Assembly: GCF_030814215.1 (NCBI RefSeq)
Contig: NZ_JAUSUT010000001.1
Location: forward strand, 4,836,001-4,900,000
DNA: 64,000 nt
Direction of reading: 5' to 3'
DNA from: Amycolatopsis thermophila
Lineage (GTDB): Bacteria > Actinomycetota > Actinomycetes > Mycobacteriales > Pseudonocardiaceae
Positions 1-64,000 of the stretch are shown here, piece by piece; positions within the stretch are counted from its first letter, which is position 1; each line of letters begins with the position of its first letter. The notes beneath the pieces are model-generated. The model had not been told where the DNA came from. It made no database searches and saw nothing but the letters and a program-made list of their open reading frames with translations. The position numbers and the translations under genes are program-made.

Positions 1-342
1 CAGGGGTCCGCGCGGGCGTGGCTGTTCACGGTGGCCCGGCGGATCGCCATCGACGACTGGCGTTCGGCCGCGCACCGCTCGGAGGTGACCACGGACGCGC
101 CGCCCGAGGTGGCCATGCCCGACGACACCGACCGGGCGTTGCAGGGCTGGTTGGTGGCCGAGGGGCTGAAGGAGTTGTCCGTGGCGCACCGCGAGGTGCT
201 GTTGTTGTGCTATTTCCAGGGTTTCTCGGTCGCCGACGCGGCGGCGCGGCTCGGGATCTCGCCCGGGACGGTCAAGTCGCGGACGCACTACGCGTTGCGG
301 GCGTTGAAGCTCGCGTTGGAGGAGAAGGGGGTGACCCGGTGA
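1..342 (+). CDS. ECF-family RNA polymerase sigma factor (5' end missing)
   Basis: The reading frame is open from the first base of the window, so the N-terminus lies upstream. The visible part starts in late region 2 (WLFTVARRIAIDDWR, typical of region 2.4) and contains a complete region 4 with the helix-turn-helix around VADAAARLGISPGTVKSRTHYALRAL. ECF factors direct RNA polymerase to a small stress or envelope regulon. The downstream gene overlaps by 4 bp and encodes a zinc-finger anti-sigma factor, so the pair is a classic ECF/anti-sigma module. The layout and sequence resemble the actinobacterial SigL/RslA pair, but the subgroup cannot be fixed from the C-terminal part alone. Confidence 0.93.
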   Translation, partial: QGSARAWLFTVARRIAIDDWRSAAHRSEVTTDAPPEVAMPDDTDRALQGWLVAEGLKELSVAHREVLLLCYFQGFSVADAAARLGISPGTVKSRTHYALRALKLALEEKGVTR

Positions 343-1001
343 GCAGGGCCGAGGAGCAGCCGATGACCAGGCGGGACGACGATCCGTTCGTCGCCTACGA
401 CGCGGCCTACGTGCTGGGCGCCCTGTCCCCGGAGGACCGCGCCGAGTTCGAGGCGCACCTGCGGGTCTGCGACCGGTGCTCGCGGGCGGTGGCGGAGCTG
501 GCCGGGCTGCCCGGGCTGTTGTCGCAGGTGACGCCCGACATGGCCGAGGAGGAGGCGCCGCCGGACCGGTTGTTGCCGGCGTTGTTGCGCCACGTGCGGC
601 GGGTCCGCCGGCGGCGTACCTGGACGACGTTCGGGGTGGCGGTGGCCGCCGCGGCGGCGGTGCTGGCGGCGATCTTCGTGCCCCAGACGGGCGGCGGTGC
701 CGGCGGGACGGCCATGACGCCGCTGGGGGCGTACCCGGTCCAGGCGACGGCCGCGGTGGCGGCGGTGTCCGGCGGTAGCCGGGTGGACATGTCGTGCAGC
801 TACCACGGTTCCTACCGCGCGGCGGGATACCTGCTGGTCGCCGTCCGGCGGGACGGCTCGGAGGCGGAACTGGCGAAGTGGACGGCCGAACCCGACCGCG
901 ACGCGCGGATTTCCGTGGGGACGGACGTGCCGCCGGAGCAGATCCAGGCGCTGGAAATCCGCACGACGAGCGGGGTTGCCTTGCTGCGGTGGAATCCCTG
1001 A
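339..1001 (+). CDS. Zinc-finger (zf-HC2) transmembrane anti-sigma factor
   Basis: A 220-residue protein from the GTG that overlaps the sigma factor stop (GTGA); an ATG at 363 is an alternative start. The N-terminal domain has the anti-sigma zinc motif H40-x3-C44-x2-C47 inside a helical bundle. A single hydrophobic segment follows at about residues 96-113, and a C-terminal domain of about 105 residues should lie outside the membrane. This is the plan of RslA/RskA-type anti-sigma factors, which hold the sigma factor at the membrane until a signal triggers release. Translational coupling to the sigma gene supports matched production. The cognate partner is inferred from position. Confidence 0.88.
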   Translation: MSRAEEQPMTRRDDDPFVAYDAAYVLGALSPEDRAEFEAHLRVCDRCSRAVAELAGLPGLLSQVTPDMAEEEAPPDRLLPALLRHVRRVRRRRTWTTFGVAVAAAAAVLAAIFVPQTGGGAGGTAMTPLGAYPVQATAAVAAVSGGSRVDMSCSYHGSYRAAGYLLVAVRRDGSEAELAKWTAEPDRDARISVGTDVPPEQIQALEIRTTSGVALLRWNP

Positions 1002-1480
1002 GCGTGCACCTGGTTGCGCTCCCGCGGATGAAGCCGGGCACACTCGGCGGACTTCTCCGCCTGGCGCCGAAACTGCCGTCCTGAGACTCGCTCCGTGTTC
1101 GACCCACGGGCTGTCCGCGGGGACCTCGGTGGCCGTGCTGGGAACGCCGGCCGGCCTGGTGGTGATCTGGCCCTGTCGGCCTCGTTGGGACGACCTCGTT
1201 GACCGGTTTGGGCGGCGGGTTCGTTCAGCAGGTTCGACCTGCGCTGCCGTGACGCACGTGCGGCCGCTGCGCGCAGGGCCTGCTGGAGATCTGCCATCTC
1301 GGGAACTCCGGCGGGGTTGTGGCCGGCTCGTGGTGCGGGACCCCGAGCTCAAGGCGCGCGTCGCGAAGCCGATCCGGGAGGTGGGCGAGGCCGCGCAGTG
1401 CGAGTACGGTCACCGCAGCGCGCTCGTCGGCTGCCGCACCGCGTGTGGTGGTTTGCCTGGTGAGTTGTGTGTTTGCTGGG

Positions 1481-1603
1481 GTTGGTCGGTCCGGTCGTGC
1501 CGGGTGTCGTGGCTTCGTGCCAGGTTCTGCATCCGCTGGTGGTTGAGCTGGTCGGTCCCATCGCACCGGGTGTCGTGGCTCTGACTGGTTCTGCATCCGC
1601 TGG
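1481..1603. repeat. Imperfect tandem duplication, two units of about 65 bp
   Basis: Two copies begin near GGTCGGTCC at 1484 and 1550. Both contain CGGGTGTCGTGGCT and both end with GTTCTGCATCCGCTGG (1524-1539 and 1588-1603). The offset is 66 bp at the start and 64 bp at the end, so the copies differ by small indels. No function is apparent. Confidence 0.8.
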
Positions 1604-1675
1604 CTGCGAGCCAGTCGGACCCCTCCTGGTCTGGCCCGGGTTTCCCTGGATCGCCCGCCGGTCCGCATGGACCGT

Positions 1676-1713
1676 GAAGTCCTCCAGTCGCACGTTGACG
1701 AGTGGGATTTTCG
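1676..1713. repeat. Degenerate copy of the AAGTCCCACTC palindrome
   Basis: The right arm GAGTGGGATTTTCG (1700-1713) differs by one base from the right arm of the intact palindrome at 1851-1898. The left arm (from GAAGTCC at 1676 to CGCACG at 1694) is a decayed version of the same left arm. It looks like an older copy of the same dispersed element. Confidence 0.65.
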
Positions 1714-1850
1714 CTCGGCCACGAGGTGTCGTCTCGTGCCATCGCGAATGGCGGCGACGGCGCGGTGCGCCCACTTGATATCCCCCGGACGGCGGCGTGT
1801 ACGCACCATTGGTCATCTCACGCCGCTACTAGCGGAACACTTGTGCCCCA

Positions 1851-1898
1851 ACGAAAGTCCCACTCGCACGACCCGTTTTGCGTGAGTGGGACTTTCGT
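1851..1898. repeat. Palindromic dispersed element, 15-bp perfect arms
   Basis: ACGAAAGTCCCACTC (1851-1865) is the exact reverse complement of GAGTGGGACTTTCGT (1884-1898), with an 18-nt centre that adds further pairing (ACG/CGT across a bulge). It lies between the non-coding stretch and the prepilin peptidase gene. From memory, palindromes with this core are common between genes in Amycolatopsis; this was not checked. Confidence 0.85.
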
Positions 1899-1945
1899 GC
1901 GCGCTCGTATTTGGCGTTCCCGCTCCGACTGGCCAAGCTGGAATC

Positions 1946-2512
1946 ATGAACTGGGGAGCGGTGGCGGCGATGGGTGCGGCGGGGACGTGCGTCGGCGCGG
2001 GAACGGCAAAATTGCTGAACTGGGCCGGCGCGGCAGTGCCTGTGCCGGCCGTGGTGGTCGGCACGGGAGTGGCGTGGGCGGGAGTCACGGCGGTGGCTCC
2101 GGGGAACCTGACACCAATCGCGCTGGCGGCGCTCGCCGTGCCGTTGGTGGCGGCGGACCTGCGCCACCGGCGGCTGCCGGACGTCCTCACGCTGCCGGCG
2201 TACCCGCTCGTCGTCGCGGTGGCGCCGGACCCCGCCAGGGCGCTCGGCGCGGCCGCGGTCTTCGGGGGCTTGCACCTGCTGGTCCACGTCGCCGCGCCGC
2301 GAGCGATGGGCGCGGGCGACGTCAAGCTGGCCGGCGCGCTGGGGGCCGCGCTCGGCTCGGTGAGTTGGCTCGCCCTGCCGGCCGCCGCCGTGCTGGCCGC
2401 GGTGGTGACCGCCGGGCTGGCGGCAACCCGCCTGTGGCGAGATGGCGTCCCGCACGGACCGGGCCTCCTCGCGGCGACGACGGCGCTGACCCTGCTCCGC
2501 GTGCCGCCCTGA
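1946..2512 (+). CDS. Prepilin peptidase, A24 family
   Basis: A 188-residue membrane protein that should cleave prepilin-type leader peptides of type IV pilin or Flp/Tad pilin precursors at the inner face of the membrane. Almost the whole chain is hydrophobic. It carries the two aspartates of A24 peptidases: one in AADLRHRRLPD at about residues 70-80, the other in the GAGDVKLAG motif at about residues 126-134, which fits the GxGD class. It lacks the N-terminal cysteine-rich methylase domain of larger PilD proteins, as is common in actinobacteria. The ATG at 1946 was chosen because the upstream in-frame extension is not hydrophobic and overlaps the palindrome region. No pilus genes are nearby, so its substrate is unknown. 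Confidence 0.85.
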   Translation: MNWGAVAAMGAAGTCVGAGTAKLLNWAGAAVPVPAVVVGTGVAWAGVTAVAPGNLTPIALAALAVPLVAADLRHRRLPDVLTLPAYPLVVAVAPDPARALGAAAVFGGLHLLVHVAAPRAMGAGDVKLAGALGAALGSVSWLALPAAAVLAAVVTAGLAATRLWRDGVPHGPGLLAATTALTLLRVPP

Positions 2513-2773
2513 GATCGCCGGGGCGGGAGGTGGTCGAGGTGGGCACGCTGACTGCGCATCGGATGTGGCCCAGCTGCTGTCGGGGCCACGGCGGATCCTG
2601 GAGCGGCCTGGGAGCGGGCTGCTTTGCCCGGCCACCTGCGCTCACCCGCGCATCCGCTGCCGTGGCCGCCCCGCCCACCGGTGCACCTGCTGCCGGTGGC
2701 CCCCGGCGAGCAGTGGCGCACTCACTGCGGCGGCCACCCGTGGTCGCCGGCGCGCCCAGGGCCGGTGGCCGCC

Positions 2774-2883
2774 CCGCGCCTACCGGCGCGCCCAATGCGG
2801 GCGGCTGGCCCGCGCCTACCGGCGCGCCCAATGCGGGCGGCTGGCCCGCGCCTACCGGCGCGTGCCCAGCGCGGGCGGCTGCC
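2774..2883. repeat. Tandem repeat, 36 bp x 3
   Basis: The unit begins CCGCGCCTACCGGCGCG at 2774, 2810 and 2846. The first two copies are nearly identical and the third is diverged. The period is exactly 12 codons, which keeps a proline/alanine/glycine-rich frame open on the bottom strand, but no start region or ribosome-binding site supports translation. Confidence 0.9.
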
Positions 2884-2985
2884 ACGCGCGCAGCGGTGCG
2901 GGCAGCTGCCGTGCCACCCGGCGGCGCCCGGCCCGCGAGGGCGGCGTGACCTCGCGGGCGTACCCCGGGGTAGTCGCCAAGCGAA

Positions 2986-3200
2986 GCACCAGCGAGGTGA
3001 GCACGGCTTCCGCACCCCGGCCCACACCCGCTGGAGCGGCGCGCCGCGCCCACTGCCGAGCGCGGCACCAGCGGGCCGAGCACGGCTTCCGCACCCCGGC
3101 CCACACCCGCTGGAGTGGCGCGTCACGCCCACCCGCCGAGCCCGGCACCACCCGGCTGAGCACGGCATCCGCGGCCCAGCGCACACCCGCCGGAGCCGCG
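2986..3200. repeat. Tandem repeat, about 80 bp x 3
   Basis: Copies share GCACGGCTTCCGCACCCCGG at 3001 and 3080, and a diverged version at 3160, each followed by CACACCCGCTGGAG or a close variant. The spacing is 79 then 80 bp, so it is not frame-preserving. No spacers, dyads or cas genes are present, so this is not a CRISPR array. Confidence 0.9.
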
Positions 3201-3224
3201 TGCAGCGGGCGGCACCCGTCATGA

Positions 3225-3230
3225 CAGGAT
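3225..3230 (+). promoter_or_regulatory. Putative -10 box of the aro operon
   Basis: CAGGAT lies 7 nt before the GTG of aroC. No Shine-Dalgarno sequence sits between them, so a leaderless aroC transcript is likely. Confidence 0.5.
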
Positions 3231-3236
3231 CGTCGG

Positions 3237-6475
<3,239 letters not shown>

Positions 6476-6479
<4 letters not shown>

Positions 6480-7393
6480 CGGTCCCGCACCTCGAAACCC
6501 CTCGTCTGCGCCTGCGCGGCCTCGACGCCGCCGACACCGAAGCGCTCGTCAGGGTCTTCGCCGACCCGGAGATGAGCCGCTTCCTCCGCGCCGACCTCAG
6601 CGACCCGGCCCAGTGCCGCGCCTCGCTCGCCCGGCGCGTCGCCTACACCGGGCCCGACGGCACCGGCCACTGGGTGATCGAGCGCGACGGCGCGGTCATC
6701 GGCCTCGCCCACCTGCGGCCCTCCGCCGAGCTGTCCGGCGACCTGGTGGAGATCGGGTACTTCCTGGACCGCGCCCACGGCGGGCAGGGCCTGGCGACCG
6801 AGGCCGCGTCCGCGCTGATGCACCACGGCTTCGCCGCGCTCGGCCTGCCCGCGGTGTGGGCGTTGATCCACGAGTCCAACGTGGCCAGCCAGAACCTGGT
6901 GCGGCGCCTGGGTTTCACCGACGTCGGCTGCGGCGAGCACTACGGCGGCCCGCACCGCGTGTGCGTCGCGCTGCCCGGCGTGACCGGCCGATGGCACCAC
7001 GTCGAGCTGCGGGTCCCGGACCTGGCGCGCGCCCGGACGAGCGTCGGCTGGCTGCTGGCCGAACTCGGCTGGCGCGAGCACCAGCGGTGGCACGACGGCG
7101 TGAGCTGGAAACTCGGCGCCGGGTACCTGGTGCTCGAGCAGTCCCCGGCCCTGAGCGCGCCCGCGCACGACCGCCGCGCGCCCGGGCTCAACCACCTCGC
7201 GCTGTACGCCGGTTCACCGGATCGGGTGGACGCGCTGGCCGCCGCCGCCACGGAACGCGGCTGGCGGCCGCTGTTCGCCGACTGCTACCGGCGCGCCGGC
7301 GGTCCCGATCATTACGCCGCGTATCTGGAGAACGCCGACGGCCTCGCACTCGAGCTCGTCGCCGACTCGCCGCGGATCACTCGACCGGGTTAA
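6476..7393 (+). CDS. GNAT acetyltransferase fused to a glyoxalase/VOC domain
   Basis: A 305-residue two-domain protein. Residues 1-165 form a RimJ/RimL-type GNAT domain: it begins with [11 protein letters not shown], has the acetyl-CoA segment [16 protein letters not shown] near residues 100-115, and the typical [19 protein letters not shown]. Residues 168-300 form a VOC domain ([23 protein letters not shown], the acidic [13 protein letters not shown]) of the glyoxalase/bleomycin-resistance type. The substrate is unknown; a VOC metal-binding fold next to an N-acetyltransferase suggests small-molecule modification or binding. It starts at an ATG overlapping the aroQ stop by 4 bp, so it is cotranscribed with the shikimate genes, although a link to that pathway is only contextual. 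Confidence 0.85.
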
Positions 7394-7401
7394 TCACTCT
7401 C

Positions 7402-7407
7402 TACACT
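7402..7407 (+). promoter_or_regulatory. Putative -10 box
   Basis: TACACT lies 30 nt before the GTG of the lipoprotein gene; a GGAGGGAAGGA ribosome-binding stretch lies between them. Confidence 0.5.
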
Positions 7408-7437
7408 GAGCTGGCCGGTGCGGAGGGAAGGACGACG

Positions 7438-8943
7438 GTGGGATTGCGCAAGGTGCTCGGCGGGATGCTGGCCGCGGTGCTGGCCGTCACCGCCCTGGCC
7501 GGGTGCACCGGCAACGTCCCGCCGCAGGCCGAGGGCGTCGGGCGCGGCGGGATCGGCGCGCGACCGGACACCACCACGCCCGTTCCCGACGCCGTCCGGC
7601 TGAAGACCGACTCGCCGCGGGAGAGCCCCGGCATGGTCGCCGCGGGCGGCCCCGGCGCGCCCTACAACTACGGCCCGACGCTGATGTCCGACGGCGGCAC
7701 CACCCGCATGTGGTGGTGCAGCCAGTACCCGGGCGCGTTGCCGCCGGGCGACGACGTCCTCTACGCCGAGTCGGGGTCGCTCGACGGTCCCTTCACCGGT
7801 CCCGGCGGCTCGGTGCCGCCCGCCGTCCTGTCCGGCAACCCCGGCCAGTTCGACGGCGTGCACGCCTGCGACCCGTCGGTGATCCGCGTCGACGGCACCT
7901 ACTACCTGTACTACACGGGCGCGGCGGGCGACCACGCGCTCGGCAACTCGATCGGCCTCGCGACCAGCACCGACGGCATCACCTGGCAGCGCGCGGGCGG
8001 CGGCCGGCCCATCGTCGACCCGGCGCACGACACGCACCGCGACAACCTCTACGGCGTCGGCCAGCCGTCCGCGGTGTACCTGGACGGCTGGTTCTACCTG
8101 ATGTTCACCGACACCACCGGCCTGGCCGCCGGCTGGAACGGCGCGGGCCAGTTCGTGCTGCGCTCCACGGACCCCGCGTTCGGGAGCAACGTGGAAGCGC
8201 TGTCCGAGGCCGGGTTCACCCCGGTCGCCGGCACCGCCGTGCCGCGCACGAAGTCGCTGGCCGACGCCTTCAGCGCGGACCTGATGTGGATCGACGCGCT
8301 GAACGCGTGGGCGATCGCGCACGAGACGGCCGACGGCACCACGATAACGTTCTGGGACCGCGACTTCGCCCGCACCCCGTACCAGCCGCTGCTGATCCCC
8401 GGCCCCTGGCGGGAGGGGCCCGGCCTGGTCCGGCGGCCGGACGGGCACGCCCCGGTGTCCGCCACCGACCCGTGCGGCCGGGTGCCGCTCGACGTCGTGC
8501 GGGCGACCGTCACCGGCGAGGCCAACGCGCCCACCGACCTGCGGCGGTTCGGGCTGGACATCACCGGGCTCACCGCGTGCGGTGATCCGCAGCGGGCGCT
8601 GACCCTGCTCGACGGGTTCGCGATGCCCTCGCCGGTGCGCACCATGGACCTCGTCGTGTCCGGCCAGGTGGTGCGCGTCGACCGCCGCTCGGTGGCGCAG
8701 GAGCTGGCGGACCACGTGCTGGACTCCCGGCCGGACGTGCTCGACCGGTTCCCGGTCGTGGCGCGGCTGGAGTCGGGAACGCGGGCGCTGAAGTCGGGCG
8801 AGCTGGGCGTGGGCTTCCTGCTGGACGACGGCCGGCTCTACCCGGTGCGGCGCCCGGACGCGGTGGCGGTCAACGGCTCGGCGACCGAGGACGTCACCGC
8901 GGCGCAGTGGCGCAGCTACCCGGCCGGCCCGGCGCTCGGGTGA
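7438..8943 (+). CDS. Secreted lipoprotein with GH43-like beta-propeller
   Basis: A 501-residue exported protein. The signal peptide ends in a lipobox (VTALAGC, cysteine near residue 22), so it should be lipid-anchored on the outer face of the membrane. After a linker, residues of about 75-330 show repeated propeller blades such as DPSVIRVDGTYYLYYTG, GLATSTDGITW and QPSAVYLDGWFYLMFTD, typical of glycoside hydrolase family 43/62 or levansucrase-like five-bladed folds. The C-terminal portion of about 170 residues is not recognised. Relatives are often named beta-xylosidase, but catalytic residues cannot be assigned from the sequence alone, so enzymatic activity is unproven. Confidence 0.75.
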   Translation: MGLRKVLGGMLAAVLAVTALAGCTGNVPPQAEGVGRGGIGARPDTTTPVPDAVRLKTDSPRESPGMVAAGGPGAPYNYGPTLMSDGGTTRMWWCSQYPGALPPGDDVLYAESGSLDGPFTGPGGSVPPAVLSGNPGQFDGVHACDPSVIRVDGTYYLYYTGAAGDHALGNSIGLATSTDGITWQRAGGGRPIVDPAHDTHRDNLYGVGQPSAVYLDGWFYLMFTDTTGLAAGWNGAGQFVLRSTDPAFGSNVEALSEAGFTPVAGTAVPRTKSLADAFSADLMWIDALNAWAIAHETADGTTITFWDRDFARTPYQPLLIPGPWREGPGLVRRPDGHAPVSATDPCGRVPLDVVRATVTGEANAPTDLRRFGLDITGLTACGDPQRALTLLDGFAMPSPVRTMDLVVSGQVVRVDRRSVAQELADHVLDSRPDVLDRFPVVARLESGTRALKSGELGVGFLLDDGRLYPVRRPDAVAVNGSATEDVTAAQWRSYPAGPALG

Positions 8944-8986
8944 CCCGGCCGCGGCGGCGTTTCGCCAGGCCCGGCGGTCGGCCCGG

Positions 8987-9466
8987 TCAGTCCTTCGCGG
9001 CCGGGCTGGGGCGCGGTGCGGGCCGGGGGCGCGGACGACGAGCCGGGCGCTCCGGCGGACCGTCGCCTGCGGGGCGCTTGAGCCGCCCGCCCACGAACAG
9101 GCCCAAGCCGGCGGGGACGAGCACCAGCAGCGCCGTGAAGGCCGCACCACCGGTGATCGCCGGCCACAGCTCCTCGGTGCCGGTGCGGTCCACGAAGATC
9201 CCGCGCCCGATCACGTACAGCACCCCGGACACCGGCCCGGCGACCAGCGACGCGATGAACCACGTGCGCCCGGCGTCGGCGCGGCGCAGCCACGCGTCGA
9301 GCGCGCTCCACAGCGCCGCCGCGCCCACCAGCAGCGCGATCACGGCGATCCGGGTGGTGGTCAGGCCCGTCGGGTCGTAGACCGTCGCCTTCGCCAGCGC
9401 GATCTCGGCGATCGCGTGCAGCACCGCCATGCCCAGACCTCGAACCAGCCAGGACCGCATACCCAT
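8987..9466 (-). CDS. Four-helix membrane protein (B-4DMT family)
   Basis: A 159-residue integral membrane protein with four hydrophobic segments (about residues 5-25, 40-60, 70-90 and 105-125). A Pro/Arg-rich cytoplasmic tail (RPARRPRPRPAPRPSPAAKD) makes up the last 30 residues. It matches the small actinobacterial family annotated as B-4DMT transporters; the transported substrate is unknown. The ATG at 9466 was chosen; a second ATG two codons later is possible. It is divergent from the peptidase gene at 9500, and the two starts lie only about 33 bp apart. Confidence 0.7.
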   Translation of the reverse strand: MGMRSWLVRGLGMAVLHAIAEIALAKATVYDPTGLTTTRIAVIALLVGAAALWSALDAWLRRADAGRTWFIASLVAGPVSGVLYVIGRGIFVDRTGTEELWPAITGGAAFTALLVLVPAGLGLFVGGRLKRPAGDGPPERPARRPRPRPAPRPSPAAKD

Positions 9467-9487
9467 CCACCCATCGTCGCACCGCAC

Positions 9488-9493
9488 TAAGCT
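9488..9493 (+). promoter_or_regulatory. Putative -10 box, leaderless start
   Basis: TAAGCT ends 7 nt before the GTG at 9500, and no ribosome-binding site lies between; the mRNA probably begins at the start codon. Confidence 0.55.
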
Positions 9494-9499
9494 GCCACT

Positions 9500-10597
9500 G
9501 TGCCCGACCTCCACGCCTCGCGGCGAGATGCCTTGCGCACCGTGCTCAACGAGTCCGGCGTCGACGCGTTGCTCGTCACGGACCTGCTCAACGTCCGCTA
9601 CCTGACCGGCTTCACCGGTTCCAACGCCGTGCTCCTGGTCCACCGGGAGGGCGAGGCCCGCACGGTGTTCTGCACCGACGGCCGTTACACCACACAGGCC
9701 GCCGCCGAGGTGCCGGACCTCGAACGGGTCATCGAGCGCGAGTCCGCCGCGGCCCTGCTGGCCCGCGCGGCGGAGGAGGCCGCGGCCCACCGCCGCACCG
9801 GCTTCGAGAGCCAGCACGTCAGCGTCGAGGCGTACGACGGGTTCACCCGGATCGCCGAGGGCATCGAGCTGACCCGGGCCCCCGGCCTGGTCGAGCGGCT
9901 CCGGCTGGTCAAGGACGAGACCGAGATCGAGGCGCTGCGCATGGCGTGCGCGGCCGCCGACCGCGCGCTCGCCGGGCTGCTGGAGCACGGCGGCATCCGC
10001 CCCGGCCGCACCGAGCGCGAGGTCGCCCGCGACCTGGAGGACCGGATGCTCGACCACGGCTCGTCGGGGCCGTCGTTCGACTCGATCGTGGCCGCCGGGC
10101 CCCACTCGGCCATCCCGCACCACCGGCCCACCGACCGGGTGCTGCGCACCGGCGACTTCGTCAAGCTGGACTTCGGCGCGACGATCGACGGCTACCACTC
10201 GGACATGACCCGGACCGTCGTCCTCGGCCGCCCCGCGGCCTGGCAGGAGGACCTCTACGAGCTGGTCCGCCGCGCGCAGGAGACCGGCCTGGAAGCGTCA
10301 CTGGCCGGCCAGGAGGTCGCCGACGTCGACCTGGCCGCGCGGCGCGTCATCGAGCACGGCGGGCACGGCGAGGAGTTCTCGCACGGGCTCGGTCACGGCG
10401 TCGGGCTCGAGGTGCACGAGGCACCGAGGCTCGCCGAGAACGGCGCCGGTACACTGGCCGTCGGCATGACGGTCACCGTGGAACCAGGCGTCTACCTCGC
10501 CGGACGCGGTGGCGTGCGCATCGAGGACACGCTGGTCGTGCGGGACGCCGATCCCGAACTCCTCACCCTGAGCAGCAAGGAACTCGTGGTCGTGTAG
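9500..10597 (+). CDS. Xaa-Pro dipeptidase/aminopeptidase, M24 family
   Basis: A 365-residue cytosolic metallopeptidase that cleaves the bond before proline. The N-terminal creatinase-like domain (1-125) starts with ASRRDALRTVLNESGVDALLVTDLLNVRYLTGFTG-type sequence. The pita-bread domain carries the dinuclear metal ligands: two Asp in KLDFGATIDGYHSDMTRT, His in GLGHGVGLEVHEAP, Glu in TVEPGVYL and Glu in VRIEDT. It lies directly upstream of efp and nusB, which is the conserved actinobacterial order pepQ-efp-nusB. It has a leaderless GTG start. Confidence 0.93.
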   Translation: MPDLHASRRDALRTVLNESGVDALLVTDLLNVRYLTGFTGSNAVLLVHREGEARTVFCTDGRYTTQAAAEVPDLERVIERESAAALLARAAEEAAAHRRTGFESQHVSVEAYDGFTRIAEGIELTRAPGLVERLRLVKDETEIEALRMACAAADRALAGLLEHGGIRPGRTEREVARDLEDRMLDHGSSGPSFDSIVAAGPHSAIPHHRPTDRVLRTGDFVKLDFGATIDGYHSDMTRTVVLGRPAAWQEDLYELVRRAQETGLEASLAGQEVADVDLAARRVIEHGGHGEEFSHGLGHGVGLEVHEAPRLAENGAGTLAVGMTVTVEPGVYLAGRGGVRIEDTLVVRDADPELLTLSSKELVVV

Positions 10598-10633
10598 CGC
10601 GGCCCGATCGGAAACAGGAGAACTGGACAACCC

Positions 10634-11191
10634 GTGGCCACCACCAACGACCTGAAGAACGGCCTGGTGCTGAACCTGGACGGACAGCTGTGGTCCGTCG
10701 TGAACTTCCAGCACGTCAAGCCGGGCAAGGGTGGCGCCTTCGTGCGCACCACGCTCAAGCACGTGCTGTCCGGCAAGGTGGTGGACAAGACCTTCAACGC
10801 GGGCACCAAGGTCGACACCGCGACGGTCGACCGCCGCAACATGACCTACCTGTACAACGACGGGTCGGACTTCGTGTTCATGGACGGCGAGACCTACGAC
10901 CAGATCACGGTGCCGCGCGAGACCGTCGGCGACGGCGCGAACTACCTGCTGGAGAACACCGAGGTCCAGGTCGCGATGCACGAGGGCGTGGCGCTCTACG
11001 TCGAGCTGCCCACCTCGGTCGAGCTGGTCATCCAGCACACCGACCCGGGCCTGCAGGGCGACCGCTCCACCGGCGGCACCAAGCCGGCCACGCTGGAGAC
11101 CGGCGCCGAGATCCAGGTGCCGCTGTTCCTGAGCACCGGCGAGAAGGTCAAGGTCGACACCCGCGACGGCCGTTACCTGGGCAGGGCCTAG
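10634..11191 (+). CDS. efp: Elongation factor P
   Basis: A 185-residue translation factor that binds between the P and E sites and rescues ribosomes stalled on polyproline. The KOW-like N domain has the tip loop [10 protein letters not shown], where a lysine at about position 32 is the residue that contacts the P-site tRNA. OB domains II and III follow (YLENTEVQ-like, [26 protein letters not shown]). No epmA or epmB modification gene is in the window, and many actinobacterial EF-Ps work with unmodified lysine. A GTG start follows a GGAG in the 36-bp gap after the peptidase gene. Confidence 0.98.
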
Positions 11192-11192
11192 G

Positions 11193-11645
11193 TTGTCCGA
11201 CTCCGCATCGGCACCCCGGCGCGGCGGCCACGGCCGCCGCGCTCTGCGCAGGCGCGCCGTCGAGATCCTGTACGAGGCCGCGCAGCGTTCGCTCGATCCG
11301 GTGACGCTGCTCGCGGACCGGGTGGGTTCCACCGACGCCGACCCGGTCGGCGACTACACGATCTCGCTCGTCGAGGGCGTCACCGCGCACCGCGAGCGCA
11401 TCGACGAGCTGCTGGCCGAGCACGCGCACGGCTGGAGCCTGGACCGCATGCCGCCGGTCGACCTGGCGGTGCTGCGAGTGGGCGTCTACGAGCTGCTGTG
11501 GGCCGCCGACGTGCCGGACCCGGTCGCGATCGACGAGGCGGTCGGCCTGGCCAGGGAGCTGTCCACCGACGACTCGCCACGGTTCGTCAACGGCGTGCTG
11601 GGCCGGATCGGCACGATCGCCGACCGCATCCGGGCCGTGCTGTAG
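11193..11645 (+). CDS. nusB: Transcription antitermination factor NusB
   Basis: A 150-residue all-helical protein that, with S10 (NusE), binds boxA RNA and prevents premature termination in rRNA operons. Key segments are RRALRRRAVEILYEAAQR at the N-terminus, VEGVTAHRERIDELLAEH, DLAVLRVGVYELLW and the C-terminal DEAVGLARELSTDDSPRFVNGVLGRI. The start is taken as TTG at 11193, 2 nt after the efp stop; no ATG or GTG fits before the conserved region. A rho-independent terminator follows. Confidence 0.95.
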   Translation: MSDSASAPRRGGHGRRALRRRAVEILYEAAQRSLDPVTLLADRVGSTDADPVGDYTISLVEGVTAHRERIDELLAEHAHGWSLDRMPPVDLAVLRVGVYELLWAADVPDPVAIDEAVGLARELSTDDSPRFVNGVLGRIGTIADRIRAVL

Positions 11646-11659
11646 GAACTCGGCAGAAG

Positions 11660-11691
11660 AGCCCGGCGCGCGGAGATCGCGCCGGGCTTTT
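11660..11691 (+). terminator. Rho-independent terminator after nusB
   Basis: AGCCCGGCGCG (11660-11670) pairs with CGCGCCGGGCT (11679-11689) and is followed by TT. It sits between the convergent nusB and bldD genes and could serve both, though the T-run is better on the plus strand. Confidence 0.85.
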
Positions 11692-11709
11692 CGCTGGTCA
11701 GGGGCCTTC

Positions 11710-12198
11710 TCAGTCCTCCTTGGCGGGTCGCGCCTCGGGCGGCAGGACGCCCCAGTCGATGAGCTGCTCGGTCAGCTCGCCGGGGGTCATGTCGTAGATG
11801 ATGGCCAGCGACCGCAGGTCCTCGGTGCGGATGGACAGCACCTTGCCGTTGTAGTCGCCGCGCTGGCTCTGGATGGTGGCGGCGTAGCGGGCGAGCGGTC
11901 CGACCTTCTCGGCCGGCAGCTGCTGGAGCCGCTCCAGGTTGATGACGATCTTGGTGGCGGGTTCGGCCCCGGACGGCACCCGGCCCTCGGGCAGCAGCTC
12001 GACCACCGGTACGCCGTAGAAGTCGGCCAGCTCGGCCAGCTTCTGGACCGTCACGGCGCGGTCGCCACGCTCGTAGGAACCGACCACGACGGCCTTCCAA
12101 CGTCCGCCGGACTTCTGCTCGACCCCGTGCAGGGACAGACCCTGCTGCTGGCGGATCCCGCGGAGCTTCGCCCCGAGCGCCTTGGCGTAATCGCCCAT
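11710..12198 (-). CDS. bldD: Developmental regulator BldD
   Basis: A 162-residue DNA-binding repressor that, in Streptomyces, holds back sporulation genes when bound to cyclic-di-GMP. The N-terminal Xre-type helix-turn-helix spans about residues 5-65 (KLRGIRQQQGLSLHGVEQ, VGSYERGDRAVTVQKLAELA). The C-terminal domain keeps the c-di-GMP signature RxD-x8-RxxD: RGD, eight residues, then RTED in RGDYNGKVLSIRTED. All ligand-contacting residues of that motif are present, so it should respond to c-di-GMP. It is transcribed away from the pyr operon and ends at the shared terminator. Confidence 0.97.
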   Translation of the reverse strand: MGDYAKALGAKLRGIRQQQGLSLHGVEQKSGGRWKAVVVGSYERGDRAVTVQKLAELADFYGVPVVELLPEGRVPSGAEPATKIVINLERLQQLPAEKVGPLARYAATIQSQRGDYNGKVLSIRTEDLRSLAIIYDMTPGELTEQLIDWGVLPPEARPAKED

Positions 12199-12267
12199 CT
12201 GGTGGTTCTCCGTTTCCTCGCCCAGTCGGTCTCATGGGCCGCCGGGGGACTGCCGAGTTGAACACTC

Positions 12268-12273
12268 AGAGTA
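12268..12273 (-). promoter_or_regulatory. Putative bldD -10 box
   Basis: TACTCT on the minus strand, about 70 nt upstream of the bldD ATG, in an A+T-richer patch. Confidence 0.4.
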
Positions 12274-12351
12274 ATGGTTACGCATTGTCGTCACCAGGTC
12301 AAGAACGGGATGCACCTGCCACCACCCGGATGGCTGAACGACACCGCCTGT

Positions 12352-12357
12352 TAGCAT
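12352..12357 (+). promoter_or_regulatory. Putative pyr operon -10 box
   Basis: TAGCAT predicts a transcript start near 12364 and a leader of about 70 nt before pyrR, which includes the PyrR-binding hairpin. Confidence 0.5.
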
Positions 12358-12390
12358 CGGGTGGATTTCCTCGGCAAGCAGGAGATCGAC

Positions 12391-12427
12391 GTCCTTTAAG
12401 GACCCGTCCGGTGAGGCGGGGAAGGAG
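12391..12427 (+). promoter_or_regulatory. PyrR-binding leader RNA element
   Basis: The leader contains CCCGTC-CGGTGA-GGCGGG (12403-12420), a 6-bp stem closed by the hexaloop CGGTGA, which fits the PyrR loop consensus CNGNGA. The surrounding GTCCGGTGAGGC matches the RUCCNGNGAGGY core of Bacillus pyr binding loops. A short dyad (GTCCTT-t-AAGGAC, 12391-12403) precedes it, and the purine-rich ribosome-binding site GGAAGGAG follows at once. Because the hairpin abuts the ribosome-binding site with no terminator between, binding of PyrR-UMP would most simply block translation of pyrR, as described in mycobacteria. Confidence 0.85.
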
Positions 12428-12433
12428 TCTGCT

Positions 12434-13024
12434 GTGGCGTCACGCCCTCGTGACGCGGCAGCACCAGGTGGCGAGCGCGAGTTGCTCTCCGCCGGTGATG
12501 TCGCGCGCACCATCGCCCGGATGGCCCATCAGGTCATCGAGAAGACCGCCCTCGGCGGCGGCCCGGGCGCACCTCCCGTTCTCCTGGGCATCCCGACCCG
12601 GGGCACCTCGCTGGCCACCCGTCTGGCCGAGCGGATCGCCGAGTTCGCCGGCGTCGAGCCCCCCACGGGAGCCCTGGACATCACCCTGTACCGCGACGAC
12701 CTGCGGCGACGCCCGACGCGGCCGCTCGCGGACACCACCCTGCCGGAAGCCGGCATCGACGACCGCGTGGTGATCCTGGTCGACGACGTGCTGTTCTCCG
12801 GCCGGACCGTGCGCGCGGCGCTGGACGCCCTGCGCGACCACGGCCGGCCCCGCGCCGTGCAGCTGGCCGTCCTGGTCGACCGCGGGCACCGCGAGTTCCC
12901 GATCCGCGCCGACTACGTGGGCAAGAACATCCCGACCGCACGCGCCGAAGACGTCGCCGTCCTGCTGTCCGAAGTGGATGGGCGCGACGCGGTGCTGCTG
13001 CGCGAGGGGGAAGCGAAGGCATGA
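12434..13024 (+). CDS. pyrR: Bifunctional pyr operon regulator / uracil phosphoribosyltransferase
   Basis: A 196-residue protein that binds pyr leader RNA when UMP is high and has uracil phosphoribosyltransferase activity. The PRPP-binding motif [19 protein letters not shown] is near residues 112-130. [17 protein letters not shown] and [20 protein letters not shown] are PyrR-type signatures that separate it from ordinary UPRTases. It is the first gene of the pyrimidine operon and lies just after its own RNA target, so autoregulation is expected. It has a GTG start and overlaps pyrB by 4 bp. Confidence 0.97.
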
Positions 13025-13953
13025 AGCACCTGCTGGCCACCGACGGCCTCGACCCCGACCTGGCGACCGCGGTGCTGGACACCGCCGACGGACTCAAGCG
13101 GACCCTGCTCGGCCGCGAGGTCCGCAAGCTGCCGACGCTGCGCGGCCGCACGGTCATCACGATGTTCTACGAGAACTCCACCCGCACCCGGGTCTCGTTC
13201 GAGATCGCCGGGAAGTGGATGAGCGCCGACGTGGTGAACGTCTCGGCGGGCGGCTCGTCCGTCGGCAAGGGTGAGTCGCTGCGGGACACCGCGCTGACCC
13301 TGTCCGCCGCGGGCGCCGACTGCGTCATCGTCCGGCACCCGGCCTCGGGCGCCGCCCAGCGCCTGGCCGGCTGGCTGGAGGGCACCGGCACCTCGGTCGT
13401 CAACGCCGGTGACGGCATGCACGAGCACCCCACGCAGGCGCTGCTCGACGCGGCCACCCTGCGGGAACGGCTCGGCGGCATCAAGGACCGCCGCATCGGC
13501 ATCGTCGGCGACGTCCTGCACAGCCGGGTCGCGCGCTCCAACATCCACCTGCTGTCCGCGCTGGGCGCCGAGGTCGTGCTCGTCGCCCCGCCGACGTTGC
13601 TGCCCGCCGGGGTCGGCGCGCTGCCGGTGACCGTGTCACACGACCTGGACGCGGAGCTGCCCGCCCTGGACGCGGTGATGATGCTGCGGGTCCAGGCCGA
13701 ACGCATGCACGGCGGGTTCTTCCCGTCGGCGCGCGAATACTCGATCGCCTACGGCCTCAACGAGGCGCGGCTGCGGCTGCTGCCCGAGCACGCGGTGGTG
13801 CTGCACCCGGGCCCGATGCTGCGCGGCATGGAAATCGCCTCCGCCGTCGCGGACGCGCCGTCCGCGGCGATCACCGAACAGGTCCGCAACGGGGTGCACG
13901 TGCGGATGGCCGTTCTCTACCACCTGCTCGCCGGAGAGGAAGACGCGAAGTGA
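13021..13953 (+). CDS. pyrB: Aspartate carbamoyltransferase, catalytic chain
   Basis: A 310-residue enzyme that joins carbamoyl phosphate and aspartate. The carbamoyl-phosphate site is STRTRVSFE (about residues 52-60), with [10 protein letters not shown] and LHPGPMLRG for substrate binding. No pyrI regulatory subunit is present in the window, which fits the class B/C enzymes that form complexes with dihydroorotase in other bacteria; pyrC is the next gene. It starts at an ATG overlapping the pyrR stop and overlaps pyrC by 4 bp. Confidence 0.98.
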
Positions 13954-15239
13954 CCCAGGTTCTGATCAAGGGCGCCCGGCTCTACGGCGAAGGCGACCCG
14001 GTGGACGTCCTGGTCACCGGCGGCACCATCGCCGAAATCGGCGAACTCCAGGCACCCGGGGGCGCCGAGGTGATCGAGGCCGGCGGCCAGGTGCTGCTGC
14101 CCGGCTTCGTCGACCTGCACACCCACCTGCGGGAACCCGGACGCGAGGACACGGAGACCATCGAGACCGGCTCGGCCGCGGCGGCACTGGGCGGCTACAC
14201 CGCGGTCTTCGCGATGGCCAACACCGAGCCGGTCGCCGACAACGCGGTGATCGTCGAGCACGTGTGGCGCCGCGGCCGCGAGGTCGGCCTGGTCGACGTG
14301 CACCCGGTCGGGGCCGTGACCGTCGGGCTGACGGGGGAGCGGCTCGCCGAGCTGGGCACGATGGCGAAGTCGGCCGCCGGCGTGCGGATGTTCTCCGACG
14401 ACGGCCACTGCGTGCACGACCCGCTGATCATGCGCCGGGCGCTGGAGTACTCGACGGCCCTGGACGTGGTGATCGCTCAGCACGCCGAGGAGCCGCGGCT
14501 GACCGTCGGCGCCCAGGCCCACGAGGGCGAGCAGGCCGCGCGCCTGGGCTACGCGGGCTGGCCCGCCTCGGCCGAGGAGTCGATCGTCGCGCGGGACTGC
14601 CTGCTCGCCGAGCACGCCGGCGCCCGCATGCACGTGTGCCACGTGTCCACCTCCGGCACCGCCGACGTGCTGCGCTGGGCGAAGGACCGGGGGACCCGGG
14701 TGTCCGCCGAGGTCACCCCGCACCACCTGCTGCTCACCGACGAGCGCCTGGCCACCTACGACCCGGTGAACAAGGTCAACCCGCCGCTGCGGACCAACCG
14801 CGACGTCGACGCGCTGCGCGCGGCACTGGCCGAGGGTGTCATCGACTGCGTCGCCACCGACCACGCCCCGCACGCGCCGCAGGACAAGGACTGCGAGTGG
14901 TCCGCGGCCCGGCCCGGCATGCTCGGCCTGCAGACCGCGCTGTCCGTGGTCGCCGCCACCATGGTCGAGACCGGCCTGCTGGACTGGCGCGGCGTGGCGA
15001 AGGTCATGAGCGAGCGCCCCGCGGAGATCGCCGGCCTGCCTGACCAGGGACGACCGCTCGCCGTGGGCGAACCCGCCAACCTCGCGCTGGTCGACCCGGG
15101 CGCACAATGGACCGTGCGGGGGGCGGAGCTGGCCAGCCTCGCCGCCAACACCCCGTACGAGGGAATGCGGTTGCCGGCCGTGGTGACCGCGACGATGCTG
15201 CGCGGGCGCGTGACGGCCCGCGAAGGGAAGATCTGCTGA
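13950..15239 (+). CDS. pyrC: Dihydroorotase, type I
   Basis: A 429-residue zinc amidohydrolase that cyclises carbamoyl aspartate to dihydroorotate. The metal-binding HxH is in [13 protein letters not shown] (about residues 57-69), further ligands lie in AQHAEE and HVCHVST, and the catalytic Asp is in [12 protein letters not shown]. The GTG start overlaps pyrB by 4 bp. The stop overlaps the ATG of the next membrane protein gene by one base. Confidence 0.97.
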
Positions 15240-15745
15240 TGGACCGGTTGCTGCTCACCCTGCTGGTGTTCGCGTTCTTCCTGCTCGCGCTGTGGGCCAT
15301 GCGACGAAGCTGGCGGCGCCGCGCCCGGTCGCAGAGCGCCCAGCTGCCGCCGTTCCCGCAGACCCCGGACGACCCGGGGGAGGAGCTGCTGCCGGAGGCC
15401 AAGGGCCTCTACGTGAGCACCACCACCGCCGGCAACTGGCAGGACCGCATCGTCACCCGCGGGGTCGGGATGCGCGGGCGCGCGGTGCTGCGCCGGTACG
15501 CGGGCGGCGTGGAGATCGACCGCGCCGGCGCGCCCGGGTTCTTCATCCCCCGGGACTCCATTGTGGAGGTCAAGCGCGCGAGCGCCATCGCCGGGAAGGT
15601 GATGGGCACCGACAGCCTGATCGTCATCACCTGGCGCCTGGGCGAGCGGGAGCTGGACACCGGCTTCCGCGGCGACGACCTCGACGTCTATCCACAGTGG
15701 ATCGAAAGTTTGTCCGAACGAGAGATCAAGGGAGGGGCCCAGTGA
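15239..15745 (+). CDS. Conserved membrane-anchored protein of the pyr operon
   Basis: A 168-residue protein with one N-terminal transmembrane helix (about residues 3-21, LLLTLLVFAFFLLALWAM) followed by Arg residues, which puts the rest in the cytoplasm. The soluble part (55-165) looks like a small beta-rich, PH-like domain (IVTRGVGMRGRAVLRRYAGG, SIVEVKRASAIAGKVMGTDS, LITWRLGEREL-type strands). An equivalent gene lies between pyrC and carA in many actinobacteria, including Mycobacterium, where it has been called an export protein without proof. Its conserved place in the operon suggests a role linked to carbamoyl-phosphate metabolism or localisation, but the function is unknown. Confidence 0.85.
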   Translation: MDRLLLTLLVFAFFLLALWAMRRSWRRRARSQSAQLPPFPQTPDDPGEELLPEAKGLYVSTTTAGNWQDRIVTRGVGMRGRAVLRRYAGGVEIDRAGAPGFFIPRDSIVEVKRASAIAGKVMGTDSLIVITWRLGERELDTGFRGDDLDVYPQWIESLSEREIKGGAQ

Positions 15746-16871
15746 CCGTGGGCACCAGGACACCGGCCGCATTGGTGCTGGAGGACGGGCGGGTGTTCCG
15801 CGGATCGGCCTACGGCGCCCAGGGCCGCACACTGGGCGAGGCCGTGTTCTGCACCGGCATGACCGGCTACCAGGAGACGCTGACCGATCCGTCCTACCAC
15901 CGCCAGATCGTGGTGCAGACCGCGCCGCAGATCGGCAACACCGGCTGGAACGACGAGGACGACGAGTCCGCCCGCATCTGGGTGTCCGGCTACGTCGTGC
16001 GCGACCCGGCCCGCACCCCGTCGAACTGGCGGTCGCGCCGCACGCTGGACGACGAGCTGGCCCGCCAGGGCGTCGTCGGCATCAGCGGCGTCGACACCCG
16101 GACCCTGACCCGCCACCTGCGTGAGCAGGGCGCCATGCGCGCCGGGGTGTTCTCCGGCGACGCGCTGGACACCGAGGAGGCGATGGTCGCGCAGGTGCTC
16201 GCGAGCCCGCCGATGAAGGGCTCCGACCTGGCCGGTGAGGTCACCACGAAGGAGCCCTACGTCGTCGCGGCGGAGGGCGAGCGCCGCTTCCGCGTCGCCG
16301 CGCTGGACCTGGGCATCAAGTCCAACACCCCGCGCCAGATGAGCCGCCGCGGCATCGAGCTGCACGTGCTGCCCTCGACCAGCTCGCTGGAGGAGGTGCT
16401 GGCCGTCGAGCCGGACGGGGTGTTCCTGTCCAACGGCCCGGGCGACCCGGCCACCCAGGACCACGCGGTCGCGCTGACCGAAGAGGTCCTGCGCCGCGAG
16501 ATCCCGCTGTTCGGCATCTGCTTCGGCAACCAGATCCTCGGCCGCGCGCTGGGGCTGGGCACCTACAAGATGCGCTACGGCCACCGGGGCATCAACATCC
16601 CGGTGATCGACGTGGAGACCGGGCGGGTGGCGATCACCGCGCAGAACCACGGCTTCGCCCTGGAGGGCGAGCCCGGGCAGCGGTTCGACTCGCCCTTCGG
16701 CGCCGCGCAGGTCAGCCACTACTGCCCGAACGACGACACGGTCGAGGGCGTGCGCTGCGCGGACGTGCCGGCCTTCTCGGTGCAGTACCACCCGGAGGCG
16801 GCCGCCGGCCCGCACGACGCCGCGCCGCTGTTCGACGAGTTCGTGACCCTGATGGAGAAGAAGAGCCGCTG

Positions 16872-16872
<1 letters not shown>
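15742..16872 (+). CDS. carA: Carbamoyl-phosphate synthase, small (glutaminase) subunit
   Basis: A 376-residue subunit that hydrolyses glutamine and passes ammonia to CarB. The N-terminal domain ([27 protein letters not shown]) is followed by the class I amidotransferase domain with the nucleophile Cys in [15 protein letters not shown] and the His/Glu pair in QYHPEA. The GTG start overlaps the upstream stop by 4 bp, and the stop overlaps the carB ATG by one base (TGATG). Confidence 0.98.
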
Positions 16873-20186
<3,314 letters not shown>

Positions 20187-20199
20187 GGGGAGCGACGGC

Positions 20200-21009
20200 G
20201 TGACGGGCTTCGGTGCCCGGCTGGTGGAGGCGATCGCCGCGCGCGGGAACCTGTGCGCGGGGATCGACCCCCACCCCGGCCTGCTCGACGCGTGGGGGCT
20301 GGACCGTACTCCGGACGGCCTGGAGAAGTTCGCCCTGACGGCGGTTGACGTCCTGGCGCCGGAGGTTGCAGTCGTCAAGCCGCAGTCGGCGTTCTTCGAG
20401 GCGTTCGGGCCGCCCGGCGTGGCGGTCCTGGCCCGCGTGGTCGAGCACGCCCGCGACCGCGGCGCGCTGGTCCTGCTGGACGTCAAGCGGGGCGACATCG
20501 GGTCGACCATGGCCGCCTACACCGCGGCCTACCTGGGCGAGGCCGCCCCGATCCGGGCCGACGCGATCACCGTCTCGCCCTACCTCGGGTTCGGCTCGCT
20601 GGCGCCCGCCCAGGGCACCGGCGAGGGGCTGTTCGTGCTCGCCCGCACCTCCAACCCGGAGGCGACCGCGCTGCAGAACGCCTTGCTGGACAACGGGAAG
20701 ACCGTCGCCCAGTCGATTGTGGACGAGGCGGCCCGGTGCAACGCCGGCGCCGGCACCCTCGGCGACGTCGGCGTGGTCGTGGGCGCTACCACCGGCGCGG
20801 GCGAGCTGGACCTGGCCGGGCTCAACGGCCCCGTCCTGGCGCCCGGTTTCGGGGCCCAGGGAGCCACCGTGGACGATCTTCGCCGCCTGTTCGGACCCGA
20901 CCTGCCCGGGGTGCTGCCCGCGTCGTCCAGGGACGTTCTCAGGCACGGTCCGGACCCGCTCGCGCTGCGCGAGGCGGTGCGCCGCACCCAGGCGAGCCTG
21001 ACCGGATAG
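20200..21009 (+). CDS. pyrF: Orotidine 5'-phosphate decarboxylase
   Basis: A 269-residue enzyme that decarboxylates OMP to UMP, the last step of the pathway. The catalytic D-x-K-x-x-D is in LLDVKRGDIGSTMAAY; AGIDPHPGLL at the N-terminus and LAPGFGAQGA near the C-terminus bind the substrate. It is the longer group of OMPDC common in actinobacteria. It starts at a GTG 14 nt after carB behind a GGGGAGCGA ribosome-binding stretch and closes the pyr operon; pyrD and pyrE are not in the window. Confidence 0.97.
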   Translation: MTGFGARLVEAIAARGNLCAGIDPHPGLLDAWGLDRTPDGLEKFALTAVDVLAPEVAVVKPQSAFFEAFGPPGVAVLARVVEHARDRGALVLLDVKRGDIGSTMAAYTAAYLGEAAPIRADAITVSPYLGFGSLAPAQGTGEGLFVLARTSNPEATALQNALLDNGKTVAQSIVDEAARCNAGAGTLGDVGVVVGATTGAGELDLAGLNGPVLAPGFGAQGATVDDLRRLFGPDLPGVLPASSRDVLRHGPDPLALREAVRRTQASLTG

Positions 21010-21080
21010 CGCCAATATCAGGTCCCTGTCCTGGAACCGAGCGACCACCCCCCGCATTGTGGCCGGTGGCGCGGGGTGGG

Positions 21081-21086
21081 TACCGT
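21081..21086 (+). promoter_or_regulatory. Putative mihF -10 box
   Basis: TACCGT in the 118-bp gap between pyrF and mihF, about 40 nt before the start codon. Confidence 0.4.
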
Positions 21087-21127
21087 CGCGTCACCCACCC
21101 AGAATTTTGAGTACTACGGAGGAAAAC

Positions 21128-21445
21128 GTGGCACTTCCCCAGCTGACCGAGGAACAGCGCAAGGCGGCGCTGGAGAAGGCCGCTGCCGCTCGTCGTGCCC
21201 GTGCTGAGCTGAAGGAGCGCCTCAAGCGAGGTGGCACCACGCTCACCGACGTGCTGAAGCAGGCCGACGAGGACGAGGTCCTCGGCAAGATGAAGGTCTC
21301 CGCCCTGCTCGAAGCCCTTCCCGGCGTCGGCAAGGTGCGCGCTCAGCAGACCATGGAGCGCCTGGAGATCGCACCGAGCCGTCGACTGCGCGGCCTTGGT
21401 GACCGGCAGCGCAAGGCGCTGCTGGCCGAGTTCAGCGGCGAGTGA
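21128..21445 (+). CDS. mihF: Actinobacterial integration host factor MihF
   Basis: A 105-residue basic nucleoid protein, essential in mycobacteria, that binds DNA with an H2TH-type fold (unlike IHF of Proteobacteria). The N-terminal helix is rich in Ala/Lys/Arg/Glu (residues 8-40). The DNA-binding H2TH segment spans about residues 55-100 ([31 protein letters not shown]). A strong GGAGG ribosome-binding site lies upstream of the GTG. The order mihF-gmk-rpoZ-coaBC-metK-priA is the standard actinobacterial cluster. Confidence 0.95.
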
Positions 21446-22119
21446 GCGACACCGGCAGCGACCGCGTCACCGGGGCCGGCGGGCATGCCGGCCCGGCGGC
21501 GCACCGTGAGCCGGCTCCGGACCAGGCACGACCGGGGTCCCGGAGCCGGCTCACGGTCGTCTCCGGCCCGTCCGGGGTCGGCAAGTCCAGCGTCGTCGGC
21601 GCCCTGCGCCGGCTGGACCCGGACATCTACTTCAGCGTCTCGGTGACCACCCGGGCGCCGCGTCCGGGCGAGGTCGACGGGGAGCACTACCACTTCATCG
21701 ACCGGGCGATGTTCGACAAGATGGTCGCCGCGGGGGAGCTGCTCGAGCACGCCGAGTTCACCGGCAACTGCTACGGCACGCCGCGCGAGCCGGTCGAGCG
21801 GGCGCTGGCCGAGGGCAGGCCCGCGGTGCTGGAGATCGAGCTGCAGGGTGCGCGGCAGGTGCGCGCGGCCATGCCGGACGCCCGGCTGGTCATGCTCATG
21901 CCGCCGTCCTGGGAAGAGCTGGTCGGCCGTCTGACCGGTCGCGGCACCGAGGAGGAGGCCGCCGTGCGGGCCCGCCTCGCCGAGGCGGAGCGCGAACTGG
22001 CGGCCGCGGGTGAATTCGACGTGCGGTTGGTGAACGCCGACGTCGGGGAAGCCGCGCGGCAGTTGTTAGACTTGCTGCGGGGAGACCACCGACTTCACGA
22101 AGAGAACTCAGGAGCATAA
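21442..22119 (+). CDS. gmk: Guanylate kinase
   Basis: A 225-residue enzyme that phosphorylates GMP to GDP. The P-loop [10 protein letters not shown] is at about residues 43-52; the GMP-binding [20 protein letters not shown] and ELQGARQVR follow. About 38 N-terminal residues precede the core and are rich in Gly/Ala/Arg. No other in-frame start lies between the GTG at 21442 and the P-loop, so this extension is real if the gene is translated conventionally. Its DNA holds a 17-bp perfect inverted repeat. The GTG overlaps the mihF stop by 4 bp. Confidence 0.96.
21504..21556 (+). repeat. 17-bp perfect inverted repeat inside gmk
   Basis: CCGTGAGCCGGCTCCGG (21504-21520) is the exact reverse complement of 21540-21556, with a 19-nt loop. 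It lies in the codons for the N-terminal extension of guanylate kinase, 60 nt after the mihF stop. No T-run follows, so it is not a standard terminator; an mRNA processing or translation-control hairpin is possible. Confidence 0.85.
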
Positions 22120-22123
22120 GCGC

Positions 22124-22396
22124 GTGACCGCATCGCTCGGCATCTACGGCGAGGAACTCGAGGGCATCACCAACCCGCCGATCGACGACCTGCTCGCCAA
22201 GGTCAGCTCGAAGTACGCACTGGTGATCTACGCCGCGAAGCGCGCTCGTCAGATCAACGACTACTACGCCCAGCTCGGCGAGGGCCTGCTCGAGTACGTC
22301 GGCCCGCTCGTGGAGCCGGGCCCGCGCGAGAAGCCGCTGTCGATCGCGCTGCGCGAGATCCACGCCGGCCTGCTCGAGCACACCGAGGGTGAGTAA
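22124..22396 (+). CDS. rpoZ: RNA polymerase omega subunit
   Basis: A 90-residue subunit that helps beta-prime fold and joins RNA polymerase. The core is [32 protein letters not shown], with the conserved Ser-Lys-Tyr and AAKRARQI helix. It starts at a GTG 4 nt after gmk and overlaps the coaBC start by 8 bp. Position and length are standard for actinobacteria. Confidence 0.96.
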
Positions 22397-23609
22397 ACCT
22401 CGCGTCGTGCTCGGTGTGGGCGGCGGTATCGCCGCCTACAAGGCCTGTGAGGTGCTGCGCGGGCTGACCGAGTCCGGTCACGACGTCCGCGTGGTGCCCA
22501 CGGAGGCCGCGCTGAAGTTCGTCGGCGCGGCCACCTTCGAGGCGCTGTCCGGCCACCCGGTGCACACCGGCGTGTTCACCGAGGTGGACCAGGTGCAGCA
22601 CGTCCGCATCGGCAAGGAAGCGGACCTCGTGCTGGTCGTCCCGGCGACGGCGGACCTGCTGGCCCGTGCGGCCCAGGGCCGCGCCGACGACCTGCTCACC
22701 GGCACACTGCTCACCGCGCGCTGCCCGGTCGTGTTCTTCCCGGCCATGCACACCGAGATGTGGGAGCACCCGGCCACCCGCGACAACGTGGCGCTGCTGC
22801 GCCACCGCGGAGCCGTGGTGACCGAACCCGCCGCGGGCCGGCTCACCGGCGCCGACACCGGCAAGGGGCGGCTGGCCGACCCGGCGGAGATCGTCGACCT
22901 GGCCCGGCTGCTGCTGGCCGCGCCCTCGGCGCTGCCGCGCGACCTCGAGGGCAAGCGCGTCGTCGTGTCCGCCGGTGGCACCCGCGAGGCGCTGGACCCC
23001 GTCCGCTACCTCGGCAACCGCTCGTCCGGCAAGCAGGGCTACGCGCTGGCCCGCGTGGCCGCGCAGCGCGGTGCGGAGGTCACGCTCGTGGCCGGCCACA
23101 CCGTGGAGCTGCCCGAGCCCGCCGGTGCGGTGCTGCGCCGGGTGTCCAGCGCCGAGGAGATGCGCGACGCGGTGCGCGAGGCCGCGAAGGAGGCGGACAT
23201 CGTCGTGATGGCCGCCGCGGTCGCTGATTTTCGTCCCGCGAGCCGGTCGGGTCACAAAATCAAGAAAACCGACGACGCGCCCGATCCGGTCATCACGCTT
23301 TCCCGAAATCCGGACATCCTCGCGGAACTGGTAACGAATCGATTGCCGGGACAGGTCATTGTCGGTTTCGCTGCGGAAACCGGCGACGAGCGCGGTAGCG
23401 TACTCGACCACGGCCGTGCCAAACTGCGGCGCAAGGGCTGTGACCTGCTGGTTTTGAACGCGGTCGGGGATGGCAGGGCGTTCGAGGTCGAGGAGAACGC
23501 GGGCTGGCTGCTGGCCGCCGACGGCACCGAGCGGCCTATCCCACTGGGCTCCAAAGCGCAACTGGCCGCCGCGGTCTGGGATGCCGTCGGGGAATTCATC
23601 AGGCACTGA
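22389..23609 (+). CDS. coaBC: Phosphopantothenoylcysteine decarboxylase / phosphopantothenate-cysteine ligase
   Basis: A 406-residue bifunctional coenzyme A enzyme. The N-terminal flavin-dependent CoaC domain (1-185) begins [19 protein letters not shown] and has [16 protein letters not shown]. The CoaB ligase domain (188-400) has [36 protein letters not shown] and the lysine-rich IKKTDD loop. The GTG start lies inside rpoZ. Between about 23221 and 23400 the G+C falls to about 60% by hand count, with unusual use of AAA, TTT, AAT and GAT codons, although the protein motifs stay intact. Confidence 0.97.
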
Positions 23610-23620
23610 CCGGCCCGCCC

Positions 23621-23626
23621 TAGCCT
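23621..23626 (+). promoter_or_regulatory. Putative metK -10 box
   Basis: TAGCCT in the 49-bp gap before metK. The gap is too short for a SAM riboswitch. Confidence 0.4.
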
Positions 23627-23658
23627 GGCGGCCGGAGGGACAAAAGAGTTGATGGGAT

Positions 23659-24870
23659 GTGAGCGTGGTGACCGCGTCTAATCGCAGGCTGTTCACTTCG
23701 GAGTCGGTGACCGAGGGGCACCCCGACAAGATCTGTGACGCCATCAGCGACTCGATCCTGGACGCCCTCCTGGCCAAGGACCCGCGCTCCCGCGTCGCGG
23801 TGGAGACGATGATCACCACCGGCCAGGTGCACGTCGCCGGTGAGGTGACCACCGAGGCCTACGCCGACATCCCGACGATCGTGCGCGAGCGGATCCTCGA
23901 GATCGGCTACGACTCCTCCGCCAAGGGCTTCGACGGCAACTCCTGCGGCGTGAACGTCGCCATCGGATCGCAGTCGCCGGACATCGCCCAGGGCGTGGAC
24001 ACCGCGTACGAGTCGCGCGTGGAGAACGCGATCGACGAGATCGACCGGCAGGGCGCCGGCGACCAGGGCCTGATGTTCGGCTACGCCTGCTCCGACACGC
24101 CCGAGCTGATGCCGCTGCCCATCGCGCTGGCCCACCGCCTGTCCCGCCGGCTGGCCCGCGTGCGCAAGGACGGCGTCCTGCCCTACCTGCGGCCGGACGG
24201 CAAGACCCAGGTCACCATCGAGTACGCCGGCGACCAGCCGGTGCGGCTGGACACCGTCGTGGTGTCCACCCAGCACGCCGACGGAATCGACCTGGACACG
24301 ATGCTCGGCGTCGACGTGCGCGAGCAGGTCGTGATGCCCGAGGTGAACGAGCTCGACCTCGACCACACCGACGTGAAACTGCTGGTCAACCCGACCGGCC
24401 GGTTCGTCATCGGCGGCCCGATGGGCGACGCGGGCCTGACCGGCCGCAAGATCATCGTCGACACCTACGGCGGCATGGCCCGCCACGGCGGTGGCGCGTT
24501 CTCCGGCAAGGACCCGTCGAAGGTGGACCGCTCCGCCGCGTACGCGATGCGCTGGGTCGCCAAGAACGTCGTCGCCGCGGGCCTGGCCGGGCGGATCGAG
24601 GTGCAGGTCGCCTACGCGATCGGCAAGGCCTCGCCGGTCGGCCTGTTCGTGGAGACCTTCGGCACCGAGACCGTCGACCCGGCCAAGATCCAGGCCGCGA
24701 TCACCGAGGTGTTCGACCTGCGCCCGGCCGCGATCATCCGCGACCTGGACCTGCTGCATCCGATCTACGCCGCGACCGCCGCGTACGGCCACTTCGGCCG
24801 CACCGACGTCAAGCTGCCCTGGGAGAACACCGACCGCGCCGACGCGCTGCGGTCCCTCGCCGGGGCCTGA
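23659..24870 (+). CDS. metK: S-adenosylmethionine synthetase
   Basis: A 403-residue enzyme that makes SAM from methionine and ATP. Signatures are [17 protein letters not shown] at the N-terminus, [13 protein letters not shown] in the middle and [19 protein letters not shown] near residue 275. It starts at a GTG (another in-frame GTG follows three codons later). A GGAGGGA ribosome-binding stretch lies about 23 nt upstream, so an alternative upstream initiation cannot be excluded. Confidence 0.98.
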
Positions 24871-24904
24871 GCCGTCCCGCGCGCGTCTGGTAGAGAAAGC
24901 AAGC

Positions 24905-26974
24905 GTGACCTCTTCCGACGCGCTCTGGGACCTGCCCGCCGCCGCGCCTCCCCGGCGCGCCGCGGCGAAGCGGCCCGTGTCCCGGAAGGGGCAGCAGAAG
25001 CCGGCCGAGCGCGACCCGATCGCGCGCATCGTCGTGGACGTGCCGCTGGCGCACCTGGACCGCACCTTCGACTACCAGGTGCCGGACAAGCTCGACGCCG
25101 ACGCGGTGCCCGGCTGCCGGGTGCGGGTGCGGTTCGCCGGGCAGCTCGTCGACGGGTTCCTCGTCGAGCGCGCCGCCACCACCGAGCACAAGGGGCGCCT
25201 GGCGTTCCTGGAACGGGTCACCTCGCCCGAGCCGGTGCTGTCGCCGACCCTGCACGCGCTCGCCCGGCGCGTGGCCGACCACTACGGCGGCACGCTGATG
25301 GACGTGCTGCGGCTGGCGATCCCGCCGCGGCACGCGAAGGCCGAGTCCGAGCCGCCGCGCGATCCGGTGCGGGTGAGCCAGGCGCCGCCGGCGCAGGCGT
25401 GGCAGCGCTACCAGTTCGGCGGGTCGTTCACCGACGCGGTGCGGGCCGGGCGGCAGGCGCACGCCGTGTGGCAGGCGCTGCCGGGGGAGGACTGGCCGGC
25501 GCGGCTGGCCGAGCTGGCCGGGCTCGCGGCGGCGTCCGGCCGGGGTGCCCTGCTGGTGGTGCCGGACCACCGTGACCTGACTCGGCTGCACGACGCTTGC
25601 GCCCGGGTGGCGGGCGCCGACGCCGTGGTCGCGTTGTCCGCCGACACCGGGCCGGCCGAACGGTACCGGCGCTGGCTGGCGGTGTCACGCGGCTCGGTGC
25701 CGATCGTGGTCGGGACACGTGCGGCGATGTTCGCGCCGGTGGCCGACCCCGGGCTGTTCGTGGTGTGGGACGACGGCGACGACCTGCACGTCGACCCGCA
25801 CATGCCCTACCCGCAGGTGCGGGACGTGCTGGCGTTGCGCGCGCACGCGCAGGGCGCGTCGTTCGTGGCCGGCGGTTTCGCCCGGTCGGCGGAGGCGCAG
25901 CTGCTGGTCGAGACGCGGTGGGCGCACCCGGTCACCGGGTCGCGGGACGAGCTGCGGAAGGCGGCGCCGCGGGTGACGCCGGTCGGCGAGGACTTCGACG
26001 TGGCGCGCGACGAGGCGGCGCGTGTGGCGCGGTTGCCGTCGGTGGCGTTCGAGGCCGCGCGGCAGTCCCTCGCGGCCGGGGCGCCGGTGCTGGTTCAGGT
26101 GCCGCGACGCGGTTACGTGCCCGCGCTGGCGTGTGCCCGGTGCCGGACCCCCGCCCACTGCCGCCGGTGCGCCGGGCCGCTGGGGTTGCCGGGCGGGGCG
26201 GGTGCCGACGTGGCCCATCCGCCGAGCTGCCGCTGGTGCGGGACGCCCGAGGCGCACTTCCGGTGCCCGGCCTGTGGTTCGGCGCGGCTGCGGGCGGTCG
26301 TCGTCGGCGCGAAGCGGACGGCGGAGGAGCTGGGCCGGGCCTTCCCGGGGACGCCGGTGCGCACCTCGGGCGCCCGCGAAGTGCTGGCGACCGTGCCCGG
26401 GCGGCCGGCGCTGGTCGTCTCGACACCGGGAGCCGAGCCGGTCGCCGAGGGCGGGTACGGCGCGGCGCTGCTGCTGGACGGCTGGGCGTTGCTGGGCAGG
26501 CAGGACCTGCGCGCGGCCGAGGAGACGCTGCGCCGGTGGATGACGGCGGCGGCGCTGGTGCGGCCCGCCTCGGCCGGCGGGCGGGTGATCGTGGGCGCGG
26601 AGGCTCCGCTGGCGCCGGTGCAGGCACTGGTCCGGTGGGACCCGGCCTGGCACGCCGAACGGGAGCTGTCCGAGCGGCGCGAGCTGGGGTTCCCGCCGGC
26701 GGTGCGGATGGCCAGCGTCGAAGGGTCGCCGGAGGCGGTGGCGGCGCTGCTGGAGGAGGCGGACCTGCCCGGGTCTGCGGAGGTCCTGGGCCCGGTGCCG
26801 CTGACCGAGCCCGACGAGGAGGGCCGGTCCGAACGGGAGCGGTCGCTGATCCGCGTGCCGCGCGGTGACGGCCGTGCCCTGGCCACCTGCCTCGCCGCCG
26901 CCCAGGCGACGCGGGCGGCGCGCAAGGAACAGGACGCCGTGCGGATCCAGCTGGACCCGCTGGCGTTGATCTGA
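24905..26974 (+). CDS. priA: Primosomal protein N' (PriA), helicase motifs degenerate
   Basis: A 689-residue homologue of the replication-restart protein PriA. The N-terminal 3'-DNA-binding domain is present (RIVVDVPLAHLDRTFDYQVPD, GCRVRVRFAGQLVDGFLVER), and so is the zinc region with four C-x2-C pairs (CARCRTPAHCRRC and, after a spacer, CRWCGTPEAHFRCPAC). The helicase core is decayed: no GxxxxGK[ST] Walker A is seen where expected, and the DEEH box is replaced by VWDDGDD. This matches the known state of mycobacterial PriA, which is thought to lack helicase activity and to act as a loading scaffold. The start is GTG. Confidence 0.93.
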   Translation: MTSSDALWDLPAAAPPRRAAAKRPVSRKGQQKPAERDPIARIVVDVPLAHLDRTFDYQVPDKLDADAVPGCRVRVRFAGQLVDGFLVERAATTEHKGRLAFLERVTSPEPVLSPTLHALARRVADHYGGTLMDVLRLAIPPRHAKAESEPPRDPVRVSQAPPAQAWQRYQFGGSFTDAVRAGRQAHAVWQALPGEDWPARLAELAGLAAASGRGALLVVPDHRDLTRLHDACARVAGADAVVALSADTGPAERYRRWLAVSRGSVPIVVGTRAAMFAPVADPGLFVVWDDGDDLHVDPHMPYPQVRDVLALRAHAQGASFVAGGFARSAEAQLLVETRWAHPVTGSRDELRKAAPRVTPVGEDFDVARDEAARVARLPSVAFEAARQSLAAGAPVLVQVPRRGYVPALACARCRTPAHCRRCAGPLGLPGGAGADVAHPPSCRWCGTPEAHFRCPACGSARLRAVVVGAKRTAEELGRAFPGTPVRTSGAREVLATVPGRPALVVSTPGAEPVAEGGYGAALLLDGWALLGRQDLRAAEETLRRWMTAAALVRPASAGGRVIVGAEAPLAPVQALVRWDPAWHAERELSERRELGFPPAVRMASVEGSPEAVAALLEEADLPGSAEVLGPVPLTEPDEEGRSERERSLIRVPRGDGRALATCLAAAQATRAARKEQDAVRIQLDPLALI

Positions 26975-26976
26975 GC

Positions 26977-27510
26977 TCAGCGGCGCAGCGTGTACAACGC
27001 CGCGGCGAACAGCGCGACCCCGGACAGCACGCCGGACACCAGACCGATCACCGCGGCGCCCGCGCCGGACGCCCGGAGCGCGAACCCCGCCACGCCGAGC
27101 GCGGTCTGCGTCCAGCCGAGCGTCCGGAACCGCCCGAGCCGGAACGCCCAGCCCATCGCCACGAAGTGCACGCCCACCACCACGGCGATCCACGCGACGC
27201 CGACCTCGCCGTGCCCGAGCACGCCGTTGATGACGTACAGCCCGGCGAACAGCGCCACCACCTCGGCGGCGACGATCACCCAGAACCGGTTGCGGTCGAA
27301 GAAGGTCGTACCCGCGCCGCCCTCGGGTTTCCCGCGTCGCAGCAGCAGCACGAGCAGCACCGCCGCCACCACCGCTCCGGCGATCCGCACCACGAGGGGC
27401 CACGGCGCGGCCAGGCCGCCGCTGTTGACGAAGACGAACACGAGCCCGAACACGATGGCGATGAGGGAGCCGATCGCCTCGCCAGCGCTGATCCTGGTCA
27501 CGGTGATCAT
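26977..27510 (-). CDS. Hypothetical multi-pass membrane protein
   Basis: A 177-residue protein with about five or six hydrophobic segments (near residues 11-30, 37-58, 78-97, 105-125, 130-150 and 152-172) and short charged loops (LRRGKPEGGAGTTFFDRNRF). No motif or family was recognised. It converges on priA with only 2 bp between the stop codons, and its start faces the ggt gene about 50 bp away, so the two share a divergent promoter region. It may be a small channel or transporter-like protein; the function is unknown. Confidence 0.7.
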   Translation of the reverse strand: MITVTRISAGEAIGSLIAIVFGLVFVFVNSGGLAAPWPLVVRIAGAVVAAVLLVLLLRRGKPEGGAGTTFFDRNRFWVIVAAEVVALFAGLYVINGVLGHGEVGVAWIAVVVGVHFVAMGWAFRLGRFRTLGWTQTALGVAGFALRASGAGAAVIGLVSGVLSGVALFAAALYTLRR

Positions 27511-27561
27511 CCTGCCCGGTTCGGGTTGAGGGCGTGGGCGGAACGCGGAAGACTCCGGGAA

Positions 27562-29256
27562 ATGCGGACTCTGCGTGGCGTTCCGGTTCTCCTGAGTGCT
27601 CTCCTGCTCGTCCCCGGCGTGGCGCAGGCGGACCAGGCACCGCCGAAACAGCCCGTCGCGACCGGGTTCGGCGGAGCGGTCGCCAGCATCGACGCCGACG
27701 CCACCGCGATCGGCACCCAGGTCCTGCGCGAGGGCGGCAACGCCGTCGACGCGGCCGTAGCCACCGCCGCGGCGCTCGGCGTCACCGACCCGTTCTCCGC
27801 GGGCATCGGCGGCGGCGGGTTCTTCGTCTACTTCGACGCCCGCACCGGCCGGGTCCACACCCTCGACGGCCGCGAGACCGCGCCCGCGTCGGCGGACGAA
27901 AACCTCTTCGTCGAGAACGGGCAGGCCCTCCCGTTCGACGAGGCCGTCACCAGCGGGCTGTCCGTCGGTGTCCCCGGCACGCCCGCGACGTGGCAGGACG
28001 CGCTGCGCGCGTGGGGCACCCGCTCGCTGAGCCAGATGCTGCGCCCCGCGGCGCGCCTGGCCCGGGACGGGTTCACGGTGGACCAGACCTTCGCCGACCA
28101 GATCACCGGCAACGCTGAGCGGTTCTCGGCGTTCCCCAGCACCCGGTCGCTGTACCTGCCCGGCGGCGCGCCGCCCGCGGTGGGCAGCACGTTCACCAAC
28201 CCGGACCTGGCCGACACCTACGACACGCTCGCGAACCAGGGCGCCGGCGCGCTCTACCGCGGCCCGATCGCGGACGAGATCGCCGCCTACCGCACGATCG
28301 AGCGCGAACCCACGCACACCCGGCACCGCGGCCTGGACGTCTACGGCATGCCGGCGCCGTCCTCCGGCGGGCTCACCGTCGGCGAGGCGCTCAACATCCT
28401 GGAGGACTTCGACGTCTCGCACTTCAGCGAGGCCGACTACCTGCACCACTTCCTGGAGGCGAGCCGTCTCGCCTTCGCCGACCGCAACCGGTGGATCGGC
28501 GACCCGGCGTTCGTGGACGTGCCGTCGCGGGACCTGCTCAGCCGGCCCTTCGCCGACAGCCGCGCCTGCCTGATCGACCCGAACCGGGCCGCGACCGGGA
28601 CCGTCGCCGCCGGCGACCCGCGCCACCCGCGGCCGTGCGCCGCGGGGCCCGCCGCGCCGACGCCGTACGAGGGCGAGAACACCACGCACCTGACCGTCGC
28701 CGACCGGTGGGGCAACGTCGTCGCCTACACGCTCACCATCGAGCAGGAGGGCGGCAGCGGCATGGTGGTGCCCGGGCGGGGCTTCCTGCTGAACAACGAG
28801 CTGACCGACTTCTCCTTCACGCCGGTCACCCCGGGGGTGCCCGACCCGAACCTGCCCGGCCCGGGCAAGCGGCCGCGGTCGTCGATGGCGCCGACGATCG
28901 TGCTCGAGCACGGCAAGCCGCTGCTGGCCGCGGGCTCGCCGGGCGGGGCGTCGATCATCACCACCGTGCTGCAGGTGCTGCTCGGCCGCCTCGACCGGGG
29001 TCTTTCGCTGGAAGAGGCCATCGCCGCGCCGCGGGCCTCCCAGCGCAACTCCGGCCCCGCGCAGGTCGAACCGGCCTTCCTCGCGCTGCGCGAGTCGTCC
29101 GACCTGCAGCGACGCGGGCAGCTCTTCTCGTCCACGCCGGCGGAGATCGGAGCCGCGACGGGGGTCGAGCACCTGCCGGACGGCCGGTGGCTGGCCGCGG
29201 CGGAGCCGGTGCGCCGCGGCGGGGGAGCGGCGCAGGTGGTGCACCCGGTGCCGTGA
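27562..29256 (+). CDS. ggt: Gamma-glutamyltransferase, exported
   Basis: A 564-residue N-terminal-nucleophile hydrolase that cleaves gamma-glutamyl bonds of glutathione-like compounds and transfers the glutamyl group. A Sec signal peptide covers residues 1-24 (VLLSALLLVPGVAQA). The proenzyme is expected to cut itself before T374 in ENTTHLTVAD, giving large and small subunits. GIGGGGFFVYFDARTG, the LDGRETAP arginine and the small-subunit GSPGGASIITTVLQV oxyanion region are all present. It starts at an ATG with GGGAAATG context. Remnants resembling its 3' end are repeated downstream. Confidence 0.95.
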   Translation: MRTLRGVPVLLSALLLVPGVAQADQAPPKQPVATGFGGAVASIDADATAIGTQVLREGGNAVDAAVATAAALGVTDPFSAGIGGGGFFVYFDARTGRVHTLDGRETAPASADENLFVENGQALPFDEAVTSGLSVGVPGTPATWQDALRAWGTRSLSQMLRPAARLARDGFTVDQTFADQITGNAERFSAFPSTRSLYLPGGAPPAVGSTFTNPDLADTYDTLANQGAGALYRGPIADEIAAYRTIEREPTHTRHRGLDVYGMPAPSSGGLTVGEALNILEDFDVSHFSEADYLHHFLEASRLAFADRNRWIGDPAFVDVPSRDLLSRPFADSRACLIDPNRAATGTVAAGDPRHPRPCAAGPAAPTPYEGENTTHLTVADRWGNVVAYTLTIEQEGGSGMVVPGRGFLLNNELTDFSFTPVTPGVPDPNLPGPGKRPRSSMAPTIVLEHGKPLLAAGSPGGASIITTVLQVLLGRLDRGLSLEEAIAAPRASQRNSGPAQVEPAFLALRESSDLQRRGQLFSSTPAEIGAATGVEHLPDGRWLAAAEPVRRGGGAAQVVHPVP

Positions 29257-29456
29257 TCCGCCCGGGGCGCTGGTCGGGGTGGTGCGCCTGCCGGACGTCG
29301 CTCGGGCGTCTGCCACATGGTGGTGCGCCTGCCGGACCGCGGTGCGCTGTCCGGGGAGGAGTGGCGTGGCGTGACGGGAGAGCGGGTGCAGGTGGCGCTC
29401 GTGGTGCCGTGATCCGCCCGGGCGGCGCGCCGTGGCCGGTCACTAGACTGGCTCCG
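29257..29456. other. Intergenic region with a partial repeat of the ggt 3' end
   Basis: The 20-bp sequence GGTGCCGTGATCCGCCCGGG at the ggt stop (29247-29266) recurs exactly at 29403-29422, 156 bp later, with weaker similarity just upstream of each copy. GTGCGCCTGCCGGAC is present twice (29282-29296 and 29323-29337), and a related sequence follows whiA at 42281. No gene is supported; the fmt -10 box lies at the right end. Confidence 0.7.
29444..29449 (+). promoter_or_regulatory. Putative -10 box of the fmt operon
   Basis: TAGACT ends 8 nt before an ATG at 29457 that opens a 12-codon leader ORF; a leaderless transcript start at that ATG is likely. Confidence 0.5.
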
Positions 29457-29495
29457 ATGCCCATCCAGTCCACACCCGCCGCCGAGGTGCGTTGA
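29457..29495 (+). CDS. Possible 12-codon leaderless upstream ORF of fmt
   Basis: [12 protein letters not shown] followed by TGA, whose last base is the first base of the fmt ATG (TGATG). The ORF begins 8 nt after a TAGACT -10 box and ends exactly at the fmt start, and fmt itself has only GAGGTG before it. This fits a leaderless upstream ORF that delivers ribosomes to fmt by coupling. No proteomic evidence is visible, and the peptide itself may be unimportant. Confidence 0.35.
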
Positions 29496-30421
29496 TGCGT
29501 CTCGTGTTCGCCGGTACCCCCGAACCCGCCGTGCCCTCGCTGCAGGCGCTCCTCGACTCGCCGCGGCACGAGGTCGTCGCCGTCGTCACACGGCCCGACG
29601 CCCCCGCCGGCCGGGGGCGCAAGCTCCTGCGCTCGCCGGTCGGCGCGCTCGCCGACGAGCACGGCATCGAGGTGCTCACCCCGCCCAAGGCCGGCGACCC
29701 CGACTTCCTGGCCCGGCTGGCCGAACTCGCCCCCGACGCGTGCCCCGTCGTCGCCTACGGGGCGCTCCTGCCGCAGCGCGCCTTGGACATCCCGCCGCGG
29801 GGCTGGATCAACCTGCACTTCTCGCTGCTGCCCGCGTGGCGCGGCGCCGCCCCCGTGCAGGCCGCCATCCGCGCCGGCGACGAGATCACCGGCGCGTCCA
29901 CCTTCCGCATCGTCAAGGAACTCGACGCCGGCCCGGTCTTCGGCGTCGTCACCGAAAAGATCGCCGACACCGACACCGCCGGCGCGCTCCTGGAACGCCT
30001 CTCGGTCTCCGGCGCCCGCCTCCTGGTGTCCACTTTGGACGGCATCGAGGACGGCGAGGTCCAGGCCGTGCCCCAGCCCGCCGACGGCGTCACCTACGCA
30101 CCCAAGGTCACCGTCGACGACGCCCGCGTCACGTTCACCGACCCGGCCGCCGCCGTCGACCGGCTCGTCCGGTCGGTCACCCCAGAACCCGGCGCCTGGA
30201 CGGAGTTCCGCGGCGAGCGCCTCAAGCTCGGCCCGGTCACCGTCGTCGACGAACCCGCGCTCGAGCCCGGCGAACTGCGCGTCGAGCGCAAGCGCGTCCT
30301 GGCCGGCACGGCGACGAAACCGGTGCGGCTGGGCGAGGTCCAGGCACAGGGCAAGAAACGCATGGCGGCCACGGACTGGGCCCGCGGCACCCGCATCGAG
30401 CAAGGAGAACGGCTGTCATGA
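29495..30421 (+). CDS. fmt: Methionyl-tRNA formyltransferase
   Basis: A 308-residue enzyme that formylates initiator Met-tRNA with 10-formyl-THF. The N-terminal domain has [15 protein letters not shown] and the catalytic segment [16 protein letters not shown] (Asn, His and the SLLP loop), with the catalytic Asp further on. The C-terminal OB-like tRNA-binding domain starts near residue 205. The ATG at 29495 gives the usual N-terminus. It overlaps rsmB by 4 bp. Confidence 0.98.
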
Positions 30422-31833
30422 ACGAGCGCAGGCCCTCACGGCCCCAGCGCGGCCGCCCGGCGCCCCGCAAGCAGGGCCCCCGCCGGCCGCCGGCCGAGGA
30501 CCCGGCGCGCCGCGTCGCGCTGGACGTGCTGCGCGCCGTCCGCCAGCGCGACGCCTACGCGAACCTGGTGCTGCCCGACATGCTGCGCCGTCGCCGCCTG
30601 TCCGGGCGGGACGCGGCGCTGGCCACCGAACTCGCCTACGGCGCCTCCCGCGCCCAGGGCATGCTCGACGCGATCATCGCGGCGTGCCTGGACCGCCCGC
30701 TCGACAAGGTCGACGGCCCGGTCCTGGACTGCCTGCGCCTGGGCGCCTACCAGCTGCTGCGCACCCGCATCCCCGAGCACGCCGCGGTCACCTCGACCGT
30801 CGACCTGGCGCGCGAGGACGCGGGCTCGCACGTCGCCGGGTTCGTCAACGCCGTCCTGCGCAAGATCTCCGAGCAGGACGAGGACGCCTGGATGGCGCAG
30901 CTGACGCCGGACCGCGACGCCGACCCGATCGGGCACCTGGCGATGCGCACCGCCCACCCGCGCTGGGTGGCGCGCGCGTTCGCCGAAGCCCTGGGCGACA
31001 AGGGTGACGACCTGCAGGCGGCACTCGAAGCCGACGACGCCCGCCCGGCCGTCCACCTGGCCGCCCGGCCCGGCGAGATCAGCGCCGACGAACTGGCCGC
31101 GATCACCGGCGGGGACGTCGCCCCGTACTCGCCCTACGGCGTGCACCTGCCCGCAGGCGCGGGCGACCCCGGTGACTCCGAGCCGATCCGCGAGCGCCTC
31201 GCCGTGGTGCAGGACGAGGGCAGCCAGCTGTGCGCCGTCGCGCTCACCCGCGTACCCCTGGACGGCCCCGACGAGCGCTGGCTCGACCTGTGCGCGGGAC
31301 CCGGCGGCAAGGCCGGCCTGCTCGGCGCGCTCGCCGCCACGCAGGGCGCGCACGTCGATGCCGTCGAACAGGCCCCGCACCGGGCGAAGCTCGTCGAGCA
31401 GACGACCGGGGGCCTGCCGGTCACCGTGCACGTCGCCGACGGCCGCGAGTCCGGCCTCGAACCCGGCTTCGACCGGGTGCTGGTCGACGCGCCGTGCAGC
31501 GGCCTCGGCGCGCTGCGGCGGCGCCCGGAGGCGCGCTGGCGGCGCAAGCCCTCCGACGTGCCGGACCTGACCAAGCTGCAGGGCGAACTGCTCACCGCGG
31601 CGTTGGACCTCACCCGCTCCGGCGGCGTGGTCGCCTACGTGGTCTGCTCGCCGCACCTGGCCGAGACCGAGGGCGTGGTCGGCGAGATCGCCCGCCGCAC
31701 CAAGGCCGCCGTGCTGGACGCGCGCGAGTTCTTCCCCGGTGTGCCGCAGCTGGGCGACGGGCCGTACGTGCAGCTGTGGCCGCACCGGCACGGCACGGAC
31801 GCCATGTTCTGCGCCGTGCTGCGCAAGCCGTGA
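30418..31833 (+). CDS. rsmB: 16S rRNA m5C967 methyltransferase RsmB
   Basis: A 471-residue SAM-dependent RNA methyltransferase. After a basic, Pro/Arg-rich head (1-35) comes a NusB-like RNA-binding domain ([48 protein letters not shown]). The Rossmann domain follows with [19 protein letters not shown] and two catalytic cysteines, in [20 protein letters not shown] and [15 protein letters not shown]. It sits between fmt and rpe, as in many actinobacteria, and overlaps both neighbours. Confidence 0.96.
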
Positions 31834-32339
31834 CGGTCCTCGGGCTGATCGGCAGCTCGTGCGGGGGACTGGACATCCGGTTCCGCACCGAGCTCGCCGC
31901 GCCGGCCGCCGCCCGCGGCTGGCGCCTGGCGATCACGCTGACCCCGACCGCGTGGCACTGGCTGGACGCGGCCGGCGAACTCGGCGGGCTGGCCGCGCTG
32001 ACCGACCTGCCCGTCCGGTCGGCGTCCCGGCTGCCCGCCGAACCGCGCCCGCACCCGGACCCGCCGGTGTTCCTGTTCGCCCCGGCCTCGGCGAACTCGG
32101 TCGCCAAGCTCGCGCTCGGCATCGCCGACAACCAGGCCCTCACCGTCCTCGGCGACGCCCTGGGCGACCCGGCGGTGACCATCGTCGTCGGCTACCAGGT
32201 GCAGGACAGCCGGTTCCGGCACCCGGCCTGGCGCCGGCACCTGGACACCCTGGCTGAGGCCGGCGTGCGGGTGCGGCGGCTGGAGTACGGCAAGCCCTGG
32301 TCGGACGTCCTGGACGTGCTGCCGGCGTCCACAGAGTGA
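31830..32339 (+). CDS. Flavoprotein of the HFCD (CoaC/UbiX-like) family
   Basis: A 169-residue protein with a single flavoprotein fold. Near the middle, [26 protein letters not shown] matches the PASANxxAKxxxGIADN flavin/active-site segment of phosphopantothenoylcysteine decarboxylase-like enzymes. The dedicated coaBC gene is at 22389, so this is a paralogue of unknown substrate. It begins at a GTG overlapping the rsmB stop by 4 bp and is likely in the same transcript. The N-terminus [15 protein letters not shown] differs from the GGIAAYK of true CoaC. Confidence 0.78.
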
Positions 32340-32369
32340 GTGGCCCCCGGGCGGCGCGGACCCAGGATC

Positions 32370-32375
32370 TACACT
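32370..32375 (+). promoter_or_regulatory. Putative rpe -10 box
   Basis: TACACT lies 9 nt before the GTG at 32384 with no ribosome-binding site between, suggesting a second, near-leaderless promoter within the operon. Confidence 0.5.
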
Positions 32376-32383
32376 CCGTAACC

Positions 32384-33073
32384 GTGGCCCACCGACCTCT
32401 CATCGCGCCCAGCATCCTGTCCGCCGACTTCGCCCGTCTGGGCGAGGAGATCCACGCCATCGCCGGCACCGGCGACGCCCGGGCCGACTGGGTCCACGTC
32501 GACGTCATGGACAACCACTTCGTGCCCAACCTGACGCTGGGCCTGCCGGTGGTGCAGTCGCTGCTCAAGGTCACCGACGTCCCGCTGGACTGCCACCTGA
32601 TGATCGAGGACCCGGACCGGTGGGCCATCGGCTACGCCGAGGCGGGTGCCTACAACGTCACCGTGCACGTCGAGGCCGCGGCCGACCCGGTGATGCTGGC
32701 CAAGAACCTGCGCGCCGCGGGCGCCAGGGCCGGCCTGTCGATCAAGCCGGGCACCCCGCTCGAGGACCACCTCGAGACCCTCAAGCACTACGACACCCTG
32801 CTGGTGATGTCGGTCGAGCCGGGCTTCGGCGGCCAGTCGTTCATCCCGGACGTGCTGGAGAAGGTCCGCACCGCGCGCCGCCTGGTCGACACCGGGCACC
32901 TCAAGCTCGTCGTCGAGATCGACGGCGGCATCAACGCCGACACGATCGAGCAGGCGGCCGAGGCGGGCGTGGACTGCTTCGTCGCCGGCTCCGCCGTCTA
33001 CGGCGCCGAAGACCCCGGCAAGGCCGTCGCGGCCCTGCGTGACCGCGCCGCCCGCGTCGGCGCGGCGCACTGA
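32384..33073 (+). CDS. rpe: Ribulose-phosphate 3-epimerase
   Basis: A 229-residue TIM-barrel enzyme interconverting ribulose 5-phosphate and xylulose 5-phosphate in the pentose phosphate pathway. Motifs in order: [16 protein letters not shown] at the N-terminus, [13 protein letters not shown] with metal-binding residues, [21 protein letters not shown] and VEIDGGIN. An in-frame start 48 bp upstream exists but would add an unrelated head; the GTG at 32384 matches the family N-terminus and the promoter position. It feeds ribulose 5-phosphate to the adjacent riboflavin genes. Confidence 0.97.
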
Positions 33074-33096
33074 CACCGACAAGGAGGCGCGCGCCA

Positions 33097-33732
33097 GTGT
33101 TCACCGGCATCGTGGAGGAACTCGGCGAGATCACGGCCGTCGAGCAGGTGCCCAACGCCGCGCGGCTCACCGTGCGGGGCCCCGTGGTCACCTCGGACGC
33201 CAAGCACGGCGACTCGATCGCCGTCAGCGGGGTGTGCCTGACCGTGGTCGACGTGTTCGGGTCCGAGTTCACCGTCGACGTGGTGCACGAGACGCTGCAG
33301 CGCTCGCGGCTGGCCAAGATCGCCGTCGGCGACCGGGTCAACCTGGAGCGGGCCACCGCCGTGGGCGACCGGCTCGGCGGGCACATCATGCAGGGCCACG
33401 TGGACGGCACCGGGGTGTTCCTGTCCCGCGACCAGGCCGGTCTCACCCGGTTCGCGCTGCCCGCGGGCCTGTCCCGCTACATCGTGGAAAAGGGCTCGAT
33501 CGCGGTCGACGGCATCTCCCTCACCGTGACGAGTGTGACGAACGACGAGTTCACCGTGGCGCTGATTCCGACCACACTGGAACTGACCACCCTCGGCCGT
33601 GCCGAGCCGGGTGATCTGGTGAACCTCGAGGTCGACGTGCTCGCCAAGTACGTGGAGAAGCTCGCGTCGCCGCATCTCCCCGGCCGCACGGAGGACACTG
33701 GAACCGGGGCCGGCACGGAGGAGGACGCGTGA
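33097..33732 (+). CDS. ribE: Riboflavin synthase, alpha subunit
   Basis: A 211-residue enzyme that dismutates two 6,7-dimethyl-8-ribityllumazines to riboflavin. It has two similar lumazine-binding halves: [12 protein letters not shown] at the start with GVCLTVVD, and [11 protein letters not shown] with [11 protein letters not shown] in the second. An AAGGAGG ribosome-binding site lies before the GTG. No FMN riboswitch fits in the 23-bp gap upstream. The order rpe-ribE-ribBA-ribH is a typical actinobacterial riboflavin operon; ribD/ribG is not in the window. Confidence 0.97.
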
Positions 33733-35036
33733 ACGCAGGGACGCCGTGTGGCGCGGGGGTGTCCGTGGACACCGCCGGCATCGAGAAGGCGATCGCGGAC
33801 ATCGCGGCGGGGCGGCCGGTGGTCGTCGTCGACGACGAGGACCGCGAGAACGAGGGCGACCTGATCTTCGCGGCCGAGAAGGCCACACCGGAGCTGCTGG
33901 CCTTCATGGTGCGCTACACCTCCGGCTACGTGTGCGTGGCGCTCACCGAGGAGGACTGCGACCGCCTCGACCTGCCGCCGATGTACCACACCAACCAGGA
34001 CCAGCGCGGCACCGCGTACACGGTCACCGTCGACGCGGCCGAGGGCATCACCACCGGCATCTCCGCGGCCGACCGCGCGCACACCACCCGCCTGCTGGCC
34101 GACCCGAAGTCGCAGGCCGGTGACTTCCGGCGGCCCGGTCACGTCGTACCGCTGCGCGCCAAGGAAGGCGGCGTGCTGCGCCGCCCCGGGCACACCGAGG
34201 CCTCGGTCGACCTGGCCCGCATGGCCGGGCTGCACCCGGCCGGTGTGCTGTGCGAGATCGTCTCCCAGAAGGACGAGGGGGACATGGCGCGCCGGGACGA
34301 GCTGGAGGTGTTCGCCTCCGACCACGACCTGCAGATCATCACCATCGCCGACCTGATCGCCTACCGGCGCCGCCACGAGAAGCAGGTGGAGCGGGTCGCC
34401 GAGGCGCGCATCCCGCTCGATGCGGGGGTGTTCCGCGCGGTCGGGTACGACAGCCTGCTCGACGGCATCGAGCACATCGCGTTCGTCTACGGCGACATCG
34501 GCGACGGCGAGGACATCCTGGTGCGGGTGCACTCGGAATGCCTCACCGGCGACGTGTTCGGCTCGCTGCGGTGCGACTGCGGCCCGCAGCTGGAGGCGGC
34601 GCTGCGGATCGTCGCCGACGAGGGCCGCGGGGTCGTGCTCTACATCCGCGGGCACGAGGGCCGGGGCATCGGCCTGCTGCACAAGTTGCAGGCGTACCAG
34701 CTGCAGGACCTGGGCGCGGACACCGTCGACGCGAACCTGGCGCTCGGGGTGCCGGCGGACGCGCGGGACTACGGCACCGGCGCGCAGATCCTGTGCGACC
34801 TGGGTGTCCGGTCGATGCGGCTGCTGACCAACAACCCGGCCAAGCGGATCGGGCTGGAGGGCTACGGGCTGCGGATCACCGGGCGCGTGCCGCTGCCGAT
34901 CTCGCCGAACCCGGAGAACCTGCGCTACCTGCGCACGAAGCGGGACCGGATGGGGCACGACCTGTCCAACCTCGAGGAGTTCGACCAGGTCGGCGCCGAC
35001 CTGGAGGCACGGAACGGCAATGGTGCGGCACAGTGA
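33729..35036 (+). CDS. ribBA: 3,4-dihydroxy-2-butanone 4-phosphate synthase / GTP cyclohydrolase II
   Basis: A 435-residue bifunctional enzyme that starts both branches of riboflavin synthesis. The RibB domain (about 15-220) has the acidic loop [11 protein letters not shown] and the [17 protein letters not shown] segment. The RibA domain (225-415) has zinc-binding cysteines in [19 protein letters not shown], then [15 protein letters not shown] and [14 protein letters not shown]. All zinc Cys residues are present. The GTG start overlaps ribE by 4 bp. Confidence 0.98.
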
Positions 35037-35108
35037 GCGAGGACGACCGCAGGGCGGAATCGCTCCGAGGGGACACAGCGCGTTTCCCGCTCAGGGGATC
35101 GGCGCTGA

Positions 35109-36103
<995 letters not shown>

Positions 36104-36570
36104 CCGTTGTTCGCCGGCGGCTCGCGGGCCGGCCCGGCGTGGTGCGGCTGGCAGGGGCTGCGGACCCGCCGCCCGGCGTGACCAGGGGCGCGCGCCCTGA
36201 GTGCGGATCCCGGCGTCAGTGCCGATCCGCGGGCGCGCGAGGGGCGTGGTTCGCGCAGGACGACCGAGCGCCCGCGCGCGGCCCGTGGCTGGCCCGGCAC
36301 GGCGCGGTGCGCCATACCGGCCGGGGCTGCGGACCTGCCGCCCGGGTGACCAACGGGGCGCACCCTGAGTGCGCATCCCGGCGTCAGTGCCGATCCGTTG
36401 GCGCACGAAGTGGCCCGGTCCGTGCAGGACCGGGCGGTCGCGCGCGGCCCGTGGCTGGCCCGGCGTAGCGCGGTGCGCCATACCGGCCGCCGGCCGCCGC
36501 CCGTCGCCCGGCGCCGTGAACCTCGCAGCCGGACGGACCCGCTCGCCGTGCGGGCGCGGCCAACCCGCCA
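36104..36570. other. Intergenic region filled by a long repeat
   Basis: No supported gene. The whole stretch between ribH-orf and xthA is made of about two and a half diverged copies of a 166-168 bp unit (see the repeat entry). Frames here are biased and lack ribosome-binding sites. Confidence 0.7.
36127..36510. repeat. Direct repeat, 166-168 bp unit, about 2.3 copies
   Basis: CTGAGTGCGGATCCCGGCG at 36197 recurs as CTGAGTGCGCATCCCGGCG at 36365 (168 bp apart), and GTGGCTGGCCCGGC at 36285 recurs at 36451 (166 bp apart). A diverged first half copy starts near 36127. Each copy includes the segment CGGTGCGCCATACCGGCCG or a relative. It resembles an intergenic expansion; no dyad or ORF function is evident. 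Confidence 0.85.
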
Positions 36571-37347
36571 TCACACCGTCAGGTCGACCACCACGGGGGC
36601 GTGGTCCGACGTGCCCTTGCCTTTCCGCGCCTCGCGGTCGACGTAGGCGTCGCTCACGGCGCCGGTGAACTTCGCCGACCCGTACACCAGGTCGATGCGC
36701 ATCCCGTTGTTCTTCGGGAACGCCAGCTGCCGGTAGTCCCAGTAGGTGTAGGGCGTGTCGTACTTCAACGCGCGCGGCAGGACCTCCTCCAGGCCCGCCT
36801 CGCGCAGCGCCGCCAGCGCCGCGCGCTCGGCCTCCGTCACGTGCGTCATGCCGTCGAACAGCGTGATGTCCCAGACGTCGTCATCGGTGGGGGCGATGTT
36901 GAAGTCCCCGAGCACGGCGAACGGCCGGTCCTCCACCGCCTCCGCGGCCACGGTGGCCCGCAGCGCCGACAGCCACCGCAGCTTGTACTCGTAGTGCGGG
37001 TGCGACACCTCACGCCCGTTCGGCACGTACACCGACCACACCCGCACCCCGCCGCACGTCGCGCCGATCGCGCGCGGCTCGGACGCGTCCTCGTAGGTCG
37101 GCTCGCCGTCCAGCCCGCGCCGCACGTCCGCCAGGCCCACCCGGGACAGGATCGCGACCCCGTTCCACCGGCCCGTGCCGTACGCCGCGACCTCGTACCC
37201 GGCCTCGGCGACCTCCGCCGGGAACGCCTCCGTCGCGCACTTCAGCTCCTGCAGGCACACCACGTCCGGCCGCGCCGAGTTCAGCCAGGCCAGCAGGCGC
37301 GGCAGCCGCGCGGTGACGGAGTTGACGTTCCAGGAGGCGATGCGCAT
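36571..37347 (-). CDS. xthA: Exodeoxyribonuclease III
   Basis: A 258-residue AP endonuclease / 3'-exonuclease for base-excision repair. The exonuclease-endonuclease-phosphatase fold motifs are all present: ASWNVNSVTARL at the N-terminus, LQELKCA with the metal-binding Glu, YVPNGRE, the catalytic GDFNIAPTDDDVWD, and C-terminal SDHAPVVV with the Asp-His pair. The ATG at 37347 gives MRIASWN. It is divergent from uvrC, another repair gene; about 90 bp separate the starts. Confidence 0.97.
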   Translation of the reverse strand: MRIASWNVNSVTARLPRLLAWLNSARPDVVCLQELKCATEAFPAEVAEAGYEVAAYGTGRWNGVAILSRVGLADVRRGLDGEPTYEDASEPRAIGATCGGVRVWSVYVPNGREVSHPHYEYKLRWLSALRATVAAEAVEDRPFAVLGDFNIAPTDDDVWDITLFDGMTHVTEAERAALAALREAGLEEVLPRALKYDTPYTYWDYRQLAFPKNNGMRIDLVYGSAKFTGAVSDAYVDREARKGKGTSDHAPVVVDLTV

Positions 37348-37424
37348 GATCGGAAGAATCGCATACCCGCACGCCCCGGCCGCACCCGGCAGGAGGGGTG
37401 TCTCGGACCGTCGGAGGGGAGCCA

Positions 37425-37430
37425 TAGGCT
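37425..37430 (+). promoter_or_regulatory. Putative uvrC -10 box, leaderless start
   Basis: TAGGCT ends 7 nt before the GTG at 37437; the intervening GGAGG is too close to the start for normal use, so a leaderless transcript is likely. Confidence 0.5.
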
Positions 37431-37436
37431 GGAGGC

Positions 37437-39380
37437 GTGGCTGACCCGTCCACCTACCGTCCCTCGCCGGGGAGCATCCCGGAGCAGCCCGGCGTGTACA
37501 AGTTCCGCGACGCGAACAAGCGGGTCATCTACGTCGGCAAGGCCAAGAGCCTGCGCAGCAGGCTGAACTCCTACTTCGCCGACCTGTCCGGGCTGCACCC
37601 GCGCACCCGGCAGATGGTGACCACCGCGGCCAGCGTCGAGTGGACCGTCGTCACCACCGAGGTCGAGGCGCTCCAGCTCGAGTACAACTGGATCAAGGAG
37701 TTCGACCCGCGGTTCAACGTCCGCTACCGCGACGACAAGTCCTACCCCGTGCTGGCGGTGACCCTGCACGAGGAGTTCCCGCGCCTGCACGTCTACCGCG
37801 GCCCCCGCAAGAAGGGCGTGCGCTACTTCGGCCCGTACGCCCACGCCTGGGCGATCCGCGAGACGCTCGACCTGCTGCTGCGCGTGTTCCCGGCGCGCAC
37901 CTGCTCCAACGGCGTCTTCCGCCGTCACGGCCAGATCGGGCGCCCCTGCCTGCTCGGCTACATCGACAAGTGCTCCGCGCCGTGCGTGGGCCGGGTGAGC
38001 GCCGACGAGCACCGGCAGATCGTCGACGACTTCTGCGACTTCCTGTCCGGCAAGACCGACGCGATGGTCCGCCGCCTCGAGCAGGACATGGCCGAGGCCG
38101 CCGAGTCGCTGGAGTTCGAGAAGGCCGCCCGGCTGCGGGACGACATCGGCGCGCTGCGGCGGGCGATGGAGAAGCAGGCCGTGGTGCTCGGCGACGGCAC
38201 CGACGCCGACCTCGTCGCGTTCGCGCACGACGAGCTCGAGGCCGCGGTCCAGGTCTTCCACGTGCGCGGCGGCCGGGTGCGCGGCCAGCGCGGCTGGGTG
38301 ATCGACAAGGCCGACGAGATGGGCGTGCCCGACCTCGTCGAGCAGTTCCTCACCCAGTTCTACGGCGAGCAGGTCGAGCTCGCCGACCAGGGCACCGATC
38401 TGGGCACCCCGGTGCCGCGCGAGGTCCTGGTGCCGGAGCTGCCCGCCGACGCCGAGGCGATGACGGAGTGGCTGTCCGGGCTGCGCGGGTCGCGGGTGCA
38501 GCTGCGGGTGCCGCAGCGCGGCGACAAGCGCGCGCTGGCGGAAACGGTGCAGCGCAACGCCGAAGAGGCCTTCGCCCAGCACAAGCTGCGCCGGGCGGGC
38601 GATCTGACCGCCCGCTCCGCCGCGCTCGCCGAGCTGCAGGAGCACCTCGGGCTGGACAGCGCGCCGCTGCGCATCGAGTGCGTCGACATCAGCCACACGC
38701 AGGGCACCGACGTGGTCGCCTCGCTCGTGGTGTTCGAGGACGGCGTCGCGCGCAAGTCGGAGTACCGCCGGTTCGCGTTGCGGGAGGCCGCGACCGAGGG
38801 GGACGTCGCCTCCATCGCCGAGGTCGTGCGGCGGCGGTTCGCCCGCTACCAGACCGAAACGCAGGAGGGCCTGGCCGGCGACAAGCCGGGCATCGACCCG
38901 GAGACGGGACGGCCGCGGAAGTTCGCCTACCCGCCGAACCTGCTCGTGGTCGACGGTGCCGGCCCGCAGGCGACGGCGGCGGCGGACGTGCTCGCGGAGA
39001 TGGGCATCACCGACATCGCCGTGGTGGGCCTGGCGAAGCGGCTGGAAGAGGTGTGGCTGCCCGGTGATCCCGACCCGGTGATCCTGCCGCGCACCTCCGA
39101 GGCCCTGTACCTGTTGCAGCGGGTGCGGGACGAGGCGCACCGGTTCGCCATCGCCTACCACCGCGCCAAGCGCGCCAAGCGCGTGCAGGTGTCCGCTTTG
39201 GACGGTGTGCCCGGGCTGGGGCAGGCGCGCCGGGCCGCGTTGATCAAGCACTTCGGGTCGGTGAAGCGGCTGAAGGAAGCAGGGGTGGACGAGATCGCGG
39301 AGGTGCCGGGCGTGGGCAAGCGCACCGCCGAAGCGATCTTCGCCGCGTTGGCATCGCAAGGGGAGTCGGACAAGAAGTGA
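37437..39380 (+). CDS. uvrC: Excinuclease ABC subunit C
   Basis: A 647-residue nuclease that makes the two incisions of nucleotide excision repair. The GIY-YIG domain is at the N-terminus ([27 protein letters not shown]). A UvrB-binding segment lies near residues 205-240 ([22 protein letters not shown]). The RNase H-like C-terminal nuclease has [13 protein letters not shown] and [10 protein letters not shown], and a helix-hairpin-helix closes the protein ([12 protein letters not shown]). It leads the uvrC-rapZ-yvcK-whiA cluster, which is strongly conserved in actinobacteria. Confidence 0.98.
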
Positions 39381-40273
39381 CGGGAGAGACGATGGCCGAG
39401 GACCGGGGCACCGGCATGGAGGTGGCCGTGGTCACCGGGCTGTCGGGTGCCGGCCGCAGCACCGCCGCGAAGTGCCTGGAGGATCTGGGCTGGTTCGTGG
39501 TGGACAACCTGCCGCCCGAGCTGATCGCCACGATGGTCGAGCTGGGGGCGCAGGCGCGCGGCGCGATCACGAAGGTGGCCGTGGTGATGGATGTGCGCTC
39601 GCGCGCGTTCACCGACGACCTGTCGTCGATCATCAAGGACCTCGACGCGCGCGGCTACAAGCCGCGGGTGCTGTTCCTGGAGGCCACCGACGCGGTGCTG
39701 GTGCGCCGGTTCGAGCAGGTGCGCCGCGGCCACCCGCTGCAGGGCGACGGGCGGCTCATCGACGGCATCACCGCCGAGCGGCAGATGCTCGCGCCGCTGC
39801 GCGAGGAGGCCGACCTGGTGCTGGAGACCTCCGCGCTGTCGGTGCACGACCTGCGCGCAAAGATCGAGGACGCCTTCGGCAGCGAGTCGGCCACGCAGAC
39901 CCGCGTGACCGTGCTGTCGTTCGGCTACAAGTACGGTCTGCCGATGGACGCCGACCTCGTGATGGACGTGCGGTTCCTGCCCAACCCGTTCTGGATCCCG
40001 GAGCTGCGCGACCACACCGGCCTCGACGCCGAGGTGCGCAACTACGTCCTGTCCCAGGAGGGGGCCGAGGAGTTCCTGGACCGCTACCACCAGCTGCTGC
40101 GCCTGATCGGCGCCGGCTACCGGCGCGAGGGCAAGCGGTACCTGACGCTGGCCGTGGGCTGCACGGGCGGGAAGCACCGCAGTGTCGCCATCTCCGAGGA
40201 GCTGGCGCGGCTTTTGTCCAATGAGGACGGTATGGCGGTGAAGGTGATCCACCGGGACCTGGGACGCGAGTGA
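39377..40273 (+). CDS. rapZ: RNase adapter / nucleotide-binding protein RapZ (YvcJ)
   Basis: A 298-residue nucleotide-binding protein. In E. coli RapZ controls glmZ small-RNA decay; in Gram-positives YvcJ hydrolyses nucleotides and acts with YvcK on cell-wall precursor supply. The N-terminal P-loop reads [13 protein letters not shown], with Arg where Lys is usual; this substitution also occurs in actinobacterial relatives, as I recall. The C-terminal domain has the typical [24 protein letters not shown] and [18 protein letters not shown]. It overlaps uvrC and yvcK by 4 bp each. Confidence 0.95.
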
Positions 40274-41247
40274 CGGGGGCGTTGCGCGCCGTCGCGCTGG
40301 GGGGCGGGCACGGGCTGCACGCGACCCTCACGGCGTTGCGGCGGTTGACCACGGACGTGACCGCGGTGGTCACGGTGGCCGACGACGGTGGCTCGTCCGG
40401 GCGGTTGCGGCGCGAGCTGGGGTTGCTGCCGCCGGGGGACCTGCGGCAGGCGCTGGCCGCGCTCGCCGTCGCCGAGACGGGCGAATCGTTGTGGGCCGAG
40501 GTGTTCCAGCACCGCTTCGGCGGTAACGGCGCCCTGACCGGGCACGCGGTCGGCAACCTGGTGCTCGCCGGGCTGTTCGAGGTGCTGGGCGACCCGGTGC
40601 TCGCGCTGGACGAGGCCCGGCGCTTGCTGGGCGTGTCCGGGCGGGTGCTGCCGATGTCGCCGGAGCCGCTGGAGATCGAGGCGGAGGTGTCCGGCCTCGA
40701 CGACGACGGCTCGTTGCGGCGCATCCGCGGCCAGGTCGCGGTGGCGAGCACGCCGGGCCGGGTCGAGCGGATCACGCTGCGCACGCCGCAGCGTCCGGGC
40801 GGGGAGCCGTCGGCGTGCGACGAGGCGGTGCAGGCCGTGCTGGACGCGGAGGTGGTGTTCCTCGGGCCCGGTTCGTGGTTCACGAGCGTCCTCCCGCACC
40901 TGCTGGTGCCCGGTTTGCACGACGCGTTGCTGCGCACCCGGGCCACGAAGATCGTGGTCCTGAACCTCGTCCCTCAGCCGGGTGAGACGGCGGGGTTCTC
41001 ACCCGAACGGCACTTGGACGTACTCTTCCAGCACGCGCCCGGTCTGCGGGTGGACGCGGTGATCGCGGACCGGGACTCGGTGCCGGCGCCGGCCCGCCTG
41101 CGGGACGCGGCGGCGGGACTGGGGGCCAAGGCGCTTCTGGCGGACGTGGCGGACCCGGGTCGCGAGGGTGTGCACGATCCGGATGCGCTGGCCGGCTGTG
41201 TGCGGGAAGCTCTCGGTCTCAGCGGGACCGAGGGCCGGAAAGGGTAG
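40270..41247 (+). CDS. yvcK: YvcK/GlmR-family gluconeogenesis factor
   Basis: A 325-residue UDP-sugar-binding regulator needed for cell-wall precursor supply on gluconeogenic carbon in Bacillus and mycobacteria (CuvA). The Rossmann-like start ALGGGHGLHATLTALRRL and the VTVADDGGSSGRLRRELGLLPPGDLRQALAAL motif are diagnostic of the CofD/YvcK fold. FLGPGSWFTSVLPHLLVPG is also conserved. It lies between rapZ and whiA, in the usual order. Confidence 0.95.
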   Translation: MTGALRAVALGGGHGLHATLTALRRLTTDVTAVVTVADDGGSSGRLRRELGLLPPGDLRQALAALAVAETGESLWAEVFQHRFGGNGALTGHAVGNLVLAGLFEVLGDPVLALDEARRLLGVSGRVLPMSPEPLEIEAEVSGLDDDGSLRRIRGQVAVASTPGRVERITLRTPQRPGGEPSACDEAVQAVLDAEVVFLGPGSWFTSVLPHLLVPGLHDALLRTRATKIVVLNLVPQPGETAGFSPERHLDVLFQHAPGLRVDAVIADRDSVPAPARLRDAAAGLGAKALLADVADPGREGVHDPDALAGCVREALGLSGTEGRKG

Positions 41248-41256
41248 GGAGGGGCC

Positions 41257-42243
41257 ATGGCGATGACCGCCGCCGTGAAGGACGAGCTCAGCAGGCTGCA
41301 GATCACGAAGATCGGGCCGCGCCGGTCCGAAGTCGCGTCGATGCTGCGCTTCGCCGGTGGCCTGCACATCGTGGGGGGACGGGTGGTGGTGGAGGCCGAG
41401 CTCGACACCGGTTCGGTCGCGCGACGGCTGCGCAAGGAGATCCACGAGCTGTACGGGCACCATTCGGACGTGCACGTGCTGTCCGCGGGCGGGTTGCGCA
41501 AGACGACGCGGTACATCGTCCGGGTGGTTCACGACGGGGAAAGCCTGGCCCGTCAGACGGGGCTGATCGACCAGCGGGGGCGCCCGGTGCGGGGCCTGCC
41601 GGCCGCGGTGGTGTCCGGCGGGATCGCGGACGCCGAGGCCGCTTGGCGCGGGGCGTTCCTGGCGCATGGTTCGCTCACCGAGCCGGGGCGTTCGTCGTCG
41701 CTCGAGGTCACCTGCCCGGGGCCCGAGGCGGCGCTGGCTCTCGTCGGGGCGGCGCGGCGGATGGGCATCCAGGCCAAGTCCCGCGAGGTGCGGGGCGCGG
41801 ACCGGGTGGTGGTGCGCGACGGCGACGCGATCGGTGCCCTGCTGACGCGCCTGGGCGCGCACGCGAGCGTCCTGCAGTGGGAAGAGCGCCGGATGCGCCG
41901 TGAGGTCCGGGCGACGGCCAACCGGCTGGCCAACTTCGACGACGCCAACCTGCGCCGTTCCGCCCGCGCGGCGGTCGCGGCGGCCGCTCGGGTGGAACGA
42001 GCGCTGGACATCCTGGCCGACACCGCGCCGGAGCACCTGCTGGCGGCGGGCCGGCTGAGGCTGGACAACCGGCAGGCGTCGCTGGAGGAGCTGGGCCAGC
42101 TGGCCGACCCGCCGATGACGAAGGACGCGGTCGCCGGGCGCATCCGCAGGCTCCTCGCCATGGCCGACAAGCGGGCCAAGGAGCTGAACATCCCGGACAC
42201 CGAAAGCGCGGTGACGCCGGACATGCTGGAAGAAAGCGTGTAG
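41257..42243 (+). CDS. whiA: Sporulation/cell-division regulator WhiA
   Basis: A 328-residue DNA-binding protein that, with WhiB, activates septation genes during sporulation in Streptomyces. The N-terminal LAGLIDADG-like domain (about 10-215) has [28 protein letters not shown] and [16 protein letters not shown]. The C-terminal helix-turn-helix has [33 protein letters not shown]. The ATG at 41257 follows a GGAGGGG ribosome-binding site. Together with bldD in this window it indicates a developmentally complex actinomycete. Confidence 0.97.
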
Positions 42244-42254
42244 CGCGGGGTGCG

Positions 42255-42293
42255 GTCCGGCAGCGCCCGGCCGGGGTGACGCGCCTGCCGGAC
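42255..42293 (+). terminator. Possible hairpin terminator after whiA
   Basis: GTCCGGCAG (42255-42263) is complementary to CTGCCGGAC (42285-42293). It begins 12 nt after the whiA stop and has no T-run, so it would be a weak or factor-assisted terminator. The right arm resembles a sequence also seen after ggt (29284). Confidence 0.4.
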
Positions 42294-42324
42294 GTACGAC
42301 GAACACGCCCGGCACCGCCGAACT

Positions 42325-43116
42325 TCACCTCAGCAACGGTTCCACCGCCGCCGTCGCCTCGGTCACCTCGCGCATCGCGCTGGCCATCGCCGTGCCGCTC
42401 GGCCGGTGCGTCAGCACCACCACGACGTAGCGGTCGCCGGGCCCCACCAGCCCGCTCGTGTGCGCGTCCACGCCGCCGCGCCCGGCGGCCCACCCCTGCT
42501 TGATCGCCCAGCTGCGACCGGGCAGCCCGTCCGGGATCCCGAAGTGCTGGTTCGTGCCGTCCGCGGCCACCTGCGGCGCGTCGCGGAGGGGGTCGAGTAT
42601 CAGCCGGCGCTGGGACGGCGGCAGCGACAGCACCGCCTGGTACACCTTCAGCACGTCGGCCGCCGACAGCAGCGTGTCGCCCCACCGGCCGGCGTCGGCG
42701 GGCGGTTCGGTGGCGGTCAGGCCCAGGGCGCTCGCCGTGCGGCGGACGATCTCCGGGCCGCCGCCGGAGGTCCACAGCTCGTCGGCGATCAGATCGTCGC
42801 TGTAGGCGAGCATCCGGGCGACCCTCGGGCTCGGCCGCTGCGGGGTCACGTGCCCGCGCTGCACCAGGTCGAGCGCGATGAGGAGTTTCACCAGCGACGC
42901 CGACCGGAACCGCGCGCCGGTGTTGTCGCCGCGCAGGACGTCGTCCGTGGTGCGGTCGTAGACGAGGACGCTCGTCGCGGAGGTTTCCGCCGCCACGGTG
43001 CCGCTGGAGGTCCCGCGCAACGCGAGCGCGCTGCCCAGGGCGACGACGACCGCGACGACCGCGACGGCGAGGATGATGATGGGGCCACGGCGGAGTGGCC
43101 GGGTTCGCACGGACAT
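42325..43116 (-). CDS. Serine hydrolase, class A beta-lactamase-like, membrane-anchored
   Basis: A 263-residue protein with an N-terminal signal anchor (IIILAVAVVAVVVALGSALAL, about residues 13-33) and an extracellular serine-hydrolase domain. The S-x-x-K nucleophile motif is SLVK in FRSASLVKLLIALDL; the second element is YSDDLIADELW (SDD for SDN), and the KTG position is probably KQGWAAG. Class A beta-lactamases and related D,D-peptidase-like proteins share this set. Lack of the canonical SDN and KTG makes true beta-lactamase activity uncertain. It is divergent from a two-component system by about 100 bp, so regulation by that system is plausible. ATG 43116 was preferred; an in-frame ATG at 43161 is an alternative. 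Confidence 0.78.
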   Translation of the reverse strand: MSVRTRPLRRGPIIILAVAVVAVVVALGSALALRGTSSGTVAAETSATSVLVYDRTTDDVLRGDNTGARFRSASLVKLLIALDLVQRGHVTPQRPSPRVARMLAYSDDLIADELWTSGGGPEIVRRTASALGLTATEPPADAGRWGDTLLSAADVLKVYQAVLSLPPSQRRLILDPLRDAPQVAADGTNQHFGIPDGLPGRSWAIKQGWAAGRGGVDAHTSGLVGPGDRYVVVVLTHRPSGTAMASAMREVTEATAAVEPLLR

Positions 43117-43218
43117 GCCGATCAGCGTCGGGCGGCGATGTCCGGGTCCCATCGTCGTCATGTCATGGTTTCGCAACAGAGTCGCCGCAGTTGGTGAACC
43201 ACCGCCATAATCGGCCGC

Positions 43219-43893
43219 GTGCCGACTGTGCTGTTGATCGAGGACGACCCGGCTGTCCGGGAAGGACTGTGCCTGGGCCTGCGCCGGCACGGTCACGACG
43301 TCCAGCCGGCCCCCGACGGGGAACGCGGCTTGACCCTGCTCGCCGCGCGCCGCCCCGACCTCGTGCTGCTCGACCTGATGCTGCCGGGCATCGACGGGTT
43401 CGAGGTGTGCCGCCGCATCCGCGCCACCGGCCCGGTGCCGATCATCATGCTCACCGCCCGCGGCGACGACATCGACGTCGTCGGCGGTCTGGAGGCCGGC
43501 GCCGACGACTACGTGGTCAAACCGGTGCAGCCGCGCGTCCTGGACGCGCGGATCAAGGCGGTGCTGCGGCGCGGCGCCACCCAGGGCCACGACCGGGAGC
43601 GCCACGCCGACCTGGTCATCGACCGCGCCGCGTGCGAGGTCACCAAGAACGGCGAACCGGTGCGGTTGACGCCCACCGAACTGCGGCTCCTGCTCGAACT
43701 GTCCCGCGTGCCCGGCCGCGTGTTCAGCAGGCAGCAGCTGCTGGAACTGGTGTGGGAACACGACTACCTCGGTGACTCGCGGCTGGTCGACGCGTGCGTC
43801 CAGCGTCTGCGCGCGAAGCTGGAGGACGTGCCGGCCGCCCCGGTCTACGTGCGGACCGTGCGCGGCTTCGGCTACCGGTTCGGTCCACTGTGA
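43219..43893 (+). CDS. OmpR-family response regulator
   Basis: A 224-residue DNA-binding response regulator. The receiver domain has the acidic pair D9/D10, the phosphoacceptor D52 in LVLLDLMLPG and the lysine in DDYVVKP. The winged-helix output domain (about 125-222) ends in the typical YVRTVRGFGYRF. It is followed by its histidine kinase (4-bp overlap) and a lipoprotein. The set resembles the Streptomyces CseB/CseC envelope-stress system, but no sigE gene is adjacent, so the name is not assigned. Confidence 0.93.
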   Translation: MPTVLLIEDDPAVREGLCLGLRRHGHDVQPAPDGERGLTLLAARRPDLVLLDLMLPGIDGFEVCRRIRATGPVPIIMLTARGDDIDVVGGLEAGADDYVVKPVQPRVLDARIKAVLRRGATQGHDRERHADLVIDRAACEVTKNGEPVRLTPTELRLLLELSRVPGRVFSRQQLLELVWEHDYLGDSRLVDACVQRLRAKLEDVPAAPVYVRTVRGFGYRFGPL

Positions 43894-45305
43894 CCGCACG
43901 ATTCCGGTTGCGGTGGCGGGGAATCCGCACCCGTCTGGTGCTGATCATCAGTCTCGTCGCGGTGGCGGCGATCGTCGGCGCCACCGGCGTCAACTACGTC
44001 GCCGCCCGGCGCACGGTGCTGACCGCCACCCAGGACCAGGTGATGAGCAGGCTGCGCGACGACGTGGACGCCGTGGCCCCCACCCTGCGGATGCCGCCCG
44101 ACGTGGGGGCGCTCGACGAGTTGCTGCGGGCCGTCCCGGCGGCCGCCGTCGCCCGCTTCGGCGCACTGTCCTCCACCGCCCGCGGTTCGATGGAACGGGT
44201 GCCGCCCGAACTCGTCGCCCGGGTCGGCGCCGAGGGCCGGCTCGTGTTCCAGCGCGTCGACACCGGTGGCCCGGAGCTGGTGGTCGGCATGCCGGTGATG
44301 ACCTTCGACACGAACTTCCGGGTCGTGCCCTCGGGGCTCGAGGTGTACGCCTGGTACTCGCTGTCCACCGAGCAGATCCAGATCACCGAGTTCGCGCTGA
44401 ACGGATGGCGCACCGCGGCCGTCGCCGTGCCGCTGGCGGTGATCCTCGCGTGGCTGGCCGCGGGGGCGGTGCTGCGGCCCGTGCGGCGCCTGCGGGACGC
44501 CGCGCGGGGCCTCGCGCGCGGCGAACTGTCCACGCGGCTGCCCGAACGCGGCGCCGACGAGCTGGCGGAACTGGCCCGCACGTTCAACGAAACGGCCGCC
44601 AGCCTGGAGAAGACCGTGGGGGAGTTGCGCCGCATGGAGTCCGACGCGCGCCGCTTCGTCGCCGACGTCTCGCACGAACTGCGCACCCCGCTGGCCGCGA
44701 TGACCGCGGTGACCGAGGTGCTCGACGAGGAGAGCGCGCACCTGCCCGGCGACACCGGCACGGCCAGCCGCCTCGTCAGCGCCGAGACCCGCAAGCTGGC
44801 CCGCCTCGTCGACGACCTCATCGAGATCTCGCGGTTCGACAACGGGCGGGCCCGCATGGACCGGCGCGAGGCGGACCTGGGCGAGCTGATCACCGCGAGC
44901 CTGCGGGCGAGGCAGTGGACCGGCCGGGTCGGAACCGACCTGCCGCACGGGATCGTCGCGGACGTGGACGCGCGGCGGTTCGACGTCATCGTCGCCAACC
45001 TCGTCGGCAACGCGTTGCGGCACGGCGCCGAGCCGGTGCGGGTGCGCCTGTGGGCCGACGGCCCGGAGGTCGTCGTCGAGGTCACCGACCACGGCCCGGG
45101 GTTGCCGGAGGACGTGCTGCCCCACGTGTTCGCCAGGTTCTACAAGGCCGACACGGCGCGGTCGCGGTCGGAGGGCAGTGGCCTGGGGTTGTCCATCGCG
45201 GAGAAGAACGCGGGCCTGCACGGCGGCACGATCGAAGCGGGCAACCGGCCCGGCGGCGGTGCCCGGTTCGTGCTGCGGCTGCCCCGGAGGGAGGTGCGGC
45301 GGTGA
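43890..45305 (+). CDS. Sensor histidine kinase
   Basis: A 471-residue membrane kinase. TM1 covers about residues 15-35, an extracellular sensing region about 40-168, TM2 about 172-192, then HAMP (RPVRRLRDAARGLARGELSTRL). The phosphorylated H262 is in VADVSHELRTPLAAM. The ATPase domain has N box VANLVGNALRHG, G1 DHGPGLPEDVLPHVFARFYK and G2 GSGLGLSIAEKN. It is cotranscribed with the response regulator and a GerMN-like lipoprotein, which suggests cell-envelope sensing. Confidence 0.93.
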   Translation: MTARFRLRWRGIRTRLVLIISLVAVAAIVGATGVNYVAARRTVLTATQDQVMSRLRDDVDAVAPTLRMPPDVGALDELLRAVPAAAVARFGALSSTARGSMERVPPELVARVGAEGRLVFQRVDTGGPELVVGMPVMTFDTNFRVVPSGLEVYAWYSLSTEQIQITEFALNGWRTAAVAVPLAVILAWLAAGAVLRPVRRLRDAARGLARGELSTRLPERGADELAELARTFNETAASLEKTVGELRRMESDARRFVADVSHELRTPLAAMTAVTEVLDEESAHLPGDTGTASRLVSAETRKLARLVDDLIEISRFDNGRARMDRREADLGELITASLRARQWTGRVGTDLPHGIVADVDARRFDVIVANLVGNALRHGAEPVRVRLWADGPEVVVEVTDHGPGLPEDVLPHVFARFYKADTARSRSEGSGLGLSIAEKNAGLHGGTIEAGNRPGGGARFVLRLPRREVRR

Positions 45306-45799
45306 AGGCGCGGTGGATGCTGCTGCTCGCGGTGCTGGTGCTCGCCGGGTGCGGGGTGCGGCCGACCGAGCCGGTGGCGGCCGGGGAGGCGCCGGTGGGC
45401 GTGGCGAGCGGTCCCATGCTGTTCTTCGTGCGCGACGGGAAGGTGCGGCCGGTGATCCGCGAGACCGGGCGCCTGGGCACGGCGACCGGTGCGGTCGCCC
45501 TCCTCCTCGGGGGTCCCACGGCGGCGGAGTCCGGTGCCGGCTACACCACCGAGCTGCCGCCCGCGACGGTCGGCGCCTCGGTGAGCGTGATGCAGGAGGG
45601 GGTCGTGACCGTGTCGCTCGCCCCGTCCCCGGTGTACCTCAGCCGGACGGCGACCGAGCAGCTGGTGTGCACCGTGGTCGCGGTCGAAGCGCAGCTGGGG
45701 GCGAGTGCGTCCGGCGTCGGCGTGCGGATCGCGGGCGGCGGGCCGACCGTGAGCCTGCAGCAGACGGGCAATGCCATGCGGTGCCCGGTCATCCCCTGA
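45302..45799 (+). CDS. Lipoprotein with GerMN-like domain
   Basis: A 165-residue exported lipoprotein: short signal peptide and lipobox VLVLAGC (cysteine at about residue 17). The mature part (FFVRDGKVRPVIRET, ATGAVALLLGGPT, ASVSVMQEGVVTVSLA, RTATEQLVCTVVA) fits the GerMN fold found in spore and envelope lipoproteins such as LpqB. It overlaps the kinase stop by 4 bp, so it may adjust the sensor from outside, as CseA-type lipoproteins do; this is inference. Confidence 0.75.
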   Translation: MKARWMLLLAVLVLAGCGVRPTEPVAAGEAPVGVASGPMLFFVRDGKVRPVIRETGRLGTATGAVALLLGGPTAAESGAGYTTELPPATVGASVSVMQEGVVTVSLAPSPVYLSRTATEQLVCTVVAVEAQLGASASGVGVRIAGGGPTVSLQQTGNAMRCPVIP

Positions 45800-45946
45800 T
45801 CCCCGCCGGATGTGCGGAGCGTGTTACGGCGTCCCGCCACCGGGGTACGGAGTCGTAACCTGCCGGTTTCATCCGGGAGCGATCGGCGAAACCCGCCTGC
45901 CGGAACATCGGTCCTGCCGATGTCCGGTCCGGGGAAGGGGATGCGC

Positions 45947-46969
45947 ATGCGTGGCTTCAGGGCGAGGAAGGCGGCGGAGCCGGAAGTGACCGCCGGCGTG
46001 AGCTCGTGGCTGCCCCGGCGCAGCAGCCGGGCGCGCGACTGGCCGGTGGCGGACCTGGTGGCCGCCAAGGCGGCCACGGCGGTCAGCGTGGTGATCCCGG
46101 CCAGGGACGAGGAGGCGACGGTCGGGGACATCGTGCGCACGATCCGGCGCGACCTCGTCGACCGGCACCAGCTGGTCGACGAGGTGGTGGTGGTCGATTC
46201 GCGGTCGCGCGACGCGACCGCGCGCGTGGCCGCCGAGGCGGGGGCGACGGTGGTGGCGCAGGACGCCGTCCTGCCCGCCCTGCCCGCGTTGCAGGGCAAG
46301 GGGGAGGCGCTGTGGAAGGGGCTCGCGGCCTCCCACGGCGACCTCGTCGTGTTCGTCGACGGCGATCTGTACGACTTCACCAGCGACTACGTGACCGGCC
46401 TGCTCGGGCCGCTGCTCACCGACGCCTCGGTCGCCTACGTCAAGGGCTTCTACCACCGCCCGCTGGTCGGGCCGGTGTCCACCGACGCCGACGGCGGCGG
46501 CCGGGTGACCGAACTCGTCGCGCGGCCGCTGCTGAACCTGTACTGGCCGGAGCTGGCCGGGTTCGTGCAGCCCCTGGCGGGGGAGTACGCCGGGCGGCGC
46601 GAGGTGCTGGAGCGCGTGCCGTTCGTGGCGAACTACGGGGTCGAGGTCGGGCACCTGATCGACATCCTGCAGTCCCACGGCCTGGACGCGCTCGCGCAGG
46701 TCGACCTCGGCAAGCGCACCCACCGGCACCAGGACACGCAGGCGCTGGGCCGCATGGCGGGGCAGATCATGCTGACCGTGTTCGACCGCCTGGAACGCTA
46801 CGGGCGCCTGGTGTCGGCCGAGCCGCCGGCGACGCTGCTCGCGCAGTTCCGCCGCGGTGAGTCCGGGCACGGCGTCGACCGGGAACTCGTGGTGACCGAC
46901 CTGGCGTGCGAGCAGCGCCCGCCCCTGGCGACGCTGCGCGCGGCCGACGGGCTGCGCGAGATCGCCTGA
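45947..46969 (+). CDS. gpgS: Glucosyl-3-phosphoglycerate synthase
   Basis: A 340-residue GT81 glycosyltransferase that transfers glucose from UDP/NDP-glucose to 3-phosphoglycerate, the first step to glucosylglycerate and methylglucose lipopolysaccharide in actinobacteria. Motifs: VSVVIPARDEEATVGDIV, the metal-binding VFVDGDLYDF (DxD-like), LQGKGEALWKGLAAS, and KGFYHRP, EYAGRREVLERVPFVANYGVE for acceptor binding. Two earlier in-frame ATGs exist (45920, 45941); 45947 has the best spacing from GGGGAAGGGG. The upstream 147 bp contain GTACGGAGTCGTAAC, possibly part of the promoter. Confidence 0.9.
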   Translation: MRGFRARKAAEPEVTAGVSSWLPRRSSRARDWPVADLVAAKAATAVSVVIPARDEEATVGDIVRTIRRDLVDRHQLVDEVVVVDSRSRDATARVAAEAGATVVAQDAVLPALPALQGKGEALWKGLAASHGDLVVFVDGDLYDFTSDYVTGLLGPLLTDASVAYVKGFYHRPLVGPVSTDADGGGRVTELVARPLLNLYWPELAGFVQPLAGEYAGRREVLERVPFVANYGVEVGHLIDILQSHGLDALAQVDLGKRTHRHQDTQALGRMAGQIMLTVFDRLERYGRLVSAEPPATLLAQFRRGESGHGVDRELVVTDLACEQRPPLATLRAADGLREIA

Positions 46970-46973
46970 CGCG

Positions 46974-47675
46974 TCAGGTGGCGTCGTGGAAGACGAGGCC
47001 CAGGGTGTGGCGGATGCCGGTGCGCAGGGTGCTCACGCCGTGCCGCACCGGCGCCGCCGACCAGCCGCGCGTGGACCGCACCGGGCGGTCGCGGGTGGTG
47101 AAGATCAGCCCGTGACCCTGCGGGAGCACGGTCACCGTGCCGCGCGACTGGGCCCGCGGTCGCTGCTCGACCAGCAGGAACTCGCCGCCGGTGTGGTCGG
47201 TGCCGGGCTTGTCGAGGCCGATCACGACCTGCAGCGGGAACACCAGGTCGCCGTAGAGGTCGCGGTGCAGCGCGTTCCAGTCACCGGCGCGGTAGCGCAG
47301 CAGGATCGGCGTGGGCCGCCGCTGACCGGCCCGGTGACACCGGTCGAGCCAGCTGTCCAGGTCGTCCGGCCACGGCGCGTCCCACCCGAGCTTCGCCGCC
47401 CAGTCCCGCGCGATCGGCAGCAGGCGCGGGTAGAACGCCGCCCGCAGCTGCGCGACCGGATCGGGCAGCGGGTAGTCGAAGTAGCGGTACTGGCCGGACC
47501 CGAACCGGAAGCGCGCCATGTCGATCGTGGACCGGAATCGGCCCACGTCGTCGTACAGCGCCGACAGTTCGCGGCACTCCGCGGCGCTGAGCAGGGGCGG
47601 GGTCAGGGCGCAGCCGGAGTCGTCCAGCTCCGCGGTGAGGGCGGGCCAGTCGAAGCCCGCGACATCCGAGATCAC
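46974..47675 (-). CDS. 2OG-Fe(II) oxygenase
   Basis: A 233-residue non-heme iron oxygenase. The iron ligands H137 and D139 are in NALHRDLYGDLVFPLQ and the distal H212 in VRHGVSTLRTG; a C-terminal Arg (LRTGIRH) would bind 2-oxoglutarate. This pattern fits the bacterial Oxygenase-NA family of 2OG enzymes whose substrate is not known. It starts at a GTG (47675) and is convergent with gpgS: TGACGCGTCA (46967-46976) is a palindrome that supplies both stop codons. Confidence 0.82.
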   Translation of the reverse strand: MISDVAGFDWPALTAELDDSGCALTPPLLSAAECRELSALYDDVGRFRSTIDMARFRFGSGQYRYFDYPLPDPVAQLRAAFYPRLLPIARDWAAKLGWDAPWPDDLDSWLDRCHRAGQRRPTPILLRYRAGDWNALHRDLYGDLVFPLQVVIGLDKPGTDHTGGEFLLVEQRPRAQSRGTVTVLPQGHGLIFTTRDRPVRSTRGWSAAPVRHGVSTLRTGIRHTLGLVFHDAT

Positions 47676-47832
47676 CCCGCCCAGTCTGCGCGCCCCCGGC
47701 GCCGGCGGCTGGCGGAAATCAGCCGGCGAGACCGCCGGATCCGACGACCTTCGTGATCCGTGCCCGGACCAGCGCCTGACCGGGCACCGTGTGGCGCCTG
47801 CCGACCTCCGCCGCCCGGTCACACCGCGTGGA

Positions 47833-47860
47833 GCGGGCGCCGAGCCGCCTCGGCGCCCGC
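47833..47860 (+). repeat. 12-bp stem-loop upstream of the condensin-like operon
   Basis: GCGGGCGCCGAG (47833-47844), loop CCGC, then CTCGGCGCCCGC (47849-47860): a perfect stem with no T-run. Both adjacent genes start away from it, so it is not an operon terminator. It lies just upstream of the predicted promoter box and could be a protein-binding dyad or a barrier to read-through. Confidence 0.75.
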
Positions 47861-47890
47861 CCTCGACCGACGTGCCGGGCGCGGCTCGCC

Positions 47891-47896
47891 TAGTCT
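47891..47896 (+). promoter_or_regulatory. Putative -10 box of the condensin-like operon
   Basis: TAGTCT ends 9 nt before the GTG at 47905, with no ribosome-binding site; near-leaderless transcription of the first gene is likely. Confidence 0.5.
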
Positions 47897-47904
47897 CAAG
47901 CGCT

Positions 47905-49383
47905 GTGCGTGACTCGGACCTGATCAGCGGGGGGCTGGTGGACGAGGGCCTGGCCCGGCGGCTCAAGGCGCTCGCCTGCACCGCGCCCCTGCACGACCTC
48001 GACGCGCGCAAGGCCAAGCTGGACTGGGCCGACGCGACCGTCTACCAGATGGCCGAGATCGCGCTGCACACGATCGACCTGGTCACCATCGCGATGGACT
48101 TCGACACCGGCGCCGACCACGACGACGTCGTGCGCCGCCTGCAGCCGTTCATCGCCGCGCAGGCCCCGCGCCGCCCGGCCGAGGAGCACCTGCGCGTGGC
48201 CCGCTGGGTGCTGGACAACCTGATCAACGTCGGCACCACCGACCGCGGTTTCCGCCGGGTCTACGGCAGCGTCGACGCGCACGGCACCTACCGCCGCCGC
48301 GCGTTCGACTTCAAGCTGCTCGTCGAGCTGGCCGCCCCGGACGGCGAGGTGTACCTGCGGGCCAGCGACGAGGCGATCAACGTCCTGGTGGGCGCGCTGG
48401 ACACCGACGTCGAGTCCGCGCAGATCGCGGCCGAGGTCAAGCTGGAGAACCTGATCAGCCGCGGCCGCCTCGCCGACGCCAAGCTCGCCGCCGAGCAGGC
48501 CCGCTACCGCACCGTGCAGTACGGCGAGACGCTGCGCGCCAAGCTCGACGCGACCCGCCGGGACGTGCGCGCCGTGGACTGGGACCGCGAGATGCCCGAA
48601 CTGCTGGACTCCGCGCTGACCCACATCGAGTCCCGCTTCCGCGCCGAGAACGCGATCCTGCGCAACATCACCGCCGCCCGCGACGAGGCCGAAGACGTCG
48701 ACCACAAGCGGCGCGCCGCCGAACTGGTCGACATCGTCAGCGACTGCATCAGCAGGCACACCCAGTTGCAGGCGCGGCTGCAGGCCGCGGGCGCGGTGTT
48801 CCGCGCCGAGCAGGACCGCCAGCAGTTCTCCGGGCCGCCGCAGCGCGCGACCGTGGACCTGTTCGGCCAGATCCTCATGCCCGCGCTGGAACTGCCGATC
48901 GCCGACGCGGTGTCGCCGCTGGAGTCCTACTTCCACGCCTCGGCCGGGCTGGTCGTGCCGACCGTGCCCGCGTTGCCGTCGCTGGTCTCGCTGCTGCTGC
49001 GCCCGGCCCCGGAACGCGACAAGCTGGTCGGCGAGGTGCCCGAGCCGGAGCTCGTCCCGCCGGAGAGCCTGGACCACTACAGTGACGAGCAGTGGCGGCG
49101 GGCCGACGAGCTGCTGGACCTGCCGGAGGTGCCGCGGCGGCTGTCCGGCGTGCTGGCCGAGGCCCGCGAGCTGGACCCGGAGCTGCCGCGTCTGGTGGCG
49201 CTGCGGGCGCTGCACTCCTACAGTCCCGAGGTGGGCGCCGCCGTCCGGCAGGGGGACGATCGCGCGCTGCTCGCCGTCGACGACGGCACGCTGCTGGACG
49301 ACGCCGAGTTCGGCGGCGCCGACCTGCTGCTGAGCACGGCGCGGCTGGCACGCGACGAGGACGACGAAGAGGGGGCGGCATGA
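47905..49383 (+). CDS. MukF/JetA-like (kleisin-type) subunit of an SMC complex
   Basis: A 492-residue, largely helical, acidic protein. The N-terminal part (1-170) looks like winged-helix and helical segments (YQMAEIALHTIDLV, FKLLVELAAPDGEVYLRASDEAINVLVGALD). The middle has long amphipathic helices (KLAAEQARYRTVQYGETLRAKLDATRRDV; SALTHIESRFRAENAILRNI), and the tail is very acidic (DEDDEEGAA). Segments like LRASDEAINVL followed by a long helical bundle are typical of MksF/JetA. Size, acidity and its place before a small winged-helix gene and an SMC-like gene match MukF (440 residues) and JetA. Identity rests on context and layout, not on a database match. Confidence 0.7.
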   Translation: MRDSDLISGGLVDEGLARRLKALACTAPLHDLDARKAKLDWADATVYQMAEIALHTIDLVTIAMDFDTGADHDDVVRRLQPFIAAQAPRRPAEEHLRVARWVLDNLINVGTTDRGFRRVYGSVDAHGTYRRRAFDFKLLVELAAPDGEVYLRASDEAINVLVGALDTDVESAQIAAEVKLENLISRGRLADAKLAAEQARYRTVQYGETLRAKLDATRRDVRAVDWDREMPELLDSALTHIESRFRAENAILRNITAARDEAEDVDHKRRAAELVDIVSDCISRHTQLQARLQAAGAVFRAEQDRQQFSGPPQRATVDLFGQILMPALELPIADAVSPLESYFHASAGLVVPTVPALPSLVSLLLRPAPERDKLVGEVPEPELVPPESLDHYSDEQWRRADELLDLPEVPRRLSGVLAEARELDPELPRLVALRALHSYSPEVGAAVRQGDDRALLAVDDGTLLDDAEFGGADLLLSTARLARDEDDEEGAA

Positions 49384-49469
49384 GGACTGCTGGCAGGTCC
49401 GAATCATTCAGCGGCATGCCTGCCGACGCGCTGCCGCGGCTTGCCGCGTCCGTTGAGGGGGCGGCATGA
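49380..49469 (+). CDS. Possible 29-residue coupled ORF between the F- and E-like genes
   Basis: ATG at 49380 overlaps the F-like stop (ATGA), and the ORF's own TGA overlaps the ATG of the E-like gene (ATGA). It encodes MRTAGRSESFSGMPADALP plus ten more residues ending VEGAA, so both it and the upstream protein end in EGAA. The 86-bp segment is bounded by direct repeats GAGGGGGCGGCATGA (49370-49384 and 49456-49470). It may be an insertion or duplication that happens to keep translation coupled, or a genuine micro-protein. No ribosome-binding evidence separates these options. Confidence 0.3.
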   Translation: MRTAGRSESFSGMPADALPRLAASVEGAA

Positions 49470-50266
49470 CGCGTCCGGTCACCACCGGCGACGCCGAGAG
49501 CGCGGCACGGCTGATCTCGTTCGGCATGCGGCCCAAGCACCTGCCCTCGCGGGACGTCGTCTACGCGGACCTGGTGCGCCGCTACGGCGAGGACAGCGCG
49601 TTCAAGCAGCTGACCAACTCCGTCGCCGCGGGCCTGGGCCTGATGGTGCTCGACGTCAGCCACCAGGCCGGCGCGGTGCTGGCCGCCACCGACGAGTCGG
49701 TGTTCGAGGTCAAGATGGACGGCTACGCGCGGCAGAGCAAGATCCGCGAGCGCCGCGACACCGAGAAGGTGCTGCACGGCCTGGTGCACCTCGCGACCGC
49801 CGCGCTGGGCTACCCGCGCCCGGACGACCTGGCCAACGACACCTACATCGGCCGGGTGAGCGTCGATCAGGTGGACGGCGTGGTGCGGGAGGCGTGCCGC
49901 ATCCTCGACGAGCGCGCCGCCAAGGCCGAGGCGAACAACGACCCGCTGTCCGACTCGCCGGAGCTGGAACAGGCCTGGCGCGCCTACGCCCGCCGTCCCG
50001 AGGCGGCGGCGACCAAGGACGGCCGCCTGGCCTCGGACACCACGCGGGGCATGGTGTCGCGCGCGTTGCGGTTCCTGGCCGATCAGGGGTTCCTGGTGCA
50101 GGTGAGCGGCGAGCAGGGCGGCACCTACCGGACCACGCCGCGCTACCAGGTGCAGGTGCGGGAACTGGCCGCGGACAGCGCGTTCGAGGAGCTGCTCGCG
50201 CTCGGCGTGGTCGCCGTCGGCGACGGCGGCGGCACGCTGCGCCCGTCCATTTCGGACACTCTGTAG
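49466..50266 (+). CDS. MukE/JetB-like winged-helix (KITE-type) subunit
   Basis: A 266-residue protein located between the kleisin-like and SMC-like genes, where mukE/jetB sits in characterised operons. Predicted winged-helix units are seen at about residues 35-85 (VYADLVRRYGEDSAFKQLTNSVAAGLGLMVLDV) and 185-235 (DTTRGMVSRALRFLADQGFLVQVSG, then YRTTPRYQVQVREL). This two-winged-helix plan is that of KITE subunits, which bind the kleisin. E. coli MukE is 234 residues. The ATG overlaps the preceding small ORF; the stop is 10 bp before the SMC gene. The assignment is by layout and predicted fold. Confidence 0.65.
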   Translation: MTRPVTTGDAESAARLISFGMRPKHLPSRDVVYADLVRRYGEDSAFKQLTNSVAAGLGLMVLDVSHQAGAVLAATDESVFEVKMDGYARQSKIRERRDTEKVLHGLVHLATAALGYPRPDDLANDTYIGRVSVDQVDGVVREACRILDERAAKAEANNDPLSDSPELEQAWRAYARRPEAAATKDGRLASDTTRGMVSRALRFLADQGFLVQVSGEQGGTYRTTPRYQVQVRELAADSAFEELLALGVVAVGDGGGTLRPSISDTL

Positions 50267-50276
50267 GGGGAGACTG

Positions 50277-53200
50277 GTGTACGAGTTGTCCCGGGTGCGC
50301 CTGCACTCGGTCGGACCGGCGGGCGCGCGGTACCAGAACGTGGTGCTCGACTTCAGCGGCGTCGGCCCGCTGGTCAAGGCGCCCGCGCAGGACGCGCTCT
50401 TCACCGCGGGCATCCACACCGCCGACGGGAGCCTGCCGCGGCGGCCCTCGCCGGCGAGCGTGCTGTTCCTGGAGAACGGTGGCGGCAAGTCGGTGCTGAT
50501 CAAGCTGATCTTCTCGGTCATGCTGCCCGGCCGGCGCCAGGTGGTCGGCACCACGAGCACCCGCGTCCTGGAGAAGTTCGTCGCCGCCAAGGACGTCGCG
50601 CACGTCGTGCTGGAGTGGCAGCACACCGAGACCGGGCAGCGGGTCATCACCGGGAAGGTGTCGGAATGGCGCGGGCACGTGGTGTCCAACGACCCGGCGA
50701 ACCTGGTCGACTCGTGGTACTGCTTCCGGCCCACCGCGTCGCTGGGCCTGGAGTCGCTGCCGTTCACCGACGACGGCCGCCTGCTGACCATGTCCGGGTT
50801 CGCCGAGCAGCTGGAGCGGGCGCACAAGGCCGAGCCCGAGCTGGAGCTGTTCACCACCCGCCGCCACCACGAGTGGACCGAGCGGCTGGACGCCCTGGGC
50901 CTGGACACCGAGCTGTTCCGCTACCAGCGCGCGATGAACGCCGGCGAGGGTGAGGCGGCCGACGCGTTCGCCTTCACCTCGGACGAGGCGTTCGTCGAGT
51001 TCCTGCTGCGCGCGGTGATCCACGAGGACGATCCGCGGGACCTGGCGGAGGTCGTGCAGACCTACGCGCACAACCTCGGCCAGCGCGGCGAGCTGATGAG
51101 CGAGCGCGACTTCGTGGCCGGTGCGCTGGAGCTGCTGACGCCGCTCACCGAGGAGGAGTCGCTGGCCGCGGCGTCCCGCAAGCTGGCCGCGGCCGCCCGC
51201 GAGGAAGCCCGTGCCCTGGCCGGGTCGGTCCTCGCGCGGCACGACCTGGAGGCCGACCGGCTCGACGGGATCAAGTCCTATGTGGACGAGACGCGGGACG
51301 CGGAGAAACTGGCCGAGGGCGACCACCGGCGCCGCACCGCGGTGGTGACCGAGCTGCGCCGCCTGGTCGGCGAGCTGCGGCTGGCGGACGCGACCGCCGA
51401 GAAGAAGCGCCTGGACGAGGAGCTGCGGGAAGCCCGCGCGGCCGCGGCGGCGTGGCGGGAGACCGGCACCGTGCTGGCGCACGTCAACGCCGCGCAGAAG
51501 GCGGCCGGCATCCGCAAGCTGGTCGGCGATCGCGAGCAGAGCGCGAAACCCGCGCTGGAGGCCAAGAACGCGGCGGCCACCGCACTGGCGCGCGGGCTGC
51601 TGGCCCTGGCGCGGGAGGCCGAGGCGCAGGCGCGCGCCGCCGAGTCCCGCGCCGAGACCGCCCGGTCCGCCGCTGCGGCGGCGCAGGACCAGCGGGACGA
51701 GGCCACCGCCACCGCGGCCGGGCAGCGCGCGGAGCTCGGGCAGCTGACGCGCCGCATCGACGAGGTGCGCAGCCAGGTGCAGCAGGCCGTCCGCGAAGGG
51801 CTGCTCACCGACGGCACGCAGGTCGCCGCCGCGGCCCAGGAAGCGCGCACCCGCGGCGAGAACGCGGTCACCGAGCTGGCCGCGCGGGAGAGCGAGCTGG
51901 AGGCCGTGGCCGAGGACCACGCCCAGGCGCAGGCCGCCCTGCACACCGCGCAGCAGCGGGCCGCGACGGCGCGCTCCCGGTCCGAGCACGCGGCCGGGGA
52001 ACTGGCCAAGGCGCACCGCCGATCGGACAGCCTCGCCGCGCACCCCCGGCTGCTGGAGCTGCTCGGCGGTGACTCGGTCCAGCTGGAGACCGACACGCCG
52101 GCCCTGCTGACGCGGCTGCGCGAGGCGCGGGCCGCCGCCGAGCGTGAGCAGACCGCGCTGCGCATGGAGGAGTCGGTCGACGAGCGCGCGCTGGCCGCGC
52201 TCGGCAACGGCGGCCTGCTGCCCGCGCTGCCCGAGGTCCAGTCCGCTTTGGACGTACTGGAAGCGGCCGGGATCACGGCGCGATCAGGGTGGCGCTACCT
52301 GTCCACGATGGACGCCGCCGGACGCGAGCGGGTGCTGCGGGACCTGCCGCACCTGCTCGGCGGGGTGCTGATCAACGACCCCGCGCAGCTGGACCGCGCG
52401 CGGCAGGCCCTCGCCACCGCGAAGCTGCTGCCCAGCGTGGTGCTGCCGGTCGGCACCACCGAGGCCGTGCGCGCCGAGGGCACCGCGCCGGGCGTGGAGT
52501 TCCTGGTCCCGCCGAACCCGGCGATGTACGACGAGGACGCCGCCGACACCGAGCGCCAGGCGATCGCGGCCCGGCACGCCCGGCGGCAGAAGCAGCTCGA
52601 GGCGCTGGCTTCGGCCATCAACGACGACGCCGCACTGGAGTGGAAGCTCACCACGTGGCGCGAGGACTACCCGGCCGGGGCGCTGGCCACGCTCGCCGAG
52701 GAGGCCGAGGCCGCGGCCACCGAGCTGTCCGAGGCCGAGGCCGCGGCCACCGCGCAGGAGCGGGCCGTGGCGGATCTGGCCGCGCGGCGGGCCCGGTTGC
52801 GCGAGACGATTCCGGCCCTGCGAGCCGAAGCCCGCGCCGGCGAGGAACGGGCCCGCAAACTCGGCGAGCTGGCGCAGCGCGTCGCGCTGATTCCCCAGTG
52901 GACCGAGTCCGCCGAGCGCGCGCAGGAGGCCGTCGCCCGCGCCGAGGCCGAGGCCGAGCAGGCGGCGACCCGTGCGGCGCGGCTGCGCGAGGAGGCGGCC
53001 GAGGAGCAGCGCACCGCCGACGGCCACCGCCGCACGGTGACGCACGCCAGGGCCGAGCTCGCCGAGGTGCCGGGCGGGGGATCGGTGTCCGAGGACGAAC
53101 CGGTGCCCGCCGAACCGGTCGACGCGCTGCGCCGCACCTTCGCCGCGGCGAGCGACGCCTACGCCCGCGTCGAGGTCGGCAGCGACCTGCGGGCCGAGCT

Positions 53201-54719
53201 GGACCAGGCGGAGAGCGCGGAGTCGGCGGCGCGCGCGGCGCTGGAGGCACTCGACCCGGACGTGCGGGAGCGCGCGGCGCGCCTGCTGGAGACCCCGGAC
53301 GGCTCGGACGCGGCGACGCGCGCCGCGGCACTGGCGCGGGCGGGACGCACGGTGTCGGCGCTGGAGGCCGAGCACACCGAGGCGATCGGTCTCGTCGCGA
53401 CGTGCAAGGCCGAGCTGGACCAGCTGCCGAGGCAGAACGCGTCGCCGGAGGTCCGGCCGCGCGACGTCGAGCACGGCCGCGAGCTGATCGAGGAAGCGGC
53501 GGAGGAGGCGTCCGCGGCCGCCCGGGCCCTGGAGGAAGCCCAGGCGCGGCGGGCCGAGGCCGAACGCACGCTGGAGTCGGCGACCGCGTCCGCGGCCGGG
53601 TTCAAGATGCTCGCCGAGTCGCTGGCGCACCTGGCGCCCGAGGGCGAACCGGAGACGGTGTTCGACGGCGACATCGACGCCGCGCAAGCCCGCTACCGCA
53701 AGCTGAACACGACGCTGACCGACGCCGAGGCCGCGGTGGACAGCGCCGAGAAGCGGGTCCGCGCGGCGGCGGACGCCCTGGCCCAGTACGCGACCGACAA
53801 GCGGTTCGAGAAGCTGAGCAGCCCGGTGCGGCAGCAGATCGTGTCGGTGCGCCGGGACAGCCTGCCCGCGCACGCGCGGGAGTGGACGGCCGCGCTCAAG
53901 CCGCGGCTGCGCACGCTGACCGACGACCTGGCGCAGATCGACCGGCACCGGTCGGGGATCGTCGCGCGGTTGCAGGGCATGGTCGAGGGTGCGCTGCGGA
54001 TGCTGCGGTCGGCGCAGCGGCTGTCCCGCCTGCCGGAGGGGCTGGGTGGCTGGTCGGGGCAGGAGTTCCTGCGCATCCGGTTCGGCGATCCGGAGGAGCC
54101 GCAGCTGTCCGAGGCGCTGGGACAGGTCGTGGACGAGGCGGCGGCCGGCAGGACCAGCGACGGTCGCGACGTGAAGCGGGACGGGATGTCGCTGGTGCTG
54201 CGCGGCGTGCGGGCGGCGGTGCCCAAGGGGTTCCGGGTGGACATCCTCAAACCGGACTCGGTGCTGCGGACCGAGCGGCAGCGGGTGTCGGAGATCCGGG
54301 ACGTGTTCTCCGGCGGGCAGCAGCTCACCGCGGCGATCATCCTGTACTGCACCCTGGCGGCGCTGCGGGCGAACAACCGCGGCATGGTGCGCAACCGGCA
54401 CTCCGGGGTCTTGTTCCTGGACAACCCGATCGGCCGCGCGTCCGCCGGGTACCTGCTGGAGTTGCAGCGGGTGGTCGCGGAGGCGCTCGGCGTGCAACTG
54501 ATCTACACGACGGGCCTCTTCGACGCCGGCGCGCTGTCGGAGTTCCCGTTGATCGTCCGCCTGCGCAACGACGCGGACCTGCGCGCCGGCCGCAAGTACC
54601 TCTCGGTCGACGCCACGATCCGCAACCACCTGGATGACCTGGGCGAACCGGACGGCACGGCGCGCATCTCGGCCACCCGGCTGTTCACCAAGCCCGGCGA
54701 GCAGGCGGAGAGCGCCTGA
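50277..54719 (+). CDS. MukB/JetC-like SMC ATPase with atypical Walker motifs
   Basis: A 1480-residue SMC-type ATPase, close in size to E. coli MukB (1486). Residues 1-280 form the N-terminal head lobe with the P-loop LENGGGKSV (Lys71, Ser72); the usual first Gly of GxxxxGKS is Leu. Two very long Ala/Glu/Arg-rich coiled coils (about 285-640 and 760-1230) flank a hinge-like globular domain (about 645-755: ALPEVQSALDVLEAAGI, RDLPHLLGGVLINDP, VVLPVGTTEA). The C-terminal head has the ABC signature FSGGQQLT (Ser1345) and Walker B VLFLDNPIGRAS (Asp1382), where the catalytic Glu is Asn1383. The GTG start follows GGGGAGA. It probably works with the two upstream products in DNA loop extrusion or plasmid/phage restriction; no JetD gene is downstream. 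Confidence 0.85.
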   Translation: MYELSRVRLHSVGPAGARYQNVVLDFSGVGPLVKAPAQDALFTAGIHTADGSLPRRPSPASVLFLENGGGKSVLIKLIFSVMLPGRRQVVGTTSTRVLEKFVAAKDVAHVVLEWQHTETGQRVITGKVSEWRGHVVSNDPANLVDSWYCFRPTASLGLESLPFTDDGRLLTMSGFAEQLERAHKAEPELELFTTRRHHEWTERLDALGLDTELFRYQRAMNAGEGEAADAFAFTSDEAFVEFLLRAVIHEDDPRDLAEVVQTYAHNLGQRGELMSERDFVAGALELLTPLTEEESLAAASRKLAAAAREEARALAGSVLARHDLEADRLDGIKSYVDETRDAEKLAEGDHRRRTAVVTELRRLVGELRLADATAEKKRLDEELREARAAAAAWRETGTVLAHVNAAQKAAGIRKLVGDREQSAKPALEAKNAAATALARGLLALAREAEAQARAAESRAETARSAAAAAQDQRDEATATAAGQRAELGQLTRRIDEVRSQVQQAVREGLLTDGTQVAAAAQEARTRGENAVTELAARESELEAVAEDHAQAQAALHTAQQRAATARSRSEHAAGELAKAHRRSDSLAAHPRLLELLGGDSVQLETDTPALLTRLREARAAAEREQTALRMEESVDERALAALGNGGLLPALPEVQSALDVLEAAGITARSGWRYLSTMDAAGRERVLRDLPHLLGGVLINDPAQLDRARQALATAKLLPSVVLPVGTTEAVRAEGTAPGVEFLVPPNPAMYDEDAADTERQAIAARHARRQKQLEALASAINDDAALEWKLTTWREDYPAGALATLAEEAEAAATELSEAEAAATAQERAVADLAARRARLRETIPALRAEARAGEERARKLGELAQRVALIPQWTESAERAQEAVARAEAEAEQAATRAARLREEAAEEQRTADGHRRTVTHARAELAEVPGGGSVSEDEPVPAEPVDALRRTFAAASDAYARVEVGSDLRAELDQAESAESAARAALEALDPDVRERAARLLETPDGSDAATRAAALARAGRTVSALEAEHTEAIGLVATCKAELDQLPRQNASPEVRPRDVEHGRELIEEAAEEASAAARALEEAQARRAEAERTLESATASAAGFKMLAESLAHLAPEGEPETVFDGDIDAAQARYRKLNTTLTDAEAAVDSAEKRVRAAADALAQYATDKRFEKLSSPVRQQIVSVRRDSLPAHAREWTAALKPRLRTLTDDLAQIDRHRSGIVARLQGMVEGALRMLRSAQRLSRLPEGLGGWSGQEFLRIRFGDPEEPQLSEALGQVVDEAAAGRTSDGRDVKRDGMSLVLRGVRAAVPKGFRVDILKPDSVLRTERQRVSEIRDVFSGGQQLTAAIILYCTLAALRANNRGMVRNRHSGVLFLDNPIGRASAGYLLELQRVVAEALGVQLIYTTGLFDAGALSEFPLIVRLRNDADLRAGRKYLSVDATIRNHLDDLGEPDGTARISATRLFTKPGEQAESA

Positions 54720-54744
54720 CGCCGGTCCCGGTTCCCCAGGCGGG

Positions 54745-55230
54745 TCAGCCGCGGACGGCCGCCTGGTACGCGGCCAGCTCGCCGGGGTCGTCGATGCTGC
54801 CGTGGTGGTGGAACTGCGCCCACCGGCCGTTCTCGTAGCGGAAGTACCGGCTGGTGCGGATCCGCAGCGGCACCTCACGGCCGTCGACCACGTACGAGCC
54901 GGTCTCCCGCCCGGCGAACAACGCGTGGCCCTCGCCGGCGTACTCCACGATGTCGCCGAACGTCACCGTCACCCTTGCCGGCCCGTGGAAGACCTTGTCG
55001 TACAGCGCGGTGATCTCCGGGCCGCCACGCAGGATGCCGCCCAGGGGGTTGTTGAGCTGGGCCAGCGCGTCGCCGGTCCAGACCTGCGCGAACACGTCCA
55101 GATCGCGCTGGTTGAAGGCGAAGTAGAAGGTTTCCAGCGCGGCCAGCGCGCCTTCGGCGCCGGGTGTGGCGGCCGCGTCCAGCCGGTTGCGCGAGTCCGG
55201 GCCGAAGGTGCTCTCGAGGCGTCGGGTCAT
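54745..55230 (-). CDS. SnoaL/NTF2-like protein
   Basis: A 161-residue single-domain protein of the NTF2/SnoaL fold: LAALETFYFAFNQRDLDVFAQVWTGDALAQL at the N-terminus is the typical helix with aromatic residues, and later strands include VTFGDIVEYAGEG, LRIRTSRYFRYENGRWAQFHHHGSIDDP. Such proteins act as small-molecule isomerases, hydrolases or binding proteins; no substrate can be named. It is divergent from an ArsR-type regulator, whose candidate operator lies just beyond its start. Expression is probably controlled by that regulator. Confidence 0.8.
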   Translation of the reverse strand: MTRRLESTFGPDSRNRLDAAATPGAEGALAALETFYFAFNQRDLDVFAQVWTGDALAQLNNPLGGILRGGPEITALYDKVFHGPARVTVTFGDIVEYAGEGHALFAGRETGSYVVDGREVPLRIRTSRYFRYENGRWAQFHHHGSIDDPGELAAYQAAVRG

Positions 55231-55251
55231 GTCCGCTCCTGCCGTCTAGAA

Positions 55252-55297
55252 TGTTCGATGGAGGTCGACCAGATGAGTGTACGACAATCATCGAACA
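55252..55297. promoter_or_regulatory. Candidate operator with 9-bp inverted repeat
   Basis: TGTTCGATG (55252-55260) and CATCGAACA (55289-55297) are perfect reverse complements separated by 28 bp. They flank the start of the ArsR-type gene and lie 22 bp from the start of the divergent SnoaL-like gene, a good position for autoregulation of both. Confidence 0.5.
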
Positions 55298-55620
55298 GTG
55301 CGCGAGCGCGCGGGCTGACCCACGTCCACCCCAGGGACGTCTCGCTGCAGGACGCGCTCACCGCCGTCGCGGATCCGGTGCGCCGCGCGATCCTGCGCGA
55401 GCTGGCGGAACTGCCGGACTGGACCAAGGCGTGCGGCACCTTCGACCTGCCGGTCACCAAGGCCACGCGCAGCCACCACTTCGCCGTGCTGCGCGCGGCC
55501 GGCCTGATCGAGCAGCGCGACGAGGGGCCGCGCCGCCTCAACCGGCTGCGCCGCCCGGAGTTCGACGACGCCTTCCCCGGCCTGCTGGACCTGGTGCTGG
55601 CTAATCCTTCCGGCCGTTGA
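55273..55620 (+). CDS. ArsR-family winged-helix regulator
   Basis: A 115-residue helix-turn-helix protein: VSLQDALTAVADPVRRAILRELAELPDW is the usual ArsR N-terminal helix pair, followed by recognition-helix sequence PVTKATRSHHFAVLRAAGLIEQRDEG. Metal-binding cysteines typical of ArsR/SmtB are absent (only one Cys, in KACGTFD), so it is more like the non-metal subgroup. ATG 55273 is preferred because GGAGGT at 55260-55265 is well spaced; an ATG at 55258 is in frame. Its 3' end overlaps the convergent LysE-type gene by 20 bp. Confidence 0.85.
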   Translation: MSVRQSSNSARARGLTHVHPRDVSLQDALTAVADPVRRAILRELAELPDWTKACGTFDLPVTKATRSHHFAVLRAAGLIEQRDEGPRRLNRLRRPEFDDAFPGLLDLVLANPSGR

Positions 55621-56245
55621 GCGCGAGGCCCGCGCCGAGGCCGATCATCACCAGCCCGCCGGTGCCGCCGATCAGTTCGAGCCGCCTCGGCGAGCGGGCG
55701 AACCAGGCGCGCGCGGTGCCGGCGACCAGCGCCCACGCGCTGTCGGAGAACACCGCGATCGCCGGCAGCGCGATGCCCAGCAGCATGATCTGCACCGGCA
55801 CGCTCCCGGCCGCGTCGTCGACGAACTGCGGCAGCACCGCGGCCAGGAACACGATCGACTTCGGGTTGGCGAAGCCGACCACGAACCCGTCCCGCAGCAC
55901 GGTGAGCGTGCGCCCGCGGGTGGCCGGCACCGCGCTCGCCAGCGCCTCGGACAGCTTGCGGCGGTGCCGGACGGCCTGGACACCCAGGTAGACCAGGTAC
56001 GCGGCGCCGGCCAGCTTGATCACCGTGAACACCGTCGCCGACGTGCGCACGATCGCGCCCATCCCGAACGCCACCGCCACGACCTGCGCGTACACCCCCG
56101 CCGCGTTGCCGAGCACCGTGATCAGCGCGTCCCGCCGCCCGACGGTCAGCGCGCGGCTCACGGTGAACAGCACGCTCGGACCGGGGACGACCACCATCAC
56201 GAACACCAGGGCGGCGAAGGCCGCGAAGTGGCTGGGCGACACCAT
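55601..56245 (-). CDS. LysE/RhtB-family exporter
   Basis: A 214-residue inner-membrane amino-acid or metabolite exporter. The N-terminus SHFAAFAALVFVMVVVPGPSVLFTVSRALTVG carries the family Pro-Gly-Pro motif. About six hydrophobic segments follow, with LVYLGVQAVRHRRK and VGFANPKSIVFLAAVLPQF typical of the family. It could export a compound sensed by the neighbouring ArsR-type regulator, but the genes are convergent and overlap at their ends. ATG 56245 was chosen; upstream in-frame GTG is possible. Confidence 0.9.
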   Translation of the reverse strand: MVSPSHFAAFAALVFVMVVVPGPSVLFTVSRALTVGRRDALITVLGNAAGVYAQVVAVAFGMGAIVRTSATVFTVIKLAGAAYLVYLGVQAVRHRRKLSEALASAVPATRGRTLTVLRDGFVVGFANPKSIVFLAAVLPQFVDDAAGSVPVQIMLLGIALPAIAVFSDSAWALVAGTARAWFARSPRRLELIGGTGGLVMIGLGAGLALNGRKD

Positions 56246-56320
56246 CACCCGAGCGTATCGCTGCCGCCGGCCGGGTGACGAACGGTTTAACCGCAGGTCG
56301 AACGGGTTACCGTGAGAGGG

Positions 56321-56824
56321 ATGAGTGGATACCCGCCCACCGAGACCACCGAGCCCGACTACCGCCGGTTGTGGGCCGGCGGGGTGGCGACGGCCGTCGT
56401 CGCCGCGCTGGTGGTCGTGGTCGGGTTGCTGATCGCGCGCGGCCTGTTCGGGGCCGAGGTCCTGGCGCCGAAGGGCAACGGCATCTGGGGCAACGCCAAC
56501 ACCGTCACCTACGCGCTGTGCGCCGCCGCCGCGGCGCTGCTGGCCACCGGCCTGATGCACCTGCTCAGCCTGGCCACGCCCGCCCCCGGCCAGTTCTTCG
56601 GCTGGATCATGGTGCTGATCACCGCGATCGCGATCGTGCTGCCGTTGACGCTGTCGGTGCGGCTGGAGGCCAAGATCGCCACGGCGCTGATCAACCTCGC
56701 CATCGGCGCGATGATCACCATGCTCATCAACACCATGGCGGGCGCGGCCCGGCGCCGCCGCCGCGGCCGCGACGCCACGCAGCCCACCGCCAGGTGGGAC
56801 AACGGGCCGCCGTACTACTCCTGA
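56321..56824 (+). CDS. Four-helix membrane protein, DUF6069-like
   Basis: A 167-residue membrane protein with four predicted helices (about residues 19-42, 62-85, 92-112, 117-140), a conserved-looking loop APKGNGIWGNANTVTYAL after the first helix and a basic tail (RRRRRGRD). The pattern matches the actinobacterial DUF6069 group; the function is unknown. The ATG at 56321 has GAGAGGG just upstream; a GTG three codons earlier is possible. Confidence 0.7.
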   Translation: MSGYPPTETTEPDYRRLWAGGVATAVVAALVVVVGLLIARGLFGAEVLAPKGNGIWGNANTVTYALCAAAAALLATGLMHLLSLATPAPGQFFGWIMVLITAIAIVLPLTLSVRLEAKIATALINLAIGAMITMLINTMAGAARRRRRGRDATQPTARWDNGPPYYS

Positions 56825-56855
56825 AACCGTCGGTGCCCGGTGGTACAACCGCCGG

Positions 56856-58022
56856 GTGAGCAGGAAACTGGGGAACGACCAGCGCCGCGCCCGGATGGTC
56901 GCGCGGCACCACCTCGCCGGGCAGGCGGACGGCCCCGAACAGGTCGCCGCGAGCCTCGTCGCGCTGCACGCCACCGATCCGGCCACCGTCCACCTCGCGG
57001 TGCTCGCCCGTTCCGCCGCGGGCACCGACGACGTCGAGCGCGCCCTCTATGACGACCGGTCCCTGGTGCGGATGCTCGGCATGCGCCGGACCATGTTCGT
57101 CGTGCCCGCGGCGCTCGTGCCGGTCGTCCAGGCGGCCTGCGCCGACGACATCGCGCGACGGCAGCGCAAGCTCCTGCTCCAGCACCTGGGCACCGCCGGC
57201 CTCGAGGGCGACCTCGATGCCTGGCTCGCCGAGGTCGAGGAGGGCGCCTACGCCGCCCTCCGGGCCGGCGAACCCGCCTTCGCCCAGCAGATCGCCGACG
57301 GCGAACCGCGCCTGCGCACCGAGATCGTCATGGCGGAGGGCAAGCCGTACGAGGCGCGCGGCTACATCACCAACCGCGTGCTGTTCCTGCTCGCCGCGCA
57401 GGGGCGCATCGTGCGCGGCCGCCCCCGCGGCACCTGGCTGTCCACCCAGTACGCCTGGTCCACCGCCGAAACGTGGCTGCCCGGGCTCGAACCGCTCGAC
57501 GCCGACACCGCCCGGGCCGAGCTGGCCAGGCGCTGGCTGTCCGCCTTCGGGCCGGCCCCGGTGGCCGACCTCAAGTGGTGGACCGGCTGGACCGCCGGCC
57601 AGGTGAAGAAGGCGCTCGCCGCGATCGGCCCGGCCGAGGTCGACCTGGACGGCGGCCCGGGCATCGCGCTGCCCGGCGACGACGAGCCGGTCCCCGAGCC
57701 GGAGCCGGCCGCCGCGCTGCTCCCGGCGCTCGACCCGACGCCGATGGGGTGGCAGGAGCGCGGCTGGTTCCTGGGCGAGCACCAGCCGCTGCTGTTCGAC
57801 CGGACCGGCAACATCGGCCCGACCGTGTGGTGGGCGGGCCGCGTGGTCGGCGGGTGGGCGCAGCGCCCCGGCGGGGAGATCGCGATCCGTCTGCTCGAGG
57901 ACATCGGCGCGGACGCCACCGCCGCGGTGGAGGCGGCCGCGGACCGGTTGCACGGCCGCCTCGGCGGGCTGACCGTCATACCGAAATTCCGGACGTCCGT
58001 CGAGCGAGATCTGTCATCTTGA
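56856..58022 (+). CDS. Winged-helix DNA-binding protein, HTH_42/AlkZ-like
   Basis: A 388-residue protein of the HTH_42 superfamily, which includes the DNA interstrand-crosslink glycosylases AlkZ and AlkX and many related proteins. Signatures are the N-terminal RMVARHHLAG-Q-ADGPEQVAASLVALHATDPATVHLA, the RMLGMRRTMFVVP segment, and C-terminal TVWWAGRVVGGWAQRPGG. The characteristic catalytic Q-hydrophobic-Q or Q-hydrophobic-D pair is not clearly visible, so a repair role is possible but not shown. It starts at a GTG and precedes the gap operon. Confidence 0.8.
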   Translation: MSRKLGNDQRRARMVARHHLAGQADGPEQVAASLVALHATDPATVHLAVLARSAAGTDDVERALYDDRSLVRMLGMRRTMFVVPAALVPVVQAACADDIARRQRKLLLQHLGTAGLEGDLDAWLAEVEEGAYAALRAGEPAFAQQIADGEPRLRTEIVMAEGKPYEARGYITNRVLFLLAAQGRIVRGRPRGTWLSTQYAWSTAETWLPGLEPLDADTARAELARRWLSAFGPAPVADLKWWTGWTAGQVKKALAAIGPAEVDLDGGPGIALPGDDEPVPEPEPAAALLPALDPTPMGWQERGWFLGEHQPLLFDRTGNIGPTVWWAGRVVGGWAQRPGGEIAIRLLEDIGADATAAVEAAADRLHGRLGGLTVIPKFRTSVERDLSS

Positions 58023-58034
58023 TCGTCCTCTTGA

Positions 58035-59174
<1,140 letters not shown>

Positions 59175-59178
59175 GGCC

Positions 59179-60387
59179 ATGGCAGTCAAGACTCTCGAAG
59201 ACCTGCTGGCCGAGGGTGTCTCCGGGCGGCGCGTTCTGGTCCGGTCGGACCTGAACGTGCCGCTCGACGGCTCGGTCATCACCGATGACGGCCGGGTGCG
59301 GGCCGCGCTGCCGACCATCAAGCGCCTGGCCGACGCCGGCGCGAAGGTGGTCGTCGCGGCCCACCTCGGCCGCCCCAAGGGCACGCCCGAGGCCAAGTAC
59401 TCGCTGCGGCCGGTCGCCGACCGGCTCGGCGAGCTGCTCGGCACGCCGGTCCGCCTGGCCGGCGACGTCGTCGGCGAGCAGGCCCGCGCGGTCGTCGCCG
59501 ACCTGGCCGACGGTGCCGTCGCCCTGCTGGAGAACGTGCGGTTCGACCCGCGCGAGACGAGCAAGGTCGCCGACGAGCGGGCCGGGCTGGCCCGCGACCT
59601 CGCCGCACTGACCGGCGAGGGCGGCGCCTTCGTGTCGGACGGCTTCGGCGTGGTGCACCGCAAGCAGGCCTCGGTCTACGACGTGGCCCGCGTGCTGCCC
59701 GCCTACGCGGGCGGCCTGGTGCTCGCCGAGCTGGACGTGCTGAGCAGGCTGACCGGCGACCCGCAGCGGCCGTACGTGGTCGTGCTCGGCGGGTCGAAGG
59801 TGTCGGACAAGCTGGCGGTGATCGAGGCGCTGCTGCCGAAGGTCGACCGCCTGCTCATCGGCGGCGGCATGGCCTTCACGTTCCTGGCCGCGCAGGGCCA
59901 CGGCGTCGGTGCCTCCCTGCTCGAGCAGGACTACGTGGAGACCGCGCGCAAGCTGCTGGCCGAGCACGCCGACAAGATCGTCGTGCCGACCGACGTCGTG
60001 GTGGCGGACTCCTTCGCCGCCGACGCGGCCACCGACACCGTCGCGGCCGAGGCGATCCCGGCCGGCTGGATGGGCCTGGACATCGGCCCGCGCACCACCG
60101 AGCACTTCGCGGCCGAGGTCGCCGCGGCGAAGACGGTGTTCTGGAACGGCCCGGCCGGCGTGTTCGAGATGGCCCCGTTCGCGGCCGGCACCAAGGGCGT
60201 CGCGCAGGCGATCGCCGATTCCGGCGCGTTCAGCGTGGTCGGCGGCGGCGACTCGGCGGCCGCGGTGCGCGTGCTGGGTCTGCCGGAGGAGAAGTTCTCG
60301 CACATCTCGACCGGTGGCGGCGCCTCCCTGGAGTACCTCGAGGGCAAGGAGCTGCCGGGCGTCGCGGTGCTGGAAGGTGGTGCCTGA
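59179..60387 (+). CDS. pgk: Phosphoglycerate kinase
   Basis: A 402-residue glycolytic kinase making ATP from 1,3-bisphosphoglycerate. The N-domain has [27 protein letters not shown] and AAHLGRPKG; the C-domain has [13 protein letters not shown] and the nucleotide loop [11 protein letters not shown]. It begins 4 nt after gap, and its stop overlaps the tpiA start (TGATG). Confidence 0.98.
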
Positions 60388-61172
60388 TGGCGCGCAAACC
60401 GTTGATCGCCGGCAACTGGAAGATGAACCTCAACCACCTCGAGGCCATCGCCCTGGTGCAGAAGATCGCCTTCTCGCTGCCGGAGAAGTACTACGCCAAG
60501 GTCGACGTCGCGGTGCTCCCGCCGTTCACCGACATCCGCAGCGTCCAGACCCTGGTCGACGGGGACAAGCTGCTGCTGACCTACGGCGCGCAGGACCTCT
60601 CGCCGCACGACTCCGGTGCCTACACCGGTGACGTGTCGGGGCCGATGCTCGCCAAGCTCGGGTGCTCCTACGTCACCGTCGGGCACTCCGAGCGGCGCGA
60701 ATACCACCACGAGGACGACGAGCTGGTCAGCAAGAAGGTCCGCGCGGCGCTCAAGCACGGCATCAAGCCGATCCTCTGCGTGGGCGAGAAGCTCGAGGTG
60801 CGCGAGGCCGGCAACCACGTGGACCACTGCTTCGACCAGCTGATCGCGGGGCTGAAGGGCCTCAAGGCCGAGCAGGTCAAGGACGTCGTCGTGGCGTACG
60901 AGCCGGTGTGGGCCATCGGCACCGGCAAGGTCGCGACCGCGACCGACGCCGAGGAGGTCGGCAAGGCGCTGCGCGCGGCGCTGGCCGACAAGTACGGCGC
61001 CGAGGTCGCCGACGAGGTGCGGGTGCTCTACGGCGGGTCGGTCAAGTCGGGCAACATCGCCGAGCTCGTCGCGTGCGACAACATCGACGGCGCGCTGGTC
61101 GGCGGGGCGAGCCTGCAGGCCGACGAGTTCACCAAGCTCTGTGCGCTGGCTGCCGGTGGGCCGCTGCCGTAA
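60387..61172 (+). CDS. tpiA: Triosephosphate isomerase
   Basis: A 261-residue TIM barrel. GNWKMNLNH at the N-terminus holds the catalytic Lys, [16 protein letters not shown] the catalytic His, and [24 protein letters not shown] the catalytic Glu and flexible loop. YGGSVKSGN binds phosphate. It is coupled to pgk by one base of overlap. Confidence 0.98.
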
Positions 61173-61189
61173 GCGGGGGGTCGGCGGGT

Positions 61190-61195
61190 AGTCTG
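61190..61195 (+). promoter_or_regulatory. Putative secG -10 box
   Basis: TAGTCT lies 52 nt before the secG ATG, in the 74-bp gap after tpiA. Confidence 0.45.
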
Positions 61196-61246
61196 GCAAC
61201 CTCAGACCGTCACACGATCAGGCAACCCCGAAGACCAGAGGATGAG

Positions 61247-61477
61247 ATGAAGCTTTTCCTGCAGATCCTGCTGATCGCCTCCAGCCTGCTGCTGGTGATC
61301 GCCGTGCTGCTGCACCGTGGGCGCGGCGGCGGGTTGTCCTCGCTGTTCGGGGGTGGGATGCAGTCGAGCCTGTCCGGGTCGAGCGTGGCCGAGAAGAACC
61401 TCGACCGCATCACCCTGCTGCTCGGCGCCATCTGGCTGATCAGCATCGTGGGCCTGGGCCTGCTGCTGAAGGTGTGA
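61247..61477 (+). CDS. secG: Preprotein translocase subunit SecG
   Basis: A 76-residue membrane protein with two transmembrane helices (about 3-21 and 53-73). Between them is the conserved RGRGGGLSSLFGGGMQSSLSGSSVAEKNLDRIT loop. SecG joins SecYE and supports SecA-driven export. The ATG at 61247 was chosen; an overlapping out-of-frame ATG at 61242 precedes it. Position after gap-pgk-tpiA is standard. Confidence 0.95.
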   Translation: MKLFLQILLIASSLLLVIAVLLHRGRGGGLSSLFGGGMQSSLSGSSVAEKNLDRITLLLGAIWLISIVGLGLLLKV

Positions 61478-61539
61478 CGGACACTGAACGCACGGGCGTG
61501 CCTATGGGGGGTGCGCCGCCTGGAACACTGTGAGGATTC

Positions 61540-61881
61540 ATGGTTGGCGGTAACGCAATCAGAGGCACCAGGGTCGGTGCCGGTCCGTCCGGCGAGTCGG
61601 AGCGCGGCGAGGCCGCTCCCCGCCGCCGGGTGTCGTACTGGTGTGCCAACGGGCACGAGTCCAAGCCGTCGTTCGCCGTGGACGCGGAGATCCCGGAGGA
61701 GTGGGACTGCCCCCGCTGCGGCCTCCCCGCCGGGCAGGACGAGAAGAACCCGCCGGCCGCACCACGGACCGAGCCGTACAAGACCCACCTGGCGTACGTG
61801 AAGGAACGACGCAGCGACGCCGACGGCGAGGCCATCCTCGCGGAGGCGCTCGAGCGCCTGCGTCAGCGTCGTCAGATCTGA
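61540..61881 (+). CDS. rbpA: RNA polymerase-binding protein RbpA
   Basis: A 113-residue actinobacteria-specific transcription activator that binds the principal sigma factor and stabilises open complexes. The core has C-x3-H and C-x2-C (YWCANGHES ... WDCPRCGLPAGQD), the basic linker EKNPPAAPRTEPYKTHL and the sigma-interacting C-terminal helix (ERRSDADGEAILAEALERLRQRR). The ATG at 61540 follows GAGG. A terminator follows directly. Confidence 0.95.
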   Translation: MVGGNAIRGTRVGAGPSGESERGEAAPRRRVSYWCANGHESKPSFAVDAEIPEEWDCPRCGLPAGQDEKNPPAAPRTEPYKTHLAYVKERRSDADGEAILAEALERLRQRRQI

Positions 61882-61897
61882 GGAAGCGCTTTCCCGG

Positions 61898-61937
61898 AAA
61901 ACCCGCTCCACCGGTGCGACCCGGTGGGGCGGGTTTT
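61898..61937 (+). terminator. Rho-independent terminator after rbpA
   Basis: AAAACCCGC, then CCACCGG, pair with CCGGTGG and GCGGGTTTT around the loop TGCGAC, ending in TTTT at 61934-61937. Confidence 0.92.
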
Positions 61938-62282
61938 CGGCATGTCCGGGACCCGAACGCGCAGACGAGCCAGGGCGTGTCTGACAAACGTTTCGGCTGG
62001 TTGTTGGGACGCGGCTGGTCGTGTCGCGGTTTGGGCGCATCTGCACGCCACCAACATCACCCCCACAGGGGCTGGCTCGAACTACGCGGACCTTCGGAGC
62101 GAGCCGCCTGACCATGCGATCGGCCGTTCCCGGCCAGGCTGGGGACGCACCGATGTTCCCGCACCTCATGCGGCATCTGCACCTCGGTCGCCGCGGACGC
62201 GGCCGAGCCCGGACCCGGCCTGACCGGGTCCGCGGCGTCAAGGACCACTCATCACCTGGACCAAGGCATCGTCAGACACGCC
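61938..62282. other. Gene-free stretch holding an IS remnant
   Basis: Between the rbpA terminator and the convergent histidine kinase gene. Apart from about 30 bp at the left end, it consists of the IS5-like remnant described below. Confidence 0.75.
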
Positions 62283-62284
62283 CT
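61972..62284. mobile_element. Deleted IS5-type insertion sequence (MITE-like)
   Basis: AGGGCGTGTCTGAC at 61972-61985 is the exact reverse complement of GTCAGACACGCCCT at 62271-62284, giving 14-bp perfect terminal inverted repeats on a 313-bp element. The inside reads as frame-shifted pieces of an IS5-type transposase. No clear target duplication is visible. The element cannot move itself but could be moved by a full-length relative. Confidence 0.8.
62040..62262 (+). pseudogene. Frame-shifted, internally deleted IS5-family transposase remnant
   Basis: In one frame (about 62040-62136) HATNITPTGAGS and PPDHAIGRSRPG recall the central part of IS5-type transposases (HATNxTR, PPDHAIGRSRGG). In the next frame (62132-62262) GQAGDAPMFPHLMRHL, RARTRPDRVRG and VKDHSSPG recall the segment before the conserved GDKAYSSRA block. 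The start, the region between the two pieces and the C-terminal third are missing, and the D of GDKAYSS is lost. Family assignment is from memory of IS5-type sequences. Confidence 0.7.
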
Positions 62285-63473
62285 AAACGGCCAAGGGGTA
62301 GCGGGCGCGGACCCGGAACCCGCCGTCCTCGGTCGGGCACGTCTCGAGGCTGCCGCCCAGCAGGCGGGCCCGTTCGGCGAGCCCGGTGAGCCCGTAGCCG
62401 CCCGAGGGCAGCTCCGTCGCCTCGTGGCGCGGGCGCTCGTTGCGCACCTCGACACTCAACGCGTCGCCCTCGCCGCGCACGTGCACCGTCGCGCTCGCCC
62501 CGGGGGCGTGCTTGCGGACGTTCGTCAGCGCCTCCTGCACCGTCCGGTACGCCGCCGCCGACACCTTCGGCGGCACGCGGTCGGGCACCTCGTCGATGCT
62601 CAGCCGGACCGGGACCGCGCAGTTGTGCACCAGGCGGCCGAGTTCGTCCAGCCCGGGTTGCGGGCCCTCGTCCCCGGTGCCGGAGCGCAGCACGCCCACC
62701 AGCGACCGCAACTCCTCCAGCGTGCGCGTGGACAGCTGCCGGATCACCTCGGCGGTCTGCCGCGCCGCGGGCGACTCCTGCGCGGTGAGCACCCCGGCCT
62801 GCATCGCGATCAGCGTGATGTCGTGCGACACCACGTCGTGCATCTCCCGGGCCAGGCGGGCCCGTTCCTCGGCGCGCACGGCGTCCGCGGTGAGCTTGCG
62901 TTCCCGGTCGCGGCTCGCGGCCAGCTCGCCCAGCTTCTGCGACAGCTGCGCGCGGGCGCCGATCAAGAGCCCGATCGCGATCGGCATGCCGGCCACCAGC
63001 ACGCCGTAGATGCCGTCCAGGACGTGTTCGCGCCAGCTCAGCTGGGCGAAGTCGCTCAGCGGCCACTGGATGAACCGGCACGCCCACACCAGTCCCGCGC
63101 CCACCCACACCTGCCAGTGGGTCTGCTTGCGGGTGGCGAGCATGCCGAGCGCGATCATCGCGGCCAGCTGCGACCAGCCGGTGAGGAACCCGGGCACGGT
63201 CAGCAGGACCACGCCGAACGGCAGCCGCCGGCGCCCCGCCAGTGCGAGGCAGGCGAGCCCGGACAGGTAGATCGAGTACGGCGGCGCCTTCTCGGGGATG
63301 ACGAGCCAGACGTCGAGCACGGCGATGAGGATGGCGGTCGCGTCGACGGCCAGCGGTGCCCACACCGCGCGGCGGGTCGAAGCCGCCCGGCGCGAGCCGC
63401 GGCGCGCCCGGTCGGCGGCCCCCGCGCCTGGGCCGCCGACCGAAATCCCGATGGAGAGTCCCTCGGTGCTCAT
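62283..63473 (-). CDS. NarL-type sensor histidine kinase (HisKA_3), no partner in the window
   Basis: A 396-residue membrane kinase. A short Ala/Arg-rich head is followed by about five or six transmembrane segments (residues about 40-175), then the HisKA_3 dimerisation domain with the phosphorylated His in ERARLAREMHDVVSHDI (about residue 219). The ATPase domain has EALTNVRKHAPGASATV and GGYGLTGLAERARLLGGSLE. Such kinases are normally next to a LuxR-type response regulator gene; none is adjacent here. The gene's stop codon uses two bases of the IS remnant's terminal repeat. Confidence 0.9.
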   Translation of the reverse strand: MSTEGLSIGISVGGPGAGAADRARRGSRRAASTRRAVWAPLAVDATAILIAVLDVWLVIPEKAPPYSIYLSGLACLALAGRRRLPFGVVLLTVPGFLTGWSQLAAMIALGMLATRKQTHWQVWVGAGLVWACRFIQWPLSDFAQLSWREHVLDGIYGVLVAGMPIAIGLLIGARAQLSQKLGELAASRDRERKLTADAVRAEERARLAREMHDVVSHDITLIAMQAGVLTAQESPAARQTAEVIRQLSTRTLEELRSLVGVLRSGTGDEGPQPGLDELGRLVHNCAVPVRLSIDEVPDRVPPKVSAAAYRTVQEALTNVRKHAPGASATVHVRGEGDALSVEVRNERPRHEATELPSGGYGLTGLAERARLLGGSLETCPTEDGGFRVRARYPLAV

Positions 63474-63659
63474 GGTTTGGACCTCACTCGTCTTGTGGAC
63501 TGACTATGAGAGTCCGCGGCCATCGGATCGGGACGCGGGTCGCCGCAACAATGTGCGGATGCTAACGGTGATGCGGGGGAGTGCGGTGAATTCCCGTCCG
63601 CCGGGGGAACACGCGAAAAGGCCCGCCGGGACGAGCCGGCGGGCCCTTTCACGGTCACC
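63474..63659. other. Intergenic region between pgl and the histidine kinase
   Basis: A 186-bp gap with the pgl terminator on the right and the likely promoter of the kinase gene on the left. Nothing else was seen. Confidence 0.5.
63616..63649 (-). terminator. Rho-independent terminator after pgl
   Basis: On the minus strand a GC stem (GGCCCGCCGGC / CCGGCGGGCC around TCGTC) is followed by TTTT (complement of 63616-63619). It begins about 10 nt after the pgl stop codon. Confidence 0.88.
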
Positions 63660-64000
63660 TCAGGCCGTGGGCGGCAGGTACACCTTCGACAGCTTGCCCG
63701 CCGCCGTCCGGTCGAGCAGCCACAGCGTGCGCCGGCGTCCGCGGGCGCCGGCCACCGGCACCTGCACCTCGCCGGCGCCGGACAGGGCCAGCGCCACCGC
63801 GTCGGCCTTGGCCTCGCCCGTGGTCATCAACCACACGTCGTGCGACTGACGGATCGCGGGCAGCGTCAGCGACACACGCGTCGGCGGGGGCTTCGGGCAG
63901 TTGCGCACCGCCACCACCGACCGCTCGGTCTCGTACACCGCGGGCGACTCCGGGAACACCGAAGCCGTGTGCCCCTCGCCGCCGAGACCCAGCAGGCAGA
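63660..64000 (-). CDS. pgl: 6-phosphogluconolactonase (C-terminal part, start outside the window)
   Basis: The last 113 residues of a SolP/DevB-type lactonase that opens 6-phosphogluconolactone in the oxidative pentose phosphate pathway. The visible chain begins with [20 protein letters not shown], the highly conserved glycine/His motif of the family, followed by [32 protein letters not shown]. The reading frame is open to the window end. In actinobacteria pgl usually follows tal-zwf-opcA, which would lie just beyond 64000. Confidence 0.93.

Follow-up and report, generated by a model that had tools for sequence, protein, structure and literature searches.

The operon described here, in a 64,000-nucleotide stretch of the Amycolatopsis thermophila genome (the window), is by its sequence a type III Wadjet-like JetABC trio that lacks JetD. 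The sequence case for such a disarmed trio is strong, and we infer from it a cellular function: the complex is probably a domesticated, MksBEF-like condensin of type III Wadjet ancestry, additional to SMC, devoid of JetD and kept in a stable chromosome. We give an even chance to a broader reading: every Streptomyces would have a Wadjet-derived, nuclease-free SMC complex as its second condensin, and in many Pseudonocardiaceae the complex would belong to the core. On this view a defence machine would have been disarmed in two or more lineages, become chromosome machinery and occasionally been re-armed through a foreign jetD inserting where jetC ends.

The jetABC locus of Amycolatopsis thermophila

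The three co-directional ORFs (Table 1) are also the own choice of a codon-usage gene caller. The three coupled genes of 492, 266 and 1480 codons of the original prediction stand with exact coordinates and in the order jetA-jetB-jetC, the gene following jetC is SnoaL-like and on the opposite strand as first noted, and the presumed actinomycete host is a member of the Pseudonocardiaceae. The separation of jetA and jetB corresponds to the 86-bp step from one copy of GAGGGGGCGGCATGA to the next (0.03 expected by chance), whereas in most of 36 Pseudonocardiaceae loci the gap between these genes is -4 to -1 (a short overlap). RNA folding of the junction gave no signal (z -0.19).

Table 1. Features of the A. 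thermophila locus (positions in the window)
Feature	Position	Strand	Details
jetA (JetA3-type, kleisin position)	47905-49383	+	GTG start, 492 aa; PADLOC PDLC00567 E=1.4e-210
jetB (KITE-like subunit, predicted; winged-helix protein)	49466-50266	+	266 aa
jetC (SMC ATPase, JetC3 type)	50277-54719	+	GTG start, 1480 aa; PADLOC PDLC00588 E=0, 1943 bits over 2-1478
jetA-jetB junction	49369-49469	+	15-bp direct repeat GAGGGGGCGGCATGA at 49369-49383 and 49455-49469
whiA, syntenic anchor upstream	41257-42243	+	three WhiA Pfam domains
gap (GAPDH), syntenic anchor downstream	58188-59174	+	then ORFs read as pgk and tpiA
jetC-gap interval without jetD	54720-58187		SnoaL-like (-), ArsR-type HTH (+), LysE (-), 167-aa ORF (+), AlkZ-like glycosylase (+)

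JetA and JetC match the PADLOC type III Wadjet models JetA3 and JetC3, and JetB weakly matches the JetB3 model PDLC00573 (E=0.03); JetB models at E<=0.1 also miss two JetD-bearing loci of relatives (L041 and L050). Structure prediction, which had been proposed as a check, was run for JetB and yielded an AlphaFold model (22-row alignment, mean pLDDT 71.8) whose nine best structural rows were all entries of KITE-bearing complexes, so that JetB is predicted to be KITE-like. JetC contains a Walker A motif (FLENGGGKS), an ABC signature (FSGGQ) and a Walker B-like motif (LFLDNP) in which Asn follows the aspartate, and its residues ~641-760, which are better conserved and richer in proline, glycine and aromatics, coincide with the expected hinge site, the first reading having noted a hinge-like midpoint in the SMC ATPase. 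Pfam was uninformative for all three proteins, with no match for JetA, and a PDB sequence search with JetA returned nothing useful. With JetC, phmmer found no PDB match at E<=0.1, and a profile search retrieved 20 unrelated chains (best E=0.04); neither search recovered a MukB or JetC chain. Of the initial description as MukFEB/Wadjet-like, the Wadjet part is confirmed in sequence as a type III trio, whereas kinship with MukFEB is not demonstrable in sequence. Against the Smc-ScpAB equivalog SMC_prok_B (TIGR02168), JetC scores 18 bits, far below the cut-off of 567; a separate standard SMC elsewhere in the genome reaches 980 bits, and the complex is additional to it, as in one of the two readings first offered.

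The genome is a single contig of 7.3 Mb, 99.7% complete. A tblastn search of the window with three JetD proteins gave one 48-aa chance match (E=0.69) within the AlkZ-like gene, and across the genome the JetD families sought, which an unrelated nuclease would escape, returned nothing for PF09983 at E<=10, nothing for PDLC00594 at E<=0.01 and one match below cut-off for PF09664 (E=0.63). The reported lack of a JetD gene therefore holds both beside the operon and genome-wide for these families, and the JetD nuclease that type III operons contain was recognised neither by tblastn in the window nor by the family models. The gene caller used here missed jetD in one related locus (L045), fused jetD with a frameshifted jetC in another (L057) and passed over genes where GC was lower (L041, L050 and L060); that JetD was overlooked through divergence or gene calling was rejected on the strength of tblastn (three, then five queries) and the whole-genome family models.

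Distribution of JetD-less trios and gain of jetD

JetC3 is present in 31 of 100 Pseudonocardiaceae genomes as 32 JetC copies (a partial match in G092, positions 2-202, locus L060, was left out of this count). An adjacent jetD is absent from 27 of the 32, so that jetD is not conserved beside the operon in relatives, and strong JetD3 matches were found in only 5 of the 100 genomes, each adjoining a JetC. Of the 12 JetD family matches in these genomes, seven with weak scores (E 2e-6 to 3e-3), covering 67-132 profile positions within longer ORFs, were excluded from the JetD count, as were weak ones in G106 and G120; the weak resemblance to jetD downstream of jetC in G074 (E=0.07) and in G040 (E=0.96) was taken as chance or remnant. 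Eleven JetC3-positive genera were sampled more than once: ten have JetC3 in every genome (27/27), among them genus g19, in which both copies carry JetD, and the eleventh has it in one of three genomes, as JetABCD. Three further JetC3-positive genera were sampled once each.

The gene-order survey suggested earlier for the family was carried out and revealed a JetD-less trio recurring mostly upstream of gap-pgk-tpiA, with the GAPDH cluster in 31 of 36 JetD-less named Pseudonocardiaceae loci. In many relatives whiA (cluster c6) lies upstream of jetA, often on the opposite side from gap-pgk-tpiA. Note that the named loci are the best 80 of at least 547 in a ranking by similarity to A. thermophila JetC, so that the 6 of these 80 with JetD do not give an unbiased frequency, and other groups may contain JetD-less copies that rank lower. 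Contigs end inside jetC (L101) or soon after it (L125), or start inside the operon (L116). The first tree comprised 29 JetC (G056 trimmed to 1300 residues, frameshift) and the second 60 rows out of 88, with 28 set aside manually for speed (quick method, long branches, midpoint root).

In A. rifamycinica, an inserted jetD sits at the 3' end of jetC; the old jetC tail remains downstream of it and is similar to the tails of jetC in sister species. Because of this ancestral tail and the lower GC content of jetD (66% vs 74% for jetC), the sequence reads as a gain of jetD on a nuclease-free background. Loss rather than gain would require an identical deletion in several siblings and is opposed by the tail. 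Loci L046 and L048 revealed no polarity of gain versus loss, and in Tamaricihabitans the sequence after jetD contained no recognisable jetC tail.

Among the sampled Streptomyces a second JetD-less group is almost universal: JetC3 occurs in 100 of 101 genomes, and in 98 of the 98 of good quality. JetD3 was found in 9 of the 101. In at least seven of these nine, judging from coordinates among the matches listed, JetD adjoins a second JetC copy; in G424 and G390 there is no JetC beside JetD among the matches listed. In one Streptomyces genome the JetD-adjoining locus has 64.6% GC vs 72.7% for the JetD-less locus. Candidate upstream partners were dismissed: by eye, the 231-aa gene before jetA looks like a regulator of the GntR type and the genes further upstream like a 5-oxoprolinase cluster. 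Among the open-licence papers listed in literature searches, none has a title or displayed abstract dealing with such a near-universal trio. Separately, the phylum sample contained nine JetD3-positive genomes, five of which (E 5e-10 to 2e-24) had no PDLC00588 JetC at E<=1e-50.

Probable function without a recognised nuclease

Comparison of 79 JetC showed no variation in the Walker A motif or in the LFLDNPIG stretch; JetD-less copies have the same ATPase motifs as JetD-bearing relatives, with no sign of decay. The dN/dS values (Nei-Gojobori, 13 hand-picked close pairs of relatives, two including A. rifamycinica) were 0-0.20, and 0.04-0.19 for jetA; by this measure the jetABC genes are under purifying selection. 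These data weigh against a standby platform or decaying remnant, in which JetABC would outlive the loss of JetD and sometimes be re-armed. The gain of jetD in A. rifamycinica fits that scenario, as does the single genomic place shared by G050 (with jetD) and G082 (without), both of which the tree places among Pseudonocardia. However, presence in every good Streptomyces genome argues for a current function without JetD, and we regard the standby scenario as very improbable.

The original prediction had offered either an extra condensin or a defence complex with its effector elsewhere; this pair of alternatives is supported, and the evidence favours the condensin. No replacement effector recurring in both JetD-less groups was found in the fetched flanks, and the lack of one among the neighbours favours the extra-condensin reading. 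Besides jetABC, two gene clusters are common to the flanks of both groups, each occurring once in Pseudonocardiaceae, although the caller may miss lower-GC genes. The genes following jetC in L036 (Rieske/DUF5914), L047 (HupE/UreJ-like) and L057 (methyltransferase protein) were rejected as effectors. JetABC could still partner in trans with an unrelated or highly diverged nuclease whose gene lies elsewhere on the chromosome, one that PF09983, PDLC00594 and PF09664 would miss, but where type III loci do carry jetD, both in this family and in Streptomyces, it directly follows jetC, and we consider such a partner improbable.

A somewhat less remote alternative, still unlikely, is defence without cutting: JetABC would recognise small circular DNA and then entrap, compact or silence it, curbing the copy number of plasmids and integrative elements. 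Smc5/6, which entraps, compacts or silences extrachromosomal DNA, provides a model. The motor motifs are retained as in JetD-bearing relatives, and in Wadjet the shape sensor is JetABC and the cutter JetD (PMC10586767). However, JetABC occurs in almost every genome of entire genera and at a recurring chromosomal site, unlike the patchy JetD3 of the same samples. Small circular plasmids, known in both Streptomyces and Amycolatopsis, may also weigh against it.

For the condensin reading, JetA would be the kleisin of a kleisin-KITE-SMC motor that loads on DNA and extrudes loops like other Wadjet/MukBEF motors. Lacking a cutter, JetABC would act as a second condensin beside SMC and aid chromosome organisation or segregation.

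The passage of SMC complexes between immunity and the upkeep of chromosomes is visible here within living families. Its traceable states are disarmed copies in almost every genome of entire genera, armed members of the same family that co-occur with them in some genomes, and re-arming in A. rifamycinica. A defence system may have joined routine chromosome upkeep in Streptomyces, and if the condensin reading is true, these genetically tractable bacteria possibly harbour an overlooked chromosome organiser. Their SMC is under study (PMC13121528), and a review considers descent of MukBEF and MksBEF from Wadjet a tempting idea (PMC10586767, section 7). A JetC match alone does not equal plasmid defence; PADLOC places JetD-less MukFEB-like cases under Wadjet 'other' (PMC9252829).

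Comparison with known SMC systems

The operon shares with type III Wadjet (JetABCD) the jetA-jetB-jetC order, the JetA3 and JetC3 families and the ATPase motifs of JetD-bearing relatives. Unlike type III Wadjet, it has no JetD, adjoining or recognised elsewhere in the genome, and occupies a recurrent core locus upstream of gap-pgk-tpiA rather than a patchy accessory one. The gene order is also that of MukBEF, with which the trio further shares a KITE-like middle subunit; however, PDB searches detected no sequence homology between JetC and MukB chains, and E. coli MukB replaces SMC (PMC13121528), whereas JetABC is additional to it. MksBEFG of Corynebacterium glutamicum and EptABCD of Mycobacterium smegmatis are likewise actinobacterial Wadjet-family complexes additional to SMC, but both retain the MksG/JetD nuclease that the A. 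thermophila trio lacks, and affect plasmids (PMC10123090 and PMC12287153). In Pseudomonas aeruginosa, MksBEF exists beside SMC (PMC7485682), a precedent for the condensin reading. Of the features of a MksBEF/MukBEF-type operon, gene order, KITE and SMC are supported in A. thermophila, no nuclease was recognised and JetA is a putative kleisin. The trio differs from P. aeruginosa MksBEF in its JetA3/JetC3-type sequence, its JetC having matched no solved SMC in the PDB searches, and resembles it in gene content as a predicted three-gene SMC complex without a nuclease alongside the standard SMC.

The JetABC trio in its own genome

The trio is, with near certainty, a JetABC that resembles type III Wadjet and has no recognizable JetD nuclease. 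Profile searches across its own genome (one contig of 7.3 Mb, 99.7% complete) yielded no matches to JetD_C (PF09983) at E≤10 and none to the PADLOC type III model JetD3 (PDLC00594) at E≤0.01, and the sole DUF2399 match was below the cut-off (E=0.63), bearing out the original prediction that the operon lacks JetD. The PF09983 search was positive in both controls, B. subtilis and C. glutamicum, and the PDLC00594 search in its control, C. glutamicum. Because PDLC00594 also picks up jetD in three JetABCD loci of relatives (E values of 8e-101, 9e-115 and 1e-48), it is a good probe for JetD. A standard SMC protein (TIGR02168, 980 bits) is encoded elsewhere in the genome; thus, the trio is additional to it.

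The Walker A motif (FLENGGGKSVL) and LFLDNPIG are invariant in all 79 JetC sequences, JetD-bearing and JetD-less alike, and FSGGQ is present in all 78 sequences whose form was printed. In SMC proteins, the residue following the Walker B aspartate is usually the catalytic glutamate. In type III JetC, Walker B reads LFLDNP and this residue is asparagine (79/79), also in distant JetD-bearing copies. Across 13 close pairs, dN/dS was 0.04-0.19 for jetA, 0-0.14 for jetB and 0.065-0.20 for jetC; the comparison genes gave, where computable, 0.03-0.27 (gap) and 0.07-0.28 (pgk).

The jetA-jetB junction of the window contains a 15-bp direct repeat carrying the ATGA of the jetA stop and jetB start, with the copies 86 bp apart. 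Most relatives instead show a short overlap, and a 30-base piece from the middle of the junction is absent from all fetched loci except the window's own copy (L011).

Coordinates of features in the window and in JetD-bearing loci
Feature	Sequence	Position	Remark
Oxygenase-NA family protein, AlkZ-like DNA glycosylase	window	46974-47675 and 56856-58022	predicted DNA-damage genes
jetA-jetB junction	window	49369-49469	direct repeat
Asp-Asn pair at Walker B of JetC	window	54420-54425	D1382-N1383
JetABCD locus	L057 (G056)	6611-12034	frameshift in jetC
JetC with JetD	G454:C1 (Streptomyces)	11107-16697 and 9222617-9228027	near contig ends

Pseudonocardiaceae copies and their neighbourhoods

Among 100 Pseudonocardiaceae genomes, the window's own included, JetC3 (the type III JetC model) was found in 31, representing 14 of 46 genera. 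Of the 11 positive genera represented by two or more genomes, 10 were positive throughout (27/27); in the eleventh, one of three genomes carries JetC3, and this copy belongs to a distant JetABCD. One of the 10 uniformly positive genera (g19) has JetD on both copies, and genus g5 has copies of both kinds, with and without JetD. JetD3 was matched at E≤0.01 in 12 of the 100 genomes; only 5 matches were strong, and all 5 adjoin a JetC.

The absence of JetD is a lineage trait. A jetD conserved beside the operon in relatives, named in the original prediction as contrary evidence, was not seen: 27 of the 32 full-length JetC copies in the family have no adjacent jetD, namely 24 of the 29 loci with called neighbourhoods and the copies in genomes G073, G081 and G084, from which JetD3 is absent genome-wide at E≤0.01. 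Genome G095 (loci L040 and L041) carries a JetD-less trio between whiA and gap as well as, elsewhere, a JetABCD of lower GC content (62-71% by 2-kb window). In another JetABCD locus (L057), a frameshift toward the 3' end breaks jetC, whose N-terminal frame continues into that of jetD, which may reflect a pseudogene, a sequencing error or recoding.

A scan of a genome collection and the JetC tree put the window in Amycolatopsis, its closest neighbours being A. deserti, A. thermalba and A. tucumanensis, with JetC identity of 93%. Among the best 80 of at least 547 named loci, jetD follows jetC in 6 (Tamaricihabitans halophyticus, A. rifamycinica, Nocardiopsis lucentensis, Actinoallomurus soli, Frankia tisae and Streptomyces sp. 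NRRL S-455). Whole-genome JetD3 searches for 25 of these 80 loci gave a strong match in A. rifamycinica only and weak matches (E about 5e-4) in two others.

Many family copies share a core neighbourhood, with whiA upstream and gap-pgk-tpiA-secG downstream; some, such as L036, L046 and L048, lie outside it. The WhiA and GAPDH identities were confirmed by Pfam, and the remaining genes, including uvrC-rapZ-yvcK ahead of whiA, are presumably as named, judging from sequence reading and the usual gene order. In 36 JetD-less named Pseudonocardiaceae loci, the fetched flank includes GAPDH in 31 and WhiA in 16. Two predicted DNA-damage genes lie near the trio, and the AlkZ-like cluster (k15) is present in 26 of the 36 loci.

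Streptomyces, the wider phylum and gain of jetD

JetC3 was detected in 100 of 101 genomes of sampled genus g51, taken to be Streptomyces on account of the named loci and the split JetC match, and in 98 of the 98 of good quality; the single negative genome is 78% complete. The 37 JetD-less Streptomycetaceae loci mostly share a setting other than that in Pseudonocardiaceae, comprising what we take, from sequence reading and family likeness, to be GntR-type regulator and 5-oxoprolinase genes upstream and a conservon-like set downstream. Apart from the trio itself, the Streptomyces and Pseudonocardiaceae loci have just two gene clusters in common, each with one occurrence on the Pseudonocardiaceae side. 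At least 15 extra residues just ahead of the hinge region, around position 600 of the JetC encoded in the window, were seen in 35 of 36 Streptomycetaceae JetC sequences (L113-L150).

JetD3 reached E≤1e-20 in 9 of the 101 Streptomyces genomes. In 7 of these, the coordinates place JetD beside a second listed JetC copy that is distinct from the common one; for the remaining 2, no JetC adjoins JetD among the matches listed. Where both copies were fetched (G376), GC content is 64.6% at the JetD-bearing locus versus 72.7% at the JetD-less one. In Streptomyces genome G454, both JetC-JetD loci lie near the ends of a single contig of ~9.2 Mb, as if in terminal inverted repeats. Across 246 genomes sampled evenly from the phylum, JetC3 reached E≤1e-50 in 11, namely the window's own, 7 of the genus Streptomyces (1 with JetD3) and 3 others (all with JetD3).

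The A. rifamycinica proteins share 98% (jetA), 99% (jetB) and 95% (jetC) identity with their counterparts in A. vancoresmycina, a species with no jetD. Nucleotide similarity between the A. rifamycinica locus (L100) and three siblings ends near base 12408, close to the jetC 3' end, and restarts at 13495, directly after jetD; the sequence 3' of jetD corresponds to the last jetC codons and stop in those three and a fourth sibling, and similar tails terminate jetC in sister species. GC content is 66% in the inserted jetD and 74% in jetC. Compared with Tamaricihabitans, JetD is 36% and JetC 62% identical, whereas in the remaining 44 pairs among the ten JetD-bearing loci, JetD identity trails that of JetC by no more than 8 points. 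The similarity break, the jetC tail, the GC content and the identity gap argue that jetD was gained at least once on a JetD-less background. The JetC tree requires at least 6 changes of JetD label, and because its root is uncertain, we limit the claim to two distinct groups without JetD and a single clear gain.

Role of the trio and known systems

In type I Wadjet, JetABC is established as a shape sensor acting by loop extrusion, and JetD as the cutter (PMC10586767). The trio keeps the motor, has no recognizable cutter, and would serve as a second condensin. We consider this role probable, with moderate confidence, given a motor kept without its cutter, near-universal presence across entire genera, recurrent loci and purifying selection. 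Control of plasmids by the trio without cutting is another possibility. The re-arming in A. rifamycinica, which we counted against the condensin reading, hints that the JetABC platform remains able to work with JetD.

According to a survey of defence systems in the phylum, 42% of Actinobacteria have Wadjet, which in Streptomyces lies mostly toward chromosome ends; the word JetD is absent from its main text (PMC10482375). PADLOC files MukFEB cases, which lack JetD, under Wadjet 'other' (PMC9252829), and such trios are therefore visible in its output. Among the open-licence papers listed by our searches, no title or abstract shown presents a type III trio lacking JetD as a core complex in Streptomyces or Amycolatopsis, although other papers may touch on the topic; PMC13121528 cites a 2024 study of MksB as a condensin in mycobacteria. 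The favoured role as a second condensin has a precedent in P. aeruginosa, where MksBEF is present beside SMC (PMC7485682).
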